From: Methanolobus sp.
Lineage (GTDB): Archaea > Halobacteriota > Methanosarcinia > Methanosarcinales > Methanosarcinaceae
NCBI RefSeq assembly: GCF_016278365.1
Contig: NZ_JADQBZ010000016.1
Coordinates: 1 to 52,542, forward strand
Length of the DNA: 52,542 nucleotides
Reading direction: 5' to 3'
The number at the start of each line of letters is the position of its first letter. The stretch's first letter is position 1. The position numbers and the translations under genes are program-made. The notes below the pieces were generated by a model. That model was given only the letters and a program-made list of their open reading frames with translations. It was not told the origin of the DNA and ran no database searches. This document shows positions 1 to 52,542 of this stretch, piece after piece.

Positions 1-192
1 CAGTTTCCTGCGTCGCAGGTATTGCACCTGCAAATCCTAGTAATTGATTATACTACATAAATATATCTATACTTACATATATAATGAGTATCATCATTAT
101 TATACTAACGATTTACAAAGTATCCGAACCTATCCAGAGAAAGATTGGTCACTCCGGGAACAGATCACTTTGCTTGTCAACGACCCCGGATA

Positions 193-1008
193 TCATTGCC
201 CTTCTTTGAGTGTGCGGTCAAAGAATGTCACCATTTGCCAGTAAGCATCCTCTGCCTCAAAGCTCCGGGATAGTTCGCCATCCTCAAGCATGAAACCATG
301 CGGTTGTCCCTGGTATACTTTTAGTTCAAAGTACTTGCCAGCAGCATCAAGTTCGGTGGCGTATGTGTAGATATCGGATATGTTGCTTGCCTGGTCACTT
401 GTCCCATGGATTATCAGTATAGGCTCTTCAAGCTGGCCGATCACGTCAGCGGGCCTGGTTGGTTGGGCTTCGGTCTCTCCCGAATAAGGGAAACCGTACC
501 ATGCAACTCCCGATCCGAGCTCTTCGATCTGAGGAAGGAAAAGCATGGTATAACGCCCGCCTGCACAGAAACCTGTCAGACCAATGCTTTCGGTGTCCAC
601 ATCAGACCTTGTCCCAAGGTATTCAACGGAGTCCCTGATCAATTGCTCCACCACCGCATCATCGGGAGATGTCTCAAAGGTCTGCCACTGTGGAGATATC
701 ACGACATATCCTTCTGAAGCCAGCCTGTCACTAAGGTCCAGATAGCCCTGCTCCAGTCCGTTGAATGAGTGTATCAGGACCACCGCAGGCTTACTCTCGC
801 TGGTCAAAGGCGCGGCCACGTAGGCAGGATAGGTCATATTACCACTAACGATCTCAACCTCCGTCCCTTCTACCTGAAGTTCTGTTACATTCTCATTTCC
901 ACTTGCATTGCTCCATGTTTCACTATCTTCGGTTTCATTCATGTCACTGGCACAGCCAGATATCCCGACAATGGTTATCACTAACAGACAAAGAAGTAAG
1001 TATCTCAT
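193..1008 (-). CDS. Dienelactone hydrolase family lipoprotein
   Basis: An alpha/beta hydrolase of the dienelactone hydrolase family, probably lipid-anchored outside the cell. The N-terminus is a hydrophobic signal ending in the lipobox GISGC (Cys19), followed by a Thr/Ser/Glu-rich linker to about residue 45. The nucleophile elbow GFCAGG puts Cys148 at the active site, as in DLH enzymes, where most hydrolases have Ser. Asp205 (HGTSDQ) and His237 (QPHGF) complete the expected triad. Length, 271 aa, fits the family plus a signal peptide. The ATG is preceded by a GGGGGG-rich ribosome binding site. The substrate is unknown; family members hydrolyse lactones and esters. It stands alone, with a 280-base spacer separating it from the next minus-strand gene. 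Confidence 0.85.
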   Translation of the reverse strand: MRYLLLCLLVITIVGISGCASDMNETEDSETWSNASGNENVTELQVEGTEVEIVSGNMTYPAYVAAPLTSESKPAVVLIHSFNGLEQGYLDLSDRLASEGYVVISPQWQTFETSPDDAVVEQLIRDSVEYLGTRSDVDTESIGLTGFCAGGRYTMLFLPQIEELGSGVAWYGFPYSGETEAQPTRPADVIGQLEEPILIIHGTSDQASNISDIYTYATELDAAGKYFELKVYQGQPHGFMLEDGELSRSFEAEDAYWQMVTFFDRTLKEGQ

Positions 1009-1291
1009 TTGTAACCCCCCTTATTGTACAGTACCTACATGTAAACGGACATTCATCCACTGGACCCCGATCCCTGTTGAATGGCCAAAAACACTGGTTT
1101 ACAAAAGAATATGCTATCTTATATTATTTCTACGATACGCCTGAGTACAAAATTAAATCTGAGAGCTCAAGGGGAGTTTCCAGAGCAGAGTGGTTTCTGT
1201 TCTTGTATCAATATTTGTGGGATATGCCGTCTATGACATGTGACTACATTGGTTACGAAATCCACTCCCGGAAAGAGCCCATGAATCTAAT

Positions 1292-1780
1292 TCAGATGAC
1301 GGGCATGCATATATCAAGAATATGATGCTTTTGTGGATGTTCTTCAGGGCTGTTCAAATATATCTCATAACTTGCCCTGGACATATCAATCTCAAGGTTA
1401 TTCTGTATCAGCCACCCAGCGACCTTCTCCCATGCAGGGCCATATTCTTCTGCACCTGTCAGCTCTGTACGCATTACTACATACTTTCCTCCGGGAAGCT
1501 TTTTCTTTTTTATCTCCCCTTCAGTTTCAATGCCATCTTCAATGGTCATGCATACGTCCAGCTTGAGCTCTTCAGGAGGTGTAACGCCCGGATCATCATA
1601 ATAGGCAGACATCAGGATAGTATCTGGTCCTATCAATTGTTTCGCACCTGCCCAGCCACAAAGTTTACCGAATAGTTCTCCAAAGATGCTAGCATTTCCC
1701 AGGTAGTTGCCGATAAATGAAACACATGCTACATTTCGTTCTTCTATTTCTTTTATCTCTGGTTCGTTTACAATTTCCAA
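1292..1780 (-). CDS. GyrI-like small-molecule-binding domain protein
   Basis: A stand-alone GyrI-like (AraC effector-binding type) domain of about 162 aa with no DNA-binding domain. It opens with the usual strand (PEIKEIEERNVACVSFIGNY), has the central YYDDPGVTPPEELKLDVCM segment, and ends with the EIYLNSPEEHP strand and an LDICMPV terminus typical of the fold. Such domains bind small hydrophobic or cationic ligands, and some are hydrolases. An upstream GTG at 1789 overlaps a GGTGAT ribosome binding site that sits correctly for a TTG at 1780, so the TTG is preferred. A paralogue lies at 25674-26171. The ligand is unknown. Confidence 0.75.
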   Translation of the reverse strand: MEIVNEPEIKEIEERNVACVSFIGNYLGNASIFGELFGKLCGWAGAKQLIGPDTILMSAYYDDPGVTPPEELKLDVCMTIEDGIETEGEIKKKKLPGGKYVVMRTELTGAEEYGPAWEKVAGWLIQNNLEIDMSRASYEIYLNSPEEHPQKHHILDICMPVI

Positions 1781-1921
1781 ACTTATCACCTACATTTATT
1801 GTGAATCCTTTTCTGTACTATTGATATAAAAACCTATAATAAGTTGGGTGAAAGTGTTCAACTGTTCCGTGTCGCCAGAAATGACTACTTTTCTTCCATT
1901 ATTTATTGTATGTTCAGAATG

Positions 1922-2767
1922 TCAGATAGATATAAGAATGATAGCAGTGATGGCAGCCATCACTCCTGCCCACTGGCGTGGAGCAAGTTGTTCTTTTAAT
2001 AATGTACATGCCAGCAATACGGTAACCGCAGTACTTAGCGATGACAGGACTGTGGCAACATCCAGTCTTCCTGCTTCTGATGCCAGAGCAAACAAGATAG
2101 CACCTCCCGTGTTAAATAATCCTGCAAGGAGAACTACCGGAATTACATCGGACGTGGGTTTACTGAGAGTGTTTGTTAAAATCATGAATCCCGTGAGCAT
2201 GAGAAGTGCTGTAACTCTTGAAGCTGTTAATGGCCAGTATATTGCAGTGGAACTGAAATTATCAATGGATATAAAGAACAATCCAAATAACACACCTGCA
2301 AGGAGCGGGTATTCCATGTCTTTTGCTTTTAAACCCGGCCCGGCATTCATACTGACAATAAACCATATTCCAATGAACGCAAAAGTAAAACCCGTGATCT
2401 TGAGGATGGAAGGAACACCTTCGTTGAGAGCTGAATATATTACAGGTGTGATCACCGATATTACTGCAGCCAGAGGAGCAACTATGCTCATTTTTCCTTT
2501 GGCCAGACCTATATATAATGCTATCAACCCGGCAGCTCCAAAAAATCCTGCAAAAGCACCCCACATAAGATTGTTCGATGGAGGCAGGCTCTCTGAAAAT
2601 GCAAATGCGAGAATTGGAAATGTAATGATACCCATGACCTGTGTGACCAGGACCACAGAATAAGCACTTGTCCGCCTGGTAGCACACCCTCCTACAAAAT
2701 CACCTGCACCCCATGATAATGCAGCTGCAAGTCCAAAGATGATAGCAAGGGTTTCATCAGGTATCAT
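1922..2767 (-). CDS. EamA/DMT-family transporter
   Basis: An integral membrane protein of about 281 aa with roughly ten hydrophobic segments, in two EamA-like repeats (about residues 5-140 and 150-280), typical of the drug/metabolite transporter superfamily. The first repeat has the characteristic AALSWGAGDFVGG, and the second ends LKEQLAPRQWAGVMAAITAI, the usual EamA terminus. Substrates of this family are hard to predict (amino acids, drugs, metabolites). The reading frame could extend to a TTG at 2806, but the ATG at 2767 places the first membrane helix near the N-terminus and is preferred. No operon partner is evident. Confidence 0.85.
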   Translation of the reverse strand: MIPDETLAIIFGLAAALSWGAGDFVGGCATRRTSAYSVVLVTQVMGIITFPILAFAFSESLPPSNNLMWGAFAGFFGAAGLIALYIGLAKGKMSIVAPLAAVISVITPVIYSALNEGVPSILKITGFTFAFIGIWFIVSMNAGPGLKAKDMEYPLLAGVLFGLFFISIDNFSSTAIYWPLTASRVTALLMLTGFMILTNTLSKPTSDVIPVVLLAGLFNTGGAILFALASEAGRLDVATVLSSLSTAVTVLLACTLLKEQLAPRQWAGVMAAITAIILISI

Positions 2768-3126
2768 TGTACTTTTCCGGTAATTTTCAGACCCAGGCAC
2801 TTTCAAAACATGCCTGTTACGGTTTTAAAATCATTCAGCCTGTATTCCACATGACCTTATAGTTATAGTTCTTTTTGGACTCGTGGGAATGCCCGGTATC
2901 CAGGCACAAATTGTAAAAGAATGATTCTAGAAGTATTGCTTACACGGCAGTTCGGTTAAAATACCGCTCCCTCAATACTCTATGAAGGCATTTAGTAAAA
3001 ACCCAAAGTGTTAGTTGCCTACGAAAACGCAATAGGGAAAGATTAGTGTTTTGTTCCAAATTTTGAGCTGGAACACGCTTCATAAGCCCAATAGAAAAAT
3101 TAACTCTATTTACTTAAATGGATCAT
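2768..3126. other. Intergenic stretch without a recognisable gene
   Basis: About 360 bases between the EamA gene and the NosD-type gene. No reading frame with gene-like composition was seen on either strand. The only structure recognised is the terminator hairpin of the NosD-type gene at its right edge. Confidence 0.5.
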
Positions 3127-3158
3127 TTAAAAATGAGAGTAGAGAGCTTAGAGCTCTC
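3127..3158 (-). terminator. Hairpin plus T-run after the NosD-type gene
   Basis: Read on the minus strand, GAGAGCT and AGCTCTC (3158-3152 and 3148-3142) form a 7-bp stem with a 3-nt loop overlapping the stop codon. A TTTTT tract follows about ten bases later. This is consistent with a transcription terminator, although archaeal termination depends mainly on the T-run. Confidence 0.5.
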
Positions 3159-5844
3159 CATCTTTCTTTTTCGGTCTAACAACTGCAACAGCTATGATTA
3201 GAACGATAATCAGACCAATTACCCAGTAAAGGTAGCTGGAACCACTTTCGTTTTCGGCAAGCGTTTCTTCTTCCTGTACATCAGGAGCATTGATATCTGT
3301 TCCCTGAGTTTCAGCTATTATCACTGTTGTTTCCTCGGCCTCTGTCCCAAACAGTGCATAGAGTGAGAAATGGCTGATCATTGCAGTTGCTCTGCCGTTC
3401 TCCCAGTCTACGGTTGTTTCCAGAGCGATCCATCCATCTTCTGACGTGTATGTGTAGATCACAGGAGCCCTGCCTTCAAAGTCTGCAGGGTCGAAGTCCA
3501 TTGTTACCATTACCTGCTGGCTGAATGTGGTTCCTGACGGACCGAACCTGAAGTACAGGCCGGATTCAATAACCTCTCTTGGAGTGTCTGAAGGCAGGGA
3601 GGATGGAGTAGTTACTATAATACTGTTCACAGGGTTGCCTAATGGATCAAGTGCCTTTGTTCCCGTGAATAGTGTCAGGGTGGTAGTTGAATCCGAGGAT
3701 TTGACAACAGTATCTTTGGCCAGTCCTCCATCATTTCCCCGGGGCAGATCGGTTATAGTTCCCTGGCTTCTTTCTCTTGCGATAACTGAGCTGCCGGAAC
3801 TACCGGTTCTTTCCGAATCCTTGAAAAGTGCCAGTGTGACTGTATGTGGGGCGGGGGTGAGTACTGTTCCACCACCAATGGTAATTTCAGGTGCACTGAT
3901 GCTTGCAGATACATAGTTGTGCTGGGTATTGAGTGTAGATCCCGCAACCTTAATCCATTCGTTGTCACTGAGATTATACAAGGCTACTGAAGATTCACCT
4001 GCAGTGTTCATTCCCGGATCGTCATATGAGAATTTGATGTCCATACCCATAGGGACATACATGGGCATACTTGTTATACCATAATTCAAATAGGCAATGT
4101 CCACATAACCATTTACATTCGTTTTTCCTGACGGAGATGCAGGAGCTGAGGATCTTTCGCTGAGGCGTATATCATAAAAGGTTCCAGCAAAAGAAATGCC
4201 TGCAGATTCGTCAGTTACTATTATATTGTCAACTGTGAGATTTTCAGATATATATGCCTGCAGTTGACAATCATTGCCGGTTGCGTGGGTATTTGATAAC
4301 GTTATGTTGTCTGAATTCTCAATTTTTAATCCATATGAGATGCTATCGATGGCTATAACAGGCATCGAATCATCTGAGAGGATCCCGTTGATGGTATTTT
4401 TTGAGTGTCTTTTAACACCGTAATTACTTAACAGGTCCATATTTTGAGGTTCAGTGTCCTGCCTTTGGATTGCAGCAACACCATAAGCACCTGTGCTATC
4501 TACAGTGTTATCCATTAATGTAATGTTAGAAGCTTCATGCAAATAAATACCCACAAAGGCATTCTCGTTTGCCGTATTGTTGGTGAGAGTGCTGTCATTT
4601 GTATTATATATAGTAATTCCAATTCCTGAATTGTAATTTACAACATTGCCACCCAGAAGAATATCGTATGATCCTTCAATATCAATTCCATCTTCAGAAT
4701 TGTAATTTACAGCGTTGGAATCCAATAAAACATTGTTCGATTCTTCAATATCAATTCCATCGTCTACATTGAAATGAATGGTGTTATCCAGCAGCATAAC
4801 ATAATTAGATCTCCAGACACTTACTCCATTATCTCCATTACCACTTACTCCATTACCAAGCAGAGCGATATAATCGGATCCACATAAGAAAATTCCGCCA
4901 TCAAAATTATCGTTAACAATGTTATCCAACAGCATGGTATTACTGGAATTGTGGTTGTGAATACCAGCGTAGTTATCGACAGCAGTTACATTTCGTACCA
5001 GATTATATTCTGAATTGAACAGGAGAATGCCTTCATAGCATCCTGATACAGTGACATTTTCGATAGTGGAGTTGCTTGTATTGATCAAAGCTACACCATC
5101 CAGACCATTGCCTACCACAAGATCTCTGATTGTGATATTCTGGGAATTGACAGCATACACCTGTCCTGCATCTGTGGGTACTTCGTAATCAACTTGATTG
5201 ACCAAATAATAAAGTGGCTGTTCATGGACTTTGTTACTGGAATTAATATCATGGATGTATTCTTCCAATGAATCACCATAAACACCAAAGTTAATTCCTG
5301 TTGATGCCATATCATTGTTTTCCATAAAGCCGCTTATAGAATTTTCCAGAAGGATATCAATATAATTTGAAGATAAACTATTATTGATCAAAGTCGGACG
5401 GCTTGCATTGACTACCCCAATACCAAAACCGAATCCAGATATATCGTTATTTACAAGTGTACAGTTCGAAGCGGAGCTGATAAAGATACCAGGAGATGGA
5501 TTAAGGACATTATTAGAAATGTTGAATCCGTCAATTGTAACATTATGGGCAGTGATATTTATTGTCCTTGCAATGGTATCTGGGTGAATAGTGGTATTAG
5601 CAGAACCATTCTCAGAGCGAATAATAACTTCTTTATCAACAATTATGCTTTCGTGATATATTCCATCACTTACAAGAATAATACTATTATTAGTTGCATT
5701 GGAAAGGGCTGAACTGATGTTTAAATAATCCTTCCCTTCCCCGACGGTCAAAGTAGGAGTGTCTGCGGAAGCTGTTGCGATACATGATGATATTATTAAG
5801 AAAAATATCAAGCATTTAGAAAAATATAGTTTATTCAAATTCAT
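3148..5844 (-). CDS. NosD-like beta-helix surface protein with C-terminal anchor
   Basis: A secreted or surface protein of about 898 aa. The signal peptide is near residues 1-28 (a long hydrophobic run ending ATASA). A right-handed beta-helix of NosD/parallel-helix repeats follows (about 30-500), with repeated motifs such as NNVLLDSNAVNYN and GIDIEGSYDILL. Two beta-rich modules come next: YDDPGM...SSVALYNLSDNEW, and FRFGPSGTTFSQ...VIYTYTSEDGWIALET ending in SHFSLYALFG. An acidic linker then leads to a membrane helix (YLYWVIGLIIVLIIAVAVV) and a short basic tail, PKKKDGEL. The ATG at 5844 is chosen over an upstream in-frame Met (5889) because it starts exactly at the signal peptide. The 1343-aa protein at 31655-35686 has the same architecture after its protease domain. 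It is probably a cell-envelope carbohydrate-binding or structural protein; no catalytic residues are identifiable. Confidence 0.85.
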   Translation of the reverse strand: MNLNKLYFSKCLIFFLIISSCIATASADTPTLTVGEGKDYLNISSALSNATNNSIILVSDGIYHESIIVDKEVIIRSENGSANTTIHPDTIARTINITAHNVTIDGFNISNNVLNPSPGIFISSASNCTLVNNDISGFGFGIGVVNASRPTLINNSLSSNYIDILLENSISGFMENNDMASTGINFGVYGDSLEEYIHDINSSNKVHEQPLYYLVNQVDYEVPTDAGQVYAVNSQNITIRDLVVGNGLDGVALINTSNSTIENVTVSGCYEGILLFNSEYNLVRNVTAVDNYAGIHNHNSSNTMLLDNIVNDNFDGGIFLCGSDYIALLGNGVSGNGDNGVSVWRSNYVMLLDNTIHFNVDDGIDIEESNNVLLDSNAVNYNSEDGIDIEGSYDILLGGNVVNYNSGIGITIYNTNDSTLTNNTANENAFVGIYLHEASNITLMDNTVDSTGAYGVAAIQRQDTEPQNMDLLSNYGVKRHSKNTINGILSDDSMPVIAIDSISYGLKIENSDNITLSNTHATGNDCQLQAYISENLTVDNIIVTDESAGISFAGTFYDIRLSERSSAPASPSGKTNVNGYVDIAYLNYGITSMPMYVPMGMDIKFSYDDPGMNTAGESSVALYNLSDNEWIKVAGSTLNTQHNYVSASISAPEITIGGGTVLTPAPHTVTLALFKDSERTGSSGSSVIARERSQGTITDLPRGNDGGLAKDTVVKSSDSTTTLTLFTGTKALDPLGNPVNSIIVTTPSSLPSDTPREVIESGLYFRFGPSGTTFSQQVMVTMDFDPADFEGRAPVIYTYTSEDGWIALETTVDWENGRATAMISHFSLYALFGTEAEETTVIIAETQGTDINAPDVQEEETLAENESGSSYLYWVIGLIIVLIIAVAVVRPKKKDGEL

Positions 5845-5963
5845 TGTAACCACTTCATCTTCGATAATATATTGCTTCGTATATAACACAGATATTATAA
5901 AAATGCGTTTCCTTCACATTTTGGGATCAGCCTATGTAAATCCGGAAAACTCAGGACCATGAA

Positions 5964-6167
5964 CTATTTCCATATGGAGGAAATTAAGAGCAGTGCGAGC
6001 GTGCACACGGCAATCATGGAGAAATATGTAGTGAACGCAGCATAGAGGTAACCGTTCTCATGATTGCTTTGTGGAGTTCCTTTCCTGTGTATCAGCCAAG
6101 ACTCGTATGCAACAAAGATACTCACTATTATCAATAATATAGAAGCGCAAGGATAGAATAAAGACAT
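5964..6167 (-). CDS. Small two-helix membrane protein, unknown function
   Basis: A 67-aa protein with two hydrophobic segments (CASILLIIVSIFVAYESWLI and AAFTTYFSMIAVCTLALLLI) joined by a charged loop (HRKGTPQSNHENG). The ATG at 6167 is preferred because GAGGT lies seven bases upstream; the frame is open to 6239 but that extension is not membrane-like. Family not recognised. It is monocistronic, about 120 bases upstream of the start of the NosD-type gene on the same strand. Confidence 0.55.
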   Translation of the reverse strand: MSLFYPCASILLIIVSIFVAYESWLIHRKGTPQSNHENGYLYAAFTTYFSMIAVCTLALLLISSIWK

Positions 6168-6239
6168 TTTTACCTCATTTGTATAGTCCCCGGAGTATAC
6201 AAGTCTATTAATATATAGATTGTACCCTTGATCCTGCAA

Positions 6240-6565
6240 ATCTTACTTAGACCCGAGTTTGACAACCTTAGCAGATTAGAGCAAGAATACCCCGATCTTC
6301 AGGCCGGATAGTTCACTTGAATCCTGACATTGAAGAAGTATCTAATACAAAAAATACTTTCATTTTATTCTTTTGAAAAATACTGAGTACAAAGTAATAT
6401 TCACTTCAAAACAGACTTTGCCCCTAAAAATCCCGCCATATTTCCAATGTTTTTCTAACGTGAACGTTCTTTCCACCTATACCGGGAGATAATTGTAATA
6501 GGAATTTATCCAGACAGGAATAATCTTTCTAATATATTATAACTTTATACAATTACAGCCGAAGT
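6240..6565. other. Intergenic stretch, divergent promoter region
   Basis: About 330 AT-rich bases between the divergent 67-aa membrane protein and the S-layer-type gene. No gene is seen. A second TATA-like element (around 6533-6550) lies upstream of the better one described in the next entry. Confidence 0.4.
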
Positions 6566-6602
6566 ACTTATATATCTTATTAAAATATTTCTTTTTGGTG
6601 GT
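6566..6602 (+). promoter_or_regulatory. TATA box and ribosome binding site of the S-layer-type gene
   Basis: ACTTATATAT at 6566-6575 resembles an archaeal TATA box. GGTGGT at 6597-6602 is a strong ribosome binding site placed correctly for the ATG at 6610. With a start 25-30 bases after the TATA box, the leader would be very short. If the transcript must contain the ribosome binding site, the second TATA-like element near 6533-6550 may be the one used. Confidence 0.45.
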
Positions 6603-6609
6603 ATGAACA

Positions 6610-9600
6610 ATGAATCTTTTTAAAGAGCTATTGGTGAAAATATTATTTGTTTTCGTTATCCTCATTCATGTGCAAGGTCTTGGCAGTGCAGTAGAGTATT
6701 CATCATTCTCAGCAGATGTTACTGCAGACAGTGCTTCTTTAGCAGTTGGTCTCACGGATCTGTCGATCATCTATTTTGAGCCTGCTGGCGATTGCAAGAT
6801 ATCGATCGGTGACTCTCAGGAGTTTAGTGTACAGACCAATGAAGAATGCACAGTTGAATGGTACCTTGATAATATCCTGGTCCAGTCTGATGCAAACGTT
6901 ACAAATTCACGATTTATTTTTGACTCCTTTAGTGACAATTCCTCATTCCCTGCACAGTATCGGATCAAAGCTGTCGCATTTAATGCAACCGGGACTGATG
7001 AAAAGGAGTGGAAGTGCTATGTCACCAGGAAAGTACTTCGCACCGGGCAAACACTGGAACTAAAAGACGGGTATGAATTGACTTTATCCTTGATAGATAA
7101 AGTGGGTAATAAAGCTCTGGTCGGTTTAAATAAAGATGGAGAGCTCGTCGATCGAGATATAATCAATGTCTATAAGCTTAATGATTGCTATTATTACAAC
7201 AGGACACTTGATGGCAATAGTCAGGTCATAATATATGCTCATATTTCAGATATATTCCAAGGTCAAGTTGATTCTTTAGCCGTTTTTGAACGCATTGAGC
7301 AATATTCTGATGTGGGTACATTGAGTATTGATCCAGACATACTATTGGAATTTGAAGATAGATGGAACCTGGGAAATGGCTATTCTTTGAGAATAACAGA
7401 TATAGCTCCCAACGGAAAATCCTGTCTGATCTCCCTTGATAAAGACGGAATAATTGTAGATAGACGTATACTTGCTGATGATGACCTATATATCTATCAG
7501 AGAGTAAACAAAGATACACAGGACATTGAACCAATTCTGCAAGTCCAGATTCTGGACACATTCAATTCAGCTGATAAAGACTATGTCCAGTTCTCCACTA
7601 ACTACGTGTTAAACCCGGATATCAATACTATCGATATAGACCCTCTTACGTTAATAGGATCAGGCAGCCTCTGGACCCTAAGTAACGGATATGCAATTCA
7701 TATAGATGAGATCTCTTCGAACCAGAAAGCACTCATTACTCTTAAAAAAGATGGTATTAATGCTGACCAGGCCATCATTGATGAGTACGATGTATACAAC
7801 TACAGCAGATTGAATCCGGTAAATGGAACTAGTTCCCAGATACTACATGTGAACTCATCTAAGATACTTGATGGAGAGGATGGCGGCTACATTGAATTTG
7901 GTTCCTTCTATCTGATAAACTCTGATAGCGGTACTTTACCTCTTGACCAGAAAAGGATAGTCTCTGTCGGAGAGGTTATTGAATTAGAAGAGGGATACTC
8001 GCTTAGTTTACTTTCCCTTTCCGTTCAAGGTAAAAACGCGCTCATAGGTCTGAGTGAAGATGGAATGACAATTGATGAGCACATACTAAGATCAGGGGAG
8101 AATTACTATTACAACCAATCGGTAGAAGGCAACGATAAAATGGTAATTAGCTTCCTTCTTGACGGAGTTTTCTCAGCTGAAGCCAACAATCTCATGATCA
8201 TAAAAGAGCTTGTTGTGAATTTATATGAGACTCCAGAGGAACCTGTAATTAGGCCTGTTACCAGAAATACAGCTATAATCAGAGGTTTGGTGTATAACGG
8301 CACCAGCCTTGATGAGATCACAGGCACTCTTGACTTTGATCGTATAGAGATAAATGCGTCGAACTTTGCCGGTTTCTACTATGATATGGACACAGGTATT
8401 TCGACTGAAAGCATTTGGATTTATAGCGAAACTACGACCAGTGGTAACATCATTGCTACGGAAGGACTTACTTATACAACGAGGATCTCGCCTGCTGATT
8501 ATAAGAGCCGTAATTTATACGGTCAATACAACGTAATAGGATTCCTGGGTGAAAAATGTGTTCCACTGACTGAAAAAACGCCAGATAAATTCTCACGATT
8601 GCTTTTGGACAGTGATGAAAAATTTGTATTAAGACTAGGTCACCCTCTTGAGCTTCCAGGAGGATATGCTCTTGAAGCAAAGCAGATCGATGTCGAAGGT
8701 GACAAGGTCTGGATGGAGTTCTCCAAGAATGGAGAGTTCATTGATGATGAGATCCTCGACTTATCCGACGGCACAGTTGTCTGGACCTATGAGGAAGATG
8801 ATGTTGCGGACGAGAACGATGTACCTGTAATGAAGGTTGCGATCACAGGTCTTCTACAGGACCAGGAAGTTGGCTGGGTCATGATCGACGGACTGTGGCT
8901 AACTGATGTCGGCAATATCATACAAGTGCATTCTCAAAGCCAGTTTGGGAAAATGGAAGTAGTTTGCATTGGATACAACGAGCTTTATTTAGCCAATCCA
9001 AATTCTATCACTCTAAAAAGAGGTTCATCGATAGAGATCATGGACAATTTCTCTATAAGGACAGCTGCAGATGACAATTTAAGGTTCTATATTGAGAAAG
9101 AGAATCAAACTGAAGAGGTGTATGAACTTCGCGGAGAAGTTGCAGAGAATGTGGCTACATTCCAGTGGAGTTCCACTAACTTTGAAGGATTCTATTATGA
9201 TCTTGATGAGGGAGCAGGAACTGAAAAACTGGAACTGAAAGAGATAAACGGCAGGATCATTCCGGAAAACAAGTTAGTCTATACCTGCACACCTGCAGAT
9301 GTATCCTTCAAACACTCTCCCTGGGGGGAATATAAGTCAGTCGGCTTCATTGCGGAAAAGTATTTTGTAGGATACCCCTCAAACCCCTTTGGAACTGGTA
9401 GTGATGATGTAGACATACTTTCCAGTGGAATGCTTTCCAAGGTCCTTGTCGATGAAAGTGATACACGGCCTATATATTCAGGCTCATCGCTCCTTCTTGA
9501 ACAAGGATACAGGCTTGACGTTCATGTGGATGATGATACTCAAAGAGTCCTTGTGGTCCTTATTAAAGACGGCAATGAAATTGACACAGCGGTCGTTACT

Positions 9601-10920
9601 GAGAACAGTACCTATGTATATAAGGAAAAACTTGGAAATTTCCAAGACGTTCCGATAATAGCAGTTTCCTTCGGGTCCATAGTCAACGGTGACGAACCCT
9701 ATGTATCAGCAAATGGTGTTTTTCAGGTATCTGAAGACTACCTTGTACTTGAGCACGGAGGTACCATTGGGATGATGGAAATTACAGGCAGCAGTGGAAG
9801 CATCATAATGTCCAACAAGTATCCTGTTTCCCTGACAAAAGGTACCTCTTTTCCTTTTATGGGTGATGTCTGCTTTAAGGTCGCGGACTCTTCTGTAGTC
9901 AGGTTTTACCCATTTGTGAATGTTAGGGCACATATCTCGCCATCTTTAGATATCATGACCTTTAGCCCGGCTGATATAAGTATTGAATCTGCTGAAGATG
10001 AGAAACGTACCTTTGAAGTAAACACGAATGAGATTTATGATCTTCTATGGCTGGTTAACGGAGTTAAAGTACAGGTAAATAATTCATGCAGATCAGCATC
10101 TTATTCCATTACGCCTGCATCAGCAGGATCTTACAATATAACCGTGCTTGCTGTAGGCTCAGACGAAACTCTCAGACGAACATGGGATCTGCGTGTTGTA
10201 AGCTCCGTCCCTGATGATGGAAAGCCATCAACCTCCTCAGGCGGCGGTGGAGGAGGTGGAGCTGCTTCTGGTGAAAAGTACGAGAATATCCAGGTGAAAG
10301 AAGTAAAACAACAGAATGTTAACAGGGACTCTGTAGTTGTGTACGAGTTCAAGGAGGAAAAGAACGCAATAGGATCTATTGAGTTTACTGCTCTTAAGAA
10401 CTCTGGTGCCGTTTCAGCAACCATAGAGGTCCTGAAGGAGAGATCCTCTTTTGCAACAAGCGATGCTCCGGGTATGATCTACCAGAGCATGAACATCTGG
10501 GTGGGAAAGACAGGATTTGCAACACCTGAGAATATCAGAAACGTCACTTTAAGATACAGGATAGACACATCCTGGATCAGGGAGAATGGCGTTGATGAAT
10601 CTTCAATAAGGATGTACAGGTTCCACAATAATGAATGGAGCTCTCTTCCAACGCAAAAGATTGATGAAGATTCCAGATATGTTTACTTCGCATCTGAAAC
10701 GCCAGGTTTCTCTCCATTCGCTATCACAGCGTATGCAACTGGAGATCTCGCTGACAAGGATCACCAGGTGTCTTTAGAGTCTGAGCCACTCTACTCCACA
10801 GAGGATACAGTCAAGGACATAGAAATGCCTGAGGATATGTACAAAAGGACACCCGGTTTAAGCTTTGGGTTTAGCATGATGATTATCTGTGCTGTCCTAA
10901 TTATGAGGAAGAGAAGCTAA
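6610..10920 (+). CDS. S-layer-type surface protein with tandem S-layer domains and PGF-pre-PGF/PGF-CTERM end
   Basis: A 1436-aa cell-surface protein. The signal peptide is at about 1-30 (VKILFVFVILIHVQGLGSA). A short PKD-like segment (VEWYLDN) precedes several repeats built on 'L..GY.L.....D..G..ALI.L.KDG...D..I', the half-domain of the Methanosarcina S-layer family duplication domain. Two complete duplications are recognisable by the FAGFYYDMDTG...YGQYNVIGFLGEK and FEGFYYDLDEG...WGEYKSVGFIAEKYFVGYP signatures. A second PKD-like segment (about 1120-1195) leads into a Gly-rich hinge. Next is a PGF-pre-PGF domain (about 1225-1380: GSIEFTALKNSG ... TPGFSPFAITAYA). The terminus TPGLSFGFSMMIICAVLIMRKRS has the motif, helix and basic cluster of a PGF-CTERM archaeosortase signal, with PGL in place of PGF. 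Probably a minor S-layer or accessory envelope protein rather than the main S-layer, since it has extra repeats. Confidence 0.85.
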   Translation: MNLFKELLVKILFVFVILIHVQGLGSAVEYSSFSADVTADSASLAVGLTDLSIIYFEPAGDCKISIGDSQEFSVQTNEECTVEWYLDNILVQSDANVTNSRFIFDSFSDNSSFPAQYRIKAVAFNATGTDEKEWKCYVTRKVLRTGQTLELKDGYELTLSLIDKVGNKALVGLNKDGELVDRDIINVYKLNDCYYYNRTLDGNSQVIIYAHISDIFQGQVDSLAVFERIEQYSDVGTLSIDPDILLEFEDRWNLGNGYSLRITDIAPNGKSCLISLDKDGIIVDRRILADDDLYIYQRVNKDTQDIEPILQVQILDTFNSADKDYVQFSTNYVLNPDINTIDIDPLTLIGSGSLWTLSNGYAIHIDEISSNQKALITLKKDGINADQAIIDEYDVYNYSRLNPVNGTSSQILHVNSSKILDGEDGGYIEFGSFYLINSDSGTLPLDQKRIVSVGEVIELEEGYSLSLLSLSVQGKNALIGLSEDGMTIDEHILRSGENYYYNQSVEGNDKMVISFLLDGVFSAEANNLMIIKELVVNLYETPEEPVIRPVTRNTAIIRGLVYNGTSLDEITGTLDFDRIEINASNFAGFYYDMDTGISTESIWIYSETTTSGNIIATEGLTYTTRISPADYKSRNLYGQYNVIGFLGEKCVPLTEKTPDKFSRLLLDSDEKFVLRLGHPLELPGGYALEAKQIDVEGDKVWMEFSKNGEFIDDEILDLSDGTVVWTYEEDDVADENDVPVMKVAITGLLQDQEVGWVMIDGLWLTDVGNIIQVHSQSQFGKMEVVCIGYNELYLANPNSITLKRGSSIEIMDNFSIRTAADDNLRFYIEKENQTEEVYELRGEVAENVATFQWSSTNFEGFYYDLDEGAGTEKLELKEINGRIIPENKLVYTCTPADVSFKHSPWGEYKSVGFIAEKYFVGYPSNPFGTGSDDVDILSSGMLSKVLVDESDTRPIYSGSSLLLEQGYRLDVHVDDDTQRVLVVLIKDGNEIDTAVVTENSTYVYKEKLGNFQDVPIIAVSFGSIVNGDEPYVSANGVFQVSEDYLVLEHGGTIGMMEITGSSGSIIMSNKYPVSLTKGTSFPFMGDVCFKVADSSVVRFYPFVNVRAHISPSLDIMTFSPADISIESAEDEKRTFEVNTNEIYDLLWLVNGVKVQVNNSCRSASYSITPASAGSYNITVLAVGSDETLRRTWDLRVVSSVPDDGKPSTSSGGGGGGGAASGEKYENIQVKEVKQQNVNRDSVVVYEFKEEKNAIGSIEFTALKNSGAVSATIEVLKERSSFATSDAPGMIYQSMNIWVGKTGFATPENIRNVTLRYRIDTSWIRENGVDESSIRMYRFHNNEWSSLPTQKIDEDSRYVYFASETPGFSPFAITAYATGDLADKDHQVSLESEPLYSTEDTVKDIEMPEDMYKRTPGLSFGFSMMIICAVLIMRKRS

Positions 10921-11285
10921 AGCTTCATTCCTTTTTTTAAAGTCTGATATATGAATTGAATTATGATGACCATTATAACAGAAGATGCTACTGCAAATAC
11001 TATTGCCAAAGTTGCATTCGGTGCATTATAACGATTCCAAAAGATAAAAATAGATACTCCTCCAACTATTATAGCAAGGATTTTGTGCATAAGCTGGGAT
11101 GCATAGCAGAGAGTATGAATAACTGCTAGCCACAAGGTGAAAACTGCTGCAACCAGTGTGCTCGACATAATTCCGGCAATGACCTCACTTGGCGCATATG
11201 CTACATATGAAAATGCAAAAAAGGCAGCTAATATTCCCCATACATAAATCCAGTATTTAGGTGGCATTACTTTGTTATTCTGCAA
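10917..11285 (-). CDS. Four-helix small membrane protein, unknown function
   Basis: A 122-aa protein with four hydrophobic segments (WGILAAFFAFSYVAYA, SSTLVAAVFTLWLAVIHTLC, ILAIIVGGVSIFIFW, LAIVFAVASSVIMVIIIQFI) and a Lys-rich C-terminus. The start is TTG at 11285, supported by GGAGG seven bases upstream. Its stop overlaps the stop of the convergent S-layer-type gene by four bases. Family not recognised. Confidence 0.6.
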   Translation of the reverse strand: MQNNKVMPPKYWIYVWGILAAFFAFSYVAYAPSEVIAGIMSSTLVAAVFTLWLAVIHTLCYASQLMHKILAIIVGGVSIFIFWNRYNAPNATLAIVFAVASSVIMVIIIQFIYQTLKKGMKL

Positions 11286-11329
11286 ATCATTTCCTCCAGT
11301 CCAATACTCATAAAGTGAACTACGGCAGC

Positions 11330-11475
11330 GTCCCGCATTTGCTGTAAATTCCCTGTACCTCTATCTGTTCTTATTCTTCCATAGATAAATATATGTTTCC
11401 TGTGATCCATTCTCCATTGATGCCTATCAATATTGAGACTGCAAGTCCCAATAGCGACCCATCATTGGGGGAATG
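11330..11475 (-). pseudogene. IS256-family transposase, 3' end remnant
   Basis: Read on the minus strand, this segment is nearly identical in sense to 29374-29520: it encodes the C-terminal 'SLL.LAVSILI.IN.EWITGN.YLSMEE' of an IS256/Mutator-type transposase, followed by the terminal sequence ending around GCAAATGCGGGACGCTGCC. The reading frame contains stops and shifts, and the 5' part of the element is missing. Confidence 0.7.
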
Positions 11476-11748
11476 CACCAAATCTTGTCAGCGGTGATTT
11501 TAGGCTCTGTAGAAAACCTATTTCTTAGGCTCAACAGAAATCCTTATAGTATAGTTTTGACCACTGAAACATACAATCACAGAGAACACACAGCTTGCGA
11601 AGACTAATGTTTTTGACCTGTATGTTCTCTGTAAACCCCGCGGTTCAAACTCAATACGCAGGTTCTCTACAGATTCAGAAAATACTTCCGCAATAAAAGT
11701 ATAAAAACTCATTTAAGTAATGTGGGACACAATTTATAAGTGATATAA
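11476..11748. other. Transposon-scar intergenic region
   Basis: Short open frames on the minus strand (11518-11712) have no recognisable relatives and odd composition, so no gene is called. CTGTAGAAAACCTA at 11507-11520 recurs at 36166-36179 and may be the end of an insertion sequence. Confidence 0.35.
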
Positions 11749-12426
11749 ATGGAACCTCTTCCAATTATCCTGGCTGCTCTAATTTTAGCATCCACTGATT
11801 TTATGGGTATTCTTCTGCCTGTCAAGAATTATGTATCACGTAAGTGGTGGCTATCTTTCTCAGGAGGTGTCGCTGTTGTATATGTCTTTATACATTTGAT
11901 ACCTGAACTGAACAAAATAACTCCTTCTATCAGAGATCCTCTTACTTTTTCTATCGTAGCGGTCGGTACAATAACTTATTTTGGTGTTGCAAAATTTGTG
12001 AAGAATTCAAAGCAAACTTCTAACTCCCGTACTGCATTCTTCCTTCAAATGATAACGCTTATCCCATATTTCTTTACTATTGGATACTTTCTTGAACATT
12101 TCAGTACTCTAATAGCACTTGCTTCGTATACTATTGCTGCAGGGTTACATTTAGTTGCTTTTGGCTATGACCTGAAAGAAGATCATAAGGAAAATTATAC
12201 TCACTTGGTTGCTTTTGCTCTTTCAGCAGTTCTGCTTGTAGGAACAGCTACCAGCTTTTTCTATAAGCTTAATGAACTCACATTAGGAGTATTACTGGCG
12301 TTTGTCACCGGAGGCATATTACTTAATAGTATCAAAGAAGAAATTCCTCCTGAAAACAAAAGTGCTTTCTTACCCTTTGTAGGGGGTGCATTTTCAATAG
12401 GAATCTTGCTTTTATCCGGAACGTGA
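11749..12426 (+). CDS. ZIP-like eight-helix membrane protein
   Basis: A 225-aa protein with eight predicted membrane segments, the number expected for ZIP metal transporters. The motif SGGVAVVYVFIHLIPEL resembles a ZIP helix, and the C-terminal FVTGGILLNSIKEEIPPENK resembles the end of ZIP proteins. The canonical histidine-rich HNxPEG metal site is not seen; His residues lie in AAGLHLVAF, so metal transport is inference only. The ATG follows a GTGAT ribosome binding site. An IS605-type element ends directly after the stop codon. Confidence 0.5.
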   Translation: MEPLPIILAALILASTDFMGILLPVKNYVSRKWWLSFSGGVAVVYVFIHLIPELNKITPSIRDPLTFSIVAVGTITYFGVAKFVKNSKQTSNSRTAFFLQMITLIPYFFTIGYFLEHFSTLIALASYTIAAGLHLVAFGYDLKEDHKENYTHLVAFALSAVLLVGTATSFFYKLNELTLGVLLAFVTGGILLNSIKEEIPPENKSAFLPFVGGAFSIGILLLSGT

Positions 12427-12457
12427 ACTACCCAGCCCCTAAAGGGTCAGGGCTTCC
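12423..12457 (-). ncRNA. IS605-type right-end hairpin, candidate omega (reRNA) scaffold end
   Basis: On the minus strand, after tnpB, the sequence reads GGAAGCCCTGACCCTTTAGG then GGCTGGGTAGTTCAC: a stem of CCC/GGG arms closed by a TTTAG loop. The same layout appears at 42417-42450, next to another tnpB end, and in looser form at 23941-23975, 14025-14053 and 37184-37206. In IS200/IS605 elements this region is the 3' scaffold of the TnpB guide RNA, and the guide would be read from the flank, here the 3' end of the ZIP-like gene. Confidence 0.6.
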
Positions 12458-12486
12458 TGCTCAATAGTAGTCTTCTACTAAGAGTA

Positions 12487-13515
12487 TCAACAGGCTATCC
12501 CCGCAGTTCCTGCGGTTTGTTGTATCATTGTCATTCCGTAGTTGCGGATATTGACAGCGGCATTAATATCTCGATCATGGAATGTTCCACAAGTGCAGGT
12601 CCATGTTCTGTCATCCAGAGTTAATCCTCTGTAGACTGCATTGCAGACAGAACAGGTCATTGAACTTGGAAAGAATCTTGGTATCTTGACAAGCTTCTTT
12701 CCAATTTCTTCCATCTTTTGTTCCAAAATTGTCCGAAACATTCCAAACCCATTGTCGTTTGTTGATTTTCCAAGTCTGAGACTTCCTGCAAGTCCTCTCA
12801 GATGGATGTCTTCAACAAAGACATAATCATACTTTTTTGAAAGCGATAATGCTTCTTTTCGAATCCAGTCCAGCCGTTGGTTCGCAACCATTTCATGTAC
12901 CTTGGCAACTTTCTTTTTTTGCTTCAGGTAATTATTGCTGTTGTACTTCATTCTGGCCAGTTTCTGCTGTTCATCTGCTAATTCCGCCTGCCCTTTTCGA
13001 TAAAACCTTGGATAATTAGCTTCTCTGCCTTGGTCATCGACATAGAAGCCAGGACTGCTGTAATCCAGCCCAATTGAATTTTCCTTATCTAGTGGCACTA
13101 CGACTTCTTCTTGCTCAAATTCTACCAAAAAAGAAATGTAGAATTTTCCCGAATCGGTCTGGGAGATAGTAACTGATTTTATCTTCTGGTCTTCTGGAAT
13201 TGATCGATGGACTTTACAACGGACAATTCCTATCTTTGGCAACTTGACATGTCGGTTATCAACGATGGAAACTGTTCCATTCTGGTTATTTGTAGTATAA
13301 GTTCTTCTTGAATGCTTTTTGCTCTTGAATTTCGGGAATCCTATCTTGTTATCCCTGAAGAAGTTTTTGAAAGCTTGCTGGAGAGTTAATTGTTCGTTAG
13401 CAAGAGCCAAGCTATCCACTTCTTTAAGCCATGGATATTCTTCCTTGTACTGAGCAGGAGTGTTCTTAAGCATTGTCTTTGTAGTCTGATAATACTCTAT
13501 CTTGTCTCCGAGCAT
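12487..13515 (-). CDS. tnpB: TnpB, IS200/IS605-family RNA-guided nuclease, start damaged
   Basis: A transposon-encoded RuvC-type nuclease. Visible are the RuvC Asp151 (IGLDYSSPG), Glu235 (VFVEDIHLRG), a zinc ribbon (Cys288, Cys291, Cys307, Cys309) and the final Asp motif HDRDINAAVN (313-322). The listed ATG at 13515 is internal: the frame continues upstream without a stop to at least 13608 and encodes the usual N-terminus (KAYKFRLYPNSEQTEFFVKS), but no ATG, GTG or TTG precedes it. Either the original start has decayed or translation begins late, losing about 30 residues of the first domain. No tnpA is adjacent, so mobility would need a helper. The core catalytic residues are intact. Confidence 0.85.
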   Translation of the reverse strand: MLGDKIEYYQTTKTMLKNTPAQYKEEYPWLKEVDSLALANEQLTLQQAFKNFFRDNKIGFPKFKSKKHSRRTYTTNNQNGTVSIVDNRHVKLPKIGIVRCKVHRSIPEDQKIKSVTISQTDSGKFYISFLVEFEQEEVVVPLDKENSIGLDYSSPGFYVDDQGREANYPRFYRKGQAELADEQQKLARMKYNSNNYLKQKKKVAKVHEMVANQRLDWIRKEALSLSKKYDYVFVEDIHLRGLAGSLRLGKSTNDNGFGMFRTILEQKMEEIGKKLVKIPRFFPSSMTCSVCNAVYRGLTLDDRTWTCTCGTFHDRDINAAVNIRNYGMTMIQQTAGTAGIAC

Positions 13516-13611
13516 TTTATTGAAAATGAATCGACAGCAACCGAATGATTTAACGAAGAACTCGGTCTGTTCAGAATTGGGATATAATCGAAACTTATAT
13601 GCTTTGTTTTG

Positions 13612-14178
13612 ACATATTCTAACCCTGTTCTTCGATATATTTTCAAAGAATTTGTTGGCTGACGTTTCCGATACTACAAATCAAATATCCATCCGTCCAG
13701 AAAGTATGCTCTTTCCAGAAATAATGAGATAATTCTATTGGATATAATTTCCAAATGTGATATGTAGTATATGATTTCAATGTACTTATTGGTTTGGATA
13801 CTGTAACAGTAGGCTCAGTTTCTAGTAGATAATGTATATGATCATTATCAGTGTTTATAGTTTTGATAATTGTATGTTGTTTTTGCAGATATCTTCAGAT
13901 AGTCTTATGATATCAGTTCTTATTGGTTCGTTTAATAATTTTTCCGAATACATACAAGGATCTGGTGGTATTGCAGCACTTATTTATGTCGGTTTTTTGA
14001 TTTCCATGTATTCACAATAATCGCCATTCAGCCCATACTCTAAAGAGTATGGGATTTCTGGCTAGTTCTATTTAAAATAATCCTCCAGGTTTTATTTAAT
14101 TTGATATAAATAGTGATACCTACATATTTTAATTTGATAATGTCTGAAATTACAATTGATTATTGGGATGTGCGATAA
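13612..14178. other. Upstream flank of tnpB with a second IS605-like hairpin
   Basis: No convincing gene. A 62-codon frame at 13832-14020 encodes a hydrophobic peptide but has no ribosome binding site. CCCATACTC/GAGTATGGG at 14032-14053 form a 9-bp stem with a TTTAG-containing loop on the minus strand, resembling the right ends of IS605-type elements. Just upstream of 14179 the sequence is AT-rich and probably holds the promoter of the FilR1 regulator. Confidence 0.4.
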
Positions 14179-14964
14179 TTGACGCAACCACTACTCAATG
14201 TGATATTTGCATCGGAGAAGAGAAAGATCGCTCTGCTATTGCTACAGGATGGTCCAAAGGAAATGGAGTTTTTTCTCAGTTCTCTCAACACTACCAGACA
14301 GGCACTGCTTCCTCAAATGAAAGTACTTGAAGAGAATTATCTTATAACACATTATAAAGATACATACCACTTGACAAATATTGGAAAAGTGGTAGTTGAT
14401 GAGATGATTCCTTTGTTAAACACCATTAGCGTTTTTGATAGTGATATTGATTACTGGGGAAATCACAATCTAGATTTTATCCCATCTTTTCTTTTAGAAA
14501 GAATTGGAGAATTGAAATCCTGTAAAAATAGAATTCCTCCTCTGCAATATGCATACGAAGTAGACAGAAAGTTTGCTGAAACGTCTCTTAGATCAAGTTT
14601 TGTTTATGGAGTTACCTCTGTTTTTCACCCCAATTTTACTGAAGTTTATACAAGCCTGGTAGATAGCGGGGCCCAGGTGTCGACTATTATTACAAAAGAA
14701 CTTTTTCAAGACTTAAAAACAAATAACTATGATGAATTTAAGAATCTTATAAATTTAGGCAAGATTAATTTTTTCGTGTATTCTAATCCAGTACAAATAA
14801 TATTTTTTGCTTTAAATGATGTTTCTATTATTTTCACCCTATTAACTATTGAAAACGAATGGGACCACAAAACACTTAGCTGCCTTGGACAGGAATCTAT
14901 TAATTGGGGAAGAGAACTTTTTGAATATTACTTGAGAGATTCTACACCAATAACTGAAATTTAA
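14179..14964 (+). CDS. Winged-helix regulator with FilR1 domain (Msr-like)
   Basis: A 261-aa transcription regulator. Residues 1-80 form an ArsR-like winged helix (FASEKRKIALLLLQDGPKE ... LNTTRQALLPQMKVLEENYL). Residues 120-255 form the FilR1/DUF1724 ligand domain (TSVFHPNFTEVYTSLVDSG ... WGRELFEYYLRDSTPITEI). In Methanosarcina, proteins of this type (Msr) control methanol- and methyl-sulfide-specific methyltransferase genes. No target methyltransferase gene lies beside it. The start is TTG at 14179, chosen because the family begins with LLNVIFASEKRK. A fragment of a second copy is at 24044-24133. Confidence 0.85.
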   Translation: MTQPLLNVIFASEKRKIALLLLQDGPKEMEFFLSSLNTTRQALLPQMKVLEENYLITHYKDTYHLTNIGKVVVDEMIPLLNTISVFDSDIDYWGNHNLDFIPSFLLERIGELKSCKNRIPPLQYAYEVDRKFAETSLRSSFVYGVTSVFHPNFTEVYTSLVDSGAQVSTIITKELFQDLKTNNYDEFKNLINLGKINFFVYSNPVQIIFFALNDVSIIFTLLTIENEWDHKTLSCLGQESINWGRELFEYYLRDSTPITEI

Positions 14965-15068
14965 CATACCTTATATTCGTGGAGGCGATGCTCTACGAGG
15001 AGCTTGAGATGCTCAGGGATGAGAGAAGTGCAAGTACAGTCCTCAATAAGTCTGGAGCAAGCTCAAGA

Positions 15069-15677
15069 CTACTTCTGTTTCCAGTAGGTCTTTGTGCCAT
15101 TGCTTGTCATGTGTGATCCGACGGGTGCTTGAGTTGCCACGAGGATGAAGCTCAATACATCTACTGAAGATGCCATAGAGTTTAGCAGGATCAGAGCCAT
15201 TGCCATGGTTGCCAGCAGGTCCGCACTTCCAAGTACCAGGGGCAGCAGTACCGAGATAATGACAAAAGGCAGTATTGTGATCAGCAGATATCTTAATCTT
15301 GGAATCTCCTCTTCGGTGTAAACAAATCCCCCCGCATAGGTGATGCCCATGTATGTACTGCCAGAAGAAAGGAAATCTGGGACCATCACCAGGTGCAGCA
15401 TTTCGTGAGTAATCAAAAGCAATAGCAGGCCCGCAATAGCCGGCAGGCTGATGCTTATGCTGAATCCGTCCGGGTTGAAGCCAAAGTCTGCCATCCTGAA
15501 TGGCTGGAACAGCCAGAATATCCCTATTGTCAGCACAAGATTGAGAATAGCCAGTGGGATTGAGGCTGCCATTGCAGTCATCAGGCTTTGAGGCTCTTTC
15601 AGTGCCGTCCACCCATCCCCTATTAGTTTATCATGTCTCTGAGAGTTTGTTGCCGGGATCTTACTAACGATCTTCAT
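15069..15677 (-). CDS. DUF3267-type membrane metallopeptidase-like protein
   Basis: An integral membrane protein of about 202 aa with four or five hydrophobic segments. The motif ITHEMLHLV gives an HExxH zinc site inside a helix (His91, Glu92, His95), and the late segment NSMASSVDVLSF matches the conserved Ser/Asp region of DUF3267 proteins, which resemble site-2-type peptidases. The ATG at 15677 is preferred (GGT-containing ribosome binding site just upstream); the frame is open to 15776. Substrate unknown. Confidence 0.75.
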   Translation of the reverse strand: MKIVSKIPATNSQRHDKLIGDGWTALKEPQSLMTAMAASIPLAILNLVLTIGIFWLFQPFRMADFGFNPDGFSISISLPAIAGLLLLLITHEMLHLVMVPDFLSSGSTYMGITYAGGFVYTEEEIPRLRYLLITILPFVIISVLLPLVLGSADLLATMAMALILLNSMASSVDVLSFILVATQAPVGSHMTSNGTKTYWKQK

Positions 15678-15962
15678 GATTGTACCTTGTCCATTTGTTA
15701 TCAAATTCCGCTGATACCCCAAAAACAAAAACTGAACATCTGTAAATTGCCACTTATACAGTATAGGCTTCCTCACCGTTCAACGATACACAGATATTGT
15801 CAACGGCGATTTAATTTGCTCCAGCTTCGAATGTATAAAAATCCCTATCTTCTGATATAAAAGCCGCTATTTATAATAGCGGCTTTCAAGAACTGTTTAC
15901 ACCCAACCCTATATATCCACTCTACTACAGACAATACTCTCATCAGTGCACTGATTTCATGT

Positions 15963-18629
15963 CTACCCTCTTTGTGTACTCCTGATCACAAACTTGATCC
16001 CCTCTATTATGAGCAGAGTAAGGAACGCGGCTCCTATGGGCAGCACCCATTCCATAAGACTCAGGGGCGTCAGTTCGAATGCAATCTGCAATATAGGAAT
16101 GTATAAAGCAGACATAATCAGTATGAGAGTTATAAGCATGCCTTTCAGCATCGATCTGTTGGAGAGTAAGTCTCTATTGAGGCCAGACCCTTCAAGAGAT
16201 CTGAAGGCAGTGGGAACGAATAACGCCATACTGACTATAGTAACGAACGTCAGGGTTCTTGCCTTCTGCAGGTCCGCAAAGGGATCAGCCAGCAGGAATA
16301 CAAGGAAAGAAACAATGCTCATAGTAAGCGCGGTGCTGATCACAAGGGTAAGATTTCTCCGTCCCAGGATCTCTTCTTTAGGATCACGAGGTCTCTTGGA
16401 CATTATGCTTTCTCTCACAGGTTCCATACCCAGGGAAATAGCAGGAACTACCTCGTTGAACATGTTAATGAAAAGGATCTGCAGTGCCAGTAGAGGTATG
16501 TAATCAAATCCCAGAAGTGCTACGGACAGCAGGATCAGTATAACCTCGGTGAAGTTGCGGGACACCAGATATGTGGTGAACTTCTCGATATTAGAGTAGA
16601 TACCCCTGCCCATCTTCACAGCTTCAACGATAGTGGCGAAATTGTCATCCTGAAGTACCACTACACTGGCTTCTCTTGCTACATCGGTCCCTTTGATACC
16701 CATCGCGATGCCGATATCAGCTTTCCGCAGTGCTGGTGCATCGTTGACCCCATCTCCGGTCATCGCTACAACGTGCCCTCTATCCTGTAGTGATCTGATG
16801 ATCCTAAGCTTCTGCTCGGGGCGTGCTCGCGCGTATATACTCACTTTTTCCACTACATCACTGAACTCTTTATCGCTAAGATCGTCAAGTTCTCTGCCTG
16901 TAATGGCACCATCGGCCAAAATGCCTCTTATTTTTTCATCCGTGATCCCTTCAAGAGATACAGTACCATCAGACAGGCCAATCTCTCTGGCAATGGCTTT
17001 TGCTGTCTCCTGATTATCTCCGGTGATCATAATTACTTTAATGCCTGCCTTATGGCAGGTCTCAATGGCTCTTTTTGCCTCTTCCCTGGGTGGGTCTATC
17101 ATAGCTGCAAGCCCCAGGAAGGTCATATTGTTTTCCAATTCTTCACTAGTACCGTGAATAGGGCTGTATGCCAAAGCGAGCACACGATAGGTCTCCTGCG
17201 CAAGTGTATGATTGATCTCAGATATCTCTTTGCGGTCCTGTCCTGTGAACTCTCTCACTCCTGAAGAACTATGTATGTACATACATCTGTCAAGCACCAC
17301 TTCAGGAGCGCCTTTTGTAAAAACCACGCCCTCCTCTTGTGTACTGTGAACTGTACTCATCATCTTCCTTTCTGAGGTGAAGATCATTTCCTGCAATCGG
17401 GGCATTTCATCTTCAAGTTTACCTTTCCATATCCCGGCTTTAGCTGCAGCCACCAGTAAAGCTACCTCCGTAGGATCCCCAATGCCTTTCCATTCTTTTC
17501 CCGCTTCTTCCAGTGCAGCATTGTTGGATAGAGCAGCGGCCTTCAGCAAAAGTTCCAGTCCCTTCTCATTTACAAGATCAACAGGCGAATTATCGGAAAG
17601 CAGCTCTCCAATGGGTTCATAGCCTTTTCCGGTTACATAGATCTCCCGACCAGGCAGAATTATTTTTCTTACAGTCATCTCGTTGCGGGTAAGGGTGCCG
17701 GTTTTGTCAGTACATATTACAGTAGTAGAACCCAGTGTCTCTACACCCAGCATCCGGCGTATGATAGCATTATGTTGTGCCATATGACGCATCCCGTTTG
17801 CAAGAGTTATGGTCATGGTAAGGGGTAGCCCCTCAGGCACTGCTGCCACAGCCAAAGCAATGGATATCAAAAGTATCTCTGATACTGGTGCACCGCTATA
17901 TATTCCTGAAATTAAGGTCACCAGAGAGGCGATCAATGCTAGAATAGCAAGTGTGCGTGTGAGCCTTGCAATCTTTTTCTGCAGAGGAGTGGCTTCTTCA
18001 GCCTGCTGGACCAATCCGGCGATCTTTCCAAGTTCTGTGTCCATGCCAGTGGCAATCACAAGTGCACTGCATTTACCACGTACGATTTGAGTGCCAGCAA
18101 AGATGATTTCATCCTTTTCCTTGCTCACGGGTACACTTTCCCCGGTCAGTGCTGCCTCTTCCAGCTGCACCCCGATCATCTCAAAGACGATAGCATCAGC
18201 TGGTACAATATCTCCACTCTCCAGTACCAGAATATCCCCGGGAACAACATTTTGTGAGGGTATTTCTTGCAATGTCCCTCCTCTGCGCACTCTTGTAAGA
18301 GGCTGCACGAATTTTTTAAGAGCTTCCATGGACTTTTCTGCCCTGTACTCCTGCATGAATCCCATTACTATTACGAAAAGGATGATACCGGTTATAGCCC
18401 AGAAATTTATCACTTCATCTGCCAGCAGTGCTATGATAGCTGCTGCAGCCAATACCCAGATTATTACGTTAGCAAGTTGTCTTACCAGCACTTTAATAGG
18501 CGTGATCCTATTCTTTTCTTCAAGTTGGTTAAGACCGTAAGTTCCAAGCCTATTCGCAACTTCTTCTTTTGATAGCCCCTCGCGGGAACTATTCAAATTT
18601 AAAAAAGCTTCTTCATATTTCATAAACAC
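15963..18629 (-). CDS. P-type cation ATPase, SERCA/PMR1-like
   Basis: An 888-aa IIA-type P-ATPase for cations, most likely Ca2+ export. Seen in order: N-terminal cation ATPase domain (1-70), actuator motif TGES (162-165), membrane motif VPEGLP (264-269), phosphorylation site DKTGTLT (Asp308), nucleotide domain, MITGDNQETA and TGDGVNDAPAL hinge motifs, and a C-terminal block of six helices with NMFNEVVPAISLGMEP. The position equivalent to the usual TD.PA of SERCA-type pumps reads NEVVPA, so the ion is not certain. GTG at 18629 has GGAG eight bases upstream; an ATG at 18623 is the alternative. It lies 30 bases downstream of the CNNM-type gene, probably in one operon of ion homeostasis. Confidence 0.9.
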   Translation of the reverse strand: MFMKYEEAFLNLNSSREGLSKEEVANRLGTYGLNQLEEKNRITPIKVLVRQLANVIIWVLAAAAIIALLADEVINFWAITGIILFVIVMGFMQEYRAEKSMEALKKFVQPLTRVRRGGTLQEIPSQNVVPGDILVLESGDIVPADAIVFEMIGVQLEEAALTGESVPVSKEKDEIIFAGTQIVRGKCSALVIATGMDTELGKIAGLVQQAEEATPLQKKIARLTRTLAILALIASLVTLISGIYSGAPVSEILLISIALAVAAVPEGLPLTMTITLANGMRHMAQHNAIIRRMLGVETLGSTTVICTDKTGTLTRNEMTVRKIILPGREIYVTGKGYEPIGELLSDNSPVDLVNEKGLELLLKAAALSNNAALEEAGKEWKGIGDPTEVALLVAAAKAGIWKGKLEDEMPRLQEMIFTSERKMMSTVHSTQEEGVVFTKGAPEVVLDRCMYIHSSSGVREFTGQDRKEISEINHTLAQETYRVLALAYSPIHGTSEELENNMTFLGLAAMIDPPREEAKRAIETCHKAGIKVIMITGDNQETAKAIAREIGLSDGTVSLEGITDEKIRGILADGAITGRELDDLSDKEFSDVVEKVSIYARARPEQKLRIIRSLQDRGHVVAMTGDGVNDAPALRKADIGIAMGIKGTDVAREASVVVLQDDNFATIVEAVKMGRGIYSNIEKFTTYLVSRNFTEVILILLSVALLGFDYIPLLALQILFINMFNEVVPAISLGMEPVRESIMSKRPRDPKEEILGRRNLTLVISTALTMSIVSFLVFLLADPFADLQKARTLTFVTIVSMALFVPTAFRSLEGSGLNRDLLSNRSMLKGMLITLILIMSALYIPILQIAFELTPLSLMEWVLPIGAAFLTLLIIEGIKFVIRSTQRG

Positions 18630-18659
18630 TCTTTATTCTCCGCAAAGCATCACAGCAAT

Positions 18660-19964
18660 CTATGGAGCCTGTGATATTTTCATAGCCAATACCTTGTCAA
18701 CTTTATTCCCATCCATGTCCACTACTTCATAACGAAACCCGTTTATCTCAATGTGATCCCCTGTTTTTGGTATACGCTGTAGGTTAAACATCATCAATCC
18801 TGCAATAGTCCGATAATATCCAAGTTCCTCTTGTGGAAAATAGTCTATGGAGAGAATATCTTTTAGTTTTTCTATAGGTGTATCTCCTTCAATCAGCCAT
18901 GAACCATCTTCTCTCAAAACTACCGGCATTTCTATTGGCTCACCAAGAGATCTGACATCACCCACTATAGCTTCAAGGATGTCGTGTAAAGTAATAAGTC
19001 CTTCAATACCGCCATACTCATCGGTGATCAAAGCAATATGCACACCAAGCCCCTTGAACAACTCAAGGAGTTTCAGGATAGGAAGATACCTGGGTACAAA
19101 GAGAGGCTTTATTGTATTCTCTCGTATATCGACAGTCCCTGATTTTACCAGATTTGCCAAAACCTGCTTTATAGATACTATCCCGAGAACATTATCCAGA
19201 TCCTTTTCATATGCAGGAAAATAAGAGCGGCCGCTGTGAATTATTTTCTGGAGATTCTCATCGGCATTATCATTCAAGTCGAGAGCTATGATATCTGTGT
19301 GATGGGTCATTAAAGATTCAACACGGAGGTCTCCAATTTCAAGCACACCTTCGATCATGCTCATTTCTGCAGTTTCAAATACGCCGGCCTCAGTTCCCTC
19401 CTCAAGCATGATTTTGATCTCCTCTTCTGTCACTGGAGGGTTCTTAGTATCCTGGATCCGCATTGCTCGAAGTACAGCCTCGGTCGAAGCACTGAGAATG
19501 ATTACAAAAGGTCTTGCTATTAAAGAAAGGAGCATCATGGGCCTGGCAACCTTTATGGCAATATCCTCCGCCCTACTCAGTGCAAGTCTTTTTGGGACAA
19601 GCTCCCCAAAGATCAAGGTCATGTAAGTTATTATGACCACTACGAGGATTATGCTGAGCACATTGCTGTATGGACCCAGGATCGTTACTTCGCTTAAATA
19701 GTTTGCAAGCCCCTCCGCAATAGTAGCTCCACCGAATGCACCGGCAAGAATACCTATCAAAGTAATCCCTATCTGGATTGTTGAAAGGAATGGAGTTACA
19801 TTATTCGCAAGCTCTAGTGCAGCGGAAGCTCCTGTATTTCCCTCTTCGGTCATTTTTTTGAGGCGGGTTTTTTTAGATGAAACAAGAGCAAATTCTGACA
19901 TAGCAAAGATGCCATTCAGTAAAATCAAAATAGCGACAATTACAATTTCAAATGTATACGACAT
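18660..19964 (-). CDS. CNNM/CorC-family (HlyC-like) transporter protein
   Basis: A 434-aa membrane protein. The DUF21/CNNM domain spans about 1-195 (IVIVAILILLNGIFAMSEFA opening, three or four helices). A CBS pair covers about 205-340 (MTHHTDIIALDL; ITDEYGGIEGLITLHDILE). A CorC_HlyC domain closes the protein (about 350-430: ELGYYRTIAGLMMFNLQRIPKTGD). Family members handle Mg2+ or other divalent cations, with CBS domains sensing nucleotides. It is the first gene of a two-gene operon with the P-type ATPase 30 bases downstream, suggesting linked cation efflux. Confidence 0.9.
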   Translation of the reverse strand: MSYTFEIVIVAILILLNGIFAMSEFALVSSKKTRLKKMTEEGNTGASAALELANNVTPFLSTIQIGITLIGILAGAFGGATIAEGLANYLSEVTILGPYSNVLSIILVVVIITYMTLIFGELVPKRLALSRAEDIAIKVARPMMLLSLIARPFVIILSASTEAVLRAMRIQDTKNPPVTEEEIKIMLEEGTEAGVFETAEMSMIEGVLEIGDLRVESLMTHHTDIIALDLNDNADENLQKIIHSGRSYFPAYEKDLDNVLGIVSIKQVLANLVKSGTVDIRENTIKPLFVPRYLPILKLLELFKGLGVHIALITDEYGGIEGLITLHDILEAIVGDVRSLGEPIEMPVVLREDGSWLIEGDTPIEKLKDILSIDYFPQEELGYYRTIAGLMMFNLQRIPKTGDHIEINGFRYEVVDMDGNKVDKVLAMKISQAP

Positions 19965-20071
19965 TTTCTTGCAACCATAGATTTACTATACATGTAAGTA
20001 TTTCTTCAGTGAATTTCTCTCGTAGATGACTTAAGTATATACCCAGGATGTAAATAACTATAGTGTCTATG

Positions 20072-20310
20072 GCATAAGTTCCACGATAAACTGAAGAAAG
20101 ATGCCTGCAACTTCACAGAATACAAGGCAAGGATGCACGGAGTTATTGTAAGGTTTGTTGATCCTGCATATACATCAAAGCAATGTTCAGTATGCGGTCA
20201 TATTTCATGAAAGAACAGAAAAGAACAGATACATTCTCCTGTCAGAAATGTGGTCATACCCAAATGCAGACTGGAATGCCAGCAAGAACATTCCATCAAG
20301 GGCTGCTATC
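20072..20310 (+). pseudogene. tnpB C-terminal fragment, frameshifted
   Basis: Encodes ARMHGVIVRFVDPAYTSKQC then SVCGHIS, followed by a stop, then in other frames FSCQKCGHT and NADWNASKNI. These are the zinc ribbon and final Asp motif of a TnpB distinct from the one at 12487. At least one stop and two frameshifts disrupt it. Confidence 0.75.
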
Positions 20311-20362
20311 AACCAGCCTATTGTGCTCTGCTCAGCTAACTGAGAACTTGAAGTGCAAGCCT

Positions 20363-20488
20363 CGGGTTTGATTATGGTGAACAGATAGAGGTCACCGTAT
20401 GAGCCGGCTACTGCTGGTAGATGCCAAAACAATGGAAACGATACTTTCTGAATACTTGCATAAAACAAATAGAACTATCAGAATGTGA
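20363..20488 (+). pseudogene. Degenerate hicB-hicA junction (copy 1)
   Basis: The end of a hicB-like gene (GFDYGEQIEVTV then stop) overlaps by ATGA with the start of a hicA-like frame (MSRLLLVDAKTMETIL), which ends after 29 codons. It matches the junction of the intact hicBA pair at about 20914-20970 almost base for base. Confidence 0.7.
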
Positions 20489-20706
20489 TAAGGCTATTTA
20501 CCAGGCTGATCCACTCATCCCTTGAGATTTTCACGTCATTTATGATCTTTCTTAGCATGCCTTTTCCACAATACTAATGTGCATCAACAGAAATCTGAGA
20601 AGTAAAGATGAAGGATTGAAGCAGGAATTGTCTTGGTCTTTAGCCGAGATGTAGTTCGCTGCAGAGTCCATATATAGTACAAATGTAGATATTATACAGA
20701 TTAAAG
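20489..20706. other. Short spacer before hicB
   Basis: About 220 bases without a gene-like frame. TATATATAGT-like sequence near 20668-20680 is AT-rich and may serve as promoter for hicBA. Confidence 0.3.
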
Positions 20707-20931
20707 ATGATTACCAGATTCACCGCTTACATCGAGAAAGATGTAGAAACAGGTTGCTACGTTGCGATTGTCCCGGGCATTCCCGGAGCTCATACCCAGG
20801 CTGATACACTGGATGAATTACATGTAAGGTTAAAGGAAGTGATTGAACTCTGCCTTGAAGAAATGGACCCTGAGGAAAAAGAATCAATACCGGAGTTTGT
20901 TGGTCTTCAGCAGATAGAGGTCACTGTATGA
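20707..20931 (+). CDS. hicB: HicB-family antitoxin
   Basis: A 74-aa HicB-like antitoxin with the partial RNase H-like fold: FTAYIEKDVETGCYVAIVPG followed by IPGAHTQADTLDEL and LKEVIELCLEEM, as in short HicB proteins lacking the C-terminal DNA-binding domain. It overlaps the next gene by four bases (ATGA), the usual translational coupling. The protein should neutralise HicA. Confidence 0.85.
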   Translation: MITRFTAYIEKDVETGCYVAIVPGIPGAHTQADTLDELHVRLKEVIELCLEEMDPEEKESIPEFVGLQQIEVTV

Positions 20932-21161
20932 GCAGGCTACCGCTGGTAGATGCCAAAACAATGGAAAAGATGTTGTATCGGCTTGGATTTGAAAAAACAA
21001 GGCAAAAGAGCAGTCATGCTTTTTACAGGCATGCAAACGGCAGGACAACTACTGTTCTCTTCCATTCTAGTAAAGAGCTTGCCAGACCTCTGATAAGAGT
21101 TATTCTTAATGAGATCAGTATTTCGATTGAAGAATATAATGAGTTGATCAGGGATGCTTGA
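20928..21161 (+). CDS. hicA: HicA-family mRNA interferase toxin
   Basis: A 77-aa double-stranded-RNA-binding-like toxin. LVDAKTMEKMLYRLGFEKTR is the standard HicA start, and QKSSHAFYRHANGRTTTV contains the catalytic His in the SH motif; the family more often has GSH. The closing LIRVILNEISISIEEYNEL also fits. It cleaves mRNA when freed from HicB. Intact by sequence. Confidence 0.85.
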   Translation: MSRLPLVDAKTMEKMLYRLGFEKTRQKSSHAFYRHANGRTTTVLFHSSKELARPLIRVILNEISISIEEYNELIRDA

Positions 21162-21220
21162 TCTTCTATAGGTTTTTATTGGGATCTTTATAAGATGCAT
21201 TTGCATTAAAAACTTTCCCG

Positions 21221-21312
21221 GGTTTGATTATGTCAGACAGATTGAGGTTGCTGTATGAGCAGGAAACGCAGAATAATATCAGGTGGCTTCTCTGCTTTTT
21301 ACGATCATTCAT
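21221..21312 (+). pseudogene. Degenerate hicB-hicA junction (copy 2)
   Basis: GFDYVRQIEVAV then stop, overlapping MSRKRRIISGG by ATGA, repeats the hicB end and hicA start a third time within 900 bases. The hicA-like frame stops after 19 codons. Confidence 0.6.
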
Positions 21313-21315
21313 AGT

Positions 21316-21352
21316 GGAATGTTCCGCCTGCGGCGGGGTGGTTGTTTTGCTC
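21316..21352. repeat. Dispersed repeat with CCGCCTGCGGCGG palindrome, copy 1
   Basis: GGAATGTTCCGCCTGCGGCG followed by GGGTGGTTGTTTTG. A near-identical copy lies at 23566-23601, and both sit beside toxin-antitoxin modules. The 13-base core is a perfect short palindrome around T, much richer in G+C than its surroundings. Confidence 0.6.
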
Positions 21353-21662
21353 TTATATTTGAATGCTTTTCTTTTGTTCTGTTACTGCGGGGGTCCAGGT
21401 TGTCCGAAGAGGATGCTTGGGTTATAGGATAAGCACAGATTCAAGACTATGTCTCTGTCACTAAAAATAACATAAATTTTCATCTGTGTTAATCGGTGTT
21501 GATCCGTGTCTTAAATATGATCACTAAAATATTTCATCCGGCTGCTACGCCGTCAAATTAGAATACGGTTTTCAAGAGCTAATTTGATATCCTCCAATAA
21601 ATAGAGAGGAATAAACATATATGATGATATATTAGAACTTACTATAGCTAACAGAGGATACA
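21353..21662. other. Intergenic region with rRNA-unrelated 'ATCTGTGTTAATC' repeat
   Basis: No gene seen. TCATCTGTGTTAATCGGTGT then TGATCCGTGTC (21482-21511) is an internally repetitive ATC-CGTGT-type sequence of a kind found dispersed between genes in several bacteria and archaea. AT-rich DNA before 21663 probably carries the promoter of the next module. Confidence 0.4.
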
Positions 21663-21875
21663 ATGATGGAAGATTCTGATTTTTTAGTTAGGCGTCTTGA
21701 CCGGATATCACATGAACTTTCGCAGGTGAAGAAAATGATTGCTTCTATACCTGTCGATAAGCACGCATCTGAAAAAGCCTGGGATGACCTGATGGACCTT
21801 TCAGAAAAAATATCCGATAAATGGGAAGATGGTACTTCTGTTGACGAAATAAGATCCCAGAGAGAAAAATGGTGA
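21663..21875 (+). CDS. VapB-like antitoxin
   Basis: A 70-aa acidic, helical protein (LVRRLDRISHELSQVKKMIA; LMDLSEKISDKWEDGTSVDE) ending in the basic REKW. Such short proteins sit in front of PIN toxins in many archaea. The ATG follows GAGGATACA. Its stop is five bases before the start of the PIN toxin, so the two are coupled. The DNA-binding fold is not recognisable, so the antitoxin role rests mainly on position. Confidence 0.7.
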   Translation: MMEDSDFLVRRLDRISHELSQVKKMIASIPVDKHASEKAWDDLMDLSEKISDKWEDGTSVDEIRSQREKW

Positions 21876-21879
21876 TCTT

Positions 21880-22296
21880 GTGCATCTTTGCCTTGATAGT
21901 TCTGTGATTGTTGCTGCCCTCAGGAGGCAGGAGAAAGATCATTTACCTGCACTAAAACTTCTCAGGCAAATTAAAGATCAGGAGCATATAGCCATTGAAC
22001 CTTATACGGTACTTGTAGAGGTTGTGGCAGCCATCAGAAGACGGACAGGATCAAAAGAACTTGCTACAAGAGTTAAGGATGACCTGCTCGCATTAGGGAC
22101 TTTTCGTTTTGTTGATCTTGACGCTGTTAGCTCATCTTCTGCCGCAGGGATTGCCGCAGATATCGGAGTAAGGGGAATGGATGCAATAGTCATACAGGTT
22201 GCAAAAGAATTTGGAATCCCCCTGGTCACCCTTGATGTGGAAATAATTGAAAAGGCAAAGGGAATTGTTGAAATGCCCGACCTTGCTTCCCTTTAA
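21880..22296 (+). CDS. PIN-domain toxin, VapC-like ribonuclease
   Basis: A 138-aa PIN-domain RNase. Acidic residues expected to bind Mg2+ are visible in LCLDSSVIVAAL (Asp6), VLVEVVAAI (Glu), VRGMDAIVIQVA (Asp) and LVTLDVEIIEKA (Asp). The start is GTG at 21880, almost touching the GGTGATC at 21871, which also contains the antitoxin stop. Intact by sequence. Confidence 0.85.
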   Translation: MHLCLDSSVIVAALRRQEKDHLPALKLLRQIKDQEHIAIEPYTVLVEVVAAIRRRTGSKELATRVKDDLLALGTFRFVDLDAVSSSSAAGIAADIGVRGMDAIVIQVAKEFGIPLVTLDVEIIEKAKGIVEMPDLASL

Positions 22297-22642
22297 GCAC
22301 GCTAATGTATTTTACACACTGGAAAAGTCCTGATTTATAGATAAAGTTATGCGAAAATTAATGATCCTTCCCTGCGTGTCCATCCGCTTGCTGCAGGGGA
22401 AGTTAGCCTTAGCGAGATAGAAACTGAAAACTGCTGATCTTCAGGGTGATTCTTTTTTTGGACGCAGACCGCACGGTCTGCCACCTGTATGTTTGCGCCA
22501 TTATCAGACCCGCCAAAGAGCATGCACCAAATCTCAGCAGACCGATCAGCAGAGTCCTGGACAAGCGATACAAGAGCCCGGGATATGGATGGAACTTACA
22601 AAAATGCGGTGGATTGTGTCGTGTTTTTTAAAGTGCGTTAGC
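22297..22642. other. Gene-free stretch between the two PIN modules
   Basis: About 345 bases between the converging PIN modules. Short plus-strand frames such as DPSLRVHPLAAGEVSLSEI (around 22360-22435) look like decayed coding DNA but match no family I recognise. Confidence 0.35.
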
Positions 22643-23119
22643 TCAATAGATCGCCAGGACCTCATCCGTACTGATTATGTCTACTCCTATAAACTGGGTG
22701 ACCTTTTCCCTGACATTCAGGAGAGAGCGCACATCCATTGTTGCAAGGGGAATTGCATACTGATAAGCAAGTACTACTATTGGTGCATCCTTTGGCTCTA
22801 TACCCAAAGCGGTTGCAAGGGCACAATATTCCGGACGACTTCTAACTTCTTCCAGAACCATTGCCTGAAAATCAAGAGGTGTGAATGTTGTCTTTACAAA
22901 TGGTTCTCTGAAAATGGACCATATGGCAGTCTGTAGTTTATCGATATCGTAGCCTTTTCTTTTTCCTTCCGGGAGGATGTTATTAATGACTTCTCTTGCA
23001 ATGTAGGGAGAAACTACAGGTTTCAGATCTCCTTTAATTACTTTCTTCAAAACCGTAACGCACTTATCATCTGTCTTTAAGAAGGCATGTATCCATATGC
23101 AAGAATCAAGAACTATCAT
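22643..23119 (-). CDS. PIN-domain toxin, VapC-like ribonuclease
   Basis: A 158-aa PIN-domain protein with VLDSCIWIHAF (Asp5), SPYIAREVINN (Glu), EPKDAPIVVLAYQY (Asp) and LATMDVRSLLN (Asp), giving a full acidic set. It overlaps the upstream antitoxin gene by four bases, indicating translational coupling. It is longer than, and distinct from, the PIN protein at 21880-22296. Confidence 0.85.
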   Translation of the reverse strand: MIVLDSCIWIHAFLKTDDKCVTVLKKVIKGDLKPVVSPYIAREVINNILPEGKRKGYDIDKLQTAIWSIFREPFVKTTFTPLDFQAMVLEEVRSRPEYCALATALGIEPKDAPIVVLAYQYAIPLATMDVRSLLNVREKVTQFIGVDIISTDEVLAIY

Positions 23120-23475
23120 TTGTTCTCCAGATTCCTGTATGCCTGTGCATATTCGCTATCTACGGACTTTCTTGTATTCTGAACCGATTCATCTACTGCA
23201 TCTTTATCAAGATTCCCGCCAACAGACGCAAGCATTTCCAGAGCTTCATCTGCCGGAACAGGCTGTTTCCAGGCATTATGCATAAGCTCTGCTGAATGAC
23301 CTGTTTCCATGAACAGTTCACAGCGTCTTTTACTTTGATCGAGGTCTTCAAGATAGTGAACTATAGCCTTTTTTACAAGTTCTTCCCTGGAATGAGCATA
23401 ACCTGCCTTTACCCGGGAATCTATCCTGCGGATAAGATATTCACCAATGTTTACATCTGCAGCAGTTTCTGACAT
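23116..23475 (-). CDS. Ribbon-helix-helix antitoxin, VapB-like
   Basis: A 119-aa protein. Residues 10-45 (GEYLIRRIDSRVKAGYAHSREELVKKAIVHYLE) fit a ribbon-helix-helix DNA-binding domain. The C-terminal half is acidic and probably wraps the PIN toxin encoded downstream with a four-base overlap. It likely represses its own promoter, just upstream near 23490. Confidence 0.75.
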   Translation of the reverse strand: MSETAADVNIGEYLIRRIDSRVKAGYAHSREELVKKAIVHYLEDLDQSKRRCELFMETGHSAELMHNAWKQPVPADEALEMLASVGGNLDKDAVDESVQNTRKSVDSEYAQAYRNLENK

Positions 23476-23565
23476 ATTGATAGTTGTATTTACCTATAGG
23501 TAAATATAAATTCCGTTTTTTTATTGTGAAGGATAACTGCTTCTTAGATCAACATATATTGATGA

Positions 23566-23601
23566 TGGAACGTGCCGCCTGCGGCGGAGTGATTGTTTTG
23601 T
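23566..23601. repeat. Dispersed repeat with CCGCCTGCGGCGG palindrome, copy 2
   Basis: GGAACGTGCCGCCTGCGGCG followed by GAGTGATTGTTTTG, matching copy 1 at 21316-21352 at most positions, including the palindrome core and the downstream GTGxTTGTTTTG. Confidence 0.6.
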
Positions 23602-23940
23602 TTGATCATTAGCTTGAGACCACATCATACAGAAGGTCTGACTTGTAGAGATTAACACAGTGGAGAACATTTCAAGCAAAAACATATATTTCTAACACTA
23701 AAAAAAAGCCTCAAAACAGTTAGGACCAGTATCAACTACATTATTATTTTTATTATACAGTCCAGTTTTTCGATGATCCAAGGTCATAAAGGCCTCTTTC
23801 TTGTTCTTATAGTAGCAGATGTGGACCATCACCCATTAAAATAAGTGGTCTTCTTGCTTCATCTGTTTCTCCAGCGAGAATACGTCCACAAGCTCAGACT
23901 TCTCAGATTGGGATTGCAATCTGTCGGCATAGAAACCGTA
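23602..23940. other. Gene-free stretch with transposon debris
   Basis: About 340 bases without a recognisable gene. The right part runs into the IS605-type terminal hairpin at 23941 and is probably the decayed 3' flank of a tnpB element. Confidence 0.35.
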
Positions 23941-23975
23941 GAAGCCCGCGCACTTTAGTCGAGGGAGCAGTCACT
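23941..23975 (+). repeat. IS605-type right-end hairpin remnant
   Basis: GAAGCCCGCGCACTTTAGTC then GAGGGAGCAGTCAC has the same GAAGCCC...TTTAG...GGG...GTTCAC-like layout as the right end of the tnpB element at 12423-12457. No tnpB frame precedes it. Confidence 0.5.
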
Positions 23976-24043
23976 TTGTGCAGTGTGATACATGTATCTC
24001 ATTAAGGCCATTAATAAACGATAGTACAGTTGATAATATAAGA

Positions 24044-24133
24044 CTGGTAAATACCAATCCAGAAGTAATACAATGGGGAAGAGAACTTTTGGAATACTAC
24101 CTCAAAGATTCGACACCGATTACAGAACTGTAA
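24044..24133 (+). pseudogene. C-terminal fragment of a FilR1-type regulator
   Basis: Encodes NPEVIQWGRELLEYYLKDST then PITEL and a stop, matching the last 25 residues of the regulator at 14179-14964 (WGRELFEYYLRDSTPITEI). The rest of the gene is missing. Confidence 0.75.
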
Positions 24134-24246
24134 GTCAACCAATCTAATGACATCAATGTGTAGGAGTACTGATACTCTAAATTACTTATTCATTGTTGTT
24201 AAACTTATTTCATATTGGTGTTACAAATTATGCATGGGGAATAGTT

Positions 24247-24615
24247 GTGAATATATCAAATCGTTCAACTGAAGAGGTATTTGAGGACCATTTGCGCTGT
24301 GCTAAAGAATTGAATTACAAAGACGACATGAAGAAGAACTATTCAGAAAATTGCATAATCCTGACTACTAAAGGCAAATTCTCAGGTTATGACGGAATAA
24401 CATATCTTGCCGAGCTTCTGAATGAAGAATTGCCAAATGCAAAGTTCGAATATACGAATAAGCTGGTTGAGGGGAAAATTGCTTTTTTAGAGTGGAAGGG
24501 AGAAGGCGGAAACCATTATGTGAATGATGGGACAGATTCCTTTGTGATAGAAAATGGTAGGGTTATAGCGCAGACCATACATTATACTGTCAAGAGGAAA
24601 TCAAAAAGAAACTGA
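24247..24615 (+). CDS. SnoaL/NTF2-like protein
   Basis: A small alpha+beta protein of about 122 aa. The helix EEVFEDHLRCAKELNYKDDM, the strand YSENCIILTTKG, the segment GYDGITYLAELLNEELP and the strand pair EGKIAFLEWKGEG / DGTDSFVIENGRVIAQTIHY follow the SnoaL-like NTF2 fold. The GTG at 24247, preceded by GGGG, is preferred to an upstream frame opening at 24193. Function unknown; relatives are isomerases, hydratases or ligand binders. Confidence 0.65.
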   Translation: MNISNRSTEEVFEDHLRCAKELNYKDDMKKNYSENCIILTTKGKFSGYDGITYLAELLNEELPNAKFEYTNKLVEGKIAFLEWKGEGGNHYVNDGTDSFVIENGRVIAQTIHYTVKRKSKRN

Positions 24616-24626
24616 TCAGGCCTTTT

Positions 24627-24821
24627 TTATACTGCAAGAGAATTTCTAATGGATTCGATCTTTTTCTTGTAAAATAATCCCTCCACTGCATCACATATGG
24701 ACAGGACACGTTCCATGTCAGATGTCAGGCTCACCATGGTAATAGCGGTCAAGTAAATACTATGAAATGCCTGAATACATGGTTTCATTGTAATTGGAAC
24801 AATGGCTGGCTCTACTGGCAA
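24627..24821 (-). pseudogene. Unrecognised C-terminal gene fragment
   Basis: The minus-strand frame ends with a gene-like segment (LTSDMERVLSICDAVEGLFY then KKKIESIRNSLAV) preceded by non-coding-looking sequence. It looks like the tail of a lost gene. I do not recognise the family. Confidence 0.3.
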
Positions 24822-24886
24822 AACAAGAGTCCTTTGGAAGGCTTAGACTCAGACAAGTCTTGATAAGGAAGTGTAATTATCGGCCC

Positions 24887-25261
24887 TCAAATTCTTTCTT
24901 TCAATCGTGTAATGATCTTGAATGTTTCTTGTTGTTCCTGGAGGATTTGCTTCTCAAGTGCTTTGATGATTGCTTTCAATGGATATTTCAGTTGATACAG
25001 ATTATATGGTCTGCCTTTCTGCTCAACAAATGGATCTTGCTGCACACTTATCCAATCCTTCTTCATAAGGTGACTCATTGCATTGCTTACTTCAGGCTGA
25101 CAAAGGCCAGTCACTTTTTCGATCTCAAACGATTTCATTTCTTTCTGGCCAGCAAGTGCTACAATTACCAGCGCATGAGATCTTTTAACTTTGAGAGTCT
25201 GTAACATTTTGACTACATTGTATTCTTTGTCGTTCAGCTTTTGTAGAGACTTTTCTTGCAT
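24887..25261 (-). CDS. Winged-helix transcription regulator, MarR-like
   Basis: A 124-aa DNA-binding protein. A winged helix spans about 25-95 (LKVKRSHALVIVALAGQKEM; IEKVTGLCQPEVSNAMSHLM; wing SVQQDPFVEQKGRPYNLYQL). A C-terminal coiled-coil-like helix (KALEKQILQEQQETFKIITRL) probably dimerises. The ATG follows GTGAT. Its target is unknown; the divergent gene across a 410-base spacer encodes a GyrI-like protein. Confidence 0.75.
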   Translation of the reverse strand: MQEKSLQKLNDKEYNVVKMLQTLKVKRSHALVIVALAGQKEMKSFEIEKVTGLCQPEVSNAMSHLMKKDWISVQQDPFVEQKGRPYNLYQLKYPLKAIIKALEKQILQEQQETFKIITRLKERI

Positions 25262-25451
25262 TCAATCACTCAGACATATATCATTCAGATTATTATAATA
25301 ATAACATTATCTGTTATTATATATTTATCCCTCCGCCCAAAGCAACATGGAGTCACAGGCATTGATATGAGAATGATTAATGTTGCTGCGACATCGTTTG
25401 CTGGATTTCGGCAAAAAGCAGCAGATGCTATAAGAACAAAAACAAGGAGAA
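25262..25451. other. AT-rich divergent intergenic region
   Basis: Holds the promoter of the winged-helix gene (TATATTTATC- and TTATTATATA-like elements around 25310-25325). No gene seen. Confidence 0.35.
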
Positions 25452-25535
25452 GGTATGATACAGGAACGCCAGAAGCGCGTAGGGCGTCCAAAACATACCT
25501 GTGCATATGTAATCATTATTTTGAAAACATATATT
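25452..25535. repeat. Hairpin-forming 85-bp repeat, copy 1
   Basis: GGTATG...CATACC (25452-25499) encloses an inner pair GGAACGCC/GGGCGTCC. The segment aligns with 27444-27528, including AGAAGCGC in the loop and a trailing ATTATTTT. Base changes between the copies keep the outer stem paired. Confidence 0.65.
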
Positions 25536-25673
25536 GATATTTCAAAGATAGTGAAAGCCGCAAATGTAGGAGGCAGCATATCTTTGAGTGAATATTTTTA
25601 AGGTTAGTCGGAGATGCTGGAAAAAGAAACCAGTATATATTATACAATCTTTGAGTTCGTTGAAGTGATTAAA

Positions 25674-26171
25674 ATGAAAGCCAGAATTATAGAGAAAGAT
25701 GCATTTCGCATAGTTGGTTTAAAGGAAAGAGTCCCTATTATCTTTCAGGGAGTAAATCCTGAAATTGAAGCCATGTGGCAACAAATGAATGATGAATTAT
25801 TAAATCAGCTTCTATCTCTCTCCAATATAGAACCTTCTGGGATAATCAACGCCTCTGCAAATTTCTCAGAGGGACGAATGACAGAAAATGGAGAATTGGA
25901 TCATTATATTGGTGTAGCAACAACCAAAAGAGGATCAGATAATCTATCACAACTTGAAGTCCCTGCTTCATTGTGGGCAGTATTCGATGCAACTGGACCG
26001 TTTCCTAGTGTATTGCAAGACACCTGGGGACGTATTTACTCTGAATGGCTTCCATCCTCAAGCTATGAAGTAGGTGCTGGGCCTGAAATCTTATGGATAG
26101 GAGATAAAGATCTATCTTCACCACTGGTGAAAAGTGAAATATGGATTCCAGTAGTGAAAAAGCAAGAGTAA
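25674..26171 (+). CDS. GyrI-like small-molecule-binding domain protein
   Basis: A 165-aa single-domain GyrI-like/AraC effector-binding protein. [20 protein letters not shown] is the first strand, the middle contains [10 protein letters not shown], and [20 protein letters not shown] plus the closing [20 protein letters not shown] segment are diagnostic of the larger GyrI-like class. ATG at 25674 follows GTGAT; the frame extends upstream to 25614 without support. Only distantly related to the copy at 1292-1780. Confidence 0.8.
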
Positions 26172-26264
26172 GCAGAGAAAAACATAGCTCCCAAAGGTCA
26201 GCTTGCTGACACAAGTGGGACAGATTCAAGGATGTCTTAAACGCACGGTTTAAGTCTAGATAAC

Positions 26265-27314
26265 ATGACTACAGATTCAAATGATTATCTTCGTACAGTA
26301 AAAATTTTAGATACGTTTATTGATAGAGCTCTCGGTCTGAAACCCGCTGACAAATTTTTATCGGGCTTCAATTACAATCAAGACCTTCTCAAAGCTTCGA
26401 TTGGCAACACATATGTTGAAACGATTGGAAGCCGGGCAGATTCCTTACACCTCGCCATAAAGAACACATCAATTTCTAGTATTTACTGGGAATACATTCA
26501 AACAGTCAAACTGTTGGGTCCAGAAGTTGGTCTTCCAGAAAAGGATGTCATACTGGCCTTTGACTATACTGATGAAGATTTTTATGGAAATCCTCAGGGC
26601 TTTTTGATATCCAGGTGGGGAAGAAGAGATACAGAAACGAAAAAATTCAAATTCCTTACATGTTCAATTGTCAGTTCAGATATTCCGCAAAATATCCCTT
26701 TAGTTTCCATTCCCATTTGGATGGGACAAAATATAACACATGCCATAGTATGGTGTCTCACAGTTACTGAACCAATGGTAAAATCAATCTCCCTCATTAT
26801 GTTGAATAAAGGATTTTACAGCAAGGAACTTATACTAACCTTTTCTGGCTCAATGCATCCGTACCTGATCTTTGTTCCTAACAACTCAAAAATTAGAAGT
26901 GAATTGAACCAAATGGAAGAAGCGACAATGGAGACAAGACATTCAAAATTAAAATTAGATATAAACCAAACGACACTGAAGAATGAGAGCACTCTGAGAA
27001 TGCTAAAACAGATATTTGGTAGAAATACTGATAAGTTATATGACTGGATGTTTGTCACTAACCAAACAGAAATTGACTTTGGCCATATCATTGCCTCGTA
27101 CAAAAGAAAGTGGAAATTGGAAGATGGCTTTAAACTTCAGGACGAAACGCGTATAAAATCTAAATCTACTGACGCAAATATTCGTTTCTTTTATTTTTGT
27201 TACGAGCATATGTTACATTTCATATGGATTATCCTGTTCAAAGACAAGGTAAATTTTAAAACATTTATGATAAATTTATACGAAGAATGTTTGAAGAGAT
27301 CTAACAGCGTATAA
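26265..27314 (+). CDS. DDE-type transposase, probably inactive
   Basis: A 349-aa transposase of a broad IS4/IS5/ISH3-like type. FDYTDEDFYG (Asp100/Asp103) carries the first acidic residue and YKRKWKLEDGFK the YxxxW..E signature (Glu286). The second acidic position, normally D in the motif D-R/K-G-FYS, reads MLNKGFYS, so Asn181 replaces it and activity is doubtful. Terminal inverted repeats were not identified. It stands between two copies of an 85-bp hairpin repeat. Confidence 0.7.
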   Translation: MTTDSNDYLRTVKILDTFIDRALGLKPADKFLSGFNYNQDLLKASIGNTYVETIGSRADSLHLAIKNTSISSIYWEYIQTVKLLGPEVGLPEKDVILAFDYTDEDFYGNPQGFLISRWGRRDTETKKFKFLTCSIVSSDIPQNIPLVSIPIWMGQNITHAIVWCLTVTEPMVKSISLIMLNKGFYSKELILTFSGSMHPYLIFVPNNSKIRSELNQMEEATMETRHSKLKLDINQTTLKNESTLRMLKQIFGRNTDKLYDWMFVTNQTEIDFGHIIASYKRKWKLEDGFKLQDETRIKSKSTDANIRFFYFCYEHMLHFIWIILFKDKVNFKTFMINLYEECLKRSNSV

Positions 27315-27443
27315 GGGAACAACACCTGAAAGAATATTCATGTATTATAAGTGTTATCATGTAGGCATTTTTTTCTTCAAAGTCTACGAGGAAGATAGCG
27401 ATAGTGGGGAGGAACTTATGATATTTGAAGAAAATGAGGGGAT

Positions 27444-27528
27444 GGTATGATACAGGACACCCAGAAGCGCTTAGGAGGCGTGTATCATACCTGAGCATAT
27501 ACAGCTATTATTTTCAGATTATATACAC
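27444..27528. repeat. Hairpin-forming 85-bp repeat, copy 2
   Basis: GGTATGATACA (27444-27454) pairs perfectly with TGTATCATACC (27481-27491), an 11-bp stem with a 26-base loop containing AGAAGCGC. It is a direct repeat of 25452-25535. Confidence 0.65.
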
Positions 27529-27715
27529 ATGAACCAAGCAAAGCGAAAGTATTGTATATTGTAGGATATTCTCTACTTACCCTATAGTCTTTCCTTCCCT
27601 GGAAGTAAACAAAGGAGCCTTCTCCAGCAACGCAGACATAAGCTCCGTCAACGGCTTCATCCTCAGTACAGCCTGCAACCGATGGATAACAAGCCAGAAG
27701 CAGCTTAAGGAGCAT
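27485..27715 (-). CDS. Possible small lipoprotein or its remnant
   Basis: A minus-strand frame with a hydrophobic start and lipobox-like Cys (MLLKLLLACYPSVAGC), then EDEAVDGAYVCVAGEGSFVY. Its 3' end runs into the 85-bp repeat, suggesting a truncated C-terminus. No ribosome binding site stands out. Unrecognised and doubtful. Confidence 0.3.
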   Translation of the reverse strand: MLLKLLLACYPSVAGCTEDEAVDGAYVCVAGEGSFVYFQGRKDYRVSREYPTIYNTFALLGSCVYNLKIIAVYAQV

Positions 27716-27908
27716 ACCGATGAGAATAGCAATATAAGATGCTGTAAAGCACAGCGATAAAGAGAAAAGAAGGATGCTGGACCTGATGGGATGAAAGGTT
27801 TTTGCGATCCGTTTTGATGATGACATTGGTGCGAAAACGACCAACTATGAAAAAGTTGGTAATGATCTATACTACGATGGTAACTTCAAGATCGATGTCC
27901 AGAAAGAG

Positions 27909-28478
27909 GTGAATTCCAAGCTTAAAACACTGAAAACTGAGGGAACATTCTCAGGAGTGATAAAAGCAGATGGATCTAATCATGCTGAATATGTTGGACA
28001 AAATTTTAATTTTGTGATGGATTTATCTATTATTGAAGAAAAGCAAGAAAGCATTTTGTTCAACTACGAGCAATCACTGACTGTTGATGGCGTAACTAAG
28101 AAATCCGCTGAAGTTGTAGAAGTGCCAAAAGAACAAGTTGATATTGTCAATCAAGATATGTTAGTTTCTTTAAGCAACACTCCATCTATCGGTTTGCTTA
28201 GATTGACTAAGATTAACGTTCCAAGCTATGCTCCTCTAGGATCAGTTTTGATCTATAATGATCTTCAGTACGCAGATCTTTTAGTGTCAAGTGGAATAAT
28301 TGTAGCTGTAATGGCCTTTTTTGGCCTAACCGTTGCAGCAGGACTGGCTGCAATTGCTGCTGCTGTTCTTGCAGCAATCCCCGAGTATTACGATGTTGAT
28401 TATCGTAATATATACCTCGATTTCTTCTTGACTCCATCTCTTGGAATGCATGTTGAAGTAGATTACTTCTATATTTAA
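27909..28478 (+). CDS. Membrane-associated protein of unknown family, N-terminally truncated
   Basis: A 189-aa frame starting at GTG. Gene-like sequence in the same frame begins upstream (RFDDDIGAKTTNYEKVGNDL at about 27809) with no start codon, directly after a stop, so the gene seems to have lost its 5' end. The body is beta-rich with no motif. Residues 120-160 (SGIIVAVMAFFGLTVAAGLA then AIAAAVLAA) form one long or two short membrane segments. An AT-rich inverted repeat after the stop (AAGGAGA...TCTCCTT) may terminate it. Function unknown. Confidence 0.45.
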   Translation: MNSKLKTLKTEGTFSGVIKADGSNHAEYVGQNFNFVMDLSIIEEKQESILFNYEQSLTVDGVTKKSAEVVEVPKEQVDIVNQDMLVSLSNTPSIGLLRLTKINVPSYAPLGSVLIYNDLQYADLLVSSGIIVAVMAFFGLTVAAGLAAIAAAVLAAIPEYYDVDYRNIYLDFFLTPSLGMHVEVDYFYI

Positions 28479-28546
28479 AGGAGAGATAAATTTTCTCCTT
28501 TAATTTTATTTAAGAAAAGGATGATAGTATCAACAGAGGATTACAC

Positions 28547-28774
28547 ATGGACACACAATTCTATCAACATATGTCACGTATTTTCGGAGTTATTGCTATT
28601 GCGACCGCTTCCGCTAATGCTTATCTATTGTGGGCAGAAGATGAGTTTAGTTTGTTTTTGCTTATTTTAACATTGTCATTTTCCATGTTGGCTGTTATTA
28701 TACAATACAATATAAATAAATACAAAAATAAGAATGCTCATGAGTCTACAGAAAATGTACCTAGCAAAAAGTAA
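28547..28774 (+). CDS. Small two-helix membrane protein, unknown function
   Basis: A 75-aa protein with two membrane segments (FGVIAIATASANAYLLWA and LFLLILTLSFSMLAVIIQYN) and a basic, then polar tail. The ATG follows GAGGATTACAC. It resembles the 59-aa protein at 29733-29912 in layout. Confidence 0.6.
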   Translation: MDTQFYQHMSRIFGVIAIATASANAYLLWAEDEFSLFLLILTLSFSMLAVIIQYNINKYKNKNAHESTENVPSKK

Positions 28775-28892
28775 GGTAACTATTCAGCCTAATCATTGCT
28801 AATGATGCAAAAAACAATATACTATGACTTCATTCTAAGTATAAGTAAAATATTTCTGCCATGTCATAAAAAACGTCTATCAGAATGAGGGA
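28775..28892. other. Spacer before IS fragments
   Basis: No gene seen. Confidence 0.3.
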
Positions 28893-29025
28893 TTTGTATA
28901 GACCGTGAAGAGATACTTGCAGTTTATGAAGCTGGTCCTGAAGCAGTAGTAGAACTTGTAACTCGATTACTTGGCATTATAGAACAGCAAAACCTTATCA
29001 TTGGACAACAAGCTCTACGTATTGC
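28893..29025 (+). pseudogene. IS66-family transposase, N-terminal fragment
   Basis: Encodes DREEILAVYEAGPEAVVELV then TRLLGIIEQQNLIIGQQALR, the characteristic N-terminus of IS66-type transposases, then loses homology. It is followed directly by an IS256 fragment. Confidence 0.7.
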
Positions 29026-29064
29026 ACTGCTAATGGAGACCTTACAGGTTACGAGAACCTGCTC

Positions 29065-29520
29065 ATGTTTGCCAAACTTTTTTATATTGAAAAGAAAGAG
29101 CGGGCTAAAAGGATAAATGAAGCTCTTGGATATATGGGACTTTCAGACAGAAGTGGCAGAGAGAATCAAGAGGTCTATAGAGGATCCAGCAAAGTAGCGG
29201 AAGTAGTCCAATTCTTTGAGGAAAGAAGGTTTAACAAAGCCATTGAAACACTGGAAAAATTCTACTTTGATACTCATAACTACCAGGCATTTCCAAAAGA
29301 GCATTTGAGGAAGATAAGGAATACGAATATCTTAGAAAGAATCAACAAGGAACTCAAAAGGAGAAGCAGGTCATTGGGGCATTCCCTAATGATGAGTCGT
29401 TATTGAGACTTGCAGTCTCAATATTGATAGACATCAATGAAGAATGGATCACTGGAAACAGATATTTATCTATGGAAGAATAAGAACAGATAGAGGTACA
29501 GGGAATTTACAGCAAATTCG
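29065..29520 (+). pseudogene. IS256-family transposase, C-terminal half, frameshifted
   Basis: LRKIRNTNILERINKELKRR is the IS256/Mutator signature. A one-base loss near 29368 shifts the frame; the rest (AFPNDESLLRLAVSILIDIN then EEWITGNRYLSMEE) is read in another frame. The right end of the element is around 29510-29520. The homologous 3' end lies at 11330-11475. Confidence 0.8.
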
Positions 29521-29732
29521 CTACACTGCCAGTAAAAAGAGTAAATATGAAGATGTTGATGACAGTTTTTTCTTTTAATCTTCATCAATTGAGAACACTG
29601 AAAAGGAGGAGAATTGTCTAGGATAGCGTAAGCTCTCCTATAAATAAAGAGAAAAGCAATAAAAACATAAAAATCGGGGATAAAGCGGGACGAGTAACAA
29701 CTTGGATTTATCCGATACTTAAAAAAGAGGGG
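29521..29732. repeat. Spacer holding an inverted copy of 35987-36070
   Basis: Bases 29648-29738 read in reverse align well with 35987-36070: CTCTTTTTTAA, GATAGATCCAAG-like, CCC..GAT.TTTATGTTTT and TTGCTTTTC blocks in the same order. It begins just after the stop of the 59-aa membrane protein gene. Confidence 0.45.
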
Positions 29733-29912
29733 TTAATCTGAATTCTCCATAGCAGAAATAATAGGTATTAGTGATGAAATTAAAAACCACAGAGCTATTA
29801 TCCAATATATTGTTGTTTCACTGACATCTAAAAATGTAATCACTAATACAAAAATAATAGCAACTGATATATTAAGATATGCAATTCGGTTTATAAGTTT
29901 TTTAGTATCCAT
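29733..29912 (-). CDS. Small two-helix membrane protein, unknown function
   Basis: A 59-aa protein, MDTKKLINRIAYLNISVAII onward, with two membrane helices (ISVAIIFVLVITFLDV and IYWIIALWFLISSLIPIIS) and the acidic end AMENSD. A TTATATAT element about 28 bases upstream of the ATG suggests a leaderless or near-leaderless transcript. The codon pattern is gene-like over the full length. Layout resembles the 75-aa protein at 28547. Confidence 0.55.
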   Translation of the reverse strand: MDTKKLINRIAYLNISVAIIFVLVITFLDVSETTIYWIIALWFLISSLIPIISAMENSD

Positions 29913-30048
29913 AATTACTAGAAGATTAATTAGATATATAATCTTATTTATTGGATAAAAATGAAATTGGATATATCATCGGAGATATATGAAAAACCCA
30001 TCTTAAAACGATAAAACCCTCATTTATACTTGTATTATGGGGATGTGA

Positions 30049-30140
30049 ATGGAATTCAGAGAACTCTCTGATAAACAATGGAAGTTTATTAGACCACGCT
30101 TACCACTACAACCTATTGTCGGAAGGAAACCAGCTCGATG
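30049..30140 (+). pseudogene. IS5-family transposase, N-terminal fragment
   Basis: MEFRELSDKQWKFIRPRLPL then QPIVGRKPARW is the standard start of IS5-type transposases. It breaks off at about 30140 where WD40-coding sequence begins in another frame. Confidence 0.75.
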
Positions 30141-30775
30141 GCAATTATCTCGTTGCAAGCTATTCAGGTAATCCTCGCATCGTATTATGGGACTTGGAAT
30201 CCATGACAGTTGCCAGGATTATAAAAACCGATAACGTTGTCAAGTATCTTGATTTTTCAAATGATGGAAATGTCTTTGCAGGTCTTACAATCCGCGATGG
30301 ATGTATTATAATATGGGAAACTGATACAGGAAATGTTCTAAGAAAGTTTACTGCTTTTAATGGACGGACTGCGACTATGGATCTGTCTTCAGATGGTGAG
30401 TATATTGCAGGCATCGGAGACGGTCAAATGACCATATGGAATGTACCATCCTGTGAGAAAATCCTTGATATTAGTTCATTACCAGAAGTGGGTGATCGGA
30501 TCAAATTTACTGGTCTTCAGTTTTCCCCAGACACTACATACTTAGCTGCTGGTGTAAGCTCAGACGAAGCTAGTCCATATTCATTGAGTGTCGATGACTC
30601 CACGAAAGCTTTCAAAAGTGGTGTAGATTATGATTTACTTTTCTCTTTCAGAGGAAATAATCCTGTTTACCTATGGGATTTTCAGGACCAGCCGAATTTT
30701 TGGTTTACACATGCAAATAATATTTCAAATGATGGGCATGCTTATATAGGGCGAATATATACTTTTCTTTACTAA
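30116..30775 (+). pseudogene. WD40/beta-propeller gene truncated by an IS5 fragment
   Basis: The frame encodes about four propeller blades (IVLWDLESMTVARII; LDFSNDGNVFAG; IIIWETDTGNVLRKF; MDLSSDGEYIAGIGDGQMTI). A complete propeller needs six to eight, and there is no signal peptide or genuine start: the first codons (30116-30140) belong to the IS5 fragment in another frame. It is therefore probably a beheaded gene, though a late start could still yield a protein. The C-terminus (NNISNDGHAYIGRIYTFLY) also looks cut. Confidence 0.6.
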
Positions 30776-30833
30776 CATAGTTTAGTATTAAATTCAAAAA
30801 AGAGAACAGTAAAACAATAGTGTGGTAATATAA

Positions 30834-31610
30834 ATGACAGCAAATCGGGGTAAAACAATAATATTGTTTTTGGTTTTCATGCTTTGTGTCTCAGTAGCAA
30901 ATGCAAATCAGACGAATGACTCAGATAAATATAATTTTGATAGGTATGGTGGCGAAAAGTTCACCCCTCAACCGATGGAATTTGGTAAAAATCTACAGAA
31001 TAAAGGACAAGATGGGGTAGGGGTATCAGGTAGTACAAAAGCAAACGAGACTGAAAGAAAACATATGTTACTTCAGTTCTATGCAAATCCCAATGAAGAG
31101 CAGCAAGAAATGTTGAAAGAACGTGGTGTTAATTTTGTCCATGGAGCTGGTACGTATTCATTTGTTGTTTCAATGCCTGCAAGCCTTACTCCTGCAGATC
31201 TTCCTGCTGAAGCCGGCCTTCGATGGATGGGAGAGATACCTGTTGAGAATAAATACGATCGTACTTTTGGTTTGAACGTGCCGGAATGGGCAAGGATGGA
31301 AGATGGACATGTAGAGATTGTAATCTGTTTTTATGAGGATGTTACATATGAAGAGGCACAAAACATTGCAAACAAATACTCATCATCCACTCCACAATTT
31401 TATCTTTATCCTCATTCATTTAATAGCCATGTTACAACAAATGAAAGCAATATCTCCTTGATAGCTAGTGAAGATTTCGTAGAAGGACTAACATATCCCC
31501 CAGGAGAGCTTGTTAACGAAGATTTAGTAAATGGAAAAGCAATTCCAGATTTGGAATTAATTTTTGTTGTTCTGGCTATATTCTTAGCTATTGCTATCTT
31601 AAAAAAGTGA
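30834..31610 (+). CDS. Secreted membrane-anchored protein resembling a peptidase propeptide region
   Basis: A 258-aa protein with a signal peptide (KTIILFLVFMLCVSVANA), an extracellular domain, and a C-terminal helix (LELIFVVLAIFLAIAILKK). The segment LLQFYANPNEEQQEMLKERG, then PASLTPADLPAEAGLRWMGE, then VICFYEDVTYEEAQNIANKY resembles, from memory, the N-terminal extension of Methanosarcina subtilisin-like (S8) surface peptidases; no catalytic domain follows. It faces the papain-like surface protease gene convergently, 45 bases away. Role unknown: a stand-alone propeptide could act as an inhibitor or chaperone, or be a truncation. Confidence 0.5.
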   Translation: MTANRGKTIILFLVFMLCVSVANANQTNDSDKYNFDRYGGEKFTPQPMEFGKNLQNKGQDGVGVSGSTKANETERKHMLLQFYANPNEEQQEMLKERGVNFVHGAGTYSFVVSMPASLTPADLPAEAGLRWMGEIPVENKYDRTFGLNVPEWARMEDGHVEIVICFYEDVTYEEAQNIANKYSSSTPQFYLYPHSFNSHVTTNESNISLIASEDFVEGLTYPPGELVNEDLVNGKAIPDLELIFVVLAIFLAIAILKK

Positions 31611-31654
31611 AAGTATTGTAGATTGTATCATGAAGGTTCACAAGAAAAATGGGC

Positions 31655-34600
31655 TTAAAGCCCATTGTTATTCTTTTTCTTATTACCATAGATGAGCCCC
31701 AGACCAATTACAAGCACAATTCCAATTACCCATGGAACGAAACCAAATCCTTTTTCATCGGCGGATTCTTCTACAGGAGCTTCTTCAACCAATACCTGTT
31801 CAGTATTTTCTAAAGCTGGCTCGAATGAGACTTCTTTTACAGGCTCAGAGTCAGTCCCAAACAGTGCATAGAGTGAGAAATGGCTGATATAGGCCGTTGC
31901 TCTGCCGTTCTCCCAGTCGACTGTTGTTTCCAGGGCGATCCAGCCGTCTTCTGAAGTGTAGGTGTAGATGACCGGGGATCTGCCTTCAAGGTCCTGTTGA
32001 TCAAAATCAATAGTTAACATGATATCCTGACTAAAACTTGTCCCAGATGGGCCAAACCTTAAGTAAATACCGGACCATAAAAGCTCCGCAGGGACGTCTT
32101 CAGGCAAGGATGCTGGTGTTGTGACGATTATCCTATCCACAGGATCTCCTAAAGGATCTGTGGCCTTTGTTCCGTTATAGAGAGTAATTGTGGTAGATCC
32201 CGATGATGAGCTAACAATAAAGTCATCTTTTATCTCTCCTTCATTACCTACCGGCAAATAGCTTATGGTCCCGTCCCTTCTTTCTTTGGCCATAGCAGAA
32301 CTGCCAGAGTTAACGGCGAAAGAATCAGATAAAGAATTTTCCAAATCCTTGAAAAGGGAAAAGGTAGCTTCATAAGTTTCAAAGACAGCATCATTTATCA
32401 ACGGATTTGCGTCAACTGCACTAATAGCTGCAGAAACATAATTGTCATTGATATTAAGCACGGTATTTGCAACTTTCACCCACTCGTTTCCATTTAGCCT
32501 GTAAAGGCTAACAGATGATTCGCCTACACTGCTCATGCCGCAATCGTCATAGGAAAATGTAACAGGCATGTTATCCAGATGTGCCGGGACACTGCGGAAC
32601 AAGTCTATATAACCATTTACATTGGTTTTTCCTAACAGGGATGTGTCGTGTGAATCATTGCCTGTCAGGCGGAGGGTATACGCATCAGTTAAGAAGCTAA
32701 GAGATGCATTGTCACAGCTCAATATCAGATCGTTCACTGTAACGTTCTCAGATCCCATAGCAGCAAATTCATATGTGTTATTCAGCACCTGATTTGCCGT
32801 CAAGCTATTATCCGGACTGGAAATTAAAGAAATACCCGATCCGGGTGATATATCTATACCGCTGATCGAAATGCTGTTTAAAGTCACATCATTTTTGACC
32901 GGATCATGTTTTTTAATAATTTTTATCTCTGCCGGGTCTTTCTCAAAAGAGCTCCTGTCAAGAGTTACCCCCCCCGGGACAATACTACTGAAAATATTCT
33001 CATTAGCGATATTTTCTGTCAATATGTTGTTAGCTGACCCATAAAGGTATATCCCCATCAAGGAATTAGAATTAACAGTATTTTGGATCAAAGTGTTATT
33101 ATCAGACCCTCTAAGATGAATTCCGGATTCAGAATTGAAGTTAGCAATGTTTCTGATCAAACTGTTATTGTCAGATGCTTCAAGGTAAATACCTGAGCAT
33201 GTCCATAATATCGAATCTATACAATTGTTATTAGCAGTATTGCCGGTAAAATTGTTATAATTAGATTCATAGACAAAAATACCATCGTAATTACTGTTAC
33301 TAATGACATTATGAATAAAAGTGTTATGTTCAGAATGTTCGACATATATTCCATGGTAATTGTCATCAGTCCTGATGCCATCGACAATATTGGAACTGGA
33401 ATTTATAAGAGAGATAGCATAGTCATTATAAATTGCTGTAACATTTTTTATCATAGAGTTGTCCGTATGTACAAATGCTATACCGTCAAAACCATGTGAT
33501 ATTTCAATGTCTTTCACAGTGACATTGCTAGAGTTCACAACATATACTTGCCCGGCATCATAGGGAATTTCAGCATCTGATACGTTAATCCAATAATAGA
33601 GTGTTTTCCCATTGACAGTGTTACTATCATCGATATAATGAATGAAATGATCTAATTCAGGTCCATAAACACCAAAGTTGAAATCAGATGATATCAGCGT
33701 ATTATTGGTAAAAATATTTTTTGTTGAATCGCCAAAATAAACATTCATTAAATTAGAGTTCAGTCTGTTGTTCATTATAACATTGTCACAAGAGTCATAA
33801 AAGAGCAGACCTATATAGAATCCGGATATCAGGTTGTTTGAAATATTACAGCTTGAAACCGAGCTGACGTAGATGCCATAATTTACATCTGCACTACCAC
33901 TTGTAATGTTAAAACCACTTATACTGATATTATCTGCCGTGAGATTGAATACAGGCTCAGCAGTTGTGGCAGGCTTTATAATAGTTTTTGCGGATCCATT
34001 TTCAGAACGGATCACGATCTCCTTGTCAATCAACATGTTTTCAGTATAGATCCCATCACTGACAATGATCGTATCGCCATTGTTTGCAACGTCCATTGCA
34101 GCGCTTATATTTCCGTATTCTTTATTTTCTCCCACATAAACTTCACGCGGACCATCCACAGTAAATGCTTTGATACAAACGTTCCCAAGGGAACTTCCTA
34201 TATCCTCCCACACAGTTCCGTTCTGACTAATGAAACTTTCACCAGGACCAGAAGTAGCCTGACTTGAATAATTAGCTATTGGAGACTCAACTGGGATCAG
34301 ATATTGATATGAATCATGTTCAAACTCTATAACTATGGAAAAATTGATATTCTCCAGAATAACGATCGGATCTGGTAGTTCAACAGTATGATATCCGGCA
34401 AACTCTTTAGATCCCGTTAGCCCATCCAGACATATGTTGTTGCTTATCGGTGATACAACAGGATCTTCAGGATCAAGATATATAGATATATTATAGTTAG
34501 TGTTAGATGTAGTTGTATAGAAGCCGATAGCTTTAATAGCTTCATCTGTATCGGATCTGAAAATATTAGATGCCCATGCATGTGTTTGATTATATCCTAT

Positions 34601-35686
34601 TTCTTGTGTGTTGCCTAACATATCATATTGATAAATGTTCTTATATACATCCCCGGAATTCCCTTCCAGGAATAAGACATTTGATCTGTTTCCCAGAGAA
34701 TAAGAGTAATATGAAATATAGAAGTAACCTTCATTTGCACCCCAGTTTGTCCCCCAGCTATTCTTTGCTAAAAATGCTCCCTCACCAGGAGGCCTTGATG
34801 ATTCGGGAAAATTATCCATGGAAAAAGAGTCATCCCAGCCGACTAATAAAACAGCATGCCCCCCATCATAATCTGATGTGGGATTGTAATATGTGGTATA
34901 CGGACTTTCTTCATTGCTAGCATTAACCAGCCAGGCAATACTGGTATAAAGTGCACCGTGTTCATAAATTGTTTGCTTTAGAACATTATTGTCAAGTGGG
35001 CCTGATCTAAGAGGAAGAAAATATATGTTGTTGACAGTTATTTGTTTTTCAATGTCATTGGGCGATAGATGATAAGAATGATTGTAGGGATCATCACTTT
35101 CCAAAACAGGTCCATCTCCTCTAGTATAATAAGCAGCTGCCATATAGGCATTACCGCCTTCTTCAGCATCAAAATGATGTTCATATGAACTTCCTGCCCA
35201 GATATTTAAAAGGTTTTTCATATGATTTTCAGAGAAATTCCATTCAATACCAGTTGCCCTAAGTTGGTTTGATTCAAGAGAACCCTGCGAAGCGAATGCC
35301 CAACACGATCCCACAGGACCCTGGTCTTTGACAGGTGTAACATAATTTAAGTCTCGGAGATCAAATGCCACAGGTAAACCTGGATCTATATCTAATAAAC
35401 TGATCTCTGAATTTTTGGGCGGTGTTAGGTGAATATGATCAATAGGAGCGGGAATCTCTCCTAATGCATTTACCCGGTTTGATTCAGAATACATGTTCAG
35501 ATCAACATTAAACCCTTCTGTATTATTCTCTTTAAGGGTTGACATATATGCACTGAATTCAGGATTAAATTCTTCTACATAATATGTACCAGAGGCAGCA
35601 AAAGATATTGTACTAAACATGCAAAAAATGATCAAGCCTATGGAAATTAGTTTCCAAAAAGTATATGTTTTCAATAGATCCACCAT
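31655..35686 (-). CDS. Surface protein: papain-like (C1A) protease fused to NosD beta-helix
   Basis: A 1343-aa protein. The signal peptide is near 6-31 (LISIGLIIFCMFSTISFAAS). A propeptide-like stretch to about 105 precedes a C1A cysteine protease (106-335) with oxyanion Gln122 and nucleophile Cys128 (QGPVGSCWAF), His277 (GGHAVLLVGWDD) and Asn309 (AKNSWGTNWG). A lectin-like beta domain follows (about 340-510), then NosD/beta-helix repeats (about 520-920), beta modules shared with the 898-aa protein at 3148-5844 (LRFGPSGTSFSQ; VIYTYTSEDGWIALET; SHFSLYALFG), and a membrane helix (FVPWVIGIVLVIGLGLIYG) with a basic end. All catalytic residues are present, so a surface protease is likely. ATG at 35686 or TTG at 35674 could start it; the latter has GGTGGATC correctly placed. 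Confidence 0.9.
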   Translation of the reverse strand: MVDLLKTYTFWKLISIGLIIFCMFSTISFAASGTYYVEEFNPEFSAYMSTLKENNTEGFNVDLNMYSESNRVNALGEIPAPIDHIHLTPPKNSEISLLDIDPGLPVAFDLRDLNYVTPVKDQGPVGSCWAFASQGSLESNQLRATGIEWNFSENHMKNLLNIWAGSSYEHHFDAEEGGNAYMAAAYYTRGDGPVLESDDPYNHSYHLSPNDIEKQITVNNIYFLPLRSGPLDNNVLKQTIYEHGALYTSIAWLVNASNEESPYTTYYNPTSDYDGGHAVLLVGWDDSFSMDNFPESSRPPGEGAFLAKNSWGTNWGANEGYFYISYYSYSLGNRSNVLFLEGNSGDVYKNIYQYDMLGNTQEIGYNQTHAWASNIFRSDTDEAIKAIGFYTTTSNTNYNISIYLDPEDPVVSPISNNICLDGLTGSKEFAGYHTVELPDPIVILENINFSIVIEFEHDSYQYLIPVESPIANYSSQATSGPGESFISQNGTVWEDIGSSLGNVCIKAFTVDGPREVYVGENKEYGNISAAMDVANNGDTIIVSDGIYTENMLIDKEIVIRSENGSAKTIIKPATTAEPVFNLTADNISISGFNITSGSADVNYGIYVSSVSSCNISNNLISGFYIGLLFYDSCDNVIMNNRLNSNLMNVYFGDSTKNIFTNNTLISSDFNFGVYGPELDHFIHYIDDSNTVNGKTLYYWINVSDAEIPYDAGQVYVVNSSNVTVKDIEISHGFDGIAFVHTDNSMIKNVTAIYNDYAISLINSSSNIVDGIRTDDNYHGIYVEHSEHNTFIHNVISNSNYDGIFVYESNYNNFTGNTANNNCIDSILWTCSGIYLEASDNNSLIRNIANFNSESGIHLRGSDNNTLIQNTVNSNSLMGIYLYGSANNILTENIANENIFSSIVPGGVTLDRSSFEKDPAEIKIIKKHDPVKNDVTLNSISISGIDISPGSGISLISSPDNSLTANQVLNNTYEFAAMGSENVTVNDLILSCDNASLSFLTDAYTLRLTGNDSHDTSLLGKTNVNGYIDLFRSVPAHLDNMPVTFSYDDCGMSSVGESSVSLYRLNGNEWVKVANTVLNINDNYVSAAISAVDANPLINDAVFETYEATFSLFKDLENSLSDSFAVNSGSSAMAKERRDGTISYLPVGNEGEIKDDFIVSSSSGSTTITLYNGTKATDPLGDPVDRIIVTTPASLPEDVPAELLWSGIYLRFGPSGTSFSQDIMLTIDFDQQDLEGRSPVIYTYTSEDGWIALETTVDWENGRATAYISHFSLYALFGTDSEPVKEVSFEPALENTEQVLVEEAPVEESADEKGFGFVPWVIGIVLVIGLGLIYGNKKKNNNGL

Positions 35687-36384
35687 TTTATTTAAATAAA
35701 TGTTAGATGTGCATTATTACAATAGTAGAGTGCGCTTTATTATAAAGTTATCTATATATTATAAATAATATGATGGTGTCGGATCAAAACCTTCTTTGTG
35801 ACTATTCAGCCTGCTATTATCAGCTTATTGATGTTGATTTCATCGAAAATGATATGTTTGGTTACCAATAAATCAAAAATTAAAAAAGGAATCAATAGCA
35901 ACAATCAAAAGAAATGATACCAAAGAAATTTGCCAATCAGATATTTGATTAAATGGCTGTTGATAATGTTTTTAGTGGGTTGAATTGTTACTCCTCTTTT
36001 TTAAATATATGATAGATCCAAGCGCTTACTGTCCACAAAACCCCAGATCTTTATGTTTTTGTTGCTTTTCACCTTAATTCTAGGATAGCAGCCTAAATTG
36101 ATGACAACATAATGGAAGAAGGCACAAATGAATGCAAAAAGAGAATCGAAATACAGAAAACAGCCCTGTAGAAAACCTATCTAAATCAACATCATCTGGT
36201 CAATTTTGGAAAGGCCGATCAATAATAGTTAGTACATTTTCAATTATTGCCAACTATTGTTTTCTCTGAATAATGAGGGTTTTTACGGAGCTGAAGTTCG
36301 CAATACATAAATAAACTGAACTCCCATAATAATTGATAACAGGTAAACAAATTGTCTGTATCGCAAATAAAGGGGGTTATAGTA
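35687..36384. other. Long gene-free region with a repeat and insertion-sequence scars
   Basis: About 700 AT-rich bases. The promoter of the protease gene should lie near 35690-35770 (TATATATT-like elements). Bases 35987-36070 are an inverted copy of 29648-29738. CTGTAGAAAACCTAT at 36166-36180 recurs at 11507. No gene-like frame was seen. Confidence 0.4.
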
Positions 36385-36924
36385 GTGACAGTTCCAGTGA
36401 TAACACCAGCTTCTTCTTTACAGGGAGAGAAGGTGGTAAACAGAAAAGGTGAAGAACTTGGAGAGATTAAGGAGGTTGTACTTGATCTGACAAGTAATTC
36501 GATTGCTTATGTTGTGATATCCTTTGGTGGTTTTATGGGGGTTGGCAACAAGCTTTTCGGCATACCTCTCTCATCTTTGACTATGAATATTGATGAAAAT
36601 ATCTATATTCTCGATATCGATAAAGAAAGATTGAAAGAAGCTCCGGGATTTGACAGAGACAAGTGGCTGAACCTTTCTAATGAAGCCAGGACCGAGTATG
36701 CAGCTTGCGTTTATGAGCATTATGACTATAAATGTCCTTATACTGAAACTGAGATAATCGGCGAAAGTGTGCACTCAAGGGACAGGTCTTTAGAAGAGCC
36801 CAGTGGGCGTACCCTTCATGAGTTGGGAGGCATCAAAACCGAAAGCCAGACCATCCAGAGCATGGGCAATATTAAGACCGGAGGCGGAACTCTTAAATCA
36901 CCTAGAGGGAGATCAGGAAAATAA
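36385..36924 (+). CDS. PRC-barrel domain protein
   Basis: A 179-aa cytosolic protein. Residues 5-80 form a PRC-barrel (SSLQGEKVVNRKGEELGEIK then EVVLDLTSNSIAYVVISFGG, GNKLFGIPLSSLT), a fold of photosynthetic reaction centre H subunits and RimM. Then a middle segment (DRDKWLNLSNEARTEYAACV) and a low-complexity polar tail (GGIKTESQTIQSMGNIKTGG). GTG at 36385 lies after GGGGG; the frame is open from a TTG at 36352. Function in archaea unclear. Confidence 0.75.
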   Translation: MTVPVITPASSLQGEKVVNRKGEELGEIKEVVLDLTSNSIAYVVISFGGFMGVGNKLFGIPLSSLTMNIDENIYILDIDKERLKEAPGFDRDKWLNLSNEARTEYAACVYEHYDYKCPYTETEIIGESVHSRDRSLEEPSGRTLHELGGIKTESQTIQSMGNIKTGGGTLKSPRGRSGK

Positions 36925-37490
36925 CCTAGTTGTCGGGAAGTCATAGTTTTAATTTTTAATATCAAAAGCTATTCCTTCCCAATAAGTACACTTGCATGCA
37001 GCTACATATCCGAATATTGCCAGTGCATAGACTGAAAGTAAAAATACCAGTAATCTCCCTTCAATTGTTTTTGGCCAGTACTAACTACCAATCGTTACCA
37101 CGATCATGCCTGTTTACCAGAGTGCATCTCCGCAGGAGCTGAAGTTAGGTTACAGGCATCCTTCCTCAATTTATCGTAAACCTCCCCGGTCTAAAGACGG
37201 GGGAATGCATATCGGGATACTTCTTCAAATAATATTCCTCTTGAAACCGGTCTAAGTTATGCATGTTTCCTGAAAAAGATACTAAGCAACTCTTATTCTG
37301 ATTGGAAGAGGAGAAGATTTTCTAAGGGTACATTGCATTTTATAAAAAAATACAGAGGCAGACTAACATTTGCTCTAAATGCTCGGTTAGAGAAAGGTTC
37401 CCTGTGGATTCAATTACCCACAAGATGTTGAAGGGAACCTTATGATCAAATGATCGTCAGCCATTATATGGGAGGGAGTTGATGTTACGA
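36925..37490. other. Gene-free region with IS605-like hairpin and an orphan reading frame
   Basis: About 560 bases. CCCCGGTCT/AGACGGGG (37184-37202) forms a hairpin of the IS605-end type (TTTAG loop on the minus strand). Bases about 37270-37440 hold a plus-strand frame (FSKGTLHFIKKYRGRLTFAL then NARLEKGSLWIQL) without a start; it looks like decayed coding DNA of unknown family. No intact gene seen. Confidence 0.4.
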
Positions 37491-39716
<2,226 letters not shown>

Positions 39717-39760
39717 TTATATCGATTGATGTTGGTGACAATGGGAGACTTGAAAGATTG

Positions 39761-39990
39761 CTAGAAGAACGTCACATCACTTTTCATGCTTGCGTGCCTG
39801 AGCTCATCAGCAGCATGCTGTATAAGTTCGGCTGCAGCCTCCTCTTTCATAGGGCCCTTGATGACCTTAGCTCCTACCCAGTACTGGTAATATGCAAGCC
39901 ATTCATCTGCAAGAGCTTCGTTAGTGATTCTATCAGATCATTGACGTCTACTCCGAGATTTTCGAGCAATTGGATTCCTTTAGTTCCCAT
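39761..39990 (-). pseudogene. Ferritin-like (Dps/bacterioferritin-type) gene, frameshifted
   Basis: It starts MGTKGIQLLENLGVDVNDLI, shifts frame near the ESLT segment, and continues in another frame as NEALADEWLAYYQYWVGAKV then IKGPMKEEAAAELIQHAADE, containing the di-iron-type Glu and ELRHA residues of ferritin-like proteins. It ends early (SDVTFF), so the second half of the four-helix bundle is missing. Its place between prx and katG fits an iron-detoxifying partner that has been lost. Confidence 0.75.
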
Positions 39991-40022
39991 TTTTGCCACC
40001 TGTTTTTTCAATGATACGATAT

Positions 40023-40694
40023 TTAGGATTGTTTCCTGAAGCACATGAACCAGTCAAGGCAGTATGTGTTTGCATCCTTGGTCTCAACTCTCTCCTTTGC
40101 GACTCCGCATGATCCCGGCGGCGGAATGATGACATCTTCCCCAGGCTGCCAGTTAGCCGGTGTTGCAACACCTTCAGCGTCAGATTTCTGCATGGCTTTA
40201 AGCAGTCTCATAACCTCGTCCATGTTCCTTCCGTTTGAGAGCGGGTAGTAGAGTATAGCCCTTATCTTGGCCTTCGGGTCCATGAAGAATACCGCTCTCA
40301 CAGCCTGGGTATCGGAAGCACTTGGCTGGAGCATGCCGAATTTCTTTGCAACGGTCATCTTGAGGTCTTCAATGACAGGGAAAGTCACCTCTACATTCTT
40401 CATCCCTTTGTATTCTATCTTCTCCTTGATGGTACGAAGCCAGGCGATATGTGCATAGATGCTGTCGATGGACAATCCAATGAGTTCACAGTTCAGCGCT
40501 TTGAAATCCCCTTGCATGCTTGCAAATGTCATGAACTCTGTTGTGCATACCGGCGTGAAATCTGCCGGGTGACTGAACAGGATTACCCATTTGCCTTTGT
40601 AGTCTTTTGGGAAATTGATCTCTCCCATGGTTGTCTTTGCTGTGAATGATGGTGCGTCTTCGCCTATAAGTGGCATTGTGCATACTTCTTCCAT
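40023..40694 (-). CDS. Peroxiredoxin, archaeal Prx6-type
   Basis: A 223-aa thiol peroxidase. The peroxidatic Cys50 lies in ADFTPVCTTEF, with conserved Thr and the downstream Arg of the active site. Cys212 and Cys218 in TYCLDWFMC have the six-residue spacing of the decameric archaeal enzymes such as Aeropyrum Tpx. The gene begins two bases after the Fur-family stop, so the two are co-transcribed. It reduces hydrogen peroxide and alkyl peroxides. Confidence 0.93.
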   Translation of the reverse strand: MEEVCTMPLIGEDAPSFTAKTTMGEINFPKDYKGKWVILFSHPADFTPVCTTEFMTFASMQGDFKALNCELIGLSIDSIYAHIAWLRTIKEKIEYKGMKNVEVTFPVIEDLKMTVAKKFGMLQPSASDTQAVRAVFFMDPKAKIRAILYYPLSNGRNMDEVMRLLKAMQKSDAEGVATPANWQPGEDVIIPPPGSCGVAKERVETKDANTYCLDWFMCFRKQS

Positions 40695-40696
40695 AT

Positions 40697-41074
40697 TTAA
40701 TCCTCCCTACATTCTTTACAGAATCCGTAAAAGTTCGTATCTGTAGTCTCTACTTCAAAGTCTTCTATATCCCCCGCTATCTTCAGCGAGTAATCTGTCA
40801 GTTCCTCTGATTCGTAATCAGATATCCTCCCACAACCTATGCATATGATGTGGTGGTGCGGTACAAGATTTGCCTCAAACCTGGAAACTCCCTTGATATT
40901 CACCTCTTTGACAAGGCCTTTCTCGGCTAGGAACCTCAGATTATTATATACAGTGGCTTTGCTGATCCTGGTCAGTTTTTTCCTCACGCCTTCGTACACA
41001 TCATCGACGGTTGGATGCCCGTCGAATTCCTTGAGGAACTCTAGGATCTCTATCCGCTGATTAGTGTATTTTAT
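40697..41074 (-). CDS. Fur/PerR-family metalloregulator with no canonical start codon
   Basis: A Fur-family repressor. The winged helix (KYTNQRIEILEFLKEFDGHP; KATVYNNLRFLAEKGLV) is followed by the metal site PHHHIICIGCG, and the Cys-x-x-Cys CKEC near the end completes the structural zinc site with CIGC. The family N-terminus begins at codon ATA (41074) in the row ATA AAA TAC ACT; no ATG, GTG or TTG exists between there and an upstream stop. The first GTG in frame (40999) would delete the first third of the winged helix. Either ATA initiates, or the gene has lost its start. Directly upstream of prx, with katG in the same cluster, it is probably a peroxide-sensing PerR. Confidence 0.8.
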   Translation of the reverse strand: MKYTNQRIEILEFLKEFDGHPTVDDVYEGVRKKLTRISKATVYNNLRFLAEKGLVKEVNIKGVSRFEANLVPHHHIICIGCGRISDYESEELTDYSLKIAGDIEDFEVETTDTNFYGFCKECRED

Positions 41075-41840
41075 GCCTTCGGTATCCGTCTGTGATCCTT
41101 CCTTCTCTGTTTGTCTTTACCGGTTGTGCTTATTTTTAACAAATCCTTTTTAACAGTAAATACTAATTAATACTTTTTATTATTTAAAGTTAATTACTGA
41201 TAAACAGCTCATACTTGTTCGGATAAAAACAAAGCTAAAATATGCCACAAGTACTCTCAGTGATGTTCAAAAAGAAAAGATGAAGACTAGTGGCAGATCA
41301 AAGCCATTCGATCCTACTGTCAAGCTGATGCAGCATCCGGACTGTTTTTGCGCATGTGATGTATACGTAAAAGGAAAGGGCATCATGTGGAGTTTTGATG
41401 CCCTTGGGAGGCTCCTGTCTTCAATTCCACATTATTCACCAAGTAAACCACCTCGTCTGGGTTGATGGAGTTGTTTAGAGACTTTAAGGGGATTTTGGGT
41501 TCAAGGTGGGAAATTGGGAATAATGTTTTACTTATTCACAGGAGGGGGCAAAATAATGTAATAGGGTGCCCTAAACATTCTTTTATTCACTCCCCGTGTC
41601 CGATTTAATATCTTATATGATATGATATACCCTTATCGAAACTACCTTCTGACATAGTAAAGTAATTGCACAGTATAGTAAACATATCATTAAATTAAAT
41701 CTAAATAATGATGTATCGACATTGTTTATTATACTTTTTGATATCCTACAATTCTTGTACTTGTGGGATTCTCCCGCATACTTCTAAAAATATTATCTGA
41801 GTATATATATACCTATCGAAATTCTCTTTCTCATAATGAA
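41075..41840. other. Gene-free region upstream of the redox cluster
   Basis: The first 100 bases hold the probable promoter of the Fur/PerR operon (TTTAAATAATAAAAAG-type AT-rich sequence). A plus-strand frame at 41280-41465 (FDPTVKLMQHPDCFCACDVY then VKGKGIMWSFDAL) has gene-like composition but no recognisable family or ribosome binding site. Several TATATATA-like elements follow. Confidence 0.4.
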
Positions 41841-41889
41841 AATTAAGTATAGATTAGAAAGAGAAATATACTCTTGCAGTTTTCCCTGT

Positions 41890-42235
41890 TGAGAGGAACA
41901 AAACAAAGGTTGATTACCTCACTTATTTTATAGATCTTATCAAGGAACTGAAACTCTGTATCAAGGTGCTTTGTCTGGAGCGTGAGTTCTACTCTCTAGA
42001 TGTATTCGAGTTCTTACAGAACAATGAGGTCCCTCCCATTACACCCGTAGTAAGGAAGGGAAAAGAAATCAAACAATTACTTGATGGCAGAAAAGCAAGG
42101 TCTGCTGAATATGTAATGAGGAATGCTCAAAAGAAGAAGTTCACCTGGATATTGTAATTGGTATCAAGTATCTGAAAGGTAAAAGAGGTAAATATGGATG
42201 TGAGAACCTTGGTTTTGTTTTTATGGAGTTAACAG
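41890..42235 (+). pseudogene. DDE transposase fragment
   Basis: Encodes LEREFYSLDVFEFLQNNEVP then PITPVVRKGKEIKQLL and SAEYVMRNAQKKKFTWIL, then continues with shifts (IGIKYLKGKRGKYGCENLGF). This is the 'DREFYS' middle segment of an archaeal IS4/IS5-like transposase, distantly like that at 26265. Both ends are lost. Confidence 0.65.
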
Positions 42236-42297
42236 GCCTCCAAGAAAGGTTAGTACTGTTTACAGAAGACGGTTTGCTATTGAATCTGCAATCTTAC

Positions 42298-42450
42298 AGA
42301 CAGAGACATCAATGCATCTATCAACATCAAGAAAATAGCATTGAGTAACTTAAACACCGCAGGAACTGCGGGAAGAGCCGATGGACTCACTGGCACAAGC
42401 CAGGGGAACGAAGTAGGAAGCCATCGGTTTTAACCGGTGGTAGTTCACGT
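42298..42450 (+). pseudogene. tnpB 3' end with IS605-type right-end hairpin
   Basis: DRDINASINIKKIALSNLNT then AGTAGRADGL is the final Asp motif and tail of a TnpB. GGAAGCCATCGGTTTTAACC then GGTGGTAGTTCAC (42416-42448) is the right-end hairpin, matching the layout after the tnpB at 12487. Confidence 0.75.
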
Positions 42451-42567
42451 AGAGAAGAACTACCGCCTGGATTTTTGCTCCGGCACCCATAAAATGTGAC
42501 ATTACCAAAAGAACTATATACATCTTAATATTATCAGATTTATTATATAATAAAAGGTTGTTATAAT

Positions 42568-42885
42568 ATGCAAACTTCACAATTGACCGGCCCGGACATT
42601 ATCAATATGGCAAAACATGCCATATTAAGCCTTGACAAGAGAGAAGCTGAATGTGCTGCAAGAGAAGCACTGGAAGCAGGTCTTGATCCTATAATGCTTA
42701 TCGAGAAGGGGTTCGTAGCCGGTATGAAGGAAATAGGGGACATGTTCGAGGAAGACAAGATCACCATGACGCAGATATTTGCAGCCTCAAAAATAATGGA
42801 TGCCGGTATAAATATTCTCAAACCCTGGATGGACAGCCCCGAACACAAATTCTGCCTTTTCGGCAATATAGCCATGAACGTTTGA
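42568..42885 (+). CDS. Methyltransferase corrinoid protein, N-terminal cap domain only
   Basis: A 105-aa protein covering the helical B12-binding-2 cap of MtbC/MttC-type corrinoid proteins: GPDIINMAKHAILSLDKREA, then LEAGLDPIMLIEKGFVAGMK and IGDMFEEDKITMTQIFAASK. Full-length relatives have about 215 aa and continue into a Rossmann domain with DxHxxG that carries cobalamin; here the frame ends after LFGNIAMNV, at the inter-domain hinge. It is probably a truncated remnant, though its start region is intact (TTATATAAT about 25 bases upstream of the ATG, and a ribosome-binding-like AAGG). No matching methyltransferase gene is nearby. Confidence 0.75.
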   Translation: MQTSQLTGPDIINMAKHAILSLDKREAECAAREALEAGLDPIMLIEKGFVAGMKEIGDMFEEDKITMTQIFAASKIMDAGINILKPWMDSPEHKFCLFGNIAMNV

Positions 42886-43000
42886 CAGGTCTTGGGCTTA
42901 AGCCCTCCTCAACCTCAGGTCATCAGGGGTTTTACAGCCTCTTTCTCTTTTAAGTGGTATTTTATCAGATCTGATCCTATATAGGTTCTGTTCCTCTTTT

Positions 43001-44380
43001 TCAGTTCAGTATGTTCATCCATCCCTGTACAAGTATGACCAGAACAATTAAAGGCAGTAAATATCGTACATAGGGGCTGACCCACCTGGGGATTTTCCCT
43101 CCTATTCCTGTATTTGCTTCTTCTAAAAACCTGTCCCATCCCCAGCCTCTTTTTAGTGTACAGAACATTACGATCGAGATCGCACCTATGGGGAGGATAT
43201 TGTTGCTGAAAATGAAATCCTCCAGGTCCAATATCCCACTGCCGGGGCCAAATGGCTGTATACCGCTTAAAGGACCAAAGCTCAATGCACACGGGAGCGA
43301 AAGGATGAATATGGCGATGGCATTAATTATAGATGCCTTCCTGCGGTTCCATTTCCACTCATCGATAGTGAAGGCCATTATATTTTCAAATATTGCAATA
43401 ACCGTTGACATAGCAGCAAAAGATAGGAACGCGAAGAATAGGAAACCCCACGCTTGTCCTCCGGCCATCTGGTTGAATATGTTGGGGAGGGTCACAAAAA
43501 GAAGCTGAGGTCCTGAGCCGGGTTCAATCCCGAAGGCAAAAGCTGCAGGAAATATAGCAAGTCCTGCAAGCAAGGCAACAGAAGTATCAAGCGCAACCAC
43601 ATTAATGGCTTCGCCGGGGAGGGATCTCTCCTTCCCTATATAGCTGCCAAATATAGCCATTCCTCCGGCACCTGCACTTAGGGTGAAGAAAGCCTGTCCC
43701 ATGGCTGCGGAGATTGCGTCCCTGTCAATAAGACTGAAGTCGGGTTCAAGATAAAAACTAATTCCTGCGGAAGCTCCCGGAAGTGTCACAGATTTAAAGA
43801 CCAGCAGCAGCAAAATCACAAAAAGACCTATCATAAGATACTTGCTTACCTTCTCGGCTCCTTTGCGAAGTCCTTTTGAGCATACCCAGAACCCGGTAAA
43901 CACGACAAAGGCCATCCAGAAAACAATTTCTATGGTGTTACCGAGGAAAGCCCCGAAAAAAGAAGCTATCTCCTGAGGTCCAAGCCCGTTAAAGTTTCCT
44001 GCCATTGAATAATACATATATGCAAGTCCCCAGCCCGCTACAGTAGTATAGAACATAACGAGCAGCACGTTCCCTATGATCCCCATGTATCCGAAAACAT
44101 GCCATTTACTGCCCGCAGGCTCCAGTTGTCTCATGGCCCCGGCAATGTTCAGCTTACCTGCTCTACCTATTGAGTATTCCATGATGAGGATTGGCAGCCC
44201 AAGTAATACGAGAAATGCGAGATAGATCAGGACAAAAGCCGCCCCTCCGTATTGGCCGGTAACATAAGGGAAACGCCATATATTACCAAGGCCTATGGCG
44301 CATCCGGCTGATATTAATATAAAGCCGGTCCTGCTTGCCAGTTGTTCCCTTTCCATGTTGAAATGTTCTTTGCCTGTCAT
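43001..44380 (-). CDS. Neurotransmitter:sodium symporter (SNF) family transporter
   Basis: A 459-aa membrane protein with about eleven helices in the LeuT fold. The first helix (GFILISAGCAIGLGNIWRFP) contains the unwound Gly-rich sodium and substrate site and the NIWRFPY signature. The sequence LFFAFLSFAAMSTVIAIFEN resembles the helix-8 sodium site. Bacterial and archaeal members import amino acids with Na+. It ends at WMNILN, an eleven-helix form like many prokaryotic members. Convergent with the truncated corrinoid gene. Confidence 0.92.
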   Translation of the reverse strand: MTGKEHFNMEREQLASRTGFILISAGCAIGLGNIWRFPYVTGQYGGAAFVLIYLAFLVLLGLPILIMEYSIGRAGKLNIAGAMRQLEPAGSKWHVFGYMGIIGNVLLVMFYTTVAGWGLAYMYYSMAGNFNGLGPQEIASFFGAFLGNTIEIVFWMAFVVFTGFWVCSKGLRKGAEKVSKYLMIGLFVILLLLVFKSVTLPGASAGISFYLEPDFSLIDRDAISAAMGQAFFTLSAGAGGMAIFGSYIGKERSLPGEAINVVALDTSVALLAGLAIFPAAFAFGIEPGSGPQLLFVTLPNIFNQMAGGQAWGFLFFAFLSFAAMSTVIAIFENIMAFTIDEWKWNRRKASIINAIAIFILSLPCALSFGPLSGIQPFGPGSGILDLEDFIFSNNILPIGAISIVMFCTLKRGWGWDRFLEEANTGIGGKIPRWVSPYVRYLLPLIVLVILVQGWMNILN

Positions 44381-44527
44381 TTTTTCTCATCGCTTTCTTT
44401 TAAAAGGAAGTGAAAGGTCTTAGAGTCCTTCTTTGTAGTTTTGTCAGTATATAGGAAATAAATATACTTATATTCTACTCCTGTTTCTTAAAATAATCAG
44501 TTACACATAGATTCTAAGGAACCTGAC
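44381..44527. other. Promoter region of the SNF transporter
   Basis: TATAGGAAATAAATATACTTATATT at about 44448-44474 is AT-rich and contains TATA-like elements for the minus-strand transporter. No gene seen. Confidence 0.35.
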
Positions 44528-45275
44528 ATGATAGGAATACTTCAGGCAGTTGGGGTACCTTTTGGTCCAAAATCCATTCTCAAATAAGGAGGACTGACAA
44601 GAGGAAATATGGCTTGACATCCTAAATGTCCATTATGGAAAAGTAAAACCTAAAGATATTGAAGAGAAGCACTCTAACCTCTATGCTATTTCAAAGCTTG
44701 CTGTTAGCACTCCTAATGTATGGAACAGGTTCAAGAAGCTCAATAAAGGCAAACCTTGGAAGGAGCAGATCAAGCCTTTCAATTTCTGTATGGTTGGCTT
44801 TCAGGCAATAGAGGAAGATGGAAAAGCAATCAAACCTCTAGCTCCTTATTGTGACGATCCTCAAACAATAGTGCATGAGCCATTCATTGACTATGAAACA
44901 GGAGAGATCATGCAAGGATCACACTATTTCAAGTCGTTGAGTAAAACCATATTACAGTATGCAGAGCACCCTGAACATAAGTTTGAAGGGGATATTGGCA
45001 TATTGGAGAGAAAACATGTCCATGCAGATGGCATTCTCTACATCGGAAAAGAAGCAAACAATATTGATGAAGAGGAATTAGAGCTTCAGAGAGCCCAGAC
45101 ATTCATTGATGAGGAATCCATTAAACAGAAAATATTGGCTTTGACTCCAAAAGAAGCAAGAGAATATGGAATAATGCAAAGGAGCACCCTCAAGCGAATG
45201 AAGGATAGGATTCAAAGTGATGGAAGATTCAATTTCAGGACAAAAGAGGTGAGGAAATTGGTAAGTAGATTTTAA
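44528..45275 (+). pseudogene. Gene of unknown family with early stop and frameshift
   Basis: ATG at 44528 begins MIGILQAVGVPFGPKSILK, then a stop; the frame resumes at about 44597 (EIWLDILNVHYGKVKPKDIE) and stays open to 45275. The open part (44790-45275, 161 codons from its first ATG) contains VHEPFIDYETGEIMQGSHYF, GDIGILERKHVHADGILYIG and a helix-turn-helix-like end (LTPKEAREYGIMQRSTLKRM). The continuity of sense across the break shows a single former gene of about 245 codons. I do not recognise the family; the tail suggests nucleic-acid binding. Confidence 0.6.
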
Positions 45276-45562
45276 CACTTACCTTTTCTTTCATTCTAAT
45301 TTTTTAAAATAGTAACAAACGTCTCATAGTAGACAAAAATACGATTCAAGGTTGGCTATGCGTAGAAGATGTTGAAAACCTTCATATCAAAAGCTATGAT
45401 TGTTTTTAGTTAAAAAATATATTGTTAATCAGAATTATTTATCTCATCAAAGTAAAAAAAGTACTCTATTTATATATTATTAATAAAAACATGTGCAATT
45501 ATTTGGTATGTGATAACATATAAATAATAAATGCTTCCATTTTAATTATTGGTGAGATATAA
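45276..45562. other. AT-rich spacer
   Basis: No gene. A TTTATATATTATT element at about 45468-45480 and a GGTGAG ribosome binding site at 45551 serve the DUF4386 gene. Confidence 0.4.
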
Positions 45563-46276
45563 ATGACAAATCAAATTGTTGATGATATATCTTTACGTAA
45601 AGTTGCAATAATTGCCGGTTTAAGTTATCTTATCATTTTTGTACTTGGCATTGTAGCTAATTTTGTTGTTCTTATGAATCTGTTTGTACCGGAAAATGCT
45701 GCCACAACCGTAAACAACATCACGGCTAATATGAGCCAATTACGCCTAGGAATTCTGGGTTTCATAATCATGGTTATTTTTGATGTGGTTGTGGCTTGGG
45801 CACTCTATATTTTTCTGAAACCTGTAAGCAATAGTCTTTCATTACTTGCAGCTTGGTTAAGACTGGTGAATGCAACCATTTTTGGAATAGCTCTATTCAA
45901 TTTGTTCAGTGTTCTGCGCCTTTTTGGAGATGCCAACTATTTGACACAGCTTAGTACAGGTCAGTTACAGATTCAGGTAATGTCGCTTCTACATGCTTTC
46001 AACGACACGTGGTTGATAGGATTAATATTTTTTGGCCTTCATCTTGCTGTGCTTGGTTATCTGATTATTATCTCAGGATATATACCTAAATTTATAGGCA
46101 TATTGTTAGTAATCGCATCTATTGGATATTTGATTGATAGTTTTGCACATTTCGTCCTGAGTAACTATGCTGATTATGCAGGGATATTTATGATGATAGT
46201 TGTCGTGCCAGGAGTCATTGGAGAATTGTCATTTACGTTATGGCTTTTGCTAAAAGGACGAAAACTTGAGTTATAA
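45563..46276 (+). CDS. DUF4386 membrane protein
   Basis: A 237-aa protein with six hydrophobic segments: LRKVAIIAGLSYLIIFVLGI opening, then LGILGFIIMVIFDVVVAWAL, LAAWLRLVNATIFGIALFNL, LHAFNDTWLIGLIFFGLHLA, a paired segment, and a last helix. The AAWLRLVNA and HLAVLGYLI segments match the DUF4386 family of unknown function, common in Actinobacteria, Bacteroidetes and methanogens. Clear GGTGAG ribosome binding site. Confidence 0.85.
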   Translation: MTNQIVDDISLRKVAIIAGLSYLIIFVLGIVANFVVLMNLFVPENAATTVNNITANMSQLRLGILGFIIMVIFDVVVAWALYIFLKPVSNSLSLLAAWLRLVNATIFGIALFNLFSVLRLFGDANYLTQLSTGQLQIQVMSLLHAFNDTWLIGLIFFGLHLAVLGYLIIISGYIPKFIGILLVIASIGYLIDSFAHFVLSNYADYAGIFMMIVVVPGVIGELSFTLWLLLKGRKLEL

Positions 46277-46450
46277 AAAACTTATAAGGAATTCTGTGGT
46301 AGACAATTAGTCCAATTAACCACAAACTTTTCTTTTTTCTATCTGTTGGGTATTGAGATTTTACAAAATAGATGCAGTATTAATTATCGTTGCGTTTTTT
46401 GTAGATTACTATATCCCTCCCTTTCTGTGCGAGGAATGAAACTCGAATGC
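46277..46450. other. Probable junction between host DNA and virus module
   Basis: About 170 AT-rich bases between a chromosomal-type gene and the first viral gene. No tRNA or clear direct repeat was recognised. GCGAGGAATGAAACTCG-like sequence at 46418-46436 is a weak inverted repeat beside the viral genes. Confidence 0.35.
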
Positions 46451-46657
46451 TTATACTAACTTCTTCAGTTTAAGCTTCTCAATCACCAGCTCGGCAGTCT
46501 CCTCCAACTGTTTCTTCTTGAGATCGTTCTGCATCTTCGAATAATATTCCGCAATGAAGTCCACAGCTCGGCTCTTGTTGCAATCCTGCTCTCTCATCAC
46601 CCGATGAAGTACTGCGGTCGTATTCTTGCTCACGGTTGCATAAAGTTTTGGTCTCAT
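46451..46657 (-). CDS. Ribbon-helix-helix-like small viral protein
   Basis: A 68-aa basic protein: MRPKLYATVSKNTTAVLHRV, then EQDCNKSRAVDFIAEYY and a Lys-rich helix. A leading strand, two helices and a basic tail fit a ribbon-helix-helix DNA-binding domain. The ATG follows AGGTGAATAC and sits four bases after the terminase stop, so it is co-transcribed. A longer frame exists to 46969 but overlaps terL in a shadow frame and is not used. It might regulate the packaging operon. Confidence 0.6.
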   Translation of the reverse strand: MRPKLYATVSKNTTAVLHRVMREQDCNKSRAVDFIAEYYSKMQNDLKKKQLEETAELVIEKLKLKKLV

Positions 46658-46661
46658 GTAT

Positions 46662-48005
46662 TCACCTGGGTCTTGTTCTGATAAGTGCTGACAGGTCCAG
46701 CTCCTGTGCTCCAAACCTCGATCTGCTAAGCTCTGAGAGAGCCCACACGAGAGCATCCACGCGGTCCGGGCTACTTCCCTCTCCCGGGACCCAGTCACAC
46801 ATCTGGTCCTCAAGAGCTGAAAAGGATCCCACATGATGTACCTTGCCCTGCTCGTACAGAGCACTGATAGGCTCGGCTCTGGTCTGCTTTCCCCGGCTGG
46901 CCCTAACCGACTTATAGGAAACATTCGGATCGATCGTTCGAAGCGTATATTCCACGAGCTCCCCTCCATTGTTCACTTCCCCGATCACCCGATCTGCAGA
47001 GTGTTTGTAGTAGGCTGCAATTACCTCCTGCGCCCATTTTTTCGGTGTTGAGTGGATGGTATGGTCCCCCAGCACATAGTACTCCCCACGCTCATCCACA
47101 GCTGCAACAACAATGCCTGTGTCATCTGCGGATGAGGAGGACGTGACCGCCGGGTCCACGCCCACAACTATCCTGACCAGTTCAGGAGTTTTCGTGACCT
47201 TGTTGTTCTCGATCACATCTCTTGTCCATAGTGCATCCGGGTTGTCGTCCAGGATCTCTGCGTTGAGCTCCTGCCTACCCAGCCGGGTCCCTTCGTATCT
47301 GCTGATGATCACGTCGATGAAGGCAGGTGCCAGGTTGGACAGGTTCTCGTAGGTAGACCCTCTTGTCACGTGGGTGCTGGAATCGTTCAAGAGTGCTTTG
47401 ACAAGTGGAATTGGCCGGGGAGTTGTGGTGATGGCAGCTCTTGGATCATCCCCCGCCCTTAGGCCAAACTGCAGCATATCCCAGGTCCTGTCAGGATATT
47501 TCCATGCGGCTATCTCATCACACCATGCAGTGTCGTGCTGTGGACCTCTCAGCCTATCCGGCTCCTCGGCACTGAAAAGCAAAGCATTCGCACCGTTGGG
47601 CCAGGTGAGCCTGCGTTTGGATGGTTTATAGACTGGCCGGTTCCAAGGTGGGCAAACTGACAATATTCCAGATTCTCCCTCCACCATGGTATCCCTGGCG
47701 TCTGCTGCTGTTGGGGCCACCAGGGCTATCCTGCGAGCCTTGCCGGACTCTACCCTGTCACGGACCCATTCGGCTCCAACTCGTGATTTACCCCAGCCTC
47801 GCCCCGAGAGCACCAGCCAATACTGCCAATTTCCTTCAGGTGGCAGTTGGTTGGACCGGGCCCAGAACTTCCAGTCGTATTCTAGCTTTGGGAGCTCCTC
47901 GTCGCTGATATCACTCAAGATCTTCTGGCGCTCTGAGCCTGGCAGCAATGCTATTGATTCTGCTAGTGATTCTCTCTCTTGTTTCATCTGTATTGATCTC
48001 GACAT
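46662..48005 (-). CDS. Terminase large subunit
   Basis: The DNA-packaging motor of a tailed virus, 447 aa. The ATPase half has Walker A (LVLSGRGWGKSR, 65-76), the LVAPTAADARDTM segment, and Walker B with catalytic Glu164 (DTAWCDEIAAW). The nuclease half has an RNase H-like fold with Asp284 (VVGVDPAVTS), Glu343 and the late Asp pair (SSPDRVDALVWAL). It overlaps terS by 95 bases from the first ATG (or 77 if Met7, at 47987, starts it). All catalytic residues are present, so the protein should be functional. Confidence 0.93.
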   Translation of the reverse strand: MSRSIQMKQERESLAESIALLPGSERQKILSDISDEELPKLEYDWKFWARSNQLPPEGNWQYWLVLSGRGWGKSRVGAEWVRDRVESGKARRIALVAPTAADARDTMVEGESGILSVCPPWNRPVYKPSKRRLTWPNGANALLFSAEEPDRLRGPQHDTAWCDEIAAWKYPDRTWDMLQFGLRAGDDPRAAITTTPRPIPLVKALLNDSSTHVTRGSTYENLSNLAPAFIDVIISRYEGTRLGRQELNAEILDDNPDALWTRDVIENNKVTKTPELVRIVVGVDPAVTSSSSADDTGIVVAAVDERGEYYVLGDHTIHSTPKKWAQEVIAAYYKHSADRVIGEVNNGGELVEYTLRTIDPNVSYKSVRASRGKQTRAEPISALYEQGKVHHVGSFSALEDQMCDWVPGEGSSPDRVDALVWALSELSRSRFGAQELDLSALIRTRPR

Positions 48006-48345
48006 TGTTCTGGGTCATATTGATCTCAACTTCCCGCCGACCGAACTCAGCAGGACAACTGCGCTCAAGCCACCATGCTGCAGCCTGCCAGGTATGGGGT
48101 GCTGCTTTCTGGATGATGGCAACATTCCTGGCAATGGCCTCTGCCCTGGCCTTTTTTGTCTGCAGGTAGAAATCATGATACTGCCCCGTTGTTTCTTGTT
48201 CTCCGCGCTTCATCCAGTCGTAATAGGTGGTAGGAGCGATGCCCACAGCATCACAGGCATGGATCACAGGGACACCGGCCTTAAGCAGTTTGATGAGCGG
48301 TTCGGATACTTCAGCTATTATTAAGCTGCCCTTTTGTCTTCCCAT
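47911..48345 (-). CDS. Terminase small subunit
   Basis: A 144-aa DNA-recognition subunit. The helix-turn-helix is at about 25-50 (GVPVIHACDAVGIAPTTYYD), then a helical oligomerisation core (QTKKARAEAIARNVAIIQKA; TWQAAAWWLERSCPAEFGRR), and a C-terminal arm (INSIAARLRAPEDLE). The WLERxxPxxFGRR motif is typical of TerS from many tailed phages. Position just before terL supports the call. Confidence 0.85.
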   Translation of the reverse strand: MGRQKGSLIIAEVSEPLIKLLKAGVPVIHACDAVGIAPTTYYDWMKRGEQETTGQYHDFYLQTKKARAEAIARNVAIIQKAAPHTWQAAAWWLERSCPAEFGRREVEINMTQNNVEINTDETRERITSRINSIAARLRAPEDLE

Positions 48346-49550
48346 GTGAATATCTCTCCATTTCGTTTCAGTTCATTGTTGCCGGTCAGATTGACATATC
48401 TCTGAAGGATGACATCGACATACCGAGGATCAAGTTCAACTCCGTAGCAGACACGATTGAGTTGATGTGATGCGATCAGTGTCGTGCCAGAGCCGCCGAA
48501 CAGGTCAAGGACAATATCCCTCTGCCGGGACGAATTACCGATGGCATTTGCAACCAGGACCACCGGCTTTGTGGTGGGGTGAAGCTTAGAGGCTGAAGGC
48601 CTGTCAAAGTTCCATAGGTCAGACTGTTTCCTGTCCTCCACCTGGCACAGCCTGGGAGCTCCTTCCTTCCAGCCATACCATATTGGCTCGTACTGGGTGT
48701 GGTAGTCCTTCCTGGAGAGGACGAGCCTGTCCTTGGCCCAGATTATCGTGCTGCTCCAGTGGTAGCTGTTCTCCTTGAGGGCCAGCATCATGTTCCCCCA
48801 TTCCTGAGCCGACATCACAACGTAGGTCGGGCATCCGTCCTTTGAGAACCGATTCATGCACGCAAAGCTTGCCATCATGAATTCTTTGAAGTCCTCTGTT
48901 TCCATTGCATCGTTCAGGATACTTCGCTGCTTCCAGGAAGGATGCTTTGTTGCACCATAGTTCACATTCCAGGGCGGGTCAGTGAATATCAGATCGGCCT
49001 TTTGCTCACCCATGAGCTTTGCAACCTGGTCCGGGTCAGTGCTGTCCCCGCAGAGCAATCTGTGATCTCCCATCTCCCATATATCTCCGAGAACTGTCAC
49101 AGGCTCTTCAGGTGGCTCAGGTGGTTTGTCCTCAATGACCTCGACCGGTGTTATCGACCCGAGCAGGCTGTCCACATCATCCAGCGTGTAACCGGTGGCT
49201 TCAAGGTCGAAGTCCGGGATCTCCGCGATCTCGTGCAGCAGCCTTGCAAGCATCTCAGTGTCCGTTTCTGCCAGTTCAGCCAGCCTGTTATCGGCAATCA
49301 CATAGGCCACAGCCTTCTCATAAGGCAGGTCGAGGGCTATTACGGGAACCTCGGTAAATCCCAGCTCAAGGGCTGCCTGGAGCCTTGCGTGGCCTGCTAC
49401 GACCATATTGTCTGATGCAATTAGGATAGGATTGGTCCAGCCGAACTCTCGTAATGACTTCTTAAGCATGGTCAACTGGCTTTCAGGATGCCTTTTCGGG
49501 TTGTTGGCAAATGGTCTCAACTCGCCCACTGGCATAGTAATGACTTGCAT
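48321..49550 (-). CDS. ParB-like/DNA (cytosine-N4 or adenine-N6) methyltransferase fusion
   Basis: A 409-aa protein. Residues 1-110 are a ParB/sulfiredoxin-like nuclease fold domain (VGELRPFANNPKRHPESQL; VVAGHARLQAA). Residues 150-409 are a beta-class amino-methyltransferase with DPPW (191-194) and the AdoMet-binding FGGSGTT (351-357). Such fusions are widespread in tailed phages and protect virus DNA from restriction. Target sequence unknown. Coupled to the zinc-ribbon gene (stop TAA directly precedes its ATG) and overlaps terS by 25 bases. Confidence 0.93.
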   Translation of the reverse strand: MQVITMPVGELRPFANNPKRHPESQLTMLKKSLREFGWTNPILIASDNMVVAGHARLQAALELGFTEVPVIALDLPYEKAVAYVIADNRLAELAETDTEMLARLLHEIAEIPDFDLEATGYTLDDVDSLLGSITPVEVIEDKPPEPPEEPVTVLGDIWEMGDHRLLCGDSTDPDQVAKLMGEQKADLIFTDPPWNVNYGATKHPSWKQRSILNDAMETEDFKEFMMASFACMNRFSKDGCPTYVVMSAQEWGNMMLALKENSYHWSSTIIWAKDRLVLSRKDYHTQYEPIWYGWKEGAPRLCQVEDRKQSDLWNFDRPSASKLHPTTKPVVLVANAIGNSSRQRDIVLDLFGGSGTTLIASHQLNRVCYGVELDPRYVDVILQRYVNLTGNNELKRNGEIFTWEDKRAA

Positions 49551-49838
49551 TTATTCGCACCTTTTTCCAATGTTCGAAAGATATATCTTTTTCATATGAG
49601 TTCGGGTTTTTCTGCCGATGTTGCCGGTCTTCGAATTATCCACTGTTTTTTGAACCACAGGCAAACTTGAGGCCTTCTCGCCTAGACTGACAGGAATCCT
49701 GGATGGCCCGAGCTTCTCCCCCCTGACCAATTCCGCCACTTCTTCACATCTGGAGCAGGTGACCTTATCAAGCGGTTCTGTGACGAAGGTCCTCTCCTTG
49801 CAATACAGGCACATGCAGGATACTGGAGCAAAGTTCAT
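49551..49838 (-). CDS. Small zinc-ribbon viral protein
   Basis: A 95-aa protein. Cys-rich SCMCLYCKERTF and TCSRCEE form a zinc ribbon near the N-terminus; the rest is basic and contains no known domain. ATG at 49838 follows GGGTGG. The stop abuts the methyltransferase ATG. Probably binds nucleic acid or acts in early-to-late switching; unknown. Confidence 0.65.
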   Translation of the reverse strand: MNFAPVSCMCLYCKERTFVTEPLDKVTCSRCEEVAELVRGEKLGPSRIPVSLGEKASSLPVVQKTVDNSKTGNIGRKTRTHMKKIYLSNIGKRCE

Positions 49839-50008
49839 GCTACCACCCTTTGAATAGCTGGGACTTTGTACCCTGCCCGACATGTCTTACTTTTCTCTAA
49901 CTCCTTATATATGGAAAAATAAGACATGTATAGTATAATAGGAAATACACGCAAGAAAACAATTCTCAAAATAACCCGGACAAGCCGGGCACAGTGCAAG
50001 ACGGTCAT
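49835..50008 (-). CDS. Possible 57-aa membrane-like ORF between primase and zinc-ribbon genes
   Basis: A frame starting ATGA on the primase stop and ending ATGA on the next start encodes a hydrophobic stretch (VRVILRIVFLRVFPIILYMS). The overlaps at both ends look like real gene coupling, but the operator-like repeat and TATA box at 49880-49929 lie inside it, and no ribosome binding site was seen. It may be only an open frame across a promoter. Confidence 0.3.
   Translation of the reverse strand: MTVLHCARLVRVILRIVFLRVFPIILYMSYFSIYKELEKSKTCRAGYKVPAIQRVVA
49880..49929 (-). promoter_or_regulatory. Inverted repeat bracketing a TATA box: putative repressed late promoter
   Basis: ACATGTCTTACTTTTC (49880-49895) pairs with GAAAAATAAGACATGT (49914-49929), 16 bases with one mismatch. 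The 18-base spacer contains TTATATAT (49905-49912). Transcription leftward would start near 49880, about 40 bases before the zinc-ribbon ATG. A dimeric repressor or activator binding both arms would cover the TATA box. Confidence 0.6.
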
Positions 50009-52317
50009 AGTTTCACCTGCTCGGTCTTGAGCCTTATCACGGGTGCTGCAAAAGCAAAACCGTGTTTCCATGCTCCTGGCAGCTCGTATGTATGTATCCT
50101 TACGCCATTCTCATCGATCGGCCTTCTTGCATACACCTCGTACTTGTCCACCGATTGTGTCAACCCGGTCGTTGTCGAGGGTATCTTTCCGGTGTCCACA
50201 TCATTGGCCAGGGCCCAGCGGAAGATCGAATCAAGCAGGTCTTCCTTTGCGACGTTCACGTTCACACCCTTTCTCTCATGATCGAGACCTTCCTGAAGGA
50301 ACTGGTATATCGGATCAGAATTGTAGCTCCACATCTCACGAACCTCACCTGCAGAACTTCTGACCACCAGGCCGTTACGTTTGATCTCTATCATTTTCTT
50401 TATCACTCTGTATAAAAAGCCAGATAGGTTTTCAGCAGCGAACATCTTCACAGTGAAATCGGGATCCTTCTCAAACCAGTAGGGAAAGAACACGTATTCC
50501 CACCTGTCCCAGAAGGCAGTGTCGTTCTTGACCTTCTTATCAAAAGACGGCGGTGCATTGCATGTGAAAACATGTAGTGCTCCAAGTGGGGCCATATATG
50601 CCTGTTTACCCTTCTTCTCGATAGAGTGCCACCGCTTGCCAGTAAGTGTTTTGAACGTCCCGGTCTCTGACATGGGGATGTCACTCATATCATCAAAGAT
50701 ATTGAGTGTCTTCCCTTCCAGATTTGCCTTGGCGAATCGGTTCTCGCTGAGTGACTGCAGCGACTCTGCGCTTATGTTCTCCATCCCAAAGACCCGTTCA
50801 AGTAACTGAAGGTAAGTGGATTTGCCGGCGTTGGGGTCGCCCTGGATAAGATACGCTTTCTTGTACGGTTCACTTGCCATCTGCAGGAGTGCCTGTGCCG
50901 GGATCTGATACAATATGTCAATATGTTCGGGAGCCACGTACTCTGTTACCATCTTTTCGTGGATCTCATCAGACATGGTGCTCTGATCAAAGTCGGCGTG
51001 GAGCTTGTAATTGAACATATACCTGGGGTCATGTGACACCAGGTCCACATCGCCTGTATCAAAGCAAAACTTGACCACACCGTTGTTGACAGGGATCATA
51101 TTGTCTATCTGGTTGAAAGGATACTCGTTGTAGGGTGTCTCATACGTCAGATAATGAATGATCTCACTGGTGACCCTCGACAGGGGCCCGGTGTATCCCA
51201 CGGTCTTTGCTATGTTCTGTATCTCAGACTTGATGGCAACAAGCCCTTCCACATAGCATCCTTCCTGGTAGATGTAAAGCTGCTCTGCATAGCTTATCAC
51301 AAGCAATTTCTTTGTGACACCCGCTGCAATACCTGCCAGGTTCAACTTTATATTGGCCTTGCCATTTGCTCCTATATCGACCGAATAGTAGTTCCTGTAC
51401 TCGTCCTCGACTGTGTCCGATCTGCTGGGGCTATGGAACTGGGAAAGCACGGGGTCGGCTTTTATCGAGGCTGTCTTTGCAGTTGCGCCAGGATCGATCT
51501 TTTTAAGTTGATACGCACTGGTCTCCCGATCGAACTCGTTACCAAACGCCATCATGCAGAACAGCATCATCTGCTTCTGGTCAGCGCCGTTTGCCATAAG
51601 CTCTGCACAGATGTGCAACATCCTCTGCCTTCCTTCCATGTCCCTGAACACGCTAAGGTCATGATACATAGGATTGGGTATCTTGTTACCATCTGCATCC
51701 TTTCCGAGGTCATCTTTTACAAAAACGGACTCAAAGAACTCTTTAAAGGCCGGTCTGCTCCTGTTCAGTGTCATCCGGAGCTCCTGGTAGGTGTTCAGCC
51801 ATTTCATGAAGCTGGATATCACCTTGTTGGGGATCTGCGGCCTTTTTGTGATATCTCCGTCCATCTTGTAAACACTGCCAGCCTCATGTATCGACGGGCT
51901 CATGACGACGTTGCCAGCCTCTCCAAGCAGATCTATGCCCAGTGGTTTGGCGTGCTTTAGCTCCAATGCCGGGTTGAACCTGAACAACCAGTGCCATCTA
52001 CCAGATGTCCGGTGCTGTTTCACCCAGTCAGATGTATCAACGCCTTTTAAGATGTCGTCCCACATGCCCTTGATATACCAATCAACATCTATTACCATAA
52101 GATCAGATGCTTTTCCACACACTGCACCGATGTTATAGTCCTTCTTGACAAAATAGTTGTCAAGCTCCTCATCAGAAGGGTTTGTGGCCAGCTTCTGCCA
52201 TCTGGAAAGCAGTGGACGCTTTCCTGGAGATGGCTTGTGGTCCTTTGGTGAGGAAAGTGGGTGAACGATTATCCCCGCTGCCCTATATTTTTTGGCAGCA
52301 TCTATGATCTCTTCCAT
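50005..52317 (-). CDS. Primase-polymerase/superfamily 3 helicase replication protein
   Basis: A 770-aa virus or plasmid replication initiator. The N-terminal bifunctional primase/polymerase domain (about 1-165) has the paired Asp77 and Asp79 in MVIDVDW and His109 in SGRWHWLF. A linker (about 170-460) is followed by a D5/P4-type helicase: Walker A GDPNAGKST (493-501) and FDDMSDIPMSE as Walker B. The protein should unwind and prime at the origin. ATG at 52317 follows GGAGGGG; the frame is open to the window end but that part is a different gene in another frame. Confidence 0.9.
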   Translation of the reverse strand: MEEIIDAAKKYRAAGIIVHPLSSPKDHKPSPGKRPLLSRWQKLATNPSDEELDNYFVKKDYNIGAVCGKASDLMVIDVDWYIKGMWDDILKGVDTSDWVKQHRTSGRWHWLFRFNPALELKHAKPLGIDLLGEAGNVVMSPSIHEAGSVYKMDGDITKRPQIPNKVISSFMKWLNTYQELRMTLNRSRPAFKEFFESVFVKDDLGKDADGNKIPNPMYHDLSVFRDMEGRQRMLHICAELMANGADQKQMMLFCMMAFGNEFDRETSAYQLKKIDPGATAKTASIKADPVLSQFHSPSRSDTVEDEYRNYYSVDIGANGKANIKLNLAGIAAGVTKKLLVISYAEQLYIYQEGCYVEGLVAIKSEIQNIAKTVGYTGPLSRVTSEIIHYLTYETPYNEYPFNQIDNMIPVNNGVVKFCFDTGDVDLVSHDPRYMFNYKLHADFDQSTMSDEIHEKMVTEYVAPEHIDILYQIPAQALLQMASEPYKKAYLIQGDPNAGKSTYLQLLERVFGMENISAESLQSLSENRFAKANLEGKTLNIFDDMSDIPMSETGTFKTLTGKRWHSIEKKGKQAYMAPLGALHVFTCNAPPSFDKKVKNDTAFWDRWEYVFFPYWFEKDPDFTVKMFAAENLSGFLYRVIKKMIEIKRNGLVVRSSAGEVREMWSYNSDPIYQFLQEGLDHERKGVNVNVAKEDLLDSIFRWALANDVDTGKIPSTTTGLTQSVDKYEVYARRPIDENGVRIHTYELPGAWKHGFAFAAPVIRLKTEQVKL

Positions 52318-52367
52318 CAAACCCCTCCGCAATTCTCTTTTCTCATCTGTTTGACATCGACTATCAT
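52317..52367 (-). CDS. Sixteen-codon overlapping ORF before the primase gene
   Basis: ATG at 52367 overlaps the upstream gene's stop (ATGA), and its TGA overlaps the primase ATG (TGATG). It encodes MIVDVKQMRKENCGGV. It may be a translational coupling leader: the ribosome would terminate on the primase start. Confidence 0.35.
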   Translation of the reverse strand: MIVDVKQMRKENCGGV

Positions 52368-52542
52368 GCCCGCACCTCCACACCACTGCTGCTGATACCC
52401 ATATCCGCGATCTTTGTCCGGTGGCCAACGGACCTGCTGCGAAACGCACTGATGCGAATGTTGGTATATGCTGGCTTGCGGTCCACAATCTCGGTCTTCC
52501 AGATCTCTTTTGCGCAAAACTGGCTCTTGTCACCAAATGGTC
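52364..52542 (-). CDS. C-terminal part of an upstream viral gene, cut by the window edge
   Basis: The frame reads FGDKSQFCAKEIWKTEIVDR, then KPAYTNIRISAFRSR and IADMGISSSGVEVRA to a stop. Only the last 58 codons are visible, and the family is not recognisable. Basic residues and position before the primase suggest a DNA-metabolism protein. Confidence 0.5.
   Translation of the reverse strand, partial: PFGDKSQFCAKEIWKTEIVDRKPAYTNIRISAFRSRSVGHRTKIADMGISSSGVEVRA

Follow-up and report, generated by a model that had tools for sequence, protein, structure and literature searches.

In a Methanolobus genome of 19 contigs, one contig (C8, 52 542 bp, analysed here in full as the window) carries virus genes that run on one strand and stop at position 46451, with no structural genes after them. 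What kind of element has a terminase but no head or tail? An earlier note on this DNA offered three answers: a satellite that uses another virus's capsid, capsid genes that lie elsewhere or were deleted, or an unusual gene order. Family scans and a portal search uphold its description of the module. The reading favoured here, at a probability of roughly three in four, is that the window holds the early and packaging half of a tailed provirus, with a cargo hotspot after the small gene that follows the terminase, and that the structural half has been lost or separated.

The module (46451–52540) lies wholly on the minus strand. Its first gene encodes a RecA-like ATPase, of which the C-terminal 58 codons remain (residues 275–332; 52367–52540; 91% identity to the homologue on contig C18). 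A Prim-Pol/DUF5906 primase-helicase of 772 aa follows (50005–52323; Pfam PF09250, 3.7e-14; PF19263, 1.5e-19). It is 96% identical to copies in G021 (C80) and G026, with an omega of 0.14, and this type has no relative in IMG/VR. Three primases occupy this position in otherwise similar elements: Prim-Pol, a DnaG-like protein with a helicase part, and AEP-TOTE (window 50005–52323, L007:11653–14772 and L008:234–3131 were compared). Next come a small protein of 110 aa (49551–49883), conserved at the same place in relatives, and a ParB-like domain fused to an N6/N4 DNA methyltransferase (48321–49550; phrog_498, 3.9e-138; PF01555, 4.1e-26). The small terminase subunit TerS (47911–48345; phrog_4102, 2.6e-27) precedes the large subunit TerL (46662–48005), which matches PF03237 and PF17289 (Terminase_6N, 1.4e-27; Terminase_6C, 1.4e-18) as well as phrog_979. 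Directly after TerL lies a gene of 68 aa (46451–46657), which is this frame and not the 172-aa ORF. It holds the same place in at least 12 Methanolobus loci and in the viral contigs L111 and L113. Its label as a ribbon–helix–helix (RHH) gene is a reading of the sequence, and Pfam gives a sub-threshold DUF7692 match only. Of the gene identities first proposed, primase-helicase, ParB-methyltransferase, TerS and TerL are thus confirmed by family scans; the zinc ribbon, which shows Cys pairs only, has no family match, and the RHH gene stays below threshold.

Four genes, those for TerL, TerS, methyltransferase and primase, have open frames and evolve under purifying selection when compared with relatives. 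TerL is intact, as had been noted, and its omega of 0.06–0.09 indicates strong constraint. By itself an intact TerL is no argument for a satellite; it is compatible with recent loss of the structural genes.

The right side of the element is truncated by the data. The terminal 55 bases of the contig (52488–52542) are identical to the first 55 of contig C2, and such an exact overlap marks a k-mer break in a repeat. At the start of C2 lies a decayed copy of this element, and the end of C8 at 52542 is an assembly break inside the element. It cuts the RecA-like gene at codon 275. The 5' part of this gene is missing for both the C8 and the C2 copy; residues 1–274 are found in this genome on C18 only, where the gene is whole. 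The upstream part common to the C8 and C2 elements is likewise absent from the assembly. Completeness is estimated at 99.9%, a figure that does not cover collapsed repeats. Because the assembly drops such repeats, the element's own upstream part among them, the loss of the missing structural genes falls short of strict proof.

What normally follows this module is seen directly in relatives. TerL is 78–93% identical in other Methanolobus genomes and 84–85% identical in the IMG/VR contigs L111–L113; against the TerL of Methanolobus (pro)viruses the identity is 85–93%. The order TerS-TerL-RHH, which the earlier note proposed to seek in other methanogens, is present in Methanolobus relatives, and a putative portal, head and tail genes come after it. 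Downstream of the TerL-RHH pair, G004, G005, G010, G016, G022 and C18 carry in the same orientation a gene of 65 aa, then a putative portal and a Mu-F-like head protein. Genes for a cement protein, HK97-type capsid and tail come next in G004, G005, G016, G022 and C18; in G010, where TerL is reduced to a fragment, cement, capsid and tail genes were not seen. A tape measure and an integrase are among the late genes of relatives with the TerS-TerL-RHH order. Family matches of the structural genes include PF04454 for the capsid (1.1e-14), PF04233, PF22758 and PF10145. The putative portal, assigned by position, has no family match, and a PDB sequence search with it and with TerL gave none either. 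Structure models were poor (mean pLDDT 43 for the capsid, 38 for the putative portal) and were left unused.

These elements resemble archaeal head-tailed (Caudoviricetes) proviruses in TerS-TerL, portal, Mu-F-like head protein, cement, HK97-type capsid, tape measure and, in complete relatives, a tyrosine integrase by a tRNA. They differ in that the portal lies up to 42 kb of cargo away from TerL, and the window copy has no structural genes at all. The copies in C18, G004 and G005 end with an integrase beside a tRNA; a search for matching att repeats at the ends of these three proviruses found none. The window copy is truncated where the contig ends. No description of the family was found in the literature searched, which covered few subscription papers, and a survey of archaeal proviruses (PMC11705971) does not name it.

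A domesticated or split gene-transfer-agent locus would account for several genomes in which the terminase lies apart from the structural genes, or in which just one of the two is present, and the nearest non-methanogen TerL proteins do lie in alphaproteobacterial chromosomes. The integrase beside tRNA genes, however, identifies the complete copies as elements that integrate, IMG/VR contains related contigs, and the distribution is patchy, with TerL in 12 of 27 genomes of the genus. Such a locus is most improbable.

The gene order of the family is indeed unusual, as had been suggested, in that 0.35–42 kb of variable cargo separates TerL-RHH from the portal. The distance is 350 bp in L113 and 640 bp in L111. 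In proviruses it is 2.15 kb (G004), 5.8 kb (G005), 6.5 kb (G010), 6.7 kb (two G016 copies), 7.8 kb (G016, C17) and 11.0 kb (G022), and it reaches 42.3 kb in C18, the second provirus of the window's own genome. The gap is compact in the two viral contigs and holds cargo in the other copies. A second cargo site separates the Mu-F-like head gene from the head gene after it (L044:4687–10476; the same gap in G005, G022, G016 and C18), and its genes differ per provirus. On C29 of G021, an insertion of about 1 kb parts TerL from RHH (L037:2327–3418), with a 30-bp overlap in the flanking matches.

The window runs straight into DNA of this kind. First after the RHH gene is a DUF4386 protein (45563–46276, plus strand; PF14329, 2.6e-63), which had been taken for a host-type neighbour; it does adjoin the module, but presumably opens a cargo zone rather than a plain flank. 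An uncharacterized protein (44790–45275, plus strand), also presumed cargo, shows 86% DNA identity to G002 C1:59136–59777, and the match (window 44654–45295) lies in G002 6 kb from an RHH copy that lacks TerL. A presumed cargo gene for an SNF-family symporter comes next (43001–44380, minus strand; PF00209, 1.4e-54). Between 42.4 and 46.4 kb just one gene has a cargo match elsewhere. The clearest block is a cassette of Fur-like, peroxiredoxin-like and KatG genes (37222–41437, minus strand; KatG at 37491–39689; PF00141, 3.1e-70). This 4.2-kb cassette is 92.7% identical to G026 C1:15038–19255 and, slightly extended, 91.7% identical to G013 C7:34809–39137. The KatG block of G013 stands directly after TerL-RHH, and in both G026 and G013 a truncated RHH 3' end marks its limit. 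The window's match stops about 18 bp into the truncated RHH copy and then switches to sequence with a hairpin interpreted as IS200/IS605-like. A surface-protein segment (31858–35873, minus strand) is 98% identical to G026 C1:29332–33348, near the KatG cassette there too. This cassette homology, observed directly, rules out a simple chromosomal flank, and the host-like genes after RHH probably belong to the cargo zone of the provirus.

Farther from the module the picture changes. The stretch at 20100–31800 is rich in multi-copy (IS-like) matches and is a probable rearrangement zone, and 17505–20074 corresponds to a distant chromosomal place in G026 (C1:272398–274972). No structural gene occurs in the 46 kb of contig after the RHH-like gene, and no portal homologue was matched anywhere in the window. 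The earlier note had named a deletion scar after terL as a telling sign; the window shows no scar that holds remnants of portal or tail genes.

The structural genes of this genome are on C18. The assembly holds a single portal (C18:142813–144030) and a single capsid gene (C18:136343–137209), both inside the C18 provirus. The earlier note had proposed to look for them past 52542: the contig ends there and the overlap with C2 is 55 bp. That the capsid genes lie elsewhere or were deleted is the best reading for the window copy, with the sole portal and capsid on C18.

Could the window copy nevertheless be a complete provirus, its structural genes lying past position 1 or in missing sequence, after a cargo zone of more than 46 kb? 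The C18 cargo zone before the portal measures 42 kb, part of the window element is absent from the assembly, and the contig starts in a 100-bp repeat. The assembly, estimated at 99.9% complete, nonetheless holds a single gene each for portal and capsid; had there been a second, near-identical set, C18 would be broken at that place, and it is not. The window moreover crosses repeat-rich DNA and then DNA that maps elsewhere in G026. A complete provirus is unlikely on this evidence.

The genus offers a wider view. Of 27 genomes, 12 have TerL and 15 the portal, and only one of the 12 with TerL lacks both portal and capsid. This is G026, a complete genome, and its orphan module is visibly decaying, with the primase gene split and an internal deletion in the methyltransferase. 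Orphan and structure-linked copies are mixed in the TerL tree, and no separate orphan group is formed. Compared across genomes, the pattern agrees more with provirus decay than with a satellite lineage standing on its own.

A satellite that packages its own DNA, with its own terminase, into the capsid of another virus is very unlikely. Intact TerL and TerS under purifying selection agree with it, and complementation in trans is conceivable, since the C18 provirus has structural genes but a TerL frameshifted by a 2-bp deletion (L007:8508–9831) where the window TerL is intact. The selection signal, though, comes down from viral ancestors and does not single out the window copy. The nearest relatives are whole tailed (pro)viruses with the same gene order and linked structural genes; orphans are rare and partly decayed; the window has no defined second end, with a contig break on one side and cargo on the other. 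Like capsid-stealing satellites of the PICI/P4 type, the window has replication and packaging genes without structural genes; unlike them it lacks defined ends, a helper-interference gene and a conserved stand-alone lineage, and no integrase was found in it. The satellite proposal is set aside as unsupported, on the relatives, the TerL tree and the absence of ends.

The favoured provirus reading can be set out in steps. (i) The module (RecA-like, primase, methyltransferase, TerS, TerL, RHH) would be the early and packaging half of a temperate tailed Methanolobus virus. (ii) The DNA between RHH and portal in this virus family forms a cargo hotspot. (iii) Cargo would grow through recombination between copies of the RHH 3' end. 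(iv) The window copy would have lost, or been split from, its structural half, probably through rearrangement in the repeat-rich stretch at 20–32 kb: since DNA below 31.8 kb is rich in multi-copy sequence and 17.5–20.1 kb matches a distant place in G026, we infer that the break occurred there. (v) The remnant would be unable to form particles alone and is presumably not mobilized.

The third step rests on a repeat. A unit running from about codon 34 of the RHH gene to about 70 bp beyond its stop (46383–46559, minus strand) was traced with nhmmer, and a genus-wide DNA search gave 47 places in 18 genomes. A profile built from the RHH gene plus its 3' tail picks up truncated copies, every one of which retains the 3' part. 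They are interspersed in the cargo between RHH and portal in G005, G015, G016, G022, C18 and others, and also occur in a small number of cargo islands that have no terminase nearby. The unit that follows KatG leads on to hemerythrin in G026 and to other genes in G013; the unit before hemerythrin has KatG ahead of it in G026 and URO-D on C18. Of 37 unit pairs with a common flank, leaving out those where both are full RHH genes, 23 share the left flank only, 14 the right only and none both. Random anchors inside cargo behave otherwise: 215 of 325 flank-sharing pairs have both flanks in common. The contrast is large, even though the control, which sets unique anchors against repeated units, is imperfectly matched. 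RHH units thus act as junctions in the cargo.

How cassettes move is suggested by the units themselves. They have no conserved consensus fold, and identity changepoints, where interpretable, are scattered across the unit. Homologous recombination is therefore favoured over a fixed-site recombinase, and circles of cargo plus a truncated RHH end may enter by single crossover. The exact unit pattern has no match in IMG/VR. In a bolder form of the idea, for which we see an outside chance, the RHH 3' end would be the point at which DNA docks in a gene-capture system carried by the virus, in which such circles enter by single crossover (site-specific or homologous) and build arrays, integron-like in function without integron parts. 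Archaeal proviruses would then host cassette arrays built by gene capture.

Prophage cargo hotspots (P2/P4, PMC9122126) and integrons, archaeal ones included (PMC9668308), are already known. The Methanolobus site shares with the P2/P4 hotspots a fixed position between conserved viral genes and changing accessory genes. It differs in cargo, where metabolic and stress-related genes predominate (KatG, peroxiredoxin, prismane, URO-D, hemerythrin, transporters), and in the truncated 3' end of the adjoining viral gene that recurs between cassettes. Integron arrays likewise consist of gene blocks parted by homologous repeats and shuffled at them; the Methanolobus repeat, in contrast, has no conserved fold, its breakpoints are scattered, gene orientation is mixed and no integron integrase was recognized, the only integrase examined being the provirus Phage_integrase. 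An integron/attC structure was rejected on fold and breakpoints.

One false lead, an archaeal satellite, is thereby removed: a terminase beside host genes is no evidence of one. In its place stands a family of tailed methanogen proviruses in which a large zone of shuffled cargo fills the space from terminase to portal; through it, genes for stress response and metabolism would pass between Methanolobus species. Truncated gene ends that keep recurring provide a testable handle on how proviruses collect host genes.

Three further observations concern the family. Outside methanogens, the nearest TerL proteins are mostly alphaproteobacterial (42–61% identity; L059–L108), a likeness that suggests old cross-domain transfer or a common viral lineage. 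The C18 provirus adjoins, as read from translations, an apparent CRISPR array and type I-E-like cas genes (C18:196500–206500; end of L007, L010). In the RHH-portal gap of L111 (IMGVR_UViG_3300034521_000267), two 37-bp CRISPR repeats enclose one 36-bp spacer (L111:11592–11701), for which a target search found none. The repeat is identical to a chromosomal repeat of the Methanolobus genome G009 (31 copies), and the arrangement resembles the virus-borne mini-CRISPR arrays described in PMC6858448.
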